From NCBI RefSeq assembly GCF_003597395.2, contig NC_133769.1, positions 44,499,831 to 44,563,830 on the forward strand: a DNA stretch of 64,000 bases. Direction: 5' to 3'. Shown here in pieces: positions 1 to 64,000 of this stretch. The notes beneath the pieces are model-generated. The model made no database searches. It had not been told where the DNA came from and saw nothing but the letters and a program-made list of their open reading frames with translations. The position numbers and the translations under genes were made by a program. Every line of letters starts with the position of its first letter. Position 1 is the stretch's first letter. This DNA comes from Chelonoidis abingdonii. Lineage: Eukaryota > Chordata > Testudines > Testudinidae.

Positions 1-343
1 AAGGGAAGTATGGAAAATATGGTGATTGAACAGGAGGTATGCAATATTTGCATGTAGACAGACTCCATAAAATTATAGTAATTAAATTACTATCACCTTA
101 TTCTAGGTGTTTAGATGGTTCAAAATGTGTAGTCATGAAACATGAAAAGGAAGAGAAAAGACAAGAGAAGATTTTTAGGGTAAACTTAGGGCCAGCTTCA
201 CCCAATTACCCGAGCTACTCATTTACTTGCACTATAGTAAATTAAGCCTATGCATACTTCGAAGGTCTAGAAGAAAGATTTGATTAGGTCAGTGAATTCA
301 TATATGCTTGATTGCAGAAGAAAATGTAGTGGCTTGGCTCTTT

Positions 344-397
344 AAAAAAAAAAAAAAAAAAGGCATACAAATTACTTTTTTTTTTTTTTTTTTTTTT
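344..397. repeat. Facing poly(A) and poly(T) runs
   Basis: An 18-base A run (344-361) is followed after 14 bases by a 22-base T run (376-397). The pair could fold as a hairpin. It is probably the tails of two degraded, oppositely oriented retroposons, but no body is recognisable. Confidence 0.8.
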
Positions 398-483
398 CTT
401 TGAAGAGAGACCTCCTGGGAAGAATTGTTGGTTTACAAACCATTCTACTACACTAAAGACTTTCTAACATTTTTTAGGAAGAA

Positions 484-690
484 GAGATAGCTCCGTGGTT
501 TGAGCATTGGCCTGCTAAACCCAGGATTGTGAGCTCAATCCTTGAAGGGCCCATTTAGGGATCAGGCAGGGGGGGATCTGTCAGGGACAGTACTTGGTCC
601 TGCTAGTGAAGGCAGGGCACTGGACTTGACCTTTCAAGGTCCTTTCCAGTTCTATGAGAGAGGAATATCTCCATATAGTAGTAGTAGTTT
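484..690 (+). repeat. tRNA-derived SINE (turtle type)
   Basis: The head resembles a tRNA with A- and B-box-like blocks: GATAGCTCCGTGGTTTGAGC and later TTGTGAGCTCAATCCTTG. The body and tail follow (TACTTGGTCCTGCTAGTGAA, then GACCTTTCAAGGTCC). The same head occurs at 23148, 56996 (antisense) and 62872 in this window, which shows a dispersed family. The tail resembles CR1 3' ends, as expected of cryptodire SINEs mobilised by CR1. Confidence 0.85.
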
Positions 691-799
691 TTTTTTATTA
701 TTATTCGCCATTACTTTGCTCTCCTATAATGCTTTCTCAGAGGCACTCGCAACTCATTATAAACACTGATGAATTAAACAACTTCTGAGGTAAACACCA

Positions 800-870
800 C
801 TATTCACATTTTGCAGACAAGGAAACTGAAACACAGATAGTTATTTGGTAGTGTCAGGATGTCAGTGCAG
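800..870 (-). repeat. Possible MIR fragment, antisense
   Basis: The stretch GCAGACAAGGAAACTGAAAC matches the reverse complement of the conserved MIR core. Only a short degraded piece remains. Confidence 0.4.
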
Positions 871-1185
871 ATGGCAGCTCTTTTGGGATGACTTTTTAAA
901 CCATGGTGGCCAAATAACACTGGTTTTATCCCATCTTTTCTTAGATTCTATGCATATTTGTGGCATACTCTGAATCTTGGTTATTTTTTAAATTGGTTGA
1001 AGATTTTAGGAATTCAAGAAAGATTATGCTTTTATTATGGTCTGACTAGTAGGGCTGCCTAGAAAACAAGAGTTCCATTTTGCAAAAACAATTGAGGTTT
1101 TAGCATTTGGTTTTGTTCTGTAGCAGAATGAAAACTAGGCCTAAATTTTTTTGTAGAAAAAATCAGACTCCACTCTGGAATAGGC

Positions 1186-1315
1186 TGTAGTCCAGTGATT
1201 AAGGCACTGACTTTGGATAACAGGGAATTGAATCTGGGTCTCCTGCTCTAAATTAGGCAGAGCAGGCACTTGAACCTGGTTTCTCACACCAAATTGAGTA
1301 ACCTAACCATTAAGC
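1186..1315. repeat. Inverted pair of tRNA-like halves
   Basis: One half reads TCCAGTGATTAAGGCACTGA and then GAATTGAATCTGGGTCTCCT. The other half, read on the minus strand, gives a similar 'aatggttaggttactc ... aaccaggttcaagt' order. The two meet head to head around 1250. A comparable arrangement lies at 37525-37720, so this is a dispersed palindromic repeat with tRNA-like arms rather than a tRNA gene. Confidence 0.55.
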
Positions 1316-1329
1316 TCGGCACGCTTGTT

Positions 1330-1490
1330 TTTTTTGCTGGTTTTGACCAGAAATTCCATCCTGGATCTGCAAGACATTTTTGACCAAAAAATTGTCAAAA
1401 CCATACATTTCCGCAGAATTTTGGTTTCGCAAATCAGCATTTTTTGATGAAAAAATGTTTCTTCTAAAAATTCCCAACTAGCTGTACTAA
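1330..1490 (-). repeat. Unclassified dispersed repeat, copy A
   Basis: On the minus strand it reads AGCTAGTTGGGAATTTTTAG, then AAACATTTTTTCATCA and AATGCTGATT. The same order occurs on the plus strand at 61090-61150 (GAGCTGGTTGGGAAAATTCC, AAACATTTTTTCATCA, TTTGCTGATT). The two copies define a repeat family from this window alone. I cannot assign its class. Confidence 0.65.
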
Positions 1491-2169
1491 TCACACAGCA
1501 CACTCCAGTTTGCAATTAGGTACACCTTAATTGTTGTTGTAGGGACCTGTAACTAAAGTCTGCCTATTGAGTCTTCTGGATTAGTCTTTGGACATCTTGA
1601 GTGTAGTGTTCTGGATGCATTAGGACCATCTAGTATTCCACAACCATCCTCCTTAATGGTGTCTCCTGTATCATCCTCTCAAATTGTTGTGCTATGCATT
1701 TATCTGACAGATGAAACATGAGGCAGAGGCTAGAGTACTGGTGACTTGACAGGCTTCAGCATCAGAGTATTTAAAGTGCATCAGCGTAGCATACAACGCT
1801 TTCTTCTCTGTTAAATACATGATATTTCTTTACTTTTCTAGGTGGTGAGCATTTGCCATTTTCTGGAAACAATTAAGTATTTCTCATTATGACAAGTTAA
1901 CCTAACTTGGGATCTGAGATCACTTGGATTTAGATTGGGTTGACTGTGCACATGGGTTTGTGTGCAGGTCCAAGTCTAGATGGGACATGTGTCACTAGTC
2001 TGTTTTTACCAGTTTAGCTCACTAATACGTTATATTGGATGTTCTGTCAGACTTCAAAGCAATTACTGTTTACACAGCTAGTAAAATCAAACTAAGAGTT
2101 ATTGGGGTGCATTGCTGGTGGGGAATGTCAGTGCAACCCTAAACACTCTTTATATTAGTAATAGCTTTA

Positions 2170-2433
2170 GGGCTAATCTACACTGGCAATGTTAAAGCAT
2201 TTTAATGTGCCTTGTGTATTCGCAGGAGAGCATTGGGAGAGAGCTCTCCCAGCACCCTTTTTTTTTTTTTAAAAAAAAAAAAAAACCTCCATGAGGGGCA
2301 TAGCTATCAGTGCTGGGAGTGCGGATTCCAGCGCTGGTGCACTGTCTACATTGGCGCTTCTAAAACTTGCTGTGCTCAGAGATTCTTTTCACACCCCTGA
2401 GCGAGAAGCTTGCAGCATCGTGTAGGCAAGCCC
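2170..2433. mobile_element. PIF/Harbinger-like MITE, 264 bp
   Basis: It is flanked by TTA (2167-2169 and 2434-2436). The terminal inverted repeats are GGGCTAATCTACAC and, on the minus strand at the right end, GGGCTTGCCTACAC. The interior has 'gagagctctcccagc' and a T11/A15 tract that can fold back. Length, TTA duplication and TIRs fit a non-autonomous PIF/Harbinger element. No transposase is present. Confidence 0.75.
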
Positions 2434-2436
2434 TTA

Positions 2437-4140
2437 AACAGTACTGCTGGGGAGAACATGGTGATGGCATCTAAAATATATGGGTTTGTTATCTGGGACC
2501 TCATCATTGTTTGATATTAACTCTTGTGCTAAACTTTCAGCTGTAAAGGTCTAACAGTCCTCTTTGGGACAGATTTATTAGAGAAAGTGATGTGTGGTGT
2601 CACTTGGAGGGTTTCATCCTATGCTAGCATAGACACAAAGATAGCTTTTTGTTTATCTCTTCCAGGTGATAACGGTAGAGTGTCCATGTTGAGGTCTTAC
2701 ATTTGTTGGTAAATTTGGTACTGTTGACCCTTTCAGGATGGTATGGCCTAGTGTGGCTGTTATCTTGGAAGATGTCTTTGTAAGTGCTCTTACACTTAGC
2801 ACGTTCTGCTACCTGTCTTGTTACTCAACATGTATTGTTGACCAGTAAGGAGATATAGCAAGGTGATTTTGGCTTCAGAACAGTGGGTATGCAGATTGCA
2901 AGCAGGTTTGTCTTTTACTGGACCCAGCCCAGACACTATTGGTGCGTGACAGAGGATGGATGACAGTAAAGTAGAGGAATCTCAGTCCATACAAGAGAGC
3001 AGATCTTGTTCAGATAAGCATCTAAAGAGGATGATCCTGGCAATGTCTGCCCCATCATTAACAACAAATGAGTTTACCTGTCATTAAGAGTTGGGTTTAA
3101 AGGTTCTCATGTGGTCTGACTACTTCTGGTGGTTTTGATCTATAAAAATACCTGTTTTGTTAGAAACTGGCATTATATTAATGGCTTTTATGAAAGAAGT
3201 GGTCATAGCCTTTCAGGTTAGACTGTCATAATACTCTCTTAGTAGACCTACATTTGAGATTATTTGGGAGCTTCATCTGTACCAAATGTGACTGCCTGCT
3301 TGTTCGTGTTTGGAATACTATGTTGGCTTTTTGTTTGCTTCCAGGGGCAATTCACGGTGCTGAAACAGAATTGCTTTTGGTCCTTGTTTGCACACCATCA
3401 CATTTGCCCTCCCTGTGTGCCGCCACAACAGTTGAGACTACCTGATGAGTTCATGCTAACAATATTGCGTTCACCTAAATTCATGTGTCCATTTAACAAA
3501 TGGAAACATAAAATTGCACTGCTAGGTAACTTCACTACGTGCTTGTTCAACTTATCATTTTAACAATAGATCTAAAGCTTATTTTTGTTCTGAACTGATC
3601 ATCTTTTTTCAGTGAATGTTGCTAGTCTTGGTTTTTTGTCTTTTAGACAAAGCTACTGTTATGGTTTTTATTTATATATTGTATTTTAGCTAGTCTCTAG
3701 TGACTTCCTGTCTATGGCTTTGTTATAAATTCAGTTTACTGATTATCGCCTATCTTCTATAGTCACAGTTGGGCTTGATGGAAGACATTTTGGTGATCCT
3801 AGGCAGAGATTAATAAAAGTTAGCAAGGCAGGTTATAAACATTACTACTGAAATCAAGTGCATTTATTCACAAGCCTGTAAGAAAGTGGTGGGTAGGGTT
3901 GGGGTGTGTGTGTATGTGTTTGGGGGAGGTTGATCCAAAAGTTGGGGCCACAGTGTGTTAAGCTGTATGTCTTGAACTGCAACTTTACGTTCCAGAGTAG
4001 GACAGCAGCACAGAAGAGACACTGTCTCTCCCACTTAGGTCTAGAAGTCTGACTTTTATATGCAGAAAAAGCGTTGTTTTGATGCAGGTGGGACGTGGAG
4101 TTTTTATTAGCATGGGGGGAGGGGCCTCAGAAAAAGGTTG
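2437..4140. other. Intron sequence, nothing recognised
   Basis: AT-rich sequence with a short TG-rich tract near 3905-3925. Overlapping frames around 3254-3563 are open but show no domain or flanking splice logic. The GGTTGAGAACC motif near 4137 resembles a hAT terminal repeat, but I could not find its partner. Confidence 0.5.
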
Positions 4141-4144
4141 AGAA

Positions 4145-4235
4145 CCCCCAATCTAGACCATCTCTGACAGGTGTTTGCCTAGCCTGCTCTTAACAGTCTC
4201 CAGTGATGGAGATTCCACAACCTTCCTAGTCAATT
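4145..4235 (-). repeat. CR1 3'-region fragment, antisense
   Basis: The plus strand reads CATCTCTGACAGGTGTTTGC, then GATGGAGATTCCACAACC. This is the reverse complement of the conserved segment near the CR1 3' end that is also seen in sense at 30640-30720. Confidence 0.75.
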
Positions 4236-5411
4236 AACAAATATTTAAATTGACTGTAGATTTCAGAGTTAACAACTCATTGAGATGAATTGTGTAATTA
4301 AGAACTCTTATAGTAGTTTTGTGCTGTCTGGTCAAACTCTAAGACAACTTTCCATGGGCTTATGTTCAGTTCGTGTTTGGGAGATTTCCTTTGCAACCAA
4401 AAGAACTAAAAGCCTTTTAAAATGATACCTTAAGTTCCTCTCTCTCAGCTGCAGGTGTGGGTTCTGTGCTTACTCCACAGCCATAGAATATGTAGGGCCC
4501 TTCCTACATATATTTCAAAACTTGCTAATAGATTGAACCTGTGCATTCAAGGGTTTGTTACAAGGCATTAAAGCACCTTACATTTTCTTCATTTTCTGTC
4601 CAGATAGAAATCAACAGTCTGCAGAAAAGAAACTTCATTATAAATTAATACTGACAATTTCAAAATCACAGTTCTTATGTGCCTTTAATGAAAAGTTAAT
4701 ACCGTTAAAATTACATGGGAGGGATGAGAGCAACAATATATAATTGTTTGGATCATTAGAGCTAGTTGGAATAATTCAAATAGCAGATTTTAACAAAATA
4801 ATGTTAATTTAAAATCACAGGTGCTGTTACGTTTGACTGAACTTCTGATGGAACACTGCCTGCCAAGCAGATTTCAAAACCTGTCTAATTTCCTGACAGT
4901 TTCTCTTCCCTCTTCATCCCTCTGGAAAGGGCTCCTCAGCAACATACATTATGGGCTGCTAGGGAGCCTGAGCTGTCCTGAAGCCAGGGTTTCCAGGTTC
5001 ACTGCTCTGGAGCACGGTTTCCACTCCTTTTTTTGCAGAGAATTCTGAAATTTGAGTTTTGTTCCAAAGCAGAACTAAACCCTGTTTTGACACACTGAAA
5101 CAGAATTATCTTTCTCCATCCAGCTGTAGTCATGAAGCTAGAATGATTGTTTAATATGTACATTTGTGACACCTTTTCTCAGCACTCTCATATCAGTGCA
5201 GTATTTAATGTTAAAGTACTAAGTGCTAATCATAAAATAATTTGAAGCATTTAAGTTCTTTCTTCTCTCTGATGTTCCATATCTTTAGATACCTGGAAGT
5301 GGCTTCAACATAGTTTAAACTCAAGCAAGCTAGTATTGATACTTTGCTTCTAATCTTCATTCTTATAAGCATTTAGAGGAACATGAGCACTCTGTTTTCA
5401 TGGTAGTACAA

Positions 5412-5470
5412 CACCTAATATAGTGGGGCCCCATTCCTGATTAGTCTCTGGGGCTCTATAAATGATGGGG
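5412..5470 (+). repeat. Old amniote repeat tail
   Basis: The order 'cacctaatatagtggggccc ... tctggggctctataaatgat' matches the 3' tail of the family also seen at 34925, 60390 and 62205 (inverted). It is an ancient, degraded copy. Confidence 0.5.
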
Positions 5471-5639
5471 TGCATTTCCACCCATACTGTTGGAGCAGTG
5501 CATTGAATCTGACAGACATCTTGTCAGTTTTGTCTTTTTACTCTTGCCAGTGTCATAACTGTCCTTGACATAGGAAAAGTTCTGAAGAGGAATTGCTCCT
5601 GCAAACCAGGAGGAAACAGAAAACGAGGGAGACCTAAGT

Positions 5640-6560
5640 AACTGACACATGTAGCAGAGCGGGACTGGGGCTCAACCCTCCTTGAGGGCGGAGGGGAGCC
5701 ATACCAGCTCACCGCACTCCGTCGGTCCGAGGCCCGTCCCTTGCTGCGGGGCTGAGTGAACCAACAGCAGTTAGTAAGTGGCTCAGGCCCTCTGGTGCAG
5801 GGCTGAGCAAATGACTGGCCCCTAGACACCCAGGCCTTGGGTCAGGGCGGGGCCGTCACACAGTCTGAGCTCAGGCCTTTCAGCAGGGGCTGAGCGAATA
5901 ACCACTGTGAATGGCCTCGGGCCAGGGGAGGGGGAGTCTGCCACCCTTGAAGGGGTGGCAGGGGGAACGCAGGCCCTCCCACTCCACTGTGTTCCAGCCC
6001 AGGGCCCTAGCAGCGGTCAATGGGGAATCCTGACCGAAACACACTGACATTGGCTCAGGTGAGTCTGCAGCCTCACAGGAGTCGGCTGCCCCCGGGCCAC
6101 TTCCAACCTCCCCCTCACTGGGTACCTGCCCTCTGCCAGTGTCGTCTGGGGGGTCCCAAACCATGGGTTCCTCAGGGTGTCCGGCGTCGGGAGGTCCCGT
6201 CCACTCGTCGGGGTACTGGCCCCAAGGGAGGTCAGGCCAGTACCCCTCCGGATACTGAGCACAGGGTAGGCCGGGAGCTCGGGCCCCAGCGTCTGCCTTC
6301 TCCGGCAGTCCTCTCCTAACTGAGTGCTGGGGCCGGGCTTATGTACTTCCTGTCCCGCCCCTTGACTTCCGGGGGGCGGGGACAGGCAGCGGTGGCCTGG
6401 GACTTCCTGTCCCGCCCCTTGACTTCCGGGGGTGCAGGGACAGGCGGCGGGGCCTCTGCCCGTGGCCACGCCTTTTCTGGCCTATTCCCCTCAGGAGCAC
6501 GGGGGAGTGGGGCCCCCTCGCTACATAGCGGCTTCCATGTGTCACAGTTTCAGGGCTGGC
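5640..6560. repeat. GC- and CpG-rich unclassified element
   Basis: About 900 bp of markedly GC-rich sequence sits in AT-rich intron. Many overlapping frames are open on both strands, which is expected from low stop density. No protein domain is recognisable. The composition and the internal 57-bp duplication suggest a foreign interspersed element, possibly an LTR-retroelement leader on the minus strand, but I cannot classify it. A CpG-island promoter is the alternative. Confidence 0.5.
6345..6456. repeat. Two-copy 57-bp tandem repeat
   Basis: Units start at 6345 and 6402. Both begin ACTTCCTGTCCCGCCCCTTG, followed by ACTTCCGGGGG and a GGGACAGGC block. The ACTTCC/TTCCGG steps resemble ETS-type sites and CCCGCCCC resembles an Sp1 site, so the unit could act as a promoter module. 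The repeat is seen directly; the role is inferred. Confidence 0.75.
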
Positions 6561-8215
6561 TGCATCTGTTATCTTTTTGATCAGTTGGGGTACTTCCCCC
6601 AGGTGTCTATCCTTGTGACTTTACCTTTCCTGGCATGAAATACCACAATTCTCCCATTCTTACACAGGGTACTGGAGCCCAGGCCCTGGTGCATCAATCT
6701 TGCTTACCCAGCAAATTCCGTACTTGCATTTCTTCCCATTGTGAATAGTGAATACAGTGAACAAGCAGCCTTTTTAAAACCAAAGTATTTAATTTTAATA
6801 GTAGAAACAAAGTACTTGCAAGGAAAAAATTTTAAAACAATAAATAGTCTAACTACGCATCTGTTTTACCTAAAGCCCTACGATCTTGTTATGGTAGCCT
6901 TGGCAGGCCTCACTTCTTCAGACACCCTTGTGAAACTAGGCTTTCCCCAAATATCTCCCTTTCTGAGACGGAGACCCTCTTGTCAGTTCCCGGACTTCTG
7001 GCTCAGTTTGTCAAAACCAGGTCTGTAGGCTCAATGGCAGGCTGAGTCAAGCTCCTTGGAGCCAGAGGCTCTGTTGTTGTCCCATAATGACCCTCAAGTG
7101 TTTGCTAAGGGGTAGCTTATCCTTAGCTTTTTCTTCATCCTTTCTGCTTGTTTTCTTTACAGCCTGCTAGTAAACTAAACCAACAAATGACTGGTCAGAC
7201 CATGCTTTAAAGTTGCGTCTAAAGATCATGACTATTCTTAATGTACATGGCATGTTCCCTTGTGAGATAGCCAGAGTGGAACATTAAATCCTAGTGAAAG
7301 CCAGCATGACAGGTACTCTTGCATTCACGTGGATAATGTCCTACTGTCAATTCAGGGATGTCTGACAGTTGGGAATGGACATCCAAATTGGTTCAAGCAC
7401 ATATGCATCCAACTTGATATATGGGGGCCAACACCGAGGGACACCACACCCAGATAACTTGATTTCTCCAGAAATAGCAGTTGCACATAAACTTCTAGAG
7501 ATGAGAGTAGTCCTGTATGGTTTAATGACCTTCAGAGATCTGGAATCTCCAGCTGAAACTCTTTGTTTTTACATAACAAGGAATTTACCAGTTCTTGCCT
7601 ACTGGATCAGGAAGCACTGCAGATCTATGTCACAAAATATTCCTTGTTGCTATATTCTTGACAATGAAGAAGAACATTCGTGTGACAGATGTCGATACCC
7701 TTGAAAACCCTTATTGAATTAAGTTTAAGTATCTTTGGAGTCCAGTGCAAAGGTTCTGTATTATTGTGGGACTGGAAAATCAGAGGACTATATTGAACAA
7801 TGTGGCAGACAAGAATGGTTTTTTGGGATAATACGTGTGAAGTGGATTTCTTGGGAAGTATCTAATAGTAGGTGAAAACCAACCTTTTGATGCTGACTCC
7901 TGAGGAAAGGACCGTTGTTTACTGATTACCCATTCCCAGAACCTGAAAATCATAAGCGAAGGCTGAATAAAGGAAAGACTAACCTACGTATGGGTATGCT
8001 TGCTCTGAGTTAAATCTGTTATGAACTTGTAACCACAGAAAAACCTGCTGGTGGGGTTTGCAGGACTGACCCTTACTGAGGACCTTGTTGGAATTGGGGG
8101 TGATCTCTGTTAAGCTTATTAGCATTCATGCAAGTTCTTTACTTGTTTTAATGTCTTTTTCTGTAATGCTTTCACCTTAAGAATAACTGTGCTTGTTTAG
8201 AAAGAGCTATGTGGT
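6560..8215. other. Intron sequence with one unexplained open frame
   Basis: The only long frame is 7369-7704 (+), 111 codons, with several Cys near its end (CCYILDNEEEHSCDRC). I recognise no domain, and no exon-like boundaries were found. It could be chance or part of an old repeat. The part just before 8218 reads through into 8663 once the inserted element is removed, so 8000-8900 is probably a larger interspersed repeat of unknown class. Confidence 0.4.
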
Positions 8216-8227
8216 AGCTTATAACTG

Positions 8228-8662
8228 AGGCTCAGATTTTGTCAGGGATTTTTTTAGTAAAAATAAGGGACAAGTCACAGGCAATAAACAAAAATTCATG
8301 GAAGCCCATGACCTAAAAAGATCCCTGACAAAATGGGGAGGGAGAAGGGTCCAGCACCCACAGTGGTTGGGGGCTCTGGGATCCTCTCTCACCTTCCCCT
8401 TCCCCAGCAGCTGGTGTCTCTGGGGTCCCCTTGTTCCCCCTACACACATGCAACAGCTGCAGAGGGGCCCCTCACTGCCTGCTGTCACTGGGAGCTCCGG
8501 GGTCCCCTGCTGCCTGGCTAGGAGCTGCTGGGGGCCCACTGTCAGCAGTGGCCGAGAGCTGCAGGGCTGCCTGCTGATAGCTCCAGCCCCAGGGCAGAAA
8601 ATGTCACGGAGGGCTCTGGAAGTCACAGATTCTGTGATCTCCATGACGTAATCATAGCCTTA
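8228..8662. mobile_element. Probable DNA transposon, 435 bp, with ~10-bp duplication
   Basis: Flanks CTTATAACTG (8218-8227) and CTTATAATTG (8663-8672) differ at one base and read as a target-site duplication. The ends are loosely inverted (AGGCTCAGATTTTGTCA at the left; ATAGCCTTA, preceded by TGACGTAATC, at the right). The middle is GC-rich. It could be a hAT-like non-autonomous element; no transposase is present. Confidence 0.55.
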
Positions 8663-9185
8663 CTTATAATTGTGGGCAATTACACTGTTGATAGCCTCTG
8701 GACAAAGCAAAGTACAGATGCTGGCCTGTTCTATGGGTCGGATTTGCTGGGAATAAGACAGTATGGGCAGAGAAATGTGTGGCCTGGAAAACCCCCAGTT
8801 AAGAGTGGGAGTGACGTGGTTCTCTGCCCAAGAAGTGCGATGGCTGAGAAACTTAGGGGCTGTTCATGGTTGTGGGAAGAAATACTGGTGCAGTTTCCCT
8901 GAACTATAACAGATATCAGAGAAGCTGAATTGGTTCATAATAAATCCTTGCAAGAGATTCCTGAGTCAGAGAAGCAGATCAGATTTTCCCCCAGTGGATA
9001 ATGGCCATGCCACTTCTGTCTGTAGAGGGCTCCCCTATCTATTGTATATGCTATTCTAGAACATCCCTCCTTGCCATAGCATCTGAGTGTCTTCAAATAG
9101 TGCATTAAGTGATGCAACTAACATCAGTCACATGTGTTTTGTTTTCTTTCATTCTCTCCCTAGTAGGCAGAGTCCACTCTGTTTT
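8663..9185. other. Probable interspersed repeat continuation, then plain intron
   Basis: Up to about 8910 the sequence appears to be the right part of the repeat interrupted at 8228. From there to 9185 I recognise nothing. Confidence 0.4.
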
Positions 9186-9422
9186 TTGCCGCCCCAAGCA
9201 CGGCAGTCAGGTGGCCTTTGGCAGCACACATGCAAGTGGTCCGCTGGTCACACAGATTTGGCGGCATCTCTGTGGGTGATCTGCTGGTCCCGTACCGAAG
9301 TTACGGGGTCGGTGGACACCTCACAGGTATGCCGTCGAACACTGTCGGACTGCCGCCCTCACGGTGACCGGCACGCCGCCCCAGGTATGCGCTTGCTGCG
9401 CTGGTGCCTGGAGCCACCCCTG
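9186..9422 (-). mobile_element. GC-rich hAT-like MITE
   Basis: On the minus strand the right end reads CAGGGGTGGCTCCAGGCACC, typical of hAT termini. The inside is a series of GC-rich partial inverted repeats ('tgccgccccaagcacggcag ... gccgccccaggtatgcgc'). The left end is degraded and I did not find an 8-bp duplication. Confidence 0.55.
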
Positions 9423-9536
9423 CTAGCAGGAGAATTGTATGTGCAATATAGTTTTCTTTTGGTAAGTTTGGTCGATTTTTTTAAAATGTATATGCTGCTA
9501 TTTGTTGGACAGAGAAATCAGGTCAAAGAAAAAATA

Positions 9537-9598
9537 ACAGGAGTACTTGTGGCATCTTAGAGACTAAGAAATTTATTTGAGCATAAGCTTTCGTGGTC
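9537..9598 (+). repeat. Penelope-like element end
   Basis: It reads ACAGGAGTACTTGTGGCATC, TTAGAGACTAAGAAATTTAT and TTGAGCATAAGCTTTCGTGG. The same block occurs at 34690-34760. I recognise this as the terminal segment of reptile Penelope-like retroelements; assignment is from memory. Confidence 0.6.
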
Positions 9599-9599
9599 A

Positions 9600-10450
9600 A
9601 AGAAATGTGCCTTGCACTTGAAGTGGAAAGTGATGATGTTTATAATCCTACCTTAGTTCATGTAGGAGTTGATTTCACAGTCTTGGACCAGCTCCTGAGA
9701 AAGCTCTGCACAGATGAGCGTTACTTTATGGTAGAATGTTCCTTTCCACCTGAGAAACTGAGTTGTTGATCACTGTCCTCGTTCCCGTGTATTAAGGGTT
9801 CTTTTGGCTATCCCGAGCCATGACACTTCAGTGTCTGGAAGATCAGGGCTAAGACTTTGAACTTGATATTCTATAAGAAGCCAATGTAGAGGGGAAAAAC
9901 AGGTTTAGTGTACTTGCAGGAGCAGTATCCTGTGTTGCTTAGAAGACACTGCAGAAGTATGTCCTAGCTATAGCTTCCTAAAGGCTGATGGCTTCGTAAC
10001 CTCATATGTTGCATTGCTGTAGTCCAGATAAGAGGTTAAAGAGGCATTGCATAACTGAGTTCAAGTCATTATTGGGATCTTATAGCTAGTCACAGATGGT
10101 AGAAGGTGTTACTTATTACCCTGGGATAGAGGGAATTCTCAGTTTGTCCATTTTATGTTTACTGTGTACTAGTCAAACAATGCAAAGCAGACTAAGTGGA
10201 CCCAAGACTTCAACCTGGGCTATGATTTTGTTTGACATTTTGGAAGCAGTGTACCAGGAAGGCCAAGGGGAATAGGATTGTTTGTACTTTACCACTCCTG
10301 TATGATCCCCTTACTTGTCTCACACAGCCTGACTGAGTCTAACTTAAGTATGTGTGGCTGCTAGCTCAACCTTTCATGAGTGAGGTAGTGGCAGGTGACT
10401 TCTTTTTTCTGCAGCCCCTTGTCACATTGAATCTCCTATTAAAAAGCTTC
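9600..10450. other. Intron sequence, nothing firmly recognised
   Basis: Degenerate sequence, possibly old LINE 3' material near 9800-10140. I cannot support any gene or named family here. Confidence 0.4.
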
Positions 10451-10452
10451 TT

Positions 10453-11245
10453 GTGGTGGGTAGTGTCATATCCAGTGATGGATCACTGGATAATGAGATC
10501 AATGCACGAATATCCAAAGCAAGCCAGGCACTTGGCTGTCTGTGTGTCGAAGTTTTAAACCACCACAACATCCGGATGTCAACAAAACTGCTTGTGTACA
10601 GAGCTACTGTTCTTTCATCTCTTTTGTATGGGTGTGAAACATGGACACTATATAGGCGTCACATCAAGCAGCTCAAAGCATTCCACATGCGTTGCCTCCG
10701 CAACATCTTGAAGATCCGCTGGCAAGACAAAGTGCCCAATCTTGAGGTCCTCGAGAGAGTCCAGATGACAAGCATCGAAATGATGATCATGAATGCACAG
10801 GTACATCAGACCGGTCGTGTCAGCTGCATGGATGCCAACAGAATCCCCCTGCAGCTTCTCTATGGTGAGCTCTCCCAGGGCATCTGGCATATAGGTCGTC
10901 CATGAAAATGTTACAAGGATACCATCAAAGCCAATCTGCAGTATAGCAGTGTCAAACCCAGGGACCTTGAAGACGCCAGCGACAGAACACAGTGGCGTGC
11001 AACAGTCAGAAATAACAGCCTTCGAGGAAGACTGCTGCTAGTGTCTACAAGAGGCACGCGAATGACATCACAGAACACCAGCAGTGCACAACCCATTGAC
11101 TGCGTACTTCCCATGCACCATCTGCAGCCAAATGTGCACCTTTAGAATTGCACCTTTATAGCCATCAGAGGGCATACCATGAGACCAACAATAGATGATT
11201 TGTTATCGTCGGATCGATAGCCTACCAAGAAGAAGAAGAAGAGAG
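10453..11245 (+). pseudogene. Non-LTR retrotransposon, RT C-terminal fragment and 3' end
   Basis: A 150-codon frame (10453-10905) starts SVISSDGSLDNEINARISKA and continues with LLYGCETWTLYRRHIKQLKA, then a WQDKVPNLEVLERVQ segment and LLYGELSQG. These are hallmarks of the region after the reverse-transcriptase domain in a non-LTR LINE. Similar but shifted coding continues to about 11110, followed by a 3' UTR ending in an (AAG)n tail at 11229-11240. The N-terminal endonuclease and RT core are missing (5' truncation). The exact clade is uncertain. It is in the same orientation as WASL and not part of it. Confidence 0.75.
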
Positions 11246-12166
11246 GTGCTGTGGAATATTGTGGTCCTGAAAAAGGTGATGAAAGCTTCTCTTGGACCAC
11301 TCAGCTTATTAGAGCTTATTCTGGGGTGTTTTTTTGCATCACGGGTCACTGTAACCAGGAAAGTTATTTCAGTTTGCAGGGTTTCAGGCCCAAATGGCAA
11401 ATTCACTTTGTTTCAGATTTTACACGGATAAAGTAGGGCTAAGAACACATGCTAGATTCCTCTTAAAGATAGTGGTGGCATTATACACTAATAAGCATAA
11501 CATCCTGTAAACATTTCTTAACAGCTGTACCCCCATTCCAATGAGACCTTTATTCTTATGTTCTATATCAAAAGATCTTAGTGTTCTTCTGTTGTGCAGA
11601 CTAAGGCCCTTAATGTCCATCCAGCTTTCTTGTTTCATATACATTTTCTGGACAGTGTGGTTGGTGGATCTTCTATGGTTTTGATACGGCCAGTCTAAAA
11701 CTAGAAGGTTGTGTCAAGGCTCATGGTCAAAAGTGAGAAATATTCCTCATAGGTTTTCCATTTTTTAACATTAAAATATATTTTCACATGGTCATAATGT
11801 TAAAATGTCCTTTAGTGTAGAAACTTCTATACCTAGCCATAACCCAAAAAGTGAGATTTTTTTCCTTGTGTTTTGAAAAACTAAGGGAACTTTAGCGTAG
11901 CTGTTTGCATTCTATAAATATGGAAAAAATACCTTTCCTATCTTTTTTTAAAAGTGAGAGGTTTTTAGACAGAATTGTAGGGAAAACAGCTGAAACTTAA
12001 ATTTTTTCCATGTACATAGCCTTCAATAAAGAGTGTCTTTTTGCTAACTTCTCAAGGAATTTGTGTTAGACTAGTTATGCCAGTAAAATTGAACCCTTTA
12101 TGTGTCAGACAAGTATGTGTCCTTTGGAGCCAGGCTTTGTACTGACCAACTTAAATTTAAAATATA

Positions 12167-12791
12167 CAGTAACTCCTCACTTAAAGTCGTCCCAGTTAAG
12201 GTTGTTTCGTTGTTATGTCACTGATCTATTAGAGAACAAACTAATTTTAAAGTTGTGCAATGTTTCCTTATAATGTTATGTGGCTGTGGGGGCTTGGAAC
12301 CAGGGTGGACTGGCGGCTCCCCTATCAACTCCCCTTCACGCCCCCCCTCAGCACCTCCTGCCCACAGCAGCTGGATCAGCAACTCCCCTCTACCTCCCCA
12401 CGCTTCCCACCTGCAACAATCAGCTGTTTCACAACATTCAGGAGGCGGGTGGGGAGGGAGGAGCAAGGATGCAGCATGCTCGAGGGGAGGTGGGGGGAAT
12501 GGCGGTGGGCCTAGGTCAAAGCTGGGGATTGTGCACACACCCTGTCCCCTGGCACTTTGGAAAGAACAGCAAGAGGAGCAGCTGAACCAAGCTTCAGTCA
12601 CTGCTGATATTTAAAATTGTTTAAAACTTATACTCTATATGTATATAATTTTTGTCTGGTGGAAAAAATTTCCCTGGAACCTACCTCCCCTTTTACATTT
12701 ATTCTTATGGGGAAATTGGATTCACTTAACATCGTTTCACTTAGTCACATTTTTCAAGAACATAACTACAACGTTAAGTGAGTCGTTACTG
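12167..12791. mobile_element. pogo/Tigger-like DNA transposon relic, 625 bp
   Basis: TA dinucleotides flank the ends (12165-12166 and 12792-12793). The left terminus is CAGTAACTCCTCACTTAA and the right terminus read on the minus strand is CAGTAACGACTCACTTAA. TA duplication and these TIRs fit a Tc1/mariner-pogo (Tigger-like) non-autonomous element. The centre (12290-12600) is GC-rich and open in several frames, but I see no transposase. Confidence 0.75.
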
Positions 12792-12793
12792 TA

Positions 12794-15700
12794 TGCCTTA
12801 AAGTTAATATGGAATGTTAAGGTTTTTATCAAAACCCTATAAAAACTTGACTTACCAGTAGTACATTAATGGAACAAATATTGGATGGAAGAGGGAGCGA
12901 CGGCTACTTTTCAAGATGAGGTTTGAAACCACTGAATTTTGTAGTATTGCTTTGAATGTAATGCAAGTTATTTCCTGTTTTTGTATTCTTATGAGTTTTA
13001 TCTCTTTTTCTAAGTTAGGGCCAGACTTTGTATGTAGACATTCTTCCTTTGCTCACTCTTGCCCCCAGCAAAAACCAATAGAAGCATCATTTGGTTTGTG
13101 AACAGACTTGAAAGGATTAGATTTTTATCAGTAAATGTTAATTTCATTGTACACATTAAACCCAGATAAAATATTTCAGTAGGTGATAATTGAAATGTAC
13201 AGATGAGCAAAATAAAAAAAATACTACTTGAGCACTTACTAGATTTTGATTTAAGGATATTTGCTTTGTATATTTTGCAATGTGATGCTTACAATTTGTT
13301 AACTGTTGTAAAGCCTTAACTTTTTGAATCTCAGCATATTGTTAAACATTCTGCCCCCTCAATGACTGTCCCCACCATAACTCCTGCAACTGTGAAAATA
13401 TAAATCAACAAAAATAAAAATCCTTAAAAATAAACATTGACATGTCAATTATTAAAAAAAATAATAATCTGCCCAGCCTATTTATGATGCTAAATATGGA
13501 CAGCCACATCTGAGAAAGCTCTTCTCTCTATATAAAGGCCAAGTTGCTTTTTTTTTTGGTTAATTGAAAACAGAGGAAGAACGTTATGAACCTCCTATAG
13601 TGGTGTGGTTTTGTGGTTTTCTTTTTTTTTAAGTGAAATACCACAGATTAGCTTCCTCCTTCAATTGTTAAAAGGAAGCAGTAGGATCAGAAAAATGAAA
13701 CTGCTCAAATGTCTTTCCTACTGACTTTAGTTGATAGTGAAGAGTATATATCAAACAAAATCTTTTTCTCCTAGAGGGAAAATAAGACTAAATGATTCCT
13801 TCAGTCATTTCACTAGTCAGTTAAACTTATTATTTTGTATACTTAGCAATTGCCATGTACCTATTTTGGGAAGGGGAAAGTTGAGGTGATGAATTTAGGA
13901 ATTAGTCCCAAGTCTACATTAATCAGGCTCTTTATTTGGGAGTGAAGGATTTTAGGCCTACAGTAGAAGTAGAATATGCCTTGTGGTTTGAACATCTTTG
14001 GGTAATAAGCTTGGCCTGTACCTTTGGGCATTATATACCACCATTCCTCACCTTTTCAGTCTATGAATTTCTATTCTACCAGTTTGCATTGTAGACAATT
14101 TAAATGTCACTGCAGAAATATGAATTGTATTAGCTTGATTTCTAGCAGAAGGCCCAATGATATGAAAAATCAGTTCTTAAATTAGAAGAAATGAATGATT
14201 AAATCAGCACAGATGCAGGTTCTTAATTGATTAAACCAATGAGGCAGATTGCTGCACCTGAGATATATTGCTGACGCACAATTTGTAATCTACCACAGTA
14301 AAGCCACTAAAATGTATTTCTAAAGTCCTCCATTTATGCAAGACGTGACAAGCTCTTGACCTGTCTCCAATACTGCTGCTGTATTTTCTGTTGCATCAGA
14401 GGGCCACCAACCACTGAAGAGTCTCTCATCAATTTCAGTAAATTGAGAAGAGATTCCAGTACTTTCACAAATTGATATAGAAGTATATAACACTTCAGAT
14501 CTAAAATGTGATTAGTATGCATTGATATTCTTTGGACTTGTGATACTTGCTGACTAAATTTCCATTGAACTTCAGATTGAAAATTTTGTTTTCATATTTC
14601 ATTCAGAAAGGAGAATATTCCCTAGGAGTTATTTGGCTGTAGAATTGAAGCAGCAACACTAACACTCAGCACTTTTTTGTTTCAAGCTGTAGTCTAAATA
14701 AACTAAAAAAACTCAGACTAGCCCAAAGGAGTATTAGATAGTGAAGTGTAAATGGAAATCTGTACTTAATGCAAAAAAATGTGGTGTGGTTTTGAGTTTG
14801 GGTTTTTTATTTGGTTGAAGGTATTGAGTGTATTTTATATTCAGAGCTTCTTGTCTTTCCTAAATTGAGTGAACTTCAAATGGTTCTTATGAGTCAGAAT
14901 AGTAAAAACTGAAAGCTTGTTGTTTTTCTAATTTGTGTAATATTTTGTTTATGTGGTGCACTGGGTTGCTAGTACAAACCTGAGTGGCATTATTGACACC
15001 TTGAAGGCTGTAACAGTATCTGTTCTGGGAAAATTCACTTCTGAACAAAACTTAAATTCAGGTTGGTTGTATGTTTTATGACAATGTACAGTTGTAATTC
15101 ACTGATCATTTTGTTACAGAAAGCTGTGAAGGCCCATGAACAGGTCCACTGGAAAACTGCAGAAGCTGATAATGCATTTTCCTGTTCTTGAATGGTCAAC
15201 CTTAATTCTGGATTTCCATGCTTGACATTGAACCATGATTTTCTTTTAACAAAGTTTATATAATATCAATATATGTGCAACTACTCAAATTTAATATAGT
15301 CTTAACCTAGGAAGCAAATGTGATTGATTGGAGTACTGTTCTGCTTTGTAAGCTTTCCTTAGGCTAGAAATCAAATCTGTGACCTACTAATAATACGCAG
15401 TATGGTATATTAAGAGTGTCGTTTTTTTTTTTCAGGTTGAAGTTTTAAAGTTGCTTAAATGTATTAACACACTTATGAGAATCATATTGAAGCCTGACTG
15501 CTATATTACCCCTTCTGTACTCAATCATATGAAAATTAGTTTGCTATTACAGTATTGCTCATTAGTGCTGAGCTGCTAGTTTTTAGATTATATTTGTTTA
15601 GAAAAATATAACCTCTTTCATGGTGGTGGGAAAACCGTCAGAACTGCAAAGATTTCATAGAGATGGAAAATCAGTCAGTCTGTTCTAGAATCTATTAGCA

Positions 15701-16234
15701 TCCTTCAGATGTTTTTCTTTTTTGTTATAATAATTATGCATGTTTTAGTCTTCTAAATAAACATGTTTCCATGGTCTTAGTGCTTAAGTCAAACTGTTGA
15801 TCTTGCGTTGCTTAAAAAAAATATGATTTCCCTTCAGAGAAATGTATCCAAAATTTATACTGGCCAGTTCTTTGTTTCCAGGCAGAGTTTAAAGTGCTGA
15901 TCTTTGATCTATAGATACTTAAAGGATTTGAGATCTACCAACTTGAGAAGCTGCCTGCCTATCTGGAACAGTTGTAGTTAGCAGAGGCTCACATTGAGAC
16001 TATCAGTACAGAGAGTCTGCTTTTTGTTTTGTGATGGTACATTGTGTTGAAAGGTATCAAAGCTAATACCTGATATGGAAAAATCTTATAATTTAGCATT
16101 TTAGCTAGAAGTTTCACGAGTGGACATTTTTTCTTTGTGTTCAGAGCTTGTGGCTTTAAATTGCTGCGCATATTGACTTTTCTGTAATTGATAAAATAAG
16201 TTTGACTCCATTTTAAAGAAACAGAATATTCTCC
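12794..16234. other. Long AT-rich intron stretch, nothing recognised
   Basis: No splice-flanked frame, RNA gene or named repeat could be supported. There are several short A/T runs (13440-13465, 13550-13560, 15420-15435). It may be ordinary unique intron. Confidence 0.5.
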
Positions 16235-16239
16235 AATGG

Positions 16240-16965
16240 TGTCAAGGTTCCTTCCTCACCCTGAACTTTAGGGTACAGATGTGGGGACCTGCATGGACAC
16301 TTCTAAGCTTAATTACCAGTTTAGATCTGGTATCACTGCCACCACTCACAAGCACTACTTTTCTTCCCTGGGTAGCCGTGAGAGACTTCACCAATTTCCT
16401 GGTGAACACAGATCTAAACCCCTTGGATCTTAAAACAAGGAGAAATTAACCATCCCCCCTCCTTTCTCCCACCAACTCCTGGTGGATCCAGATCCAACCC
16501 CCTTGGATCTTAAAACAAGGGAAAAAATCAATCAGGTATTAAGAAAAAGGCTTTTATTAAAGAAAAGAAAGGTAAAAGAAAACCCTCTGGGAGAGAGTAG
16601 CATACCAGCTACTCTCACAGACAACAGATTCAAAACACAAAGGATGTTTCCCTGGGCAAAAATCTTAATACACACAAGAATACCCAAATTTGATAATCCC
16701 CTTAATGGTACCAAGACACATTACAAAGAAAATAAACATAAACCTATTTATCCCTTTCTAAAACTTACTACTCTGATAAGAGGCTGGTTCCTTGATCTCT
16801 TTCACTCCAGCTGAAACTGACTAAACAAAGGAAACTTCCCTCCTTCCTTTTGAAACATCTTGTTTCCCCATTTGTTCCTCTGGTCAGGTGTTAGCTCGGC
16901 TAGGTGAACTTCTTAACCCTTTACAGGTAAAAGAGGCATTAACCCTTAACTATCTGTTTATGGCA
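16240..16965 (-). mobile_element. Solo LTR, 726 bp, with perfect 5-bp duplication
   Basis: The element begins TGTCAAGG and ends TATGGCA, with the 5-bp repeat AATGG at 16235-16239 and 16966-16970. On the minus strand an AATAAA signal lies near 16553, and the T-rich and GT-rich sequence expected after a cleavage site follows, so I read it as a minus-strand LTR. No internal retroviral coding region is present, so it is a solo LTR left by recombination. TG...CA and a 5-bp duplication suit an ERV or Ty3/gypsy-type LTR; the family is unassigned. Confidence 0.8.
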
Positions 16966-16991
16966 AATGGAATAGTTGCAGTCCATTAAAG

Positions 16992-17376
16992 CAGTGGTTC
17001 TCAACCTTTTCAGACTACTGTATCCCTTGTCTGATTTGTCTTGTGTACCCCAAGTTTCACCTCACTTAAAAACTACTTGCTTAGAAAATCAGATATAAAA
17101 ATACAAAAGTGTCACAGCACACTGTTACTGAAAAACTGCATACTTTCTAATTTTTACCATATTTATAAAATTGATTTGAATATAAATATTGTACTTACAT
17201 TTCAGTGTAATGTGTAGAGCAGCATAAAACAAGAAATTTTAGTTTGCACAGATTTCTCTAGTGCTTTTTATGTAGCCTGTTTTAAAACTAGGCAAATATC
17301 TAGATGAGTTGATGTATGCTCTGGAAGACCCCTGCATAGCCTCTTGAGTACATGTACCCCTGGTTGAGAGCCACTG
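16992..17376. mobile_element. hAT (Charlie-like) MITE, 385 bp, perfect 8-bp duplication
   Basis: Terminal inverted repeats CAGTGGTTCTCAACC and (minus strand, right end) CAGTGGCTCTCAACC are flanked by CATTAAAG on both sides (16984-16991 and 17377-17384). An 8-bp duplication and CAGTGGTTCTC termini are diagnostic of hAT/Charlie-type elements. The interior is AT-rich and non-coding. It sits 21 bp after the solo LTR's duplication. Confidence 0.88.
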
Positions 17377-17384
17377 CATTAAAG

Positions 17385-19690
17385 GATGAAAGAAGCATGT
17401 GTATTATACAATCAAAGACTTGAATCCTATAAACGTAATGTCTTCCTGTGTCACCCCTGCCAAAGGTGTTGGGGGACAAGGGGCGAAACAGGTTTAGCTG
17501 CTCTTTCTTGGTGAACATATTCTGTGGGTAAATTATTTTATGCAAGTCAGTATTTTATGCTTTTTGCCTGTAGGTCTCCACAGTAATAGTGTTCATAGTC
17601 TTAAGTAATGGTTAACTGCTGTCTGGAAAAGCTGTCATCAATAGAGATATTGGGATGGGTTCTGAAAGAAGAGACTCATCTGTATGGGGAAAAAGAAGAA
17701 AGGGTTTCTTTCTCTTTTGATGTTTGCTTGTGATTAATGGATGTCAGATTAAAAAGGCAAATACTGTCAAGAATAACAGTTACAATTACTCAAAAGTTAA
17801 TTTAATTTATCTTTTCTTCATCCCATATTTGCATGGGTTATTTTTCTTAATAGTCCAACCTGGCCTCTGTTCTCTTGTTGTAGCTGAACATTGCATTGCT
17901 TGGCAAGCCACATCTCAAGATTTCAATTTTCCTCACTTTTATTCCCCATCAGTAAAATATTACTATCCTGGTATAACTTCATTCAGTAAGCATTCTGTTT
18001 AGAGAGTAGCCTAATAAGGGGGAAACGTATCAAAGCACACAAAATAACAAATGGCAAGTGAAATTACTTTTTTGCATGACAAGAGTCTAGGAATAAAATT
18101 GTGAAAGGCTAGAATCTTAAAATTGATTAAAATAAATACATATATTTTTAACTAGTTATTCATTAATTTATTGTTGCAAAGTAGCAGTGAGACAGAGGTT
18201 AGTAGGAGTCAAATAATTAATAAATCCAGAACTCCAATATTCAAAACTAGAACTTTTTCATAGTTATTTGTGTCTGATAAATGTATAATGATACAACCCT
18301 CATGCTTCATGGTATAAGCAAAACAGAAACTGAGAGTGTTTGGATGAAACTTCTTTTGGCAGGTTATTTCATAATTCTCCATTTGATTCCTGATCCTGGC
18401 TGCTGTTAGACAGATGGACTATCACTTGGATGTGGATGGCAATTTCTAAGTATCTCTCATTAGACCTATTGGTTTCCTTTCTAAGCCTCCTCTTTCCTTT
18501 AGGGCTCTGCTTTAATTTTTGTTGTTGAAAATTTCCCCCGTGGGTGTTTATAGAGTATCCTGGAATTTGTGAGGAGGGTTCTGGATGACTTCTGGTCCTG
18601 TGGTAATTCTCTGTGTTTCGTCACTTGGTTTCGAGTCTCCTCCCTAAAATCCTGCTTCCTCAGTCTTAAGAAAAACAACCAAAAGGATTAGGGTGAAGAT
18701 GTATAGTGTGGAGGGAATTAATGAACAATGTAACAAAATTCAAAAACAACCCAGTAAGTAAACCCACAGTTTCTACAGAGAATTTAAATTTGTAGTACAT
18801 ATTACTTGAAAAGGAATTGTAGTACTTTCTCTTCAAACTTGTTAAGATTTGTACAAGAACAACCACAAACAAAGGGCTTGTCTTCTGAGTGTACAATGTA
18901 CAATAGCTTTTGAATTCAGCCGATGTAATTATAACTGCTAAATTTTCTTTGCTACTTTTTCCAAAATCACAGCTGCCCGTCAAAATTTGGCCTTTGAGGG
19001 TGTTTAGGCATCTTAACAGACTCAAACATTTTGCTATAAATTGACCTTATGTACATTTACTGACTTGCTTATCTCTAGTTTCAGTTAGTAACAAAGCAAT
19101 TATTGTACATTAATTACTGAACTAAGAGTTTGGCTTGCTGAAATATTTCCTAACTTTTGTTTTATATATCCTTATGTCTTTTATATATACTAACTGGGTT
19201 CACTTTTGAGCGAGCTGTCAGGACACTAGTGGAATGCGTATATCTTGAGCTGTCATTCATAGTGATTTTACTTTTAGTAGCCTTCTCTGGAAGTTGGTTC
19301 ATATTAAGAAGGTGTGTGCTTGTCTGTGTTGGCATAAAAGTGATAGCTTTAATAAATAAGATTTAGTCGACCTACATTTTCTCTTTTATTAAGTACTCTG
19401 AGCTGTTTTTTATTCTAATGTTATCAAAGTCTGTGGAGTCAGAAGTGTATAAGCTTTATACAGGGTAAAACAGATTTATTTGGGTTTAGACCCCCTTGAG
19501 AGTTGAGCATCTGAGTGTTAAAAACAGGAACACTTTTGTCAGCTGCTTTCAGGTAAACCTGCAGTTTTGGGGAAAGTAATTCAGATCCTGAGTCTGTGTT
19601 GGAGCAAACAGGAGTGTCTGGCTCAGCAAGACAGGGTTTTGGGGCCCCGAGCTGGCAGGGAAGTCAGGTATAGAAGTAGTCTTGGCACAT
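17385..19690. other. AT-rich intron; possible LTR-element leader at the end
   Basis: Nothing recognised to about 19440. From 19440 to 19690 the sequence ('acagatttatttgggtttagaccc ... caagacagggttttggggc') resembles an LTR-retroelement leader rather than DIRS, so the DIRS relic that follows may be joined to another element. This is a low-confidence reading. Confidence 0.4.
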
Positions 19691-21871
19691 CTCCTCAGGA
19701 TAGGCGCTTTAGAGCCAGTACCCATGCACCTCAGGGGCAAAAGTTTCTATTCTCGTTGCTTCCTGATACTGAAGAAAAAAAAAGAGGAGGCTGGAGACCC
19801 ATACTGGGCATCAGAGCACTCAACATACGTAAGAGTGCAAAAATTCAAGATGATCACCTTTTCAACGTTCATCCCAGCATTAGGAGGAGGAGACTGGTTC
19901 TTGGCCTTCAACCTTCAAGACCCATACTTTCACATCTGCATCATACTGAGGCACTGACGTTATGTCAGTTTCACGCTAGACCAGAACCATACCAGTACAG
20001 AGTGCTCCCTTTCTGCCTCTTAGCCCCCAGAGTATTCTCCAAGGTCCTTTTGGTAGTGGTGGCCCATCTACGCGCTCAGGGCATCATGATTTTCCTTACC
20101 TGAATGATTGCCTTTTCAGGGCATGATCCTTTGCATAGACCCAACAAGTCATTCAGGTCACCTGGGACCTGTTTCTGTGTCTGGGCCTGCAGATCAACAA
20201 ACAAGCAATGGACCTTAAGACCAGTTCAAAGACAAGAAATGCCTGCGGTACTGCTCCAGAAAGGGGATCCGACAACACCCCAGGGGAGATGGTTTCCTTC
20301 TGTGGGATAAGGGTCTTATTTATGCCTTTCCCCTGTTCCCTCTGCTGCTGGAAGTTAAAGATAAAAAGGGAGAAAGCAAACATCATTCTGGTTTCCTCCA
20401 CCTGGTGCTGACAGACATGATACCCTTACCTATCACAGCTGGCATTAAGTCTACCGATTACCCCTTACCTCCTGTCACAGAATGAAGATCACATCCTCCA
20501 CCCCAGTCCACAGGTCCTACGTTTCAAAGCTTGACTCCTTCATGATTCCACAACATAGGCATCTTGCTCTGGGGAAGTACAGGAGGTACTGTTGCACAGT
20601 AGAAAGGGTGCTATTCGTTGCACCTACATACAAAAATGGAAGAGATTTTAGATAAGGTGCCAACCCAGGGGTGTTACCCCTGATTCAGCCATCTTCCTGG
20701 TGGTCCTAGACTACCTGTTATCCTTAACAAAATCGAGTCTGTCAGCTCACTGAGGGGTCACTTAGCAGCAATCTCAACCTTCCACCAACAGATAGAAGGC
20801 TACACAATCTTCTCCCACCTAACTATGAAGAGATTTCTTAAAGGTATAGCAAACCTTTTCTCACAACCCAGGACCCCCACTCAACTAGGCTGAGGTTCCA
20901 TTGCATTCAAGGGCCTGACAAAGACTACTAGGCCACTTATTAACTCACCTTTCTGTGAAGACAGCGTTCCCCATCACCATTACCTCTGCCAGAAGAATAG
21001 GGGAGATAGCAGCAGTGATCGCAAATTCTCCTCTTACTATGTTCTTCCCCAACAATGTCACTCAGGCCACATCCAAAGTTCACTCCTAACGTGACTTCTG
21101 CATTTCACATGAAACAACTTATTCAGCTCCCAACATTTTATCCAAAATCTCATGCGGCTAACAGGGAAGCCATCCTGCATAAGCTCGGTGTGAGAAGGGC
21201 CTTGGCCTTCAACTTAGAACAAAGGCCTTCAGAAAATCTCTGAGACACTTTTCTCTACATTTCAGATAAGTCAAAAGGTGCGGCGATCTCAGCTCAGTGA
21301 CTCTTCAAGTGGGTCTCTGGCCATATTAAACTCTTAGTTTTGTATGTGTGGGGGTAACACCTCCATCTTCAATATGCACACATTCTACAAGATCGATCTC
21401 CTTGTCGATTGCCTTCTCCAAGGATATCCCCATATCAGAGATCTGCACAGCAGCTACATGAGCATTTGCACATATCTTTGCAGATCACTGTTATTCGGCT
21501 TCAGATGCCCAATTCAGGGCCACAGTACTGACCTCTATATCAGACTAGACTCCGAATCCCAGCCTCCAGCGGTGGGTACTTCTCAGGAGTCGCCTACAAT
21601 GGAGCCCCCATAGGGACACTTTGAAGAAGTTACCTAGTGCAGTAGCAATGGCTTTTGGAGATGTGGGTGCTTCATGATCTACCCTCCTGCTCTCTGTTTC
21701 AAAGTTCCAGTGACTCTGTGGTAGAGAAGGAATTGAGGAGGAAATGCACATACACATTGGCTAGCCTCATGGCCAGATGGGTGCCATGTGAGCAGGAAGG
21801 ACAGACTGCTGTTGAAATTCTCCAGTCGACAGCATGTGGGCTCACACACACCTACAGTGGAGTACTCATAG
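19690..21871 (+). pseudogene. DIRS relic 1, RT to tyrosine recombinase (left part)
   Basis: Translated pieces follow the DIRS order. RT motifs include GGWRPILGIRALN and, in shifted frames, GDWFLAFNLQDPYFHICI and YQYRVLPFC near 19780-20000. A tyrosine-recombinase segment follows, with LAAISTFHQQIEGYTIFSHL near 20760-20830 and GVRRALAFNLEQR near 21203. The tail (21840-21870) resembles the inner face of a DIRS right terminus. Many stops and frameshifts break it, so it is dead. The left terminal repeat is not visible. It lies in the WASL orientation. Confidence 0.8.
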
Positions 21872-22497
21872 TGTTATGCTTATAAGAAGCACAAAGAATC
21901 TTTTAAAGAGCATAAGGCAATATACTGTGTTTATTGAGAGTACAGTTTAAGCATCGAAATCAGCATATGCTTCCTTTTTGTCTCACACTCTCTCTTTCTC
22001 TCTCTCCCTCCCCTGCCCCTCCCCAGCTGGATCTTATATTTACCAGTCCTTGCTGTTGCTCAGTCAGTTCCAGTGGCCAGCTGAAACTGAACATGAGGGA
22101 GGGGTAGCTGGGCTCTGTTGGACACGTTTGAAGCTGTAATGTTGATGCAGAATGAACCCAAAGTCCCATGGCAATACACCCTTCTTTTATAGTAATAAGT
22201 TCCCATACAAATCTTGGGACCTTGCTGCGTTATGCAGGAGGTGTTCAAGGTTGCTCCAGTCAGCATTATTTCAGTTGTTACTGGGAGTTATCCACAGCTG
22301 TTTCTTCACTCACACCAAACAGTAAATAAGGCAGTTACAGCCATAAAACTTCTATCCTTCTAAAAATGATCATTAACACACAATCAGTAAAGAATAAACT
22401 CAAAACAATTTCTTCTTAATTCAAAGCTGGCAAAATAAGCAAAATGGAATACAATTTTACTTGAGACAATTTCTTCCCATTAGGCTTTTGGCCTTTT
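21872..22497 (-). mobile_element. LTR-like insertion splitting DIRS relic 1
   Basis: It interrupts the DIRS terminus between 'ggagtactcatag' and 'ggggacacatctcaaagaag'. The tetranucleotide ATAG flanks it (21868-21871 and 22498-22501). On the minus strand a TATAAAA box lies near 22190 and AATAAA near 21930, giving LTR-like architecture. If TG...CA ends are required, the right limit would shift to about 22508. A pyrimidine tract at 21985-22025 lies inside. Confidence 0.55.
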
Positions 22498-22556
22498 ATA
22501 GGGGGACACATCTCAAAGAAGCGTCGTTCCTGCATAAGGTGAGTAACCTTTTCCTC
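22498..22556 (+). mobile_element. DIRS relic 1, right terminal end
   Basis: It reads GGGGACACATCTCAAAGAAG and then TGCATAAGGTGAGTAACCTT. This matches the extreme right end of the intact DIRS at 47051-47095 (ATCTCGAAGAAC ... AAAGGTGAGTAACCGTCTTT). It shows that the 21872-22497 block is nested. Confidence 0.8.
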
Positions 22557-23147
22557 CTGCTGTCAAAGGGAAACTTGAGGGTCTTTTATTGGGTTTTGGT
22601 TTTGTTTGTGGAAAGCACTACAGAGTGGTATGTGACTTTATTAAAACTTAAAGATGCCTTAGATAAAAAGGCAGAGTCTGCATCTTGCTAAATTATACCT
22701 GACAATTCAGATTTATACCTGTTTTGGGGGTTTTGTCTGTGTGTTTTACCAAAAACAAGTTAAGCTATATTTTTCTGAAAAGATGGGGTTTTAGATAAGA
22801 ACCACGCTTCACACATGTAGCTGTTGAAGAAGTAAAGGAATGTACTTGGAGAAATCTTAAGTTTAAGGAGATCAGCACTGGAACTTTGTGATATTCTTCA
22901 AACGTTGCCTGCTTGGATACCCAATGTAGGGAAAGTGCATATCCTCAGTTATGGAGCTAAAATCTTTCTGGATGAAAGTACGTCTTTGTGACTGCCATCC
23001 CAAAATAGTAGGCCAATAGGTGGATGAGTAACAATTGCAGCTAACTGTAACTAGCTAACATCAGGCAGGAATGCAGTTAGAGGAAATTGCCTCTGTTCAT
23101 GTTTTAACTAGGTAAGGTAATTCAAATGTACTTTGGCACACTAGCTC

Positions 23148-23206
23148 AGTGGTTTGCGCATTGGCCTGCTAACCCCAGGGTTGTGAGTTCAATCCTTAAT
23201 GGAACC
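23148..23206 (+). repeat. SINE head fragment
   Basis: TAGCTCAGTGGTTTGCGCAT, then GGCCTGCTAACCCCAGGG and TTGTGAGTTCAATCCTT. This is the tRNA-like head only; body and tail are missing. Confidence 0.8.
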
Positions 23207-23209
23207 GCT

Positions 23210-26030
23210 ATCTTCAAGCTCTGCCTCTGTTGGGATGGCTCTCTTCATGATGGGCAAGCAAACTCCACTCCAAGATAGAACAGACCCCATCTCAAGCACT
23301 GCTCTGTGTGCTACAACTTCTGCAAAAGTTGCACGCTTGAAGGCAGCTATATAGAACTTTTTTTTGGTTTTGTGAGGAATTTGATATAAAATTATCCATC
23401 CATGTCCACTAAGTACAGTGCTGGCAGCCAAATGTCATACATGCCCAAAGGTTTAATGTGAGGGTTTGGGGCTGTTTTTATTAATAAACTGGTGGTTCAA
23501 AATCCTTAAATTAACAGAAAAAAGCTCAAGGAAATGTTCTTTACTTCCTAGATTTAAACCACATATCAGAAATTGTCACTTAAATATGGCTGAATATCCA
23601 GTGTTTTATTAAAAAAAATTTTTTTCCGAGGCAGGGCATATCTGAACTTCTTAGAGTGTTAACTATATGTTGTGCTCTAGGGTAGGAAAGAGGAGCACCT
23701 GCAAGGTACATACGTTCAATCTAAAATGTCAGATTTTTTTTTCGCTTGGAAGTAACTGAAACTTAAAACTTCAGTAGCATGACATAGCTATTGTATGTCA
23801 TGCGTGTAGCTACAAATTTTGTCTAGTCATATCTTGTAAGTTTATAGGCAGGAACACAATGTACTTGAGATTATATGAGTGAATGATGTAAACAGGTCTT
23901 TACAATATTCACATGCCACTCTTTATTTGTAGAAGGAAGTCAAGCTGGTATCTAGTGTAGTAGATCTTCTTAGACAAATTGGCAGACAGATGGATCAGTC
24001 AAATATTTACTTGAGAGCTTTGAGTGGCATAATTATACTGGAATGTGTTTATGGTTATATCCTGTTTCTGGAAGGCTTCAGTAATACTTGTTTTCTAGTT
24101 TGGGATTGATGTTGCGGGGGGTGTTAAATTATGCTTTGTTTTGTTTTTTTTTTCTTTTTTTCCTTGAACCAGCCTTGGGGTTGTCCGATTTGAACTGAAG
24201 TTTGGTGTTTTGTTTAGCCACATCTTAATTGTAGGACTTTTGTGAACCACAATACAAGCATCTCCTGTAGTCTGAATATTGGGGAAAGTGATGGGGATTG
24301 CTATTTCCTTGAATATAGCAGGTTGAGTGCTTATCAAACTGCATTAATAACATTTTGCAAGTCGTGTATGCTATATATGACCAAAAATGTGAAGGTAGTT
24401 TCAGAAAATGTGGATGTGATATTGCTTATTTTACTGCATTTTCTCAAGAAGGAATTTGTGGGGTGTATATGGTAACTTTATTAATAATTTTAAAATCCTA
24501 ACAAACATCCTGAAAGCAACTTCATTGAAATATAAGCAGTATGTTTAATTTATGGAGTAGATTGTGGATGTGTTTCTGCAAATAAGTGTGAAATCAGTAT
24601 CTCATTGAAATAAATGGTGTGCTTTCTCTTTCCCTGTGCAAAAAATCCATTTTAAAATGGGCTGTAATTTCTTGGTCTGATCTTTTTAAGGAATTATATG
24701 CCTTCTTTAATTTAAATTTTTATATCTTGGACTTCTATATGTATTTATGTACAAAGTGTCTTAAAAACTTCAAAGTTAAAATCTAAATACAAAGCATCAC
24801 AATTGTTAATTGAACAAAAACCTATAGATAAACTGTGCAGAGAAAACACGTCAGCATTAAAATCCATGACATACCCACCTTTTCAACTTCTCCCAAAAAG
24901 AGAGAGCTCCCAGTTAGAGAAAATTTGGAACACTGAAGGCCAAGGAATCTTAAAATAGTCAATCTCAACTTTCCATGTTCTTCAGCATTAACTTCATATT
25001 GTTTGAGTTACATCTCCAGCCACTCCTTTCTCTCCTCTTCTTCCCCCCCCCGCCACTGCCCGTTCCCACCCCCCATGGCACGACTTTATGGTCATGAGGA
25101 TTTCCATAACCGGGGAATCCTGAGCAGGGAACTTTTGTAGGTGATTTCTATTCCTGTTGTGTTGATTGGAGTAGCACTGAGAATCTGTTGCAAAGGGTTG
25201 GGTTGTCTCTTTGTTCGTCCCTTGCCTTTTATTTTTTTAAATATGTTTTGTCTGCAGGGTGAATATGTTGGACACTACTCCTGTTCTAGCCCTTCTTAAG
25301 ATCCTTCACATTTTCTGAGTGACTTGAAGTATTGTGGTAGCTCTCCATTGCACTTTCTCAATCACCTTTATTTGAATGGTTGCAGCATCTTTTTATGTTG
25401 TGGACTTGTCTCTCAATAAATACTCCTAACTTCAGGCAGAAAAATTGGAGAGCATAACAGTAAAGAGAGTAAAAAGTCATGTGCAGTGTATATTCACAAC
25501 ACAACTTTCAAGTAGAGCAGGTATTTCGGATGAGAGGCAAATTAGAGCCCACAACAAAGGTTGTCTAGCAAAAACTCTGTCTGCTGTGTTTTAAGGCAAA
25601 TGCATAAAGGGAGACTGCTGTTGAAGTGTGGGGTTGTTTGGATGGTTTGTTCATTTTAAAGGCTCAATCTTGTCCCTCTCCTCAGCAATCCATCTAAATC
25701 CACAATTAACTTAAAAACACGATAAATACTGGCAAGTCACCTGAAAGTGAGAACAGGTGTTTGCATGGCAACACAAATACAATTCAAATATTTGTAATAA
25801 AAATAAAGTGAATTCTGTATTGTAATTGAAATCAATATATTTGAAAATATAGAAGACATCCAAAAATATTTAAATAAGTGCCATTCTATTGCACAGCTGT
25901 GCAATTAGTTGCAAATGTTTTTTAAATCACTTGACAGCCCTACTTTCTACCAATTTTCCCTTATCCCCAGGATGATATTCAAAGTCAAATGAGACAGAGC
26001 TACTTAGTCTTGTCTGACAGACCTGCTATA
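23210..26030. other. AT-rich intron, nothing recognised
   Basis: No exon, RNA gene or named repeat could be supported. A C-rich tract lies at 25045-25075. Short frames on both strands look random. Confidence 0.5.
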
Positions 26031-27515
26031 GGTGTCCAGCCGCTACCTATCCAGCTCCCATGCTGCCTAGACCCGGTTTCACAGCTTGATAATGAGATGC
26101 TTCAGCCAGACTTGAAGTCCCTGTTACTGACACTCTAGATGATGTTTAAGTTCTTCAGTCAGAGTCTGCTGTAAATGAGTCCAGGAATTCCTGATACAGA
26201 ACACAAAGACACTGAGCAGCGACTTATTTTTTAGTATAAAAGAGTTCTTGATATGGTTTGTGAAACATAGTCTAGACCCTGTACAGGCTACAGTTTTGAA
26301 GATGCTCCTCAACTGCTTCTTGCAATAACAAAGAGTATTTTTCAAGTCCATTAAGGTCCACCTCACAGCATTCTCAGCTTGCTATCCTCCTGTATAGTTG
26401 TGCTCAGTTTTCTCTCACCTGACTGTTTTGAAGTTCAAGGGCCTACTACATACTTGCTCGCTGGTCAGAGAACCTTCTCCTGCCTAGGATGTCAACATCA
26501 TCCTCTTGAGACTCGCAAGGCCTCCCTTTGAGCCACTTGAAGAATTCTACTTACTTAGAAGATTGTCTCCTAGTTGCTATTATGTCTGTCAGGAGAGTGA
26601 ACTTCAAGCACTTATGGCTGACCCTCCCTTCAGAATGTGGTGCTGAAATCTCACCCTAAGTTCATCCCCAGAGTTCCATATCAATCAGTTCACTTGTCTT
26701 CTTCCCAAAGCACTATGCTATGTCATGAGAGACAGAACTACATGCTAGGTGTTTCGTGTGCCTTAGTTCACTACGTTATCAGAATCAAACCGTTTAGACC
26801 CTCTCTTCACTTACTTCTGGCTATAAATGGCAGTTCCAAAGGCCAGGCCATCTCATCATAAAGAATATCTAAGTGGATAACACTGTATATCTTACTGTGC
26901 TACTAGATGGCTTCCATTGAACATCAAGACTCACTCAAGCAACATCTCCTGCCTGCTTCAGAAATGTGCCTGTTTCCCAAGTTGGCAAGGCAGTGAAGTC
27001 AAGTAACCCACTGACATTTATCAAACCTAATGCATTGGCCTTAAGTACCAAGTTCAGGAGAGCAGTATTACAATCACGGTTTGACTGATATAGCTGGTAT
27101 TCCTCATTCTACCATACGGGAGAAGGAAGGAGTACTACTTGCCAAGTATCTACTGTGGGATCCACTCTGTTATCGAGAGAGAGAGATTATTTACCTGACA
27201 ATAACTGTTGGGTTTTTTCCCAGATGTTCACACTGTACAGTCCATGACCCTCCCTCCAGCTCCAATTTAGGAGTCTTCCACTTATACAGACTTCTTTTTC
27301 TGATGGCATTGGTGGGGGAAGGGTGTGTCTTGCTGTTCTTCCCTCCCATGAGAGCAAAAGGAGGCAAAGGGGGCTCATGCATGGCCCTGACAGACACTAT
27401 GGATCAAAAGACCATTGATCCTGAGCACGTGCACACCTACGGTGGGATTCAAGCTGACATCCTGAAAAATCTGTTACTATATGGTAAGCAGCTCTTCTGT
27501 AGTTAATTCTTGCCC
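26030..27515 (+). pseudogene. DIRS relic 2: recombinase, internal complementary region, right terminus
   Basis: From about 26080 the broken translation reads MLQPDLKSLLLTL and continues through a recombinase N-terminal part. YR-type segments include VVLKSHPKFIPRVPYQSVHL (26634 on) and RIKPFRPSLHLLLAINGSSK with GQAISS (26786-26860). Near 27190-27240 (TTACCTGACAATAACTGTTG ... GATGTTCACACTGTACAG) it resembles a DIRS internal complementary region, and near 27430-27505 (CACACCTACGGTGGGATTCA ... GGTAAGCAGC) a right terminus. RT is absent. It has many stops. It is in the WASL orientation. Confidence 0.72.
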
Positions 27516-29098
27516 AACACCACTTCTCAGAGAGCTTGGATTAGGAAGGTAAAAAAACACCACTCCTCAGATGGGTTTGTAGAGCCTGCTAGGTATCTTG
27601 ATATCTTGGAATTTTAAATTTGATGAATAAATTGCATAATTAAGCCAATTAACTAAGTAAAATGGTAGTGTTTGAGTGAATATTCCTACATGAACACAAA
27701 TAATTTTTCCAGGTATTTAGAGGATTATACAATAAAAAATGTGTGTAGTATCATGAACTGTAATTTGAATCTCATGCTCATTAACTTAATATCCAGGATA
27801 TAATTACACATCTAACATCTCTATTTTAGAAATTAAATACAAAACTTAATGAAGTGTAAACATATCCCTCTTAAAAACCTTTTTGTTTCTATGTGGTTTC
27901 CAGTCTGAGTAACATTTCTGCTTTTTAAATAAGTTTGCGTCTGAGTTCAGGAGTAAAGAGTGGGGTTAAAACTCCCACTTCATAGTTTTAAAAGTATCTG
28001 GAATTACCATGAACTAATTGCTTCCTTATTCTAAATGACTGTTTTCTTTTCAAACAGTGGTTTAGCAAATGTGTAAGCTTTGATTCTGATGTTTATATTT
28101 ATGCATATTGCAAAAATATTTCTTGAGCGCCTTGTCTCAAGATGACATTAGAAATGCTTTATATCTTATACCTACAAATGTGATTAAAATTCAGATTGGA
28201 TCTTCCTCTAAGAGGGCTAGGAATAATCCATTATTATGATCACGGGGTTGCAAGTTATTGATCAGCAATTAAAATATCTAAACAAAGCTTGGTGTTAGCT
28301 AAAGGAGGGGGAAATCTATCTTTAAATGTTAAGTTCAGAGCCAGTCTTTCACCATCTTAGTGTGACACTAGCTCAAAAAGCTTAACAGAGTTTGTAAAAG
28401 ACTGGGTTTAGATTTCATGAAGGGTGTAATCATGTGCAATTCATTAAAAGTTAGATCTAATCTATATAATATTCCATCAAGCCACTATAGTTGAATCAAT
28501 TTGAGGTGGGGTGTTATAGGACTAGAGGTGCTTTTATAAGTTGACTGCCGTGGCACCCAGTTTATCTTTGAGTACAATTCAAGATGCTGGCTTTGACCCA
28601 AAAAGTTCTTCACAGTTTGGGTTCTTTGAATCTTGGAGACCAGGTAACGGGTGAAATCAGCTGTGACATCCAAGCTGAAAATTCCTAAACCAGTTTACTG
28701 AGAAGTCATGGGTATGTGCCCTCAGCAGAGGGTTCTCTATTCTGGATCTGCTCCTTTTTACTTTTGTCCTCAAGTCCAACAGAACCAGCTTCTTGACATT
28801 CAGGACATGTTGCAATGACTTCATATTTCCTGGAGTAAGGAGATAGTTTATTAAAGGGACAGTCAACTTGAAAATCACCCTTTAATGATAACAGGTGCCA
28901 ATAGCACCTAATCTTACTATAGCTGAAAAAGTTAGCAAAAGTTATTTATTTTTGTATGGCTGGCAATGCTCTGTGTACAGTCACTCTCACTGTTTCCCCT
29001 CTTTAGTTAGTGGTCCGCTTTCTCCCTTGCAAAAATGTCCCTTTAACATACGAAATGTATTTTGTGAGAATTATTTTTTAAAAGGGCATCATTTTTGT
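27515..29098. other. AT-rich intron, nothing recognised
   Basis: Ordinary-looking intron sequence without supportable features. Confidence 0.5.
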
Positions 29099-29104
29099 AG
29101 GATA

Positions 29105-30251
29105 TGTGATGGCTTGTACCCCTGGGGGGGATCCAGGAAGCCGTTGGAACTGTTGTGCCCCCAAACCATTCAGCTAGGTTGGCCTCTGCCCCTTCTCTGC
29201 TAGTGACTTACAGCAAGCCCCCTCTGGGCCCTGTTATCACCCAGCATGGCAGCAGGTGGTGCCACACACCCAACTGAGTCACCTGAGTGCTTTACCTAGG
29301 CCACTCATGGACCGATAATGGAGGCACCAGCCAATTTCCCAGCTCCCAGTCTTGCACTGTCTTGCATTGCAAAGGGGTCTGTACGGTGTGAGCTCACTTA
29401 AATTAGTCAGCTTTCCCCTCAATGTGGGGAAGATATGAAACAGCCTTTGTTACCAGAGCTAAGATTTCCAAACACTTCACTCAAAGACACACTGGTTAAT
29501 ATAAAACGGGTTTATTAACTACAGAAAGATAGCTTTTAAGTGATTATAAGTAATAGCAAACCAATGAAAGCAGGTTACCTAGGAACTTAAGCAAAATCGC
29601 AGTCTCTCAGGATAGGATTTGAATCTGTAATATCTCACCCTGACGATTCAAACAGGTTTTAGCTTCCTTACACAGGAAGTCCTCTTCTTTCCTGCCTGGG
29701 ACCCTTTCTCCAGTTAAGTCTTTGTTCCTCTGGTGTTTCCAGGTGTTGTCTTGTAGGGGATCAAGTCCTGGTCATGTCACTTCCCCTTATATAGTTTTTC
29801 TATAGGGTGAGAACCCCTTTGTTCCAAGCCAGGTTTCCAGACCTGTTTGTAGAAAAGTATAGGTACCAAGAGTTCAGTATCATGTGATCTGGTCACAAGC
29901 CCTTTTGTACTCCGGATGAGTCAGACAGCCTATGGATAATGGCTGCCATGAAGTGTTCCCAGGTGAGGACAAGCCTTATCCATGGTCCATTGTCTTTGTT
30001 GGTGGGGCATTAGCTCTGTCTAGCTTCTTCATTGTTGCAGCTGAAAGGCTAGTTGTGGGTGTTTCTAACTTTACAGTATCTTTCAGTAACACATACATAG
30101 CAAAACTTTACAACTTCACATACAATCCAATGAGATATTACCGTTTAGCAGATCAAGACTTTTAGAATAATACCTCAAGGCATATTTTGTACAAAACATC
30201 ATAATTACATCACCATGGTAAATATGAGATGCTTTGGAATGCAGAATGTCA
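29105..30251 (-). mobile_element. Solo LTR, about 1.15 kb
   Basis: The plus strand starts TGTGATGGC and ends GAATGTCA. Read on the minus strand it is a TG...CA LTR with a TATATAA box near 29790 and an AATAAA signal near 29512, so U3, R and U5 are in the expected order. AGGATA precedes it (29099-29104) and recurs one base after the right end (30253-30258), a probable duplication with a one-base discrepancy. No gag, pol or env sequence is attached. It is an ERV- or gypsy-type LTR; the exact family is unassigned. Confidence 0.75.
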
Positions 30252-30334
30252 GAGGATATTTTATCAGAAATTGAGCTCTTGAACAAATCAGATAACTTCA
30301 AAAAAGCCTGACACATCAAGCAACATACTTCAAA

Positions 30335-30795
30335 TGAAATTATGTGGAGAAAGTCCAGCAAAGAGCAACAAAAATGACTAACAGTCTGGAAAACGTGACC
30401 TATGAGGGAAGATTGGGGGAAAAATATGGGTTTGTTTAGTCTGGAGAAGAGAAGACTGAGGACGTAACCTTTACTGTACTTGAAAAATGTTGTCACAAGG
30501 GGCAGGGAGAAAAATTGTTCTCCTTAATCTCTGAGGATAGGACAAGAAGCAAATGACTTAAATTGCAGCAAGGGAGGTTAAGGCTGGACATTAGGAAAAA
30601 CTTCCTAATTGTCAGAGTGGTTAAGCACTGGAATAAATTGCCTACTGAGGTTGTGGAATTTCCATCATTGGAGATTAAGAGTAGGTTAGACAAACACCTG
30701 TTGGAGATGGTCTAATACTTAGTCCTGCCCTGAGTGCAGGGGCTGGACAAGATGACCTCTCGAGGTCCCTTCCAATTCTATGGTTCTGAGATAGA
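30335..30795 (+). repeat. CR1 LINE 3' end
   Basis: It contains GTCCAGCAAAGAGCAACAAA, TTAGTCTGGAGAAGAGAAGA, TGGACATTAGGAAAAACTTC, GTTGTGGAATTTCCATCATT and the final GACCTCTCGAGGTCCCTTCC. This is the canonical order of the last ~450 bp of CR1. It is 5'-truncated. Confidence 0.92.
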
Positions 30796-31710
30796 TATTT
30801 AAAATTAAAACTTGGTTCAATGTTCTCAGGCTACGCTACATGCAGTTCTTAAAAAAATAAACTGGTTTTGAAGTTTGACTAAAATAGTTGATATTCATAG
30901 TGGTTGACTTGCAACATCTATTGGTACAGTAACATTAAGTTAAGAGCTTTGCCAGCAGAGCTTCCAAGTCTCTGGACCCTGAAATGAGACTAAGAGTTAC
31001 TTGTGCTATCAATCTTGCAGAAATTGAGTAACGTGGAGTGTCAATGGAATGCATAAATTGCCATATGTGAGGCCCTAAGTGGTGGTTGATGTGGAAGAGT
31101 AGGAATTTGCTGCTTTTCCCAAGATGCTAAAACATTACTTGCTGCAGAAGAAGCAAAACTTTCTGAAAAATGAAGCTGTTTCTAGGCTTTAAAAATCCCA
31201 TTGGAGACACCCCTCAATTGTTTTTAATTGTTTTAACTAACCTCATCTTAAATTCTAGAGTTGACAGGACACACGTTAATTAACATGTGAAAACATCATT
31301 AAAAATCCTACTGTAAGCAAGTCCTAATTGAATCAATCTCTCTATTGAGTGTTGTAGCTTTCACATTAACTTTTGCATAGGTGCTTTGCAAATTGATACT
31401 AACTCCATCAGCTACACAATTACCTAGTTACCTATCTGCCTCTTCTTGTATTCATTTCTACTAGCTGGTGTCTGGTTAAGAACTCTCAAAATCCTGTTCT
31501 TTTTAAAAGAACATCTAGAGGAGCTTACATAAGGATATAAAAAAATAAATGTTTAGACCTTCTGAGCTCTGCTACAACTGATGATTGGTTGCTTCCTGAT
31601 CTAGAGAAACCTACACCTAGTTTGATTCTATGGAAGAAGGAATGTGGAACTTTTAATTTTAAGCTTTAACCAATGTGAATTTTCTCATCTTTTTTTTTTT
31701 TTTTTTTTAG

Positions 31711-31845
31711 ACAATGTCTTCAGCAGTTGTCCAGATATATGCAGCAGATCGCAATGCCATGTGGTCAAAAAAATGCTGTGGAGTAGCCTGCCTTGTAAAA
31801 GACAATCCACAAAGGTCTTATTTTATCAGAATATTTGACATCAAG
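31711..31845 (+). CDS. WASL: WASL exon 2 (first WH1/EVH1 core exon)
   Basis: This 135-nt exon has 45 codons and is phase 0 at both ends. It follows a T-rich tract of about 20 bases ending in AG and is followed by GTGAGA. It reads TMSSAVVQIYAADRNAMWSK, then a Lys-Cys-Cys-Gly-Val-Ala stretch, and ends in FIRIFDIK. This is the amino half of the N-WASP WH1 (EVH1) domain, which binds the WIP family through a proline-rich ligand. From memory, mammalian N-WASP has Cys where this exon has Ala in 'RNAMW', and Ser where it has the second Cys of 'KKCCG'. These are ordinary species differences unless other turtles disagree. Identity is certain from the continuous match and correct splice sites. Confidence 0.97.
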
Positions 31846-31904
31846 GTGAGAAACTTTTCTGTCTAATTTTTTTACTTGCTACGGTAAGTCATTTTATAGT
31901 AAAT

Positions 31905-33335
31905 GTGACATTTCCTTGAATTGTTTGTATGAATTTCATAAAGGGATCTTATAAAGTGAGTAATGCAAGAGTTATGCCTATTAGATTTTAGTATGACTTT
32001 GATAAAGTCCCATGTGACATTTTGATAGCAAACTAGGAAAATATGGTCTCGATGGAAATTACTAGGAGTGGTGTGTATAGCTGACTGAACGACTATACTC
32101 AGAATCAATGGCTTACTGTCAAACTGGGAGGACCTATCAAGTGGCATCCCACAGGAGTCTGTGCTGGGTCCAGTAATAATTAATATTTTTATTAATAACT
32201 TGGATGATGGAATGGAGTCTTCCTATAAAATTTGTGGATGACACCAAGCTGGGAGGAGTTGTAGGTACTATGGAGAACAGGATTGTAATTCAAAATGATT
32301 TTGATAAATTGCAGAATTGATATGAAATCTACACTATGAAATTCGGTAAAGACAAGTGGATAGTACTTAAGTATGAAAATCAAATGCCAAATACAAAATG
32401 GGGAATAACTGGTGAGGGAATACTGCAGAAAAGAATCTGAGTGGTGTAGTGGGTCACAAATTGAACATGAGTCAGCAGTGTGGTGCTGTTGTAAAAAAAT
32501 GTATTTAATAGGAGTGCCATGTATAAGATATGGGAAGTAATTGTTCAGCTCTGCTTATCATTGGTGAGGCCTCCACTTCAGTTGTGGGCACGACACATAT
32601 AGAAAGGATGTAGACAAATTGGAGATACAGCAGAAGATAGCAACAAAGAAAGGTGAAACAAGAAATGTGCAGTTCTAGAGAAGAGAAGGCAATGAATGAG
32701 GGAGACACATTTTTCATATATGTAAAAGGCTAACAAAATGGACAGTGATCAGTCGTTCTCCCTGACCAAGAAGTAATCCTCTTAGTTTGCAGCAAGCAGG
32801 GGTGAAAGTAAGCTGATGTGGGCCACTACAGTGTGCTGGTAAAGTCGCTGCTAGTACCGGCCTGTACCCAGCTGACCTTAAAGTGCTGCCCCTTTTGCGC
32901 CCCCCTCCCTCATCAGCAGTCCTGCCAGATCCCTACCGTGCTGCCATGGCAAAGGACCCTGCTTAAAGCGCTGCCGCGGCGTGGGCCGGGTAGTGCAGAT
33001 GGGCTGGCTGGGGAATGCTGACCCCCCAGCTCTGCCCCTTCTGCCCAAGGCGCCGGCCCGCGTACTGGTAAGTCCTGTGTTCTACTTTTACCCCTGGAAG
33101 CAAGGAAGATGTAGAAAGCTTTTCCTAGTATCTAACCTAATTGTAAGGATAGTTAAGCTCTGGAACAGGTTACTAGTGAGGTTGTGGAATCCTTTATCCT
33201 TGGAGGTTTTTAAGGACAGGTAAGGCAAACATTTGTTGGGTATGGTCTAGATATACTTATTCCTGCCTTAGCACAGAGAGATGGTTTAGATGATCTTTTG
33301 AGGTCCCTTCTAGCCCTATGTTTCTATGATGGGGG
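31905..33335 (+). repeat. CR1 LINE, 3' part, split by a hAT element
   Basis: CR1 sequence runs from about 31905 to 32796 and resumes at 33097-33335. Markers in order are TGGCTTACTGTCAAACTGGG, TTTGTGGATGACACCAAGCT, GTATGAAAATCAAATGCC, GCTCTGGAACAGGTTACTAG and GATCTTTTGAGGTCCC. The first part still shows traces of the RT C-terminus, but frames are broken. It begins just 60 bp after WASL exon 2. Confidence 0.9.
32797..33096. mobile_element. hAT MITE nested in CR1, 300 bp
   Basis: The left end is CAGGGGTGAAAGTA and the right end, on the minus strand, is CAGGGGTAAAAGTA. Flanks GCAGCAAG (32789-32796) and GAAGCAAG (33097-33104) are an 8-bp duplication with one change, and both match the CR1 sequence expected at that point. 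The interior is GC-rich and non-coding. Confidence 0.88.
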
Positions 33336-33562
33336 AGGAGAGGAAATTGTAGGGGGCATTTTTCATATTTAAGTATGCTGTGTAACTGACATTTTTAAAT
33401 TCATATTTTAAATTAAACTGACAGACACTTTTTTTTCATTTCTAAGCATCGTTTCATCTGAGCCATAATTTTAAAGAGAGGCTCCTGTGAGCTGTTTCTA
33501 GAGGAAATCATGGGGAGTTGGTGCAGTATCACTGGTACGCCAACTCTGAGCAGTTATCTAGA

Positions 33563-33896
33563 CAAGGGATCGGCAACCTTTGGCACATGGCCAGTCAGAG
33601 AAATCTGCTGGCGGGCTGGGATGGTTTGTTTACCTTCAGCATCCACAGGTTCGGCCTATCACAGCTCCCACTGACTGCGGTTTGCTGTTCCAGGCCAGTG
33701 GGGGCTGTGAGAAATGGTATGGGCCAAGGGATGTGCTGGCTGCTGCTTCCCGTAGCCCCCATTGGCCTGGAATGGTGAACCACAGCCAGTGGGAGCTGTG
33801 ATAGGCCGAACCTGTGGATGCTGAAGGTAAACAAACCATCCCGTCCTGCCAGCGGCTTTCTGTGATGGGCCACCTGTCAAAGGTTGACGATCCCTG
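33563..33896. mobile_element. Palindromic hAT-like MITE, 334 bp
   Basis: The ends are CAAGGGATCGGCAACCTTTG and (minus strand) CAGGGATCGTCAACCTTTGA. The two halves are near-perfect inverted copies: GTTTGTTTACCTTCAGCATC and CGGCCTATCACAGCTCCCAC occur on both strands. This palindrome explains the similar open frames on both strands. The 8-bp duplication is not clear. Confidence 0.82.
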
Positions 33897-33973
33897 GTCC
33901 AAACCAAGTAGGTGTCACAACCTGAGAGTATCTGTTTTGGAAAGTGCTGAATAAACAAAAGTATACCCTATAG

Positions 33974-34284
33974 CAGGGGTAGGCAACCTATGGCACAGGT
34001 GCCGAAGTCAGCATGCAAGCTGATTTTCAGTGGCACTCACACTGCCCGGGTCCTGGCTGCCAGTCCGGGGGGCTCTGCATTTTAATTTAATTTTAAATGA
34101 AGCTTCTTAAACATTTTAAAAGCCTTATTTACTATACATAAAACAATAGTTTAGTTATATATTATAGACTTATAGAAAGAGACCTTCTAAAAACGTTAAA
34201 ATGTATTACTGGCACGAAAAACCTTAAATTAGAGTTAAAAAATGAAGACTTGGCACACCACTTCCGAAAGGTTGCCTACCCCGG
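33974..34284. mobile_element. hAT MITE, 311 bp, perfect 8-bp duplication
   Basis: CCCTATAG occurs at 33966-33973 and 34285-34292. Termini are CAGGGGTAGGCAACC and (minus strand) CCGGGGTAGGCAACC. The interior contains CCCGGGTCCTGGCTGCC and AT-rich sequence. It is non-coding. Confidence 0.9.
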
Positions 34285-34689
34285 CCCTATAGCATGTACT
34301 GTACAATAGATTTTCCCATTGTACCCTGCTAATGTGTCTCAATTCAGACAAAGCTTTCAAAGATGCCTAAATCGCATGTTCAAAAGAGACTTGAGCACCA
34401 AGGAGCCATATGTCTGATTTTTGTCACTTGATCATTAGGCACTGGACTGAGACCACCTATTGTTTTGATATTGAACTCTTGTAACACCTTTCATTCAGTC
34501 ATTTTAGAACACTTCACAAAGGTGAAATTTTGTAGTCTTCCAATTGTTACAAACCTGACCTTAATGTGACACAGCAACCTGTGAATGAAAGGTTCCATAG
34601 CCCCTGTCTTATTTTGTCCCATTATTTAGATTTTGACGAGTGTCATTGTATATGTATAAAATTTTGAAAGATATAGTGTATTGATAAAA

Positions 34690-34835
34690 GAACAGGAGTA
34701 CTTGTGGCACCTTAGAGACTAACAAATTTATTTCAGCATGAGCTTTCATGAGCTACAGCTCACTTCTTTGGATGCACAGAATGGAACACAGACTTTTTGC
34801 GGATACAGACTAACACGTCTGCTACTCTGAAACCA
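34690..34835 (+). repeat. Penelope-like element terminal fragment
   Basis: It reads ACAGGAGTACTTGTGGCACC, AGCATGAGCTTTCATGAGCT and CAGACTAACACGTCTGCTAC. It matches 9537-9598 over the shared part. There is no coding sequence. Confidence 0.65.
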
Positions 34836-34924
34836 GTGTATTGATGATATCTGAAAACTTGGGCAATAATATAGTAACCTGTACGAATAATTTGGCTTTC
34901 CTGCAAGCTCCAGTAATCATCATC

Positions 34925-35065
34925 TGATTTAGATTGTAAGCTCGGTGGGGAAGACACCATCTCTTCTTTTTGTGTGTGTGTCTGTGTGTGTACATGCAGT
35001 ATCTACCAAAATAGGGCTGTGATCTCCAGTTGTGGCCTCTGAGCACTATTGCAATACAAGTTTGT
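34925..35065 (+). repeat. Old amniote repeat (MIR/L3-like tail)
   Basis: GATTGTAAGCTCGGTGGGGA, then TGCAGTATCTACCAAAATAG and GGCCTCTGAGCACTATTGCA. The same order is at 60390-60515 and inverted at 62205-62305. A (TG)n stretch lies at 34970-34990. It ends 74 bp before WASL exon 3. Confidence 0.6.
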
Positions 35066-35138
35066 CTAGTCAGTCTTTGTAATTAAAAAAAAAAAAAAAT
35101 TCTTCAGTTTTCAGTATCTGCATTTCTTTCCTTTCCAG

Positions 35139-35225
35139 GATGGGAAACTATTGTGGGAGCAGGAACTGTACAATAATTTTGTATATAATAGTCCTAGAGG
35201 ATATTTTCATACCTTTGCTGGAGAT
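35139..35225 (+). CDS. WASL: WASL exon 3 (WH1 domain)
   Basis: This 87-nt exon has 29 codons and is phase 0 at both ends. The acceptor is CTTTCCAG and the donor GTAAGT. It reads DGKLLWEQELYNNF and continues through VYNSPRGYFHTFAGD. It supplies the central beta-strands of the WH1 domain. The residues match the family almost exactly, and the exon joins exon 2 (...FDIK) and exon 4 (TCQVGLNF...) without a frame change. Confidence 0.97.
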
Positions 35226-35909
35226 GTAAGTTTCAGTATTTACTTAATTCTTTGAAATCTTTGTCCTGCTTTTTTTCTTTGCACAATAGCTTCTTTTTAT
35301 ATATCATGTTTTTCACCTTTCACTTTGTAAATCAAGTAATTTTATAAAGTACAGTATCACCTATATCTTCTTGCTAGCAACTTGTTGCAGAGTTAATTAT
35401 AAATAAGAACTTTTTCTAATGTCAGTGGTAAAATAGAAAATCTAAACTGCAAATGGAACAGGAGCACAAAAACACCTCTTTAATGTGCTCTTTCTCTGAC
35501 AAAGAAATAGCACCTTCAGTTGCAACTGATAGTTGCTTCATTAGTGTCACCAAAGAAGCATTTTCAGGGACATAAGCAATTTTTATGTATCCTTAACATA
35601 ATTTTCTTTTTTGTCATTCTGTGTACTTTAAATATTGCTAAGATCTGACAAAATGTGGACTTTGTTAGGAAAAAAAAAATCACAATTTGAATATATTTTT
35701 TAATTGGGCGTTAGTATTTGCTTCTACATTCTTCACTTAAAATTATAAGGTGATGAGTCTTAATTGTTTCCAACTTATTCCTTCATAAAAAAAATCTGTT
35801 CACTTAAATTATGAAATATACTAAAAATTAAGCTTTTTTAAAAAAAAAATCTTATAAACAACTTTCTTCATCTCTAGTGGGGGGCAAAACTGATTATGTT
35901 TTCTTTCAG

Positions 35910-36006
35910 ACATGTCAGGTTGGTCTTAATTTTGCTAATGAAGAAGAAGCTAAAAAATTCCGGAAAACAGTAACTGATTTGCTTGGACGACGGCAAAGAA
36001 AATCTG
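35910..36006 (+). CDS. WASL: WASL exon 4 (end of WH1 domain)
   Basis: This 97-nt exon is phase 0 at the start and phase 1 at the end. The acceptor is TTTCTTTCAG and the donor GTAAAT. It encodes TCQVGLNFANEEEAKKF and then RKTVTDLLGRRQRKS plus the first base of a Glu codon. This is the last strand and C-terminal helix of the WH1 domain, ending in the Arg/Lys-rich stretch before the linker. The split codon is completed by the microexon at 47411, about 11.4 kb downstream across the DIRS-bearing intron. Confidence 0.97.
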
Positions 36007-36579
36007 GTAAATATCCAATTTAATGCCTCATTAAATTGAGGCTAGGCTAGAGGTGTAGGGGGGATTAGCTGATACTTCTATATCTGAAAGCTGTATAAGA
36101 ACTTAGTGAAACTAATGTCTGAATATGGCACTGTGTAAGCTTATTTCATGTGTGATATAGAAAAATATACAGTACAAATTTCCTGAAGTAATACAAAAAT
36201 TGGTTCATCTTAAAGTCTCTTTGCAATTTGAGGCTCCGCTAATATGTGGTATTTGAAAGCACAGACGGGAGGGGGTAAAGCAAGCTTACTTTGAACTGGA
36301 AATCTTTACATAAGTTGTAGACAATTTAAACTAACCAGCCATTCAGCTCTGGGGTTCTCTTAACTAACTCTGTTTAAATTTGGCCCAAATGATTAGTAAC
36401 TGAAATCTCTTACTATCTGGTATGTCCAGTAGTCCATGTGAAATTGACTATTGGTATCAATCCAGTTATTTGTGGAGAAATGTCTTATTCACAATTGGTA
36501 AGGCTACCTATGTGTTATGGCATGAAAAAATCACAGAAAATGATACTTTTTTTTTCTTGTTTGAGTTTTTTCTATGTCC

Positions 36580-36850
36580 GTGTCTCACCCTGCAGTGGGG
36601 GCTTCTGCAACTCCTGTGTTCTTAGGGGCTGGCCCCCTGCTCCAGGTGTTTGTTGTCTTAGAGCACCAGGTCACAGCACTGCTCAAATATGGCCCAGTCA
36701 TCCCTCCCACTGTGGCGGAGGGTTGGGTGAGTGAAACTTGGAGGGTGCTGCAACCCCCCATGCACCTGGTTACAACACCCAGAGCAGAGTGCTAGGTCCG
36801 GCCCCAAGGGACACTGGAGCCAAGTTTAGGGTTGTGGCTCCAGAGGTAGA
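36580..36850. other. GC-richer block in intron 4, unclassified
   Basis: Open in several frames because of composition (for example 36574-36795 +). I recognise no protein. It is probably part of an interspersed repeat ending near the A-run at 36967-36985. Confidence 0.4.
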
Positions 36851-37054
36851 TGGTGCTGCTGCAAATAATTGATGTCCCCCTGATGATGCAAAGAGGATAT
36901 TTATCAAAAATCATGTGGCAGTCAAGTGACTTAATAAATTTACTATGACTGTGCCATTATTTTTGATTTAAAAAAAAAAAAAAAAACTGACACATCTGCT
37001 GCCCTAACAATTGGTAATCAAACCAGAGGCCAAAACCTGAATACATTTAGAGGC

Positions 37055-37155
37055 TACGGGCCTGATCCTGCAATGCATTCCCTATTGAATTCTGTTCTTC
37101 ATTGGGGCCCCATGCAGGCAGAGCTCACTGCAGGATTGGAGCCTACATTTCTTTG
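37055..37155. repeat. Palindromic amniote repeat
   Basis: GGGCCTGATCCTGCAATGCA at the left mirrors CACTGCAGGATTGGAGCC at the right. Related ends flank the DIRS at 41510 and 47105. Confidence 0.6.
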
Positions 37156-37524
37156 GGTGGGATTCCCTAAATTGTGTAGTTTCCTAAGTCTGGGTTTAAG
37201 CATTAAATCTGTTTTAGGCTGTGTTGCAATTAACAAAACTCCCACCAAACTCCGTAGGCGTCTAAACTCGGCACCTGAATTTTCAGAGTAAAAGTTTCCT
37301 AAACATTTAAGTTTCTGCCTCTGGGTATACACACTGCTGCCTCGCTGTAGGTGTCTGGGTACCTTCTCCCATCTCAGCCCCAGCAAGATTCACAAACTAG
37401 AGAAAGATAGGTGGTTGGATACCAGTCTTGCATGCATGCCTGCTCCAGTAGCTGTGCTCAGAAGTCACCTACCAGATTCGATTCCATTCAGAATCTGACT
37501 GGAGGAGATGGTGGAGGTGCCCTT

Positions 37525-37720
37525 TATAACTTTTGTGGCTAGAACACTCACCTAGGATATGGGAGACGAGACCCAGGTTCAATCCCCCTCTGTCTGAGGG
37601 GGAGAGGATTTGAACAGGGATCCCCATATTTCTCAGAATTAGAGCTCAATGATTAGAGCAATGGGATAGTCTGATGTGAGACTGCTTCAGTCTCTCCTGT
37701 TCAAGTTGTTCCACTTCAGA
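37525..37720. repeat. tRNA-like palindromic repeat
   Basis: TGGCTAGAACACTCACCTAG, GACCCAGGTTCAATCCCCCT and then GAGGATTTGAACAGGGATCC give tRNA-like blocks in opposite orientations, as at 1186-1315. It is not a functional tRNA: no acceptor stem closes. Confidence 0.55.
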
Positions 37721-37724
37721 TAAA

Positions 37725-40700
37725 TAGTCACTGAATCAAGGGGTCTGGACCCTGCATCTACCACCATGCTCCAGAGTCATTCCATAGCTTTTGCATTTGC
37801 ATGTGCCTAATGACTCTTTATTTTATTTATGATTAATAATAAAATAGTCAATGAGCTAACGGTGATAAAGTGGGCACCACCATCACCTCCTGTTTTGTAT
37901 GAAGTAAGGCAGGCACCTAATTCCTTCTCACAACACACACCTTGGTGCCTTTGCCTCCTGACTCCAGGAGAGAGGTTCCCGGCAGTGAATCACTGGTAGA
38001 AATAGGCACTTATCACCAAGAGAGAATAGAGACTTAGGACACACCGATTTCATTGGCATCTCCCATTGCTAGCTTAGGTGGCCCCCCACCAACCATGCTG
38101 GCTTTTGTGGATCACTGTCTGTAGTGCCTGTCTCAAATCATTCATTTTATAGGAAGCCAACGTGCATAACTAAGGCTTTAAACTGCAGTGTTGTTCCTGT
38201 GATTATTTAGGCACTTAAATGTTAGGCATTGTGACACTTGACATCACAATACTTTGTGAATGTCTAGAGTTAGAACATATTAGTGGGAATGGTGCCTTGC
38301 TTTAACTATTCATTGGGTAGATATGTTCTCCAAAGCTATAAGCCTTGCAACTTTCACAAACCCAAAGTTTCACTTTCATAAAGATACTACTACAAGTAAA
38401 GCAACATTTTAAAACTCTAAAAGCTTTTATTCATATATGGCTGCAGAGCAGACTTCTCCATGATGTTGGCCATGGTAAACTTTCTTCAAAAATACAGGAG
38501 AAAGATGATTATTAAAACTAGCATTATTTTTATTATAGTATTTCTTTCATGTAAAGACACTTTTATTTTAGTACACAATATAAGCACACCGTTATTAACC
38601 TGTACTGCTTTGTGTTCTTAAACTTTGTTTTATGCACCGTAGTAACATTGACTTATTCATGTTTTTTGTAAAGTTTCTCTGTTTTAATTAAAAAGGCTAC
38701 ATAATCAACAGCTACTTAATTATATCGTTTTCAGTTGATTGCTGTTCTCCTTTTTAATTAATTTCTAGGGTTTTTTTCCTTTCATGTTCAAAACTTGTGA
38801 AGTTCTCTGATCAAGCCACCAGATGGAGTTCTGAATTTATATACCTCAGACACGATTTTATCTAATTTTGGGTGTTTGAATTAATAGCTATTATATTTCT
38901 CACTTATCTAAAGACTACACAAGTATAGCTTGATTAGTAAATTGATATGCTTACATAATGCTTCTGATGACTCTCCCTTGTTTCATCAGATGTAGAAATA
39001 ATGTATACTAATACTTTTAGTGCTGTCTCTGCACATGGTATTAGAATAGTCATAAAAATCGAGTGGTCTTGGTAACGGATGATACTCTAGACTTCCCAGG
39101 AATTACTTTTGATAATGCCAAACATTGGAATGTTAATCTTTTTCTGCTTTTTACAAGAATCCTATCACTCTAGTATATCTCTCAGAATAAACTTCACCTG
39201 GAACAGGTGCCACCTGACATATTGGCAAGTGGTCACACTGCCAAAATACTTCTGGCAGGCTCTGACTAGCCCGCAAGACTACTAGAAAAGTTTCCAGTTG
39301 TCCCTTGAGGCTTTTCATCATTGGAAGACAGTGCGCAAAACAATTCTATGCTCTTTTGAACTAGCCTCTTGGAGCTGAGGCTCGCACATAGAATTTGTAC
39401 TTGCACTTTCTCGTTTTCTGCAAGCCTCTTCCTACTAGAAGTGCTGGGATGTGATAAGGACGCTGATTCTTTAACAGAGGTGCCCAGGAGCAGCAGCAAC
39501 AGCCACCCAGAGGTGCCCAGGAGCTCATCATCTAGCAAGGCTAAAATAGATATTTGGAAGACAGGAAAAAGAGGGGAGACCCCTGGTGTTCCCTAAAAGG
39601 GAAATAACAGTGTGGAGGGGAGAGTGTAGCAGAATCGTCTGGTAGGTCTGAGTGCAGGTAAACAAAAAAAGGAGTATAGATTGACTGAGTAGTAAACAAG
39701 AGGAGAAAGAAATTGAGTTGGAGGAGGAATGGATGGATAGAAAGAGAATCTGGGTGAAGGAAGGAGAGAATTAAACAGGAGAGGTAGAATGGAGCGGAAA
39801 AAACACAAATTACTGAACATGTTCTGATTGGGTGATTGGAGGTTTTTGGTGGTGTATGGCTGTGACTGACTCCTAATCAAGCACAGGTGAGAACACTCAT
39901 AAAACAAAAGTTTTAAGCCCATGTAGCTAAATGGATAAAACAAAAGGAAATAGGGGCAAAGAGTCTTCACTGTATCTTCCACCTCTACACCCAAGCAGTA
40001 TTGGTTTGTGGAGTGTTAGAGAGAGATTTTTGTTCTCAAATGCTACAGATTTTGGCCGGGAAGGTAATTTAACCTTCTTGTAGACCTGCAGCCATGCCCT
40101 TTGCTTCTTGTCAGCCCCTTCTCTCTCTACCTCTCCTGAAAAGATATCCTTACCTGCCCTCACCTTAAATTCTGAAGGAACAGAACTAGAAGTCTTACAT
40201 TGGCTCCCAATTTAGATCTCTGAAGAGTCATCTTAAAAAACACCGGGCCATTTCTAGAGTAACAGCTGGCAGCTTTTCTTTGAACATCTAACTGCGGGAG
40301 GAAAGCTACCACTTCCCCCGCAATCCAATTGTTACTCACCAGAGCTTTTATGATCAGTTTCAGTTGTCTGACTGGAAAATAGGTAGCTCTGAAAGCTGTA
40401 ATTAGACACCCTGCTTTGAACAAGTTAGTCATCTTAAATCCATACTTAATCAAAAATGCTGAGTACATGCCACTTCAGTTGACTTCATTTGTAGTATGGG
40501 TGCTCAGTGCCTTTAACATCAAGGCTGCTTTCAGTTAGATGACTAATTTTAAACCAGAAACTTAAAGTTTAGCTGCTTGCTGCATTAGGAGGGATAATCA
40601 GGAAGCTAATATAGGTAAATAAAAACACACATCCGTTTGTGCAATAAAGTAAATCTAAATTAAACCTTCCCACTTTAATTCCAAAAAACAAATGAACTGA

Positions 40701-40945
40701 TCCCAAATATGTCTCTCACACAAGCATTTACAAACAGAGTGCATATGGGTGAAGAAGAGAATAATATTGCTGGAGGGAAAGCCATTTTAAATGGTATAGT
40801 TCAATATCACAGCTGACCCCTCTGGTTGCCAGTTAAAGCTGTAGGTTGGTGGCCAAGTTGGCCCTATTTGGCTTGTTCAGCTTTAGACCTATATGAAATA
40901 CTTGCAATTAAATTCTAATATTTCAGAATGTAATATTTTTTGCTT
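37725..40945. other. Intron 4 stretch, nothing recognised
   Basis: AT-rich with scattered open frames on the minus strand (39266-39538, 40160-40468) that show no domain. A purine-rich tract lies near 39690-39790. Confidence 0.45.
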
Positions 40946-40949
40946 CAGT

Positions 40950-41162
40950 GGGGGACAGTGTTTCTTAGTGGATAGAACATTGGACTGTGAGTTTGGGAGA
41001 CCTGCATTCTAACCCCCGCCAAGCCACTGGCCTGCTGGGTGACCTTGGGCAAGTTGTCACTTCTGTGCCTCAGTTTCCCCATCTGTAAAATTGGGGTGAT
41101 GCCTCCTTTATAAAGTGCTGTGAGATCTACTGATAAAAGCGCTATATAAGCACTTCAGATTG
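40950..41162 (+). repeat. MIR SINE, nearly full length
   Basis: Core order is intact: GTGGATAGAACATTGGACTG, GTGACCTTGGGCAAGTTGTC, TGCCTCAGTTTCCCCATCTG and AGCGCTATATAAGCAC. This is the conserved CORE-SINE common to amniotes. Confidence 0.9.
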
Positions 41163-41570
41163 TGAGTAGTTTCACCTAAATGACTAAAGTTGCATGGTGT
41201 CTGTTCAGAGGGGACTTTACAGAGCAGAGTGCATTCTCTTTAGAAGTTCTGTTTTAACAATCTTTGCATCAAACACATTTTTAAATTTTTCATTTGAAAG
41301 CTAACATTATGTGAACACGTCACTGTACAAAATGTTAAGGCCTCAAATTGGTCTTAATCAAATTTTCAGTTGGGGAAAAAGGTAGCTAGTTCCGCACAGT
41401 CTTACTCAGTGTAAACTGTTCAAACTGCTAATTCTTTCCTAATGTGGGTTTTATAGTTCTGTAACTTCTAATTTTGCTGTGATGATTAGGCTGTCTGTGG
41501 CATATAATCTAAGGCCCTGACTCTCCAAAGACTAAGCATATGCTTCGCTGTAAGCATGAGAAGTCTCAAT

Positions 41571-41743
41571 TCTTCTTCGAGTGCTTGCTCATATCCATTC
41601 CAGTTAGGTGTGTGCGCGCCGCGTGCACGTTCGTCGGAAGATTTTTACCCTAGCAACACTCGGTGGGTCGGCAGGGCGCCCCCTGGAGTGGCACCGCTAT
41701 GGTGCCGGATATATACCCCTGCCGACCCAGCCGCCCTTCAGTT
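41571..41743 (+). repeat. DIRS left inverted terminal repeat
   Basis: It reads TCTTCTTCGAGTGCTTGCTC, ATATCCATTCCAGTTAGGTG, then GCGCGCCGCGTGCACGTTCG and GGTGGGTCGGCAGGGCG. The reverse complement of 46883-47061 repeats it over about 160 bp with few differences, including a few indels near the CCCCCTGGAG block. The right copy extends about 35 bp further outward, as usual in DIRS elements. Confidence 0.92.
41708..41715 (+). promoter_or_regulatory. TATA-like box in left ITR
   Basis: GATATATA lies about 135 bp inside the left end. The matching place in the right repeat is changed to GATATTAA on the complementary strand. DIRS elements use the left terminal repeat as promoter, so this is a plausible promoter TATA; function is inferred. 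Confidence 0.5.
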
Positions 41744-42211
41744 CCTTCTACCGCCCGTGTCGGTTGTTGGAACAGTGGATGCAGCAGCTTAGCGACCTCA
41801 CCGCTTCCGCTAGCTACTCGTAGTTCTTGTGTTATAGTCATTGTTATATCCTTTAGTTGCATATTACTTATGCGTTTTTTTCTTAACTAGTCTAGTTAGT
41901 TTATAATAGTTGGCAGGGTTCGGGCAGTAGCCCCTTCCCGATAGTGCCGGGAACCCATGCCCGGCTTACCGGTTTCTTAGACTGTGCTTGGACACCTAGA
42001 CCGTTGCTTGACAGGAGACTCCACGACTATCGCTTGTTTAGGGTGCCTCGGGGACTGAATTCAACAGCTAAGTTGCCCAATTTGCAGGCGTTTAAGCCGA
42101 GAACAAAACGGAGCGCACTTTCATTTCCCCTCCACCTTCTGCAACGAGCGCAGGCTACTCGGCGAGACAGAAGCGCCTCCTCGCACCGACCCCTCCGGGC
42201 ATGGCCATTAC

Positions 42212-42910
42212 TTGCACCGAGTCGGACTCGCACCGTCTCCCTCATCTCTGAGGCGTTGCGGAAAGCCACGCTCTTCTGCCAGTGCTGACAGCTCCGCGGC
42301 ACGCGCCTGGGTTGACTCGACCCGGCTCCTGCTTGCTTCTTGTGCCAACTGCACCGCCAGCCAGAGACTCATTTCAGTTGGATCGCCTGGCACCACACCT
42401 GCAGAGACGCTGAGGACACCGCCACTGTTGATTCCGGTCCCGCTGGCCGTTGATTCCAGTGCCTGCCTGCTCCGTGGCATATCGCCGTGGTTGAGCCCTG
42501 CTCCTGCTGTTCCGTGCCAACTGCACCGCAGCCAGAGAGCTTGTCTAGTCGGATCACCCGGCAACGACACCTGTGCGAGCCACCGACAAACTAGCGACGC
42601 GGCACCGTCGCTCCGGTCCGCAAGGGCCGTCGATCCAGTGCCTGGCGCTCCCGCGCTACGCGCGTGGTTGAGCCTCCTGCTCCTGTTCTTCCGTGCCAAT
42701 CGGCCAACTGCAGCCAGGGAGCTCATCGTAAGTTCGGATTGCCCGCTCCGACAAGCATGCCGCAGCACAAACAAACGTCGGCACCGTTCGATCCGGTCCA
42801 TAAAGGGCCGTCGATCCAGTGCCTGCCTGCTGGCCTCGGCGCCACACGTGTCGAGCTCCCCTGCCTCTTCTTCCCGTGCGACAGCACCGCAGACAGAGAG
42901 CTCTGTCTAA
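42212..42910 (+). pseudogene. DIRS ORF1 (gag-like) fragment
   Basis: A 232-codon open frame, rich in Ser, Ala, Arg and Pro, overlaps most of the tandem array. Such low-complexity basic proteins fill the ORF1 position in DIRS elements. Homologous units appear in shifted frames, so the original frame is broken. No conserved domain is visible, and assignment rests on position between the left ITR and RT. Confidence 0.5.
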
Positions 42911-43140
42911 GCCAGATCGCACCGGCAGCCGTACACCTGCTGATGGGCACTGGCGAATCAAGCACTGTCGATCCCGGTCCCACAAGGGCCGTAGAATCCT
43001 GTGCCTGACAGCTCCCTGGTACGCCTGTTGGTCGAGCTTACTGTTCCTCCACGCGAGGACAAATTTCCAACGGCGAGGGATCTCATGCCCTGACAGAGTT
43101 TTCTGCCTGACATCCGCACCGTTGGTGTGGGTATTGTCTC
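42283..43140 (+). repeat. ~180-bp tandem repeat, five copies, inside DIRS ORF1
   Basis: Units begin at 42283, 42460, 42639, 42820 and 43002 (spacing 177, 179, 181, 182). Each starts TGC(C)TG followed by a TGG(T)TGA/TCGAGC block, a 'ttccgtgcc' block, CAGCCAGAGAGCT-like sequence and ends near GGGCCGTCGATCCAG. The 180-bp period equals 60 codons, so the array would encode a repeated 60-residue module. The last copy is shortened and diverged. Confidence 0.85.
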
Positions 43141-44563
43141 TGGCAAGCCACCTTGAATAAGGACCATCCTCTGTTCAGCGCAGCAGAGTGGCAACCTGTT
43201 CAATGATCATAGGTCCTACCTGCAGACGCCCCACGTCGTGTCGGGCTCCCACTCCCACCCTCTTTACAATCCCGATGCTGTTCTCCTCGGCACGGTTCGC
43301 ACTCGCGCGCAACAGGTCGTGTCACCGTTCACCGACTCCGATATATCTCGGCACCCGTTCGTGCTCTCCAGCAACTGCCTATTGGGCAACTGTGGCTACC
43401 GGAGCCGCTCCCAACCTCGAATCTCGTTCGACCCGGCACCGCTCTGGTCTCAGGTCCGGATCCGTTCCGGGTACCACTGCGCCTTCCGGTACCGGTCCAG
43501 GTGCCGAGTTGGGCAAGTGCTGGTAGAGTCAGGACTCTGCCCGTGGTTTTTCAGGCACCTCCATGGCCATTCCGGGCACGCATCAGTGTCTTCCCACCGG
43601 ACAGCTTTATGCTCAGGACCGCGATTCAGTTGTCCTACCACAACTTGAGAGCCCATCAGGACCTCCTATGGAAGGTAGCACTCAATGTGGACCTCCAGGC
43701 AAGAGGTCCCGGAGGTAGGGGACCGGTAGTGCACATCCTATCGGCGGTTGCCCCACTAGAGGGCCCGACCTGTTTATTCGGACCATCCAGGCGAATGCCG
43801 ATGCTCTATGGAGGGTACAACTACTTGTCTGTCCATCTCCTTCCCTGCTCACTAGTCATTCATTGGTTGAGAAAAAGGGAACGCATGGCCAACAGGCCGC
43901 CACCCCCCCCGAAATCGAAGGGGCTAGGCAAATGACCCTACTCGGCCGCAGGTGCATTCTGCAAGGCCTTATAGCCCTGCGTGGCAATCAATAAGCCCTG
44001 CTTAGCCCCTATAATCATAACACCTGGAATTACGGTGGATAAAGTTATGGAGCTCTCCATCAAGTTCCCGCCAAGAATTCATTGCCCTCTGGAGGAAGAG
44101 AAAAGGCGGCCAGAGCTTCTCTCCAGGCCTCGTTACATGAGGAGCATCTCCTGGCTTCAGGTTTCAAACTCCGGCCTGTCACGACTTACCATTGTGGTAA
44201 AGGCCTCTTTGCGGGGAAATCAACCCCAGGCTGAAAAACCTGAAGGGCAACAGGGTCCTAATGTACTCTCTCTGGGCGTGCGTACGCCGACGACCATCTG
44301 CAGGCCTTTCCATCCCCAGCCACACGGCCAACACTCTGTTGCCTAGCCAGATAGAACTTTCAAAGGTGCGTCCGAGGGCTGCATGACTGGTTACGAGCGG
44401 GATTCCACTTCCTACTGCCTCTTGGCATGATCCCAGTTAACTTCAGTTCGCTGTTCCCTACACATGTGGAGAGTGAGTACCACCTCCACTTTGTTCAACC
44501 CTGTCCCTCTCAGGGACTCCTCTCGGGCGCAATTCCTCTTACACGAGGTGCACACGCTGATGG

Positions 44564-45610
44564 ATGAACGGGCACTTACTTCTCTTATTCCGTAATCCCG
44601 ACTTGTATGGAGGTCTCAGACCTATCGTAGACCTACGAGGACTAAACCAGTTTATGATAAGGTTGAAGTTCCACATGGTAATCCCTGGGAACCATTATCC
44701 TGTCCTTAGATCCTGGAGACTGGTATGCCACCTCGATATGAAAGATGCGTACTTTCACATTGCATCCTCCTCGCACAGGAGATACCTCCACTTTCTAGCC
44801 AACCATCGGTACTTCAGTTTACGATCCTGCTGTTTGGCCTTTTCTACAGCCCCGCAGGCATTAACCTAGTGTGTGGCCGTAGTCGCCAACCCACCTCCGC
44901 CGACCTTGGATGTGCATTTTCTGCATCTGGACGATTGGCTTATCTGAGGATACTCCACGACGCAAGTCACTCAGCGTGTGGGCATCGTTAGGACCAAATT
45001 CACATGTCTAGTCGCTGGATGATCACTATGGAAACATCCACTCTGGTTCCCACGCAGAGGTTAGAACTTCCTAGGGCTATCCTGGACTCGAGCTAGCCGG
45101 ATTTGCTTACCACAGCCACGGTTTCAGGCGATGGCACCGATCATCCGAGGTCTGCAAACTTTCCCGATGACCTTGGCTTGCCCTTGTCTGGGTCTCCTGG
45201 GTTCCATGGCTGCCTGCAGTTTGTAACAAACACGCTACGCTCTACCTCTGTCTTCTCCAGGTTTGGCTCAAATTGGCGTACCGCCGGGACAGGGCCCAAT
45301 GGTCATGATAGTCACCATTCCCTCGAGCACTCTAGGCTCCCTACACTGTGGCTAACTCCCTCCCTGGTGTGGGTAAGGATGCCGCTCTATCCGCCACAGC
45401 CCTCACTGTCCCTGACGACGGATACGTCATCTCTCGACTCAGGTGCTCACCTAACAGTAACGGGGTTCCAGCAGCAGCTGCGAGGCAGTGGCGTCTCAGT
45501 GTACAGCCAGCACAACGGCCATGTCCTACATAAACAACCTGGGAGGGACATGGTCCTCCTCCTTTTGTCAGGAGGCCATCCGTCTCTGGGACCTTTGCAT
45601 TAGCCAACGT
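44564..45610 (+). pseudogene. DIRS reverse transcriptase and RNase H remnant
   Basis: The frame from 44564 contains GGLRPIVDLRGLNQFM (from 44609) and HLDMKDAYFHIA (from 44729), the RT motifs A and B of DIRS. After a frame change the catalytic box reads HLDDW at 44924-44938; the two Asp are kept and the preceding residue is His where I expect Tyr. RNase H traces include SLSLTTDTSSLDSGAHL (about 45400-45455) and an N-N-L-G-G-type segment near 45525. At least two frameshifts and a stop (around 44868 and 45600) break it. Confidence 0.85.
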
Positions 45611-46079
45611 CGAAAAAATCTGGTAGCATCTTTTTCCTCGGTGCTTTGACTCAGCAGGCCTTTCCTGTCTCATGATGCTCGCCCTGCCTGATGTCATGCA
45701 TTCTGTTGCCAGCGCAGTGGGGATTTTTCCCACATATGTGGCCTGTTCGCTTACCACGAGAACGCGGAATGACGAGGTTCTTGCTCCTCGCAAGGTCTCT
45801 CTCCGGCCGATCTCGGACGCTGTCCTCATGCCATGGAAGGGCCAATGCCCTTTATGCCTTCCACCGTTTCCCCGGCTCATTGGGTCCTGCTTCAGATTCG
45901 CAGGGGCAGGGCGTGGGCAGGGCCAGCGGTGTCATCGCCAAGGGTACACTTGGCAGCCATCTCTACCTTCCTTCCAGGCTAAGGTGTCGTTCTGTGTTCT
46001 CATACTCTATGGTTTTTGTGAGGTTCCTCCAGGGCTTGCAGCGCATACAACCTTAGGTACGCGCCCAGCCCAACCTGGG

Positions 46080-46735
46080 ACCTCAACCTGGGTCTAACCA
46101 GACTTATGTCTCTTCCATCGACCCATTAGCGACCTGCTCGCTGTTACCTGTCTTGGAAGACAGCTTTCCTAGTAGCCGTTACGTCGGCCAGACGAGTCTT
46201 CGAGTTCAGGGCTCTTATGGTGGTTCTGCCATACATTCTGTTCACAAACCAGGTGCAGTTAGAACTACACCTGGCTTTCCTCCCTAAGGTGGTTCGGCCT
46301 TTCATGTTCACACACACTCAACGCGATGGGGGACAACAATTGCACCCTGGACGTCTGTGGAGCGCTCGCATTTATGTCGAGCGGACAAAACCGTTTTGTA
46401 ACTCGCCCCAACTCTCGGTCGCAGTAGCTGCCGAAGGAAGGACCTACTGTTTCTCTCAGAGGAATCTCATCTTGGGTGCTGCTGTGCACCCGCCCTTGTT
46501 ATGATTTGGCTCACCATTTCCCCAAGCCACATCACCATGCGTTCTACCAGGGCTCAGGCTTCATCTGCCGCCTTACTATCTGTGTACCTACCCATGAGAA
46601 TCTATCGCGCAGTTCCATGGTCCTCGGTCCACATCCTTGCTTTGCATTATGCTCTGGTTCAACAGCCACGGGATACTGCAGCCTTGGCTCAGCAGTTTGC
46701 ATTTTGCAGTATCTCACTCCGACCCCACCGCTTAG
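46080..46735 (+). pseudogene. DIRS tyrosine recombinase remnant
   Basis: WKTAFLVAVTSARRVFEFRA starts at 46154 and carries the first catalytic Arg (46190-46195). LHLAFLPKVVRPFMF and YVERTKPF follow in the 46217 frame. The C-terminal part in the 46501 frame reads SPSHITMRSTRAQASSAAL and later IYRAVPWSSVHILALHYALV. The nucleophile Tyr (46648-46650) and second Arg are kept. The His expected at the H-x-x-R position is Arg here (46540-46542). One frameshift and a stop separate the halves. Confidence 0.83.
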
Positions 46736-46751
46736 GTAAGGCTTGGGAATC

Positions 46752-46852
46752 ACCTAACTGGAATGGATGATGAGCAAGCACTCGAAGAAGAAAAGACGGT
46801 TACTTCACCTTTGGAACTGTTGTTCTTCGAGATGTTTGCTCATATCCATTCC
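46752..46852. repeat. DIRS internal complementary region (joined-end copy)
   Basis: GGAATGGATGATGAGCAAGC, ACTCGAAGAAGAAAAGACGG, TTACTTCACCTTTGGAACTG and TTGTTCTTCGAGATGTTTGC run in this order. The reverse complement equals the element's right end followed directly by its left end (...AAAGGTGAGTAACCGTCTTTT joined to CTTCTTCGAGTGCTTGCTCA). The same stretch is also partly self-complementary. This sets the outer boundaries of the element and is the DIRS signature for replication via a circular junction. Confidence 0.92.
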
Positions 46853-47097
46853 ACACCCGCCCTCCTTCCCCGCTGTCGGAGTAGCCGCAAGAAGGAACTG
46901 AAGGGCGGCTGGGTCGGCAGGGGTTAATATCCGGCACCATAGCGGCGCCACTCAGGGACGCCCTGCCGACCCACCGAGTGTTGCTAGGGTAAAAATCTTC
47001 CGACGAACGTGCACGCGGCGCGCACACACCTAACTGGAATGGATATGAGCAACACATCTCGAAGAACAACAGTTACAAAGGTGAGTAACCGTCTTTT
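46853..47097 (-). repeat. DIRS right inverted terminal repeat
   Basis: The reverse complement matches the left ITR. The outer end continues past the shared ATCTCGAAGAA into CAACAGTTACAAAGGTGAGT, then AACCGTCTTTT. The inner part (46853-46882) is GC-rich and lacks a strict match to the left copy. Confidence 0.9.
47077..47086 (+). promoter_or_regulatory. Consensus 5' splice-site motif in DIRS right end
   Basis: AAAG|GTGAGT is a near-perfect U1 donor, with GT at 47081-47082. The same motif is kept at the end of DIRS relic 1 (AAG|GTGAGT, 22536-22544). It could act as a cryptic donor within intron 4 just upstream of microexon 5. Use is inferred, not shown. Confidence 0.5.
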
Positions 47098-47410
47098 ATA
47101 AACGCTTGCAGGATCGGGGCTCTTTTGATATATAAATGATTTCACTGATCTGTTGTGCTAAACTTTATTTCAGTTTTAAGTCAGTTTATAAATGACATAA
47201 ATCTGATATTTTTTCCTCTGTTCTTGGACGGTAGAACAGCTAAAATAAAACATTGGCAATTATGAATAATTTGTATATTACTATAAGAATAAAATTCATA
47301 TGTAGAAAGTCTGTATAGTTTGTAAAACTACAAGTTATGGAGATGTGTAATGTTGAAGAATTCAGTTTTCCTTTTTGAATAAATACTTTTTTGTGTTGTC
47401 TTTTTAACAG

Positions 47411-47434
47411 AAAAAAGACGGGACCCACCAAATG
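47411..47434 (+). CDS. WASL: WASL 24-nt microexon 5 (linker)
   Basis: With the split codon it encodes EKRRDPPN, then the first base of Gly. The acceptor follows a T-rich tract (TTTTTAACAG) and the donor is GTAAGC. It joins exon 4 (phase 1) to exon 6 (phase 1), and skipping it would keep the frame because 24 is a multiple of three. The residues match the linker between WH1 and the basic region, so it is a real constitutive or alternative microexon. It lies 313 bp after the end of a 5.5-kb DIRS retrotransposon. Confidence 0.95.
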
Positions 47435-48467
47435 GTAAGCTTTTGCATAGGGTTACTTCAGTTCTTTTTCTTAACTCCTTCATGTTTAGACATAATCACT
47501 GACTTTTGGCTTTTTTTAACATAATCTAATGGCTGTATTAAACAGTCCTGAAAGGATCAATTCCAGGAAATCAGAATTTTAATGTTTACATGAACTACTG
47601 TACTGGTAAGTAATCATGACCACTACCAGTGAAGATGAGGGGAGGCTATTGAACTGAGATTTGGAATTGCCTACAAGTAAGGCAAACCATAGATTCATAT
47701 ACAAACTAATTCCAAATTGCAGCAATCAAGTTGCAAACAAATAAGCCTTTTATCTTAAAAACAGGAGTGCTTAAGTCTTAATAGACAGTGATTTTTTTTA
47801 AAAAAAAGCATAAAATTGACATATTCATCTTTCACAAGTATCCACAAGGTTCTGGACTGCAAAAATGAAATTGATCCAAGTCTTGTCAGTTTTGTGCAGC
47901 TGCTTGTAAAGGCAGAACAGGCATTGGAACTACCTGTTAATTTAGGAAGGCAAACTGCTTTAGTTTACTTTGTGAAGTTTACTGTCTGCTCAGCAAAGTG
48001 CTGCTAGAAACTTGAGGGCACGTGCTCAGCCTGATCTTCCAGAAAACTCTTTGAACTTATTTGTAGCATCTAAGATTACCATAACTTCAAACCCAGCAAA
48101 AAATCTTTCTCAGTTTGGTTATTTTATGCATTTGACAGCACTTTGTGTACGGTTGATTTCTCTGTCATGCTGGTCCTTTGCACTCCTTTGTTTTCATGCT
48201 CAGTACTTATGAGACATCACTCTTGGCCCTGCTCTGAGGGAGAGAGCACACATGCACAATTTTCTCAAGGCACTAGAGTTGCTCTTTGAGTTTAAGACCA
48301 GAAGAATGTCTCCTTCTTAACCCAGAATCTCTGCATGGAGCCAGGAAGTAATGGGCAGCCAGAAAAAGTCCCTCTTTTCGCTTCCCAGGCCCCTGTACAG
48401 GGTTGAGGAGTAATGGGAGCCTGTGTATATTCAGAAGTCACCCTTCAGTTCCACACAGGGATGGCAG
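47435..48467. other. Intron 5 start, nothing recognised
   Basis: AT-rich. Open frames at 47816-48007 and 48012-48212 lack domains and splice context. Confidence 0.5.
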
Positions 48468-48588
48468 TAGGGTGACCAGACAGCAAATGTGAATCAGGAC
48501 AGTAGGTGAGGGGTAATAGGAGCCTGTATAAGAAAAAGACCCAAAAATCGGGACTGTCCCTATAAAATTGGGACGTCTGGTCACCCTA
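48468..48588. mobile_element. Short hAT-type MITE, 121 bp, perfect 8-bp duplication
   Basis: GATGGCAG occurs at 48460-48467 and 48589-48596. Ends TAGGGTGACCAGAC and (minus strand) TAGGGTGACCAGAC match exactly. The inside is a rough palindrome ('aatcaggaca ... cgggactgtcc'). Confidence 0.9.
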
Positions 48589-48599
48589 GATGGCAGTGA

Positions 48600-49436
48600 G
48601 GAGAAATGAGGGCTGGATGAATGCTCAGGCCAGGAAAGATGCTTTCTTTTTCACTTTTACCACTACCATGAACTGGGAGAGAAGGGAGGCAGTGAGTGGT
48701 GTGTGGGGATGGAATCCTTCATAGATATGGATTAGGCAGTCAGGCATTAGGCTGCAGGGAGAAAGGAGGCATGCTATTTCCACCAGAAAGACTTGAAGAC
48801 AGAAGTGGGGTAGCCTTCAGCCTCTCCAGGGTATTTGAGTAAACAAGCAGTTGCATAAGGGGTGGATCTTTCTGTCAGATGGTAGGAGGAGGCACAAGTG
48901 TGTGCATGTGCACAGGTGGCGGTGAGGGAGGAAAATTCCCCTCCCACTCCTCGATATTGAGCACACTGGGAGCTGAATGGGATTGAAGCTGGAAAGCAGT
49001 GATTCCTGGGAAATGATTTTCCAAGGATCTCAGGGAACAGAGGCTGCTGTGGTGCAGAAGGGAAGCAGTAGAATTCCTCTGCAAGTCCTGGGGAGGCGTT
49101 TGGAACCTGGCTGGTCTCATGTCAATGTTGCTGCTGAAGAGCCTGCCACATAGGAGGCCCTCGGATCTGGGGAAGAGCTTGAGAAAGAATGGGCTGAGCA
49201 TATTTGATGTCTTAGGCCAGCCCAGTCTCCCCTGTTGAAGACACGTAAACATCAACAAGGAAGCGGAACTGTCCTTCATTCTTCTTTCTAAAAGAAGAAA
49301 AGATTTTAAACTGTGACACTTATTAAAAGGTTTTGCTATCAATTCTTTAAAGTAGCTGGTATCAGAAAAATCAGACAATATTAATTTCATTCCAAAAGTT
49401 TTCTGCAAAATTTGTTCTGCATTAATTTCACAGCAT
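48600..49436. other. Intron 5 stretch, nothing recognised
   Basis: A 177-codon minus-strand frame (48875-49408) covers much of it, but I recognise no domain and see no splice context. It is probably non-coding. Confidence 0.4.
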
Positions 49437-50160
49437 TTTGTGGAGAGCTCACAAAGACCAAATCAAAAAGACCTATGGACACTCAAGGAGACTTAACCCT
49501 TTGCTACATGTAAATGTTCTAGAGGTTTTTTGTTTAGCCTGTGTAGCTTACCTGCCTATGATCCAAGGCCGAGCTATGACCGATAATACTGCAGCAATTT
49601 CTACATGAAAAAGCAAGGGCTTGATTGTCCCCTCCCTCTCCCTCTCCCTCTCCCTCTCTCTGTCAGCAATTGGTGCATTAGGCCATCACATCACTTCATC
49701 TGCTAGGCTGCCAGAATTAGACACCCTAGCAGATCACTAGGTAGATAGTTCTCATGAGATTGCAAATGTTCAGTCGAGGATTCCAACCTACAGAACACTT
49801 CCACCAGTGAGGTCTCCTAGTCATGGAGGAGTTTGCCTCAGAGGCAAAGTGTCAATTTCTGTTCCAGGGAAGGTCTGAGCCCTGGATCCCAATCCGTTGC
49901 TTTCCTTATCCCAGGAGTCTTGAAGGTAATGTATGCCTACACATCAATTCCTCTAACATGAAGGGTCTTGAGAAAGCTTAAGAAACCCCTCATGGTAATA
50001 AATCCTGGAATTAGCAACTTGGCCTAGGAAACTTTGGTAGGCAGATCTGATGAGTCGATTCAGCAATTGGTAATGCTACTGCTAATTCCAGTTTCCCAGA
50101 ACAATGAAATACCCCAGTGTCCGCAGCTTCTTGATAGTCCAAACCAGATGCTAGATGTAT
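49437..50160 (+). pseudogene. DIRS relic 3, RNase H part
   Basis: Broken translation gives WRAHKDQIKKTYGHSRRLN, then VLEVFCLACVAYLPMIQGRA and MTDNTAAIFYMKKQG, which carries the RNase H 'TDNT' acidic motif. Later segments are SWRSLPQRQSVNFCSREGLS and PGVLKVMYAYTSIPLT. It breaks off near 50160, where a hAT-like end (CAGAGCTGCCAAGAGCGG) begins. It is in the WASL orientation. Confidence 0.75.
49628..49661. repeat. (CCCTCT)n microsatellite inside DIRS relic 3
   Basis: TCCCCTCCCTCTCCCTCTCC continues as CCTCTCCCTCTCTCTG, just after the RNase H KKQG motif. It is an expansion within dead coding sequence. Confidence 0.85.
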
Positions 50161-50164
50161 GTTC

Positions 50165-50265
50165 TATGCAGAGCTGCCAAGAGCGGGTTTGGGCCCCAGT
50201 GGAAAAATATTTTCGGGCCCGTCAGCAAGGGCGGACTGGCTAAACGGGGCCGACATACAAGGTAC
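50165..50265 (+). mobile_element. hAT-like MITE fragment
   Basis: CAGAGCTGCCAAGAGCGGGT, then TTTCGGGCCCGTCAGCAAGG and GCGGACTGGC. It resembles a GC-rich hAT MITE left end; the right end was not found. Confidence 0.4.
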
Positions 50266-50419
50266 AGAAACTTGGAGTTGGGCCACCAGAGCCCTCAGAG
50301 AAGGGGTGCTTGAGTACTGTGGAGAGCACTAACTAATTCATCTACCAAGGCTGCAGGTAGAATTCAGACAATTGCAGCAAACCAGATGTTCTTGAACGAA
50401 TAGGTCTTGCTGCTTCTTG

Positions 50420-50690
50420 TGTGAAGTCCATGTCTCATTTATGGATGTAAATAAGTTTTTGCTGAAACAAGGATCTATCAGACCTGTGTGCTGCCTGTAT
50501 TGTTGTGCAGAAACATGGACCCTCTTACAGGCAGATTTGGATCAGTTAGAGGCATTCTATACACTCAGTGAGTGCAGAATCCTGAGCGTAGAGTGGGTTT
50601 GACTTCATGATCCTGCTCATTCTATTCAGAAGTTGTTTGTTTGCATGCTCTTCAGCTGAAGGAACATAAATCCACGCCATGTAGAGGTCT
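50420..50690 (+). pseudogene. Non-LTR retrotransposon RT C-terminal fragment
   Basis: The frame 50417-50602 reads SIRPVCCLYCCAETWTLLQA and DLDQLEAFYTLSECRILSVE. The 'AETWTL...LEAF...RRIL' order is the post-RT segment of non-LTR elements, similar in layout to 10618-10710. It is short, broken, and nested between the halves of DIRS relic 3. Confidence 0.65.
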
Positions 50691-50699
50691 AGCATAGGA

Positions 50700-51735
50700 G
50701 TTTTACGTACAGTGCTGATGGAGTGTCACCTTGCTTATTAGGCTCGAAGACACTGTCAGTCAATTGATTACAATAGAATATATGGATTTTCCATGGGTGG
50801 GGGAAAGTGACAGGGTAAGCAGTTCCACACCCTAGGATAGGTCTAGCGGCAAGACAAGATAGCATAGTCGCCAATGGTTAAAAGGTTACATAATGTCTCT
50901 GCCCGTGGTCTCAAGTTAGCAAGTTAACATTAATACTTTGATAAAATGTTATTAGTATAAAATATATGTCAAATTCTGATTTGGGGTCCATAAGAATGAA
51001 GCAACTCCCTTTGATTGTCCAACAGGTACGTTCCTGGGGTTAAAGCAAAGAAACAGTGAAAGTGTATGGCAGTAGAGATTTGTCTGTCTTGTGTTTTAAG
51101 GCAGGCATTGGTCCCTGGGAAAGGGAGGTGGGAGGAGGCCATATCTTATACTGACATGTTCTAACCTTTCATAAACTCAAGGTTGGACGTGTAGGAAGAA
51201 CTTTTCCCTACAGAAGAAACAATAGGAACAGGGATTCTTTGTTCAATTTGCAACTTGAATCAGACAGTTATTTAATTCTCAGCTCCAACACCTGGCAACT
51301 TGCTGACTAGCTTATTTTAGCAAAACAAGATTATCTGTTTACCCCAGCTTTCACTTAGCTGATCACTGTTTGCTAGGCCTCTGGTCTCTTGACCAAACTC
51401 TCAACTTTGGGTCTGGAAAAGAGCTGGCACAATCCATATACCAGGTTGTTATATAAAATGCATATGGATTTTAACCCTTCATCAGCCATCTTGCCAGAAA
51501 GGACAAAAACACCCTAGCCATTAGTCTCAAACTCTCCATCAGCATACAAAACGGGGTATATCCTGACCCCAGCTGTTGCCACCTGCGGGACCACCCTAAA
51601 GATTTGTGGATTTGCAGGTTTGAAACAGATCTGTGAACTTCACTACATAATGTGACACCATCAACTATGGTCACTCTGACGCCATGGTCCTCAGTAGATT
51701 GTAGGTGTCTGATCACCCAATTACAAAAAGACATA
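50700..51735. other. Inserted material between DIRS relic 3 halves, unclassified
   Basis: About 1 kb without DIRS similarity. I recognise no coding domain. It is presumably further insertions or their remains. Confidence 0.4.
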
Positions 51736-51739
51736 CTGT

Positions 51740-52815
51740 ATTCTCACTCCCGAAGGTAGGTAAGTTTCTGAGGGCCCTAGTCTACTCATTTCCTCTAAGC
51801 TGCCCTTCCTTCCTGGGATCTCATTGCACTCAGTTTCCTCTCTCCGGGAAGATGGTATTCCTAGTGGCAGTTACATCACTCTGCAGAGTGAGGAAGTGCA
51901 GCCACTCATGAATGGGCCGTCATACACTGTCTTCCATCGAAACGAAGTTCTCCTTAGAACATCTTTGGTAAAAATTTAGGATAGGCCTGTCTTCTATCTG
52001 AATCAGATGATCCATTTATCTTCAGTCTTCCCTTGGTTGGCATGGGAATACGGGAAGGATAGACTTCACACCTTGGATATATTTGAGGACCTCTCCTTTT
52101 GCCTTAATGGAACTAAATTATTTGGGGTCTCCCCAAGGCTGTTTATGACCTTTATCCATAGGACAAAGTCAGGCAATATTCACCGAGAGGCTTTAAGTGC
52201 GTAGCTAATTGTATTGGGGCATGTTATAAGCTAGCTAAATTAGACCTTCCTTTACATACAGATCTTCACCTAGCCTGAGGATGCTCAGGCATCCTCTGCA
52301 GCTTCTTTGAGAAATGTACCCACTCCTGATATTTGTAGGGCAGCTGCATGGGGATCATTACATGCATTTTTTAGGCATCTAGGTCAGATGTCCATTTTGG
52401 CAAAGCTATTCTACCGTCACTATTCAGGTAGCCTCCAAGCACTCTCCTTATTTACGTCAATTCACTGTTGTAAGTCACCAAAGTGGAATACACATGGACA
52501 AGCACTGAAAGAAGAAAACAGTGATTTACTCTACAGTAAGTGTGGGTCTTTGACATGTTGTCCATATATATTCTGCAACCTGCCCTCCTTCCTGCTACTA
52601 CAGAGTCTGACAATACCTGGATTCTGTATTGGTGAAGGAACTGAAGGCTAGTTGACCCCACTCCACACTTTGTCCTCAAGGTTCAGGGATGGCCACAACA
52701 GATACTGCTGGTCAAAATATTCTCAACTTGAGATGTGCAAGGGGTGCACCAGAACTGAATACCTATGGAAAACTCACCTCTAAGAACCACAGTTACTGTA
52801 CGTTAACTAACTATT
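51740..52815 (+). pseudogene. DIRS relic 3, recombinase, complementary region, right end
   Basis: FSLPKVGKFLRALVYSF and KMVFLVAVTSLCRVRK (51720-51900) match the recombinase N-terminal part. Later PDICRAAAWGSLHAFFRHLG (52322-52390) matches the recombinase C-terminus. Near 52485-52570 (CACATGGACAAGCACTGAAA ... TCTTTGACATGTTGTCCATA) and 52755-52815 (GAACTGAATACCTATGGAAA ... CCACAGTTACTGTACG) lie a decayed complementary region and right terminus in mutual inverted order. Stops are frequent. Confidence 0.76.
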
Positions 52816-52979
52816 CTTTCATATAACTTCCTCCAGCTCCTAGAAGGTTCCAGTAAAAAAGCAAAAATACATTTCCTTTTTCTAGAAAAACAATTCTTTT
52901 ACTTTGTGTCATCTCAATACATAACTATTTTTATAAAAGATTTTGTGAGCTGGAATATAACCATTATATATAGACACAT

Positions 52980-53045
52980 AGTGTGAAATCCTGTCCCCGT
53001 TAAAGTTAGTGGTCATTGATTTTACTGGGGCCAGAATCTAACCCA
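52980..53045. repeat. Short palindromic amniote repeat
   Basis: GTGAAATCCTGTCCCCGTTA at the left mirrors ACTGGGGCCAGAATCTAACC at the right, around TTAGTGGTCATTGATT. A related palindrome lies at 57245-57330. Confidence 0.5.
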
Positions 53046-53469
53046 AAATGTTTAAAAGTCTCTGAAGTTTTCTGTACATGTAGAGAAGGCTGACTGTAGA
53101 GCTATACTTCGAATAAAAAAATCCTCTGTTTTGGATGACCTTTTGATGTTAAGGATTTAAGATTTCAAAGAGAATTGCAGGATTAAAACCAAATTAGCAT
53201 TAATGATTATGTAAAATGCATTAGCCTGTAATTTCCTGGGATTTGTTTTACTCTCATTGGTAATAGCAAAATCTCTTTATGCAGATTGAAGGAGTTGCCA
53301 TAGTTATACTGACATCATGGTAAAATTCTGGATCAGAAAAGAAAGGGATTTGTCAGAGAATTAGGTTTTGAGAGATTCTAAGAACCACGTGGTACAATTT
53401 TTATTTCAGCTCTAATACATTACTGCAACCAATTATATTTATTCTAGAGTTGTCTGCGCTCTGGGACAG

Positions 53470-53880
53470 GTGACATTCAAAGCTTTAAAATACAGAGGAT
53501 TCTATAAAATACAAAATACTGAAATGTTTTGTACTACTTTTTCTGGAGTCTCTTTTGAAGATATTACAGATACTAACATCAGTGGATGCTTAGGGCCACT
53601 ATATTGTCAAGTACTTCCAAATGATGAGCTCTATTTTCCCCTCTCATCTTCATTTATTGAGCTGTCTACAGCTGACGGGGAAGGTGCATGTGTTATGATG
53701 GGGAAAATTTTGTTGGATATAAATATGGCAGTACTAGAAAAAAATGATCGTTCATTCAGAGGTTCTTGTATTCCTCATGGACAACTGAGGTCTAAACCTG
53801 GCGGTAAGTGTTCTCATCTGGCTAAAAGTTATTTGGTGAATTTTGGAATGGGTATTGTTAATATCAGGGAACTTGACTAA
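53470..53880 (+). other. Unexplained 136-codon open frame in intron 5
   Basis: It starts MTFKALKYRGFYKI and contains SFEDITDTNISGCLGPLYC and GACVMMGKILLDINMAVLEK. A GGCG|GTAAGTG donor-like site lies inside at 53801-53803, and GGACAG precedes the ATG. I recognise no family. A frame this long can arise by chance in 64 kb, so a cryptic exon is only a possibility. Confidence 0.3.
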
Positions 53881-53899
53881 CATTTCAAATATTACAGCT

Positions 53900-56800
53900 G
53901 AAAAAGATTAATTATGAAATTATCTAACTCTTTGGACAAGCATTTATAGTTATAGCATTTTACATACCGTGTATTGGCAGCATATATTCAACATACTGAA
54001 TATTTGAAGATTTAGTCTTTCTGTCAGAAAAGGTGAGATTAAATGTTCTGATCTCAAAAGAAAATGCAATATATTTCCCCCTGCTCCCCCAAGACAATGT
54101 TACAAGTTCCATTTCATTTTTGGAATAATTCTTTAAGAGTAGTATTTTAAAACTACTGCTATCATGCAAATGCATACCCATAATCATGAAAACTAAAAGT
54201 AAATCAATAGTTACATAAGACTTATGTGATGACTTCATTTTGAAATTCATCTATATAAGGGAAGCATGTAATTGTTAATGCATCATGTAAATATAAATGT
54301 AATTTCATTTTGGTTTAAGATTTGGCTGCAAGTCAGTGAGCTTCTTTTAAAATACTGTTTTTAAATGTTATCTGCAATGCCACTACACAATCCTGTCAGC
54401 TATAGCAATATGTCCTCACTGCCCCAGTGACCAAGTACTGAGCATACGATTAGTTTGAATCTTATCATTTATTCATTTATATTTAGTAAGTCTCTGAAAC
54501 AATAACACACAAGCATTCTTTCAAAGGACAAATTTCAGGAGTCAAACAATACTTAACATGTTCAAGGCTGTGCAGAGAAAAATCTTTCCCTACTAAGGAA
54601 AGTCCACTAAAAAAACAGGCAACTAAAAAAGGAGACCTATTAGCTAATACTACCAAAAAATATGTTTTAATAACCTTCTTATATTAAAGAAAATGTAAGA
54701 TAAATAATTCCTGAATTCATTAGTATCAGGAATATCTGTATTTAAATGTAGCCAGTTGCCTTCAGAAAATAAATTCTAGTTGTTAATATTGAGTGCTCTA
54801 TTTTTTCAACTTATCAAAGTCAAATGTTCAATTTATATTTAATATTACATCCAAAACAACTGTTAGAAGAACATGTGCTAAAGTTGCAAAGTCAAGTACC
54901 CAAAAGTTAAGAAATGCCAGAATTAAGGTTTCTTGTACAACTTTAATCAGCCATCTTGTGTGAGTGTATTTGCTAGACAGCCAAGGAATATTGAGAGCTG
55001 TGATCCTAGGTTCAGTTCTAAATTCTGGAGAGGAATATCCTGTAGTGACTATACACCGTTATGTTTGTCTTTTTTATTCCCCCGGCCTGGCCCCTTCTAC
55101 CTCCTCCCTGCTAGTTTGTCACCCTCTTTCGTCCTCCATCTGCATTCCAGTGAGGCTGCTTCTTTCTCTGTGCAGTCTGGGAGCCAGCAGGAGGGACACT
55201 GAACAGAGGAAAGTCTTGCTCTCATTTCTGGTGCCAGTACCTCAATTGCTGTGAGGTCCAGTTGTTGAGAAAGTCCTGCTCAGCCTTGCAGCCTCAGGGT
55301 GGAATATGCTCAGCCACTCTGCAGATGGCACATGCACAGACTGGTCAGCACTAGGAACAGTGAGGGATGGATTTTGGCTGCCAGCCTCTAACAAACCTCT
55401 ATATTGAACAAGTGCAAACCGACTTTTCAGTGGCTCATAGCTTAGATAAACTTGGGCAGACTTCCTTGGGAACTGTAAAATGCACATCCCTGGTACTATG
55501 ACATCCCCCTGCCAAATTTCAAGCTCCTGCTCCAAAGCATAGAGAAATTAGTGTATCAATGAAAAGTTGTAGGAATTTAACAGTGGTAAGACCAGTGTTT
55601 TTCCCAATTTTCGTTTTCTGAAATGGCTGAACTGTTTTAGCCAATACTTTCCAAACCCAGGTCCACCTGAACCATAAGCGGTTTCAGCCCAAAAGATTAA
55701 AGTTTTCTAAAGTTATAAGCAACTGAAAATAGGGTCTTATTATGCAAAGTGTTGAGCAGCCTTAACTTTCGGCATTGCTATCAGCTCCACCTATAATTAA
55801 TTGGAGGTGGAGAAAAATAATATTGACTTCTAGAAACACAGACAGGTGTATTTGGAAGATGTCTTTTTTTCCTACAGTGAGAGATTCTAGAAAAACAAGC
55901 TAAAAATGATTTTTCTTTTTCAAGACTGCAGATTTACCTTTGTTTCCTTACCTTCGTTATTCAGTCTTTATCATATGATGTGAAATTGCCCATGGTTCAA
56001 ACAAAATTTTAAAATTGAAGCATTTCTAACACTGCAAAGGATTTTTATGGATATCTGGTACTTTAGGTTGTATTCAGTTAACAGTCAGTTGTCCACCAGT
56101 GACGTATCTTCCGGAGTTTGAGCAGGGACTAGATAGAATGATCCTTGTGGCTGCCATTTACTTACAGCATTAAAGCCCAATCCTGTGAACACTTGTACTG
56201 GAATCTAGGACTTGCCATACCTAATCAGATCTTGAGGCTCATCTAGTCCAGTGTCCTGTCTTGGACAATGGCCAGCAACAGAATTCAGAGGAAGGTGTAA
56301 AAACCCTGTAAGAGGTAGACATGGGATAATCTGTCTGTCATATTAAGTCTTGTTCTGGTATCTAATAGTTGTAGATTAGCTTGGGCCTTGAAGCATGAGT
56401 TTTAATGTCCCTTCCAAAAAAATTTCATGTGGATCGCTGAACTGAGACAGTAAATGTTTAAAAATCAATGGGACTACCCATGGAAGTAAGCATAAAACTC
56501 TCTCATATATGCCTCCTTGGTCTCCTTCCAGTAATCAGATTATTCACCAAACCCTGCTTTTTAAAGCTGCTGCTTCATCTGAATCTCTTTTCTTTGCATC
56601 TATTTGTTTGGTTAGTTGTGCTACAAATGTATATTACAAGGAGCAAGTAATTCTAAATAGCTCTAAGAGGTTAATTGGGCAACTCAAAAATAATTTGGTG
56701 GCATGTGTTTTGTGTCCACTTCACTAAGTAGAGTGCTTCTGTAGAACTCGTTATTGTTTTCCTAAAAACCTATGTCTGTGAGAAATAGATCTGTCTTTAT

Positions 56801-56990
56801 AAAGCCCTTTTAACTTGCACTGAAGCATCATCAGTTGAACTACTACATTAACATCCTCCTCTTGAATGACATAGTACAAAAGAATGACTCACTAACAGCA
56901 TTGGTTTGTATAGATGTACAAGTATATCCTTAGCTGGTAAATTCTCATAGTGCCATTGAGTTCAATAAAGAGATGACAGCTTACACAATC
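53900..56990. other. Intron 5 stretch, nothing recognised
   Basis: Mostly AT-rich. The block 55250-55560 is GC-richer and may be an old interspersed repeat I cannot name. Confidence 0.45.
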
Positions 56991-56995
56991 TGAGA

Positions 56996-57180
56996 ATTTC
57001 ATTGAATATCAGGGTTGGAAGGGACCTCAGGAGGTTATCTGGTCCAACCTGCTGCTCAAAGCAGGACCAATCCCTAGATTGATTTTTTGCCCTAGATCCC
57101 TAAATGGTCCCCTCAAGGATTGAACTCACAACCCTGAGTTTAGCAGGCCAGTGCTCAAACCACTGAACTATCCTTTCTGC
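56996..57180 (-). repeat. tRNA-derived SINE, antisense, near complete
   Basis: The plus strand starts with the CR1-like tail (ATCAGGGTTGGAAGGGACCT) and ends with the tRNA-like head inverted (GATTGAACTCACAACCCTGA, then TTTAGCAGGCCAGTGCTCAA). This copy belongs to a subtype with TGCTTTGAGCAGC-type body (minus strand), unlike the CTAGTGAAGGCAGG body at 484 and 63255. Confidence 0.87.
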
Positions 57181-57244
57181 CATGTCATTACTCTCCTTTA
57201 CCTTAGTAGCCTCTTTATTACAGTGGAAATACTGACTGGATGAG

Positions 57245-57330
57245 TCAGAGAACCAAATCCTACTCACCTTACTCATATAAGTGGTCGTATTGACATGAGT
57301 AAAGTAAGTTGGAATTGGCTTTTGGGGAGT
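57245..57330. repeat. Palindromic amniote repeat
   Basis: AAATCCTACTCACCTTACTC at the left mirrors TGAGTAAAGTAAGTTGGAAT at the right. Confidence 0.5.
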
Positions 57331-57936
57331 TTGTTTAATTTTTGGCTGCTATCAATCAGAAACAGAGTAGCTATCTGGCTATCTACTGACCTTTTTAAAA
57401 ACAGATTGTCTAGAGTCTAGTGAACATCACAGGCATCCATCATAAAAATTTCAATCATGGGCTAACACTCTGTTAGTCTGAGGTTTCTTGTCTCTAGAGA
57501 TCAGTTGTTTGCCATGATATGTGGATAGTGGTAGTCAGCAGCAGTGTACTATATAGCATTTAGAGTTCCCTATTTGAAACACAGATCTATGTGCAAGCAA
57601 ATCTTACTGTTATGCTTCAATGAAAATCATGGAATGAACAAACTGTCTTTTTTGTTTGATTTCTTCTGTACAAAAATGACACACAACAAATGTCCTGTTG
57701 GTGAAATTGTGGCACTACCCCAGATCAGACTAAAGTTCAGTCCTGTATAATGAATAATTTATCTTGAGCCTCTGTACTAATTCGTAATCTACTTACACTC
57801 AGAACTCAAGCAGAGTATCACGTTTGGGGAGCAAATGGGTGCGATATCTATATGTCAGAATGATCCAGTTGGTAGGTTAAATGTGTAATCCACTTTGGTT
57901 AAGTATAGTAGTGAAATCCGTGTCTTCTCTTCATAG

Positions 57937-58108
57937 GTCCAAGTCTACCAATGGCAACTGTTGATATCAAAAATCCAGAAATTACAACTAACAGATTTTA
58001 TAATTCACAAGTCAACAATATTTCGTATACCAAAGAGATCAAGAAAAAAGGAAAGGTGAAAAAGAAGAAATTGACAAAGGCAGATATTGGAACTCCAAGC
58101 AACTTCCA
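57937..58108 (+). CDS. WASL: WASL exon 6 (linker, basic region, start of CRIB)
   Basis: This 172-nt exon is phase 1 at the start and phase 2 at the end. The acceptor is CTTCATAG and the donor GTAAGG. It encodes GPSLPMATVDIKNPEITTN, then RFYNSQVNNISYTKE, then the lysine-rich basic region IKKKGKVKKKKLTKADIG and TPSNF plus two bases of a Gln codon. In N-WASP the basic region binds PI(4,5)P2 and the following segment starts the CRIB motif for Cdc42. From memory of mammalian N-WASP, the basic stretch here is one residue longer (an Ile after TKE) and has small changes (His to Tyr, Ala to Val, Arg to Lys) that keep the charge. Confidence 0.96.
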
Positions 58109-58449
58109 GTAAGGACACTTGTATTACTGTTCATTTCCCACTTAGAAAAACAGTTCAGCCACATATATATGGCTTGTTTAAATGGTTGTTAGCAAATTAG
58201 CCCTACATTTCAAATTGACTGCTTAATCAACAAATCTTCTTCTTAACAGTTTGTTAGGTATCCTATCTTTTTATATAGCTTAACAGTTCTTTTCTAATTG
58301 CATTTCTTTTTACACGTGAAATATGTTAGATCCTATTTCACTTACATTATTTTTTTAAAATTTCACATTCATACCATTTTAGATTAATTCTTATCAGTTT
58401 CCTGAATAGTAATTTAACAGGATTTAATCTCAATGCTTTTTAAAAAGGA

Positions 58450-60082
58450 AGTGTGCATTATCCACTCATTAGCAGGGAAGGAGAAGTAATGACAGATAAC
58501 ACCAAGAAGACTGAGGGGTTTAATGCCTGTTGTGTTTCAGTCTTTCCAAAAAGGTCCATTGTGACCCAGATGCTTAACACAATATTAACAATAAGGAGGA
58601 AAAGAACACAAGCTAGAGTAGGGAAAGAACAGGTTAACGAATATTTAAATAAGGTAGATATGTTCAAGTTTACAGAGCCTGATGAATTTCACTCTAGGGT
58701 ACTTGAGGAACTAGCTCAAACGAACTCAGAACCATTAGTGATTTTCTCTGAGAACTCATGGAGGACTAGTGAGAGTCTCAAAGGACTGGAGATGGGCAAA
58801 CATGGTAGCTATCTTTACAAGGTGGAACAGAGAGGACTGGGGAATTATAGACCAGTCAGCTTAACTTTGTTACTCAGAAAGAAATCTGAATAAATTGTTA
58901 ATCAAGAAGAAGATAAGGTAATAGTAGTAGCCAATGTGAATTTGTCAAGAACAAAGCATACCAAACAACCCTAATTTCCTTCTTTAACAGGTTTACTGGC
59001 CTAATGTATAGGGGGAAGCAGTAGAGATAATATATTTTAATTTTTAGTAAGGATTTTGACACAATCCCACATTACATTATTGTAAGCAGTTAGGGAAATG
59101 GGTATAGATGAAATTACTATAAGGTCAGTGTACAACTGGCTCTAAAAAAAGTACTCTGTAGTTATCAATGGTTTACTGTCACTCTAGGAGGAAATACCTA
59201 GTAGAGCCTTGCCAAGATCTGTCCTTGGTCTGGTACTAGCCAATATTTTTGATAATTTGAGGTAATGGAGTGGAAAGTATACTTATGAAATTTTCAGATG
59301 ACACCAAGCTGGGAGGGGTTGCAAGTGCATTGGAATTCAAAATGACCTTAACAAATTGGAGAACTGGTCTGAAATAAACAAGATGAAATTCAGTAGATAC
59401 AAATGCAAAGCACTACACTAAGGAAGAAAAAATCAAATACCCAAATACAAAATCAGGAATAACTGGCTAGGCAATACTGCAAAAAAGAATCTGAGCATTT
59501 TAGTGGATCACAAATAGAACATCCGTCAACAGTGGTGATTCTGTTGCACAAAAGGCAAATGTCATTCTGGTATGTATTTAACAAGAACATTGTATGTAAG
59601 ACATAGGAGGTAATTGCTCAGCTCTACTCAGCATTTGTGAGGTCTCAGCTTGAGTTCTCAGTACCACACTTAAAGAGAGATGTGGGCAAATTGGGGAGAG
59701 TCCAGAGGAGAGTAATACAAATAAGTTTAGAAAACATAGCCTGTGAGGAAACATTAAAAAAAAAAAAAATGTGCACACTTTAGTCTTGAGAAAAGAAGAT
59801 TGGAACATGGGGGAGGACTTGGTAATAGTCCTCAAATATGTAAAAGACTGGTATGAAGAGGATGATTCTTAATCTTCAGGGAGGAATATTTAGGTTGAAT
59901 ACTAGGAAAAAAATTCTGACTATAAAGATGGTTAAGTACTGGAATAAGTTACCAAGGGATGTTGTATAAACTCTGTCATTAGAGATTTTTAAGAAGCAGT
60001 TAGACAAACAAAAACCCAGGGGAAGTGGGGTGGACTAGGTGACCTCTCAAGGTCTCTACCAGCCCTGGGTTTATCCACTAGG
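58450..60082 (+). repeat. CR1 LINE, 3' 1.6 kb
   Basis: From 58450 the sequence follows the CR1 ORF2 second half and 3' end: GACAGATAACACCAAGAAGA, GCCTGATGAATTTCACTCTA, GGGGAATTATAGACCAGTCA, TTCAGATGACACCAAGCTGG, GTCCAGAGGAGAGTAATACA and GACCTCTCAAGGTCTCTACC. The RT frame is open for 146 codons at 58453-58893 and then breaks. It starts 340 bp after WASL exon 6, in sense. Confidence 0.92.
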
Positions 60083-60389
60083 CTTCATAGTCATATTATA
60101 ACAGTGGGAATGTATAGAGCCTGAGTTAGCTACAGAAGGCATCCACTTCAGTTCCCTTAATACAGAATCAAGGTTTTCTTCAGTGTGGGCTTATGTCCTT
60201 GTCCTGCAATCCTGTTTTATTTAACCCTCATCCTCCATCACTAGCATGCGGGGATAGACTGGCAAACTTTCCCATGGAACTAGTAGCACTATTGTTACAG
60301 TAATCTCATGTAATAGTGTTTAGAAAGCATGTGGAATATAGTGAGAGCTCAATAAAGGTGAGGAAAGAAAGGATAAAATGTATCCTTTT

Positions 60390-60515
60390 TCCAAATGTGA
60401 TTCTTAAGTTCTTTGAGGCAGGAATCATTTTATCTGTTTATACAGTGCCTAGTACAATGGAGTCCTAGTCTGTGACTGGGGCTCCTAGGCTCGACCAGAA
60501 TACAAACAATAAAAG
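60390..60515 (+). repeat. Old amniote repeat (MIR/L3-like tail)
   Basis: TTCTTTGAGGCAGGAATCAT, TACAGTGCCTAGTACAATGG and GGGGCTCCTAGGCTCGACCA are the family order also seen at 34925. Confidence 0.65.
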
Positions 60516-60519
60516 AAGC

Positions 60520-61085
60520 ATGACCGCCAGAAAACCAGACAATAGGGAAAAGCTGAACTGCGTGGCCTAAAAGAAGGAAAAACTCCAGTGACCGTCACGC
60601 CTTAGCTGAAATCCCCAGTGTAGACATTTGTGGCCCACTGGTGGTGGAGCTCCACTGATGTATATCCCTAGCATAGATAAGCAAAATCCATAATAAATGA
60701 TCAGTTGCACTAGTGGAGTTTATCGTTGCTTAAACCAACACTCTGTGTGCACTAGTGCAGCCACACCAGTGGCTAATCACAGGTATCTGTCACAAAGGCA
60801 AAATTCCTACTGAAAAAAATCATTTATAAATCTTTGCCATTGTTTTTTACTTTGGTGGGATGTGGTCTTATTCTGAGGTGTGTGTAATGTGTATGTCTAC
60901 ATACATACATTATAAGCTTCCCAGTAAAAGTGACCTAGTATTGTGGGATAAATGTTTAATACCTGCTTTTGTTACAAACATAGGGACGTTCTTATCTTGA
61001 TATTGTCAAGACAGCACAGTTGAATAATTTGGTCCAGCATAGATATAAATAAGTACTGTAGTTAAAGTATTGAACTATTGAGCAT
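60520..61085. other. Intron 6 stretch, nothing recognised
   Basis: No supportable feature apart from a short TACA repeat at 60897-60911. Confidence 0.45.
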
Positions 61086-61089
61086 CATA

Positions 61090-61400
61090 ACTAGAGCTGG
61101 TTGGGAAAATTCCAGTGAAACATTTTTTCATCAGAATTTGCTGATTCCTCAAAAATGAAACATGTCACACTAGCCAGAATCTGGTCGGTTTCATCATTAT
61201 TTGATGGTGGGCAGCACTGAAGTGATAAGAATCATGTTCATTTCAGTCAATATCCGCAAAGGCTTTTGGGGTCCTTGGTTCTACTTCAACCTGCCAGGGA
61301 TCTCAGGGAATATATTTTGTTTTGGAAATGCCCACATTTTTATCAGCCCAAAAAATATTTCCTGAAACTCAAATTTCACAAACCTAAAATTTGGCTTTTC
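61090..61400 (+). repeat. Unclassified dispersed repeat, copy B
   Basis: GAGCTGGTTGGGAAAATTCC, AAACATTTTTTCATCA and TTTGCTGATT parallel copy A at 1330-1490 on the opposite strand. The right part (GAAACTCAAATTTCACAAAC) may be the inverted end. Confidence 0.6.
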
Positions 61401-61489
61401 TGCCAAGTCTAAGCATAATTCATGTTACATATACCTTGTATAAATCAAAGTTGAACCTGGATAACTAAAGATGTCATTTGAAACCAGTT

Positions 61490-61590
61490 TAGTTAGTTGT
61501 GCACCCATGAGTTAACTGAATTGGTTTAAAAAAAAAAATCCTCTTAGTTACACTATTGCAGCTTTCTTGTGTAGACAAGCCCTTACCTTA
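61490..61590. repeat. MITE-like right end
   Basis: GTGTAGACAAGCCCTTA at 61571-61587 matches the right end of the Harbinger-like MITE at 2170-2433 (GTGTAGGCAAGCCCTTA). The left end was not located with certainty. Confidence 0.45.
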
Positions 61591-62204
61591 CACATAATCA
61601 TAAAACTTGTATGCAAAATATTTTAGCATTTTCATAAAAATTCATTTTTGTTTGTTGAAAAGAGTAATGTAACATTTTTCAAAATAAATTTGGTCAATAC
61701 ATAAAGGTAATCTGTGTGATGTTTTTCCATAGATTTTTTTTAAATTGTTTTTAATACCACTAGCAATAACCATGAATGTTTAAGAAACAAATGAGCATAC
61801 AAATGTTGTTAATTTAGTGCCAGTCATGATCTTCTGTCCATCAGCTGTAAGTCTTTTGAGAAGCAGTGTGAAATACACAACTAGCTTAAATGTTTTAATT
61901 TCTCTGATAATTTCAGCTGACTTTATACAATAAGTGTTAGGAATAAACTGTATATGTAATTATATTTCATATTGATATGAAAAAGGGTTATATAAATACT
62001 TGTAAAATTTAGCTAGAAATAGCTCATGTCATTTCATATGAATGTTTAGAATAATAGCATGATTAATAAGGGGTTTTTTAGAGTAGACTTTTGTTCATTT
62101 TGTGCATCTTATCTAAAAGACTTCTAATTATGCTACTTAAAAATGGTCTTTGTTACTTTTTGGTCTTAATTTGTATCATTCTTGTAAGGGAATATTTGTA
62201 GTAG

Positions 62205-62305
62205 AGTAGCACCTAGAAGCCCTAGCCAAGACTGGGACCCCAGTGCGGTAGGCACATATGAAGGCAGTCTCTTTCTTGATGAACTTAATCTGAAGTCTGC
62301 TGTTT
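62205..62305 (-). repeat. Old amniote repeat tail, antisense
   Basis: GTAGCACCTAGAAGCCCTAG, then CTGGGACCCCAGTGCGGTAG and GATGAACTTAATCTGAA are the reverse complement of the family at 34925 and 60390. Confidence 0.6.
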
Positions 62306-62871
62306 GTCAGCTGGATGTCCCCCTGATGTATTTTTGTGACCCTCATGACTTACTCAGATTGTGCAGAATCTCAGCTTGATTTTTAAAAAGGTGTTTTTAA
62401 AAAGGTGTTTTTAAGTCTTTGTTTTTGTCAGAAGACGTTCCAAATATGTAATGCTTGTAAACTAATGTAGTGCTGCCTTCCTGATTCTGTAGGCAGCCTG
62501 AAACAGTGGCTAGGAGATATGTGAACTCTTGTCTCCTATTAATCTCATGGGAATGTCAAACTGTTGGCACATAAATGTCAACACTGACTATTTTAGTGGA
62601 TGGAAGGGTATGGGAGACACACCTGGGCTGATGAGAACTGGGACTTGCCTAGGGAAGGAAATGCAGCATAGAACAGAAACACTAAGCGAAGGAAAAGGGG
62701 GAAAGGAGCAGTAGGTGAGGAAAAGAAATAGAGCAAAAATGGTGGTTGCCCAAAGAACGGCCAGCATACTTTCCCACTGTGTGGTACTGAATGTGACAAT
62801 AAATAACTTAAATAGTAGCAGAAGTGCAGTTACTGTATAGAAGCCAAAATCTATCCTTGATGTTTGTGGGG

Positions 62872-63335
62872 AGGGATAGCTCAGTGGTTTGAGCATTGGC
62901 CTGCTAAACCCAGGGTTGTGAGTTCAATCCTTGAGGGGGCCACTTAGGCCAGGTCTACACGACACGCGAAAATCGATTTTAGATACGCAATTTCAGCTAC
63001 GAGAATAGCGTAGCTGAAATCGATCTACTCACCTGTCTTCACCGCGCGGGATCGATGTGCGCGGCTCGCCATGTCGATTCCGGAACTCTGTTGGTTTTGG
63101 TGGAGTTCCGGAATCAATGTAAGCGCGCTCAGGGATCAATACATCGCGTCTAGATAAGACGCGATATATCGATCCCCGAGCAATCGATTGTAACGCGCCG
63201 ATATGGCGCGTTGTATAGACGTGGCCTTAGGGATCTGGGGCAAAAATCAGTACTTGGTCCTGCTAGTGAAAGCAGGGGGCTTGACTTAATGACCTTTCAA
63301 GGTCCCTTCCAGTTCTAGGAGAGAGGTATATCTCC
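62872..63335 (+). repeat. tRNA-derived SINE split by a MITE
   Basis: The head (GATAGCTCAGTGGTTTGAGC, TTGTGAGTTCAATCCTTGAG) ends at 62946. The body resumes at 63230 (GATCTGGGGCAAAAATCAGT) and the tail ends with AGGTCCCTTCCAGTTCTAGG and an A-run at 63343-63363. Removing 62947-63229 restores the family sequence CCACTTAGGGATC. Confidence 0.92.
62947..63226. mobile_element. Hairpin-rich Harbinger-like MITE, 280 bp, nested in SINE
   Basis: TTA lies on both sides (62944-62946, 63227-63229), and the ends are GGCCAGGTCTACAC and (minus strand) GGCCACGTCTATAC. Inside lie successive stem-loops: 62990-63001 with 63009-63020 (12 bp, perfect), 63042-63047 with 63059-63064 (6 bp), 63076-63088 with 63103-63115 (13 bp, perfect), 63127-63151 with 63157-63181 (25 bp, three mismatches) and 63192-63199 with 63205-63212 (8 bp). 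A 10-bp palindrome CAATCGATTG sits at 63181-63190. TTA duplication and TIR length fit PIF/Harbinger. No coding capacity. Confidence 0.88.
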
Positions 63336-63559
63336 AATTATTTAAAAAAAAAAAAAAAAAAAAGCTCCAGTTAACATCAACATATTATTCTGGGGTATGG
63401 AGTCCTAAATTTATGCCACACTCCATAACCAAAAGTAGTGGAATTCAGTCCTCCCTACCAAATGAGTGTTACTCATGATCTGGATGAACAAGACAAAAGA
63501 TGGGAGAAAAAGTATTTTGTAGCGCATAATACAAATGGAGATCTGAAGCACTGAGAGGT

Positions 63560-63665
63560 GTTGATTGATGACTTACCCAGTGTCTCACAAAAAGACTGAC
63601 ATAACCTGATACTGAACCCAGAGCTCCTGGAGTCCTAGTCCAGTGTTCTAACCACAAGACTGCCA
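63560..63665 (-). repeat. MIR-type SINE, antisense
   Basis: CTTACCCAGTGTCTCACAAA, GAACCCAGAGCTCCTGGAGT and CCAGTGTTCTAACCACAAGA are the reverse complement of the MIR core and head. It ends 38 bp before WASL exon 7. Confidence 0.7.
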
Positions 63666-63702
63666 TTTGTCTGACATGGATTTCTTTAATTTTGCTTTTT
63701 AG

Positions 63703-63745
63703 ACACATTGGACACGTTGGTTGGGATCCAAACACAGGTTTTGAT
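63703..63745 (+). CDS. WASL: WASL exon 7 (CRIB motif core)
   Basis: This 43-nt exon is phase 2 at the start and phase 0 at the end. The acceptor is TTGCTTTTTAG and the donor GTAAGT. Joined to exon 6 it gives NFQHIGHVGWDPNTGFD. The F-x-H-x-x-H-V-G signature is the CRIB core that contacts GTP-bound Cdc42. The next exon, with the rest of the GTPase-binding domain, is beyond the window. Identity is certain from the conserved motif and in-phase joining. Confidence 0.96.
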
Positions 63746-64000
63746 GTAAGTAACGTCCGCATTGTACATAACATATCAGATGGTTAAAGGCATTGTGTTT
63801 TTGACTAAGGTGTCCAAGAATGGTATCAAAAACTAAAAGTTCCATCGTGAGCCATGCAAGTCATGGCTACTGTGATGCTACAGAATGATGCACTCTGGAA
63901 AAGTTATGTGGAGGGAAAATACTAAAAAGATTTAAGGGGAGAGGGGGGAATTGTAGAAGACTAGCTAATCCTTAAATTTTGTGCTTAATATTTTCTTTCC

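Follow-up and report, generated by a model that had tools for sequence, protein, structure and literature searches.

DIRS1-like retrotransposons have been described as bearing inverted terminal repeats (ITRs), a right extension (rE) and two internal complementary regions (ICRs) that meet at a 3-bp junction, while split direct repeats are reported for PAT and Ngaro elements (Piednoël et al. 2011, PMC3266345). For the Dictyostelium DIRS-1 element, the ICR pairs with the beginning of the left repeat plus the end of the right repeat, as found for the element described here, and the replication model given for it supports a reading of the ICR as a template; full-length DIRS-1 contains three overlapping ORFs, whereas none is intact in the present copy, the hosts also being different (PMC5633606). 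DIRS1-like elements have also been found in turtles, with 792 such regions in the painted turtle, 642 of which contain a DIRS-type reverse transcriptase (RT), and the Pelodiscus and Chrysemys elements are described as bounded by ITRs and as encoding ORF1 and, after it, RT, RNase H and recombinase (PMC4495291), an order that would correspond to the one presumed for the present element.

Within the window (the whole 64-kb stretch of DNA that was analysed), an element of approximately 5.5 kb spans positions 41569/41570–47097, the left end being 41569 if the ATT trinucleotide at 41569–41571 is counted, and the last bases being TTT (47095–47097). By taking into account the features listed in table 1, it is best explained, with high confidence, as a full-length, inactive DIRS1-like tyrosine-recombinase retrotransposon, the ICR of which would be read as the template for its ends. 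The ITRs (180 bases, approximately 95% alike) gave an alignment score of 158 against a maximum of 18 in 200 shuffles, with the outermost approximately 15 bases of the left ITR diverging from the right one and leaving a conserved part of approximately 163 bases. The terminal extension is complementary only to the element's own ICR, and the two ICRs lie near the 3′ end, are complementary to the outer ends and overlap at a short junction. The ITRs, right extension and ICR layout uphold the identification as DIRS made in an earlier sequence-only reading, whose coordinates proved correct within 1–2 bases (left end 41570, right end 47097, ICR from 46751), so that exact ends are available for one DIRS copy.

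Table 1. Features of the focal element and of the neighbouring remnant D2, by position in the window.
Feature	Positions	Strand	Remarks
Left ITR	41570–41749	+	inverted match to 46890–47069
Leader with approx. four degenerate approx. 180-bp tandem units	42279–43048	+	TRF
Presumed ORF1 (gag-like) region, broken	43157–44343	+	position only
Presumed reverse transcriptase remnant	44561–44866	+	RVT_1 E = 0.073, 13.2 bits, cut-off 29.6; motif reading
Presumed RNase H-like remnant	45336–45646	+	by motif only, stop-free pieces
Presumed methyltransferase-like remnant	45676–45905	+	by motif only
Presumed tyrosine recombinase (YR) remnant, several frames	45926–46740	+	by motif; pieces homologous to D2 and D3
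Left ICR (lICR)	46751–46792	+	pairs with 41570–41610
Right ICR (rICR)	46791–46853	+	pairs with 47035–47097
Right ITR	46890–47069	−	inverted match to 41570–41749
Right extension (rE)	47070–47097	+	approx. 28 bases, complementary to rICR only
D2, 3′ part of older DIRS remnant, separate element	51825–52818	+	YR bits; ICR 52468–52592; right terminus approx. 52818

Among the described elements, AcDIRS1 and AcDIRS2 of Anolis carolinensis share with the focal copy the presence of ITRs together with an extension on the right side alone (26 and 28 bases, versus approximately 28 here), a similar length (5.9–6.0 kb, versus 5.5 kb) and an lICR that is shorter than the rICR (40–58 and 39–60, versus 42 and 63), and AcDIRS2 also has the same AAA junction, with TTT and TGT at its start and end instead of ATT and TTT (PMC3266345). 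The divergent and conserved parts of the ITRs measure 26 and 136–140 bases in the Anolis elements (26 and 136 in AcDIRS2) versus approximately 15 and 163 here (PMC3266345). Unlike AcDIRS1 and AcDIRS2, the focal copy has broken reading frames.

The region at 46751–46853 is the reverse complement of 47035–47097 joined to 41570–41610. Alignment of the joined right and left ends with the reverse complement of 46745–46860 yielded a local score of 91, to be compared with a mean of 7.5 (s.d. 1.2) and a maximum of 15.5 in 2000 dinucleotide shuffles, in full agreement with the earlier proposal, in which the joined ends, once reverse complemented, give the ICR. Striking as it appears, a joined-ends sequence inside the element is the standard arrangement of the DIRS group, and this kind of element is already known. 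The exact overlap of lICR and rICR is limited to two bases (46791–46792), which correspond to the circular junction; when the junction is taken as a trinucleotide (AAA at 46791–46793), there is one mismatch to the left edge. On reading the sequence, the bases common to both edges of the element and to the ICR junction are TT only, which matches what is expected for a recombinase crossover. It had also been stated that no target duplication is present; with the crossover TT common to both edges, 'none beyond the crossover bases' would be the appropriate wording.

The mechanism considered here is taken from the published DIRS-1 proposal; the layout, the boundaries and, for a second copy, the joint change of its ICR with its right end were seen in the window, and from these we infer template use, end joining and recombinase integration. 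With these assumptions, RNA lacking parts of both ends would be reverse transcribed, and the ICR, whose sequence pairs with the right end and then with the left one, would act as a template or splint, completing the two termini and bringing them side by side. The tyrosine recombinase would then join the molecule to the target at the trinucleotide common with the junction (AAA/TTT; ends ATT...TTT), and integration would leave no target duplication except the crossover bases. The ICR had been regarded as direct structural evidence for a circular intermediate, which is too strong a statement: being an inherited part of the DIRS1-like sequence, the ICR is consistent with such an intermediate and does not provide direct evidence for it. 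Given DIRS identity, there is a sizeable, though less than even, chance that the ICR acts on linear single-stranded cDNA, with no obligatory double-stranded circle, as suggested by the title of Malicki et al. 2020 and by the consideration that this ICR could be required by a linear intermediate too. Against it stands the experimental verification of circular DIRS-1 cDNA, which is, however, reported in PMC5633606 only for an agnA deletion strain.

Whichever the intermediate, the template reading concerns a copy the reading frames of which are broken throughout the coding part, where 43 stop-free pieces of at least 40 aa are found. A Pfam scan of 16 of these 43 pieces detected no family reaching the cut-off, with a single sub-threshold RT match. 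No Pfam match was obtained for four pieces of the presumed ORF1 region, for 45097–45600 or 45461–45646 in the RNase H-like region, for 45676–46053 or 45627–46094 in the methyltransferase-like region, or for the recombinase region. Protein searches with single stop-free pieces yielded four candidates, none at E ≤ 0.001, and eight candidates, none at E ≤ 1. The domain labels other than RT are those that we take from motif readings and from weak homology to D2 and D3, a pair of older DIRS remnants in the window. Assignment of 45926–45970 and of its D3 match to the methyltransferase was dropped, as the motif agrees better with the beginning of the recombinase. Of the earlier claim that ITR, ORF1, RT/RNase H, YR, ICR and ITR follow each other in order, the ITRs and the ICR stand, but no intact ORF1, RT/RNase H or YR was found, and, because of the destroyed frames, the domain order between them is a presumed one.

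The CpG observed/expected ratio is 0.77 in the element versus 0.17 (36000–41569) and 0.20 (47098–53000) in the flanks, bearing out the description of the copy as CpG-rich relative to its surroundings, and this CpG content suggests that the element is fairly young. A young copy with broken frames led to consideration of whether it was already broken before it jumped, being mobilised in trans. However, the frame damage may reflect the same indel-rich decay that is observed in the element's repeats, where 266 aligned bases contain 5 mismatches and 5 gap events.

Assignment to another type of tyrosine-recombinase element (Ngaro, PAT or VIPER) or to a Crypton might be entertained, since the YR-like remnant is homologous to other remnants and no domain match fixes the type, but it is highly improbable. 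Instead of the split direct repeats (A1 ... B1 A2 B2) of Ngaro and PAT, the focal element contains inverted terminal repeats and ICRs, and VIPER elements and Cryptons are not known to have the ITR and ICR layout.

Comparison with D2 further argues for the DIRS1-like reading. Its ICR aligned with the focal ICR with a score of 47 (best shuffle, 20) and its right part with the focal right part with a score of 38 (best shuffle, 21), with none of 2000 shuffles reaching the observed value in either case. That the inverted repeats are due to chance, or to an assembly inversion or duplication of the ends with no DIRS element present, is thus extremely unlikely, in spite of the destroyed frames and of a single weak Pfam match, given these homologous D2 regions and the ICR score reported above. 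Since different ends in other copies would have spoken against the sequence-only reading, it is relevant that D2 agrees with the focal right end, the only end that it offers for comparison. A left ITR of D2 gave no match in 47098–52400 at E ≤ 1, and D2 is therefore taken as 5′-incomplete. In the YR region, where homology to D2 is weaker than to D3, focal 46148–46198 and 46552–46647 match D2 51840–51890 and 52283–52378; singly, in a search of the whole window, each of these matches is weak, with E = 0.25 and 0.10, the value of E = 0.001 being a joint one that includes two further D2 matches, one of which lies in a simple repeat (49628–49658).

When the D2 rICR and its own right end were compared with those of the focal element, 9 of 58 columns had changed together and 0 crosswise with all four aligner settings; a rough permutation gave an expected number of 2.06, and 9 was reached in 0 of 20 000 permutations. 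With untrimmed segments, 10 changes together versus 2 crosswise were counted over 65 columns. Such joint change would follow from a role of the ICR as template, and, on the alignments of these two copies, the outer right end and its ICR probably change together as DIRS lineages diverge in the host genome. If so, this would be comparative, experiment-free evidence for the ICR as the physical template that rebuilds the end at each cycle. Two copies in one window offer an easy comparative way of testing the template model, which may be extended to many copies per genome, and a genome-wide extension could ask in which direction information flows.

As for D3, focal 45926–45970 and 46145–46243 match its positions 20738–20782 and 20946–21044 in the same order and with the same spacing, and Pfam gave no match for three D3 pieces. 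Its presumed ICR, picked by eye, is not distinguished from shuffled sequence when compared with the D3 sequence downstream of it (1609 of 2000 shuffles scored at least as high) or with the focal ICR (306 of 2000). When D3 and D2 were aligned over their 3′ parts, the score was reached by 4 of 2000 shuffles, which is no more than suggestive.

Scanning the window for Rfam families and for tRNAs gave 0 matches. The tandem units in the leader of the focal element are 67–72% alike and are detected by TRF with a period of 179 (4.2 copies) and also with a period of 361 (2.1 copies).

The focal copy, a DIRS1-like retrotransposon, is built from left to right of a left inverted terminal repeat (ITR), a leader, a broken coding part, a left and a right internal complementary region (ICR), a right ITR and a right extension of approximately 28 bases, which pairs only with the right ICR. 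Given how the two ICRs match the element ends, the internal region as read on the minus strand carries the right end and, immediately after it, the left end. When the joined ends were aligned locally to this region the score was 91, whereas 2000 dinucleotide shuffles averaged 7.5 and peaked at 15.5, confirming the internal complementarity proposed in the initial sequence-only reading. For the ITR pair the score was 158, with values not exceeding 18 in 200 shuffles. The left and right ICRs overlap at 46791-46792. In terms of trinucleotides, the copy starts with ATT (41569-41571), ends with TTT (47095-47097) and has AAA at the ICR junction (46791-46793), which shows one mismatch with the left edge. 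The tandem units of the leader were missed by TRF at the tool's settings and detected with laxer ones.

Positions of the focal copy, of the two further DIRS remnants (D2 and D3) and of their parts (YR, tyrosine recombinase)
Feature	Position	Description
Focal copy	41570-47097	
Left ITR	41570-41749	
Leader	42279-43048	G+C-rich, with about four degenerate ~180-bp units
Left ICR	46751-46792	reverse complement of 41570-41610, plus one extra base
Right ICR	46791-46853	reverse complement of 47035-47097; one mismatch, two single-base gaps
Right ITR	46890-47069	
D2, DIRS remnant	about 51825-52818	same strand as focal copy, 4.7 kb downstream
D2 DNA match at the first YR piece	51825-51934	E=0.001
D2 YR piece	51840-51890	17 residues, 71%, weak; E=0.25 (whole window)
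D2 YR piece	52283-52378	32 residues, 47%, weak; E=0.10 (whole window), 3e-4 (single comparison)
D2 ICR	52468-52592	matches focal ICR, E=5e-11
D3, DIRS remnant	about 19590-21490 (outer limits by eye)	same strand as focal copy
D3 YR-region piece	20738-20782	15 residues, 80%, E=0.007
D3 YR-region piece	20946-21044	33 residues, 45%, E=4.6e-4

The identification as a DIRS element was correct, and the element is of a known kind, its layout being already described for DIRS1-like elements of many eukaryotes (PMC3266345) and of Xenopus (PMC9210276); hundreds of DIRS1-like regions are reported for turtle genomes (PMC4495291). According to Piednoël et al. 2011 (PMC3266345), 23 of 28 annotated DIRS1-like elements start and end with NTT, and the ICRs share a 3-bp overlap at their junction. 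The two Anolis elements described there (ICRs of 40-58 and 39-60 bases, right extensions of 26 and 28 bases, left extension absent in both) are close to the focal copy, with its ICRs of 42 and 63 bases, a similar right extension and no left extension seen, although the conserved ITR is longer and the divergent ITR shorter in the latter.

Slightly beyond the routine is the presence of a second copy, D2, the ICR of which follows its own end. This ICR is the clearest part of the remnant (score with the focal ICR, 47; best shuffle, 20; 0/2000). The D2 right terminus, located after the ICR, matches both the right part of the focal copy (score, 38; best shuffle, 21; 0/2000) and the reverse complement of D2's own ICR (score, 27; best shuffle, 20; 0/2000). 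A left ITR was searched for in D2 and none was found. In a narrowed search the D2 YR pieces reached a joint E of 0.001, a value to which two additional D2 matches contribute, one falling within a simple repeat. Co-change was counted in a four-way alignment in which the focal copy and D2 were each represented by their right end and right ICR. After trimming of the segments to the ICR, ICR and end agree within each copy and differ between copies in 9 of 58 gap-free columns, the opposite pattern being found in none, a result that was the same under all four aligner settings tried. In a rough permutation of the differences 2.06 such columns were expected, and 9 were reached in 0 of 20000 trials; a first count on untrimmed segments had given 10 versus 2 of 65 columns. 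Such co-change, found for one copy pair and for the right end in short and partly diverged sequence, is what a template relation would predict.

In the proposed mechanism, as outlined in PMC5633606 and PMC3266345, both ends are incomplete in the RNA and are restored with the ICR as the template; end joining follows, after which the closed molecule is inserted at a trinucleotide by the recombinase. This model is regarded as not fully proven in the review (PMC5633606). The focal sequence is consistent with the ICR-template model, but the earlier claim of 'direct evidence' for a circular intermediate is too strong, since an integrated copy stands at the end of the process and cannot show whether a double-stranded circle preceded it. 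A 2020 paper, judging from its title, reportedly argues for a linear single-stranded cDNA.

No intact reading frame is left in the focal copy, whose plus strand contains 43 stop-free stretches of at least 40 residues. Pfam searches with 16 of these 43 yielded one match, to RVT_1 (E=0.073; 13.2 bits versus a cut-off of 29.6), and in protein searches neither a reverse transcriptase (RT) piece nor a YR piece retrieved a relative. By eye, the pieces presumably carry DIRS-type RT, RNase H, methyltransferase and tyrosine recombinase motifs in the expected order. Of the order initially described, that of RT, RNase H and YR fits the motifs read by eye, but the frames are broken and the single domain match is below cut-off. 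The computed support for the coding part is its apparent homology to the other remnants in the window. In the narrowed search the two D3 pieces give a joint E of 7.5e-5, their order being that of the focal copy and their spacing nearly so; two control stretches yielded nothing better than E=2 on the plus strand. Pfam searches with three D3 pieces gave no match, and a presumed RT in D3 was assigned by motif. The ends of D3 were not found, and an ICR proposed by eye was rejected on failing the shuffle comparison.

The focal copy is CpG-rich compared with its surroundings, as first noted (observed/expected ratio, 0.77 versus 0.17 in the left and 0.20 in the right flank). Its repeats (ITR pair, left end/ICR and right end/ICR) contain 5 mismatches and 5 gap events in 266 aligned bases, and the substitution level together with the CpG content suggests a fairly recent copy. 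D2 and D3, with ratios of 0.21 and 0.24, are CpG-poor and therefore look older. Substitutions usually exceed indels several-fold, so that gaps equal in number to mismatches are unusual; they may reflect indel-rich decay or assembly errors, and frequent gaps could be the source of the shattered frames.

Elsewhere in the window, a stop-free stretch of 168 aa (10399-10902) presumably resembles, by its motif, the 3' end of a LINE reverse transcriptase protein, and a dispersed pair (32282-32498 and 59329-59553; 78% alike over 225 aligned columns) is probably another interspersed repeat.
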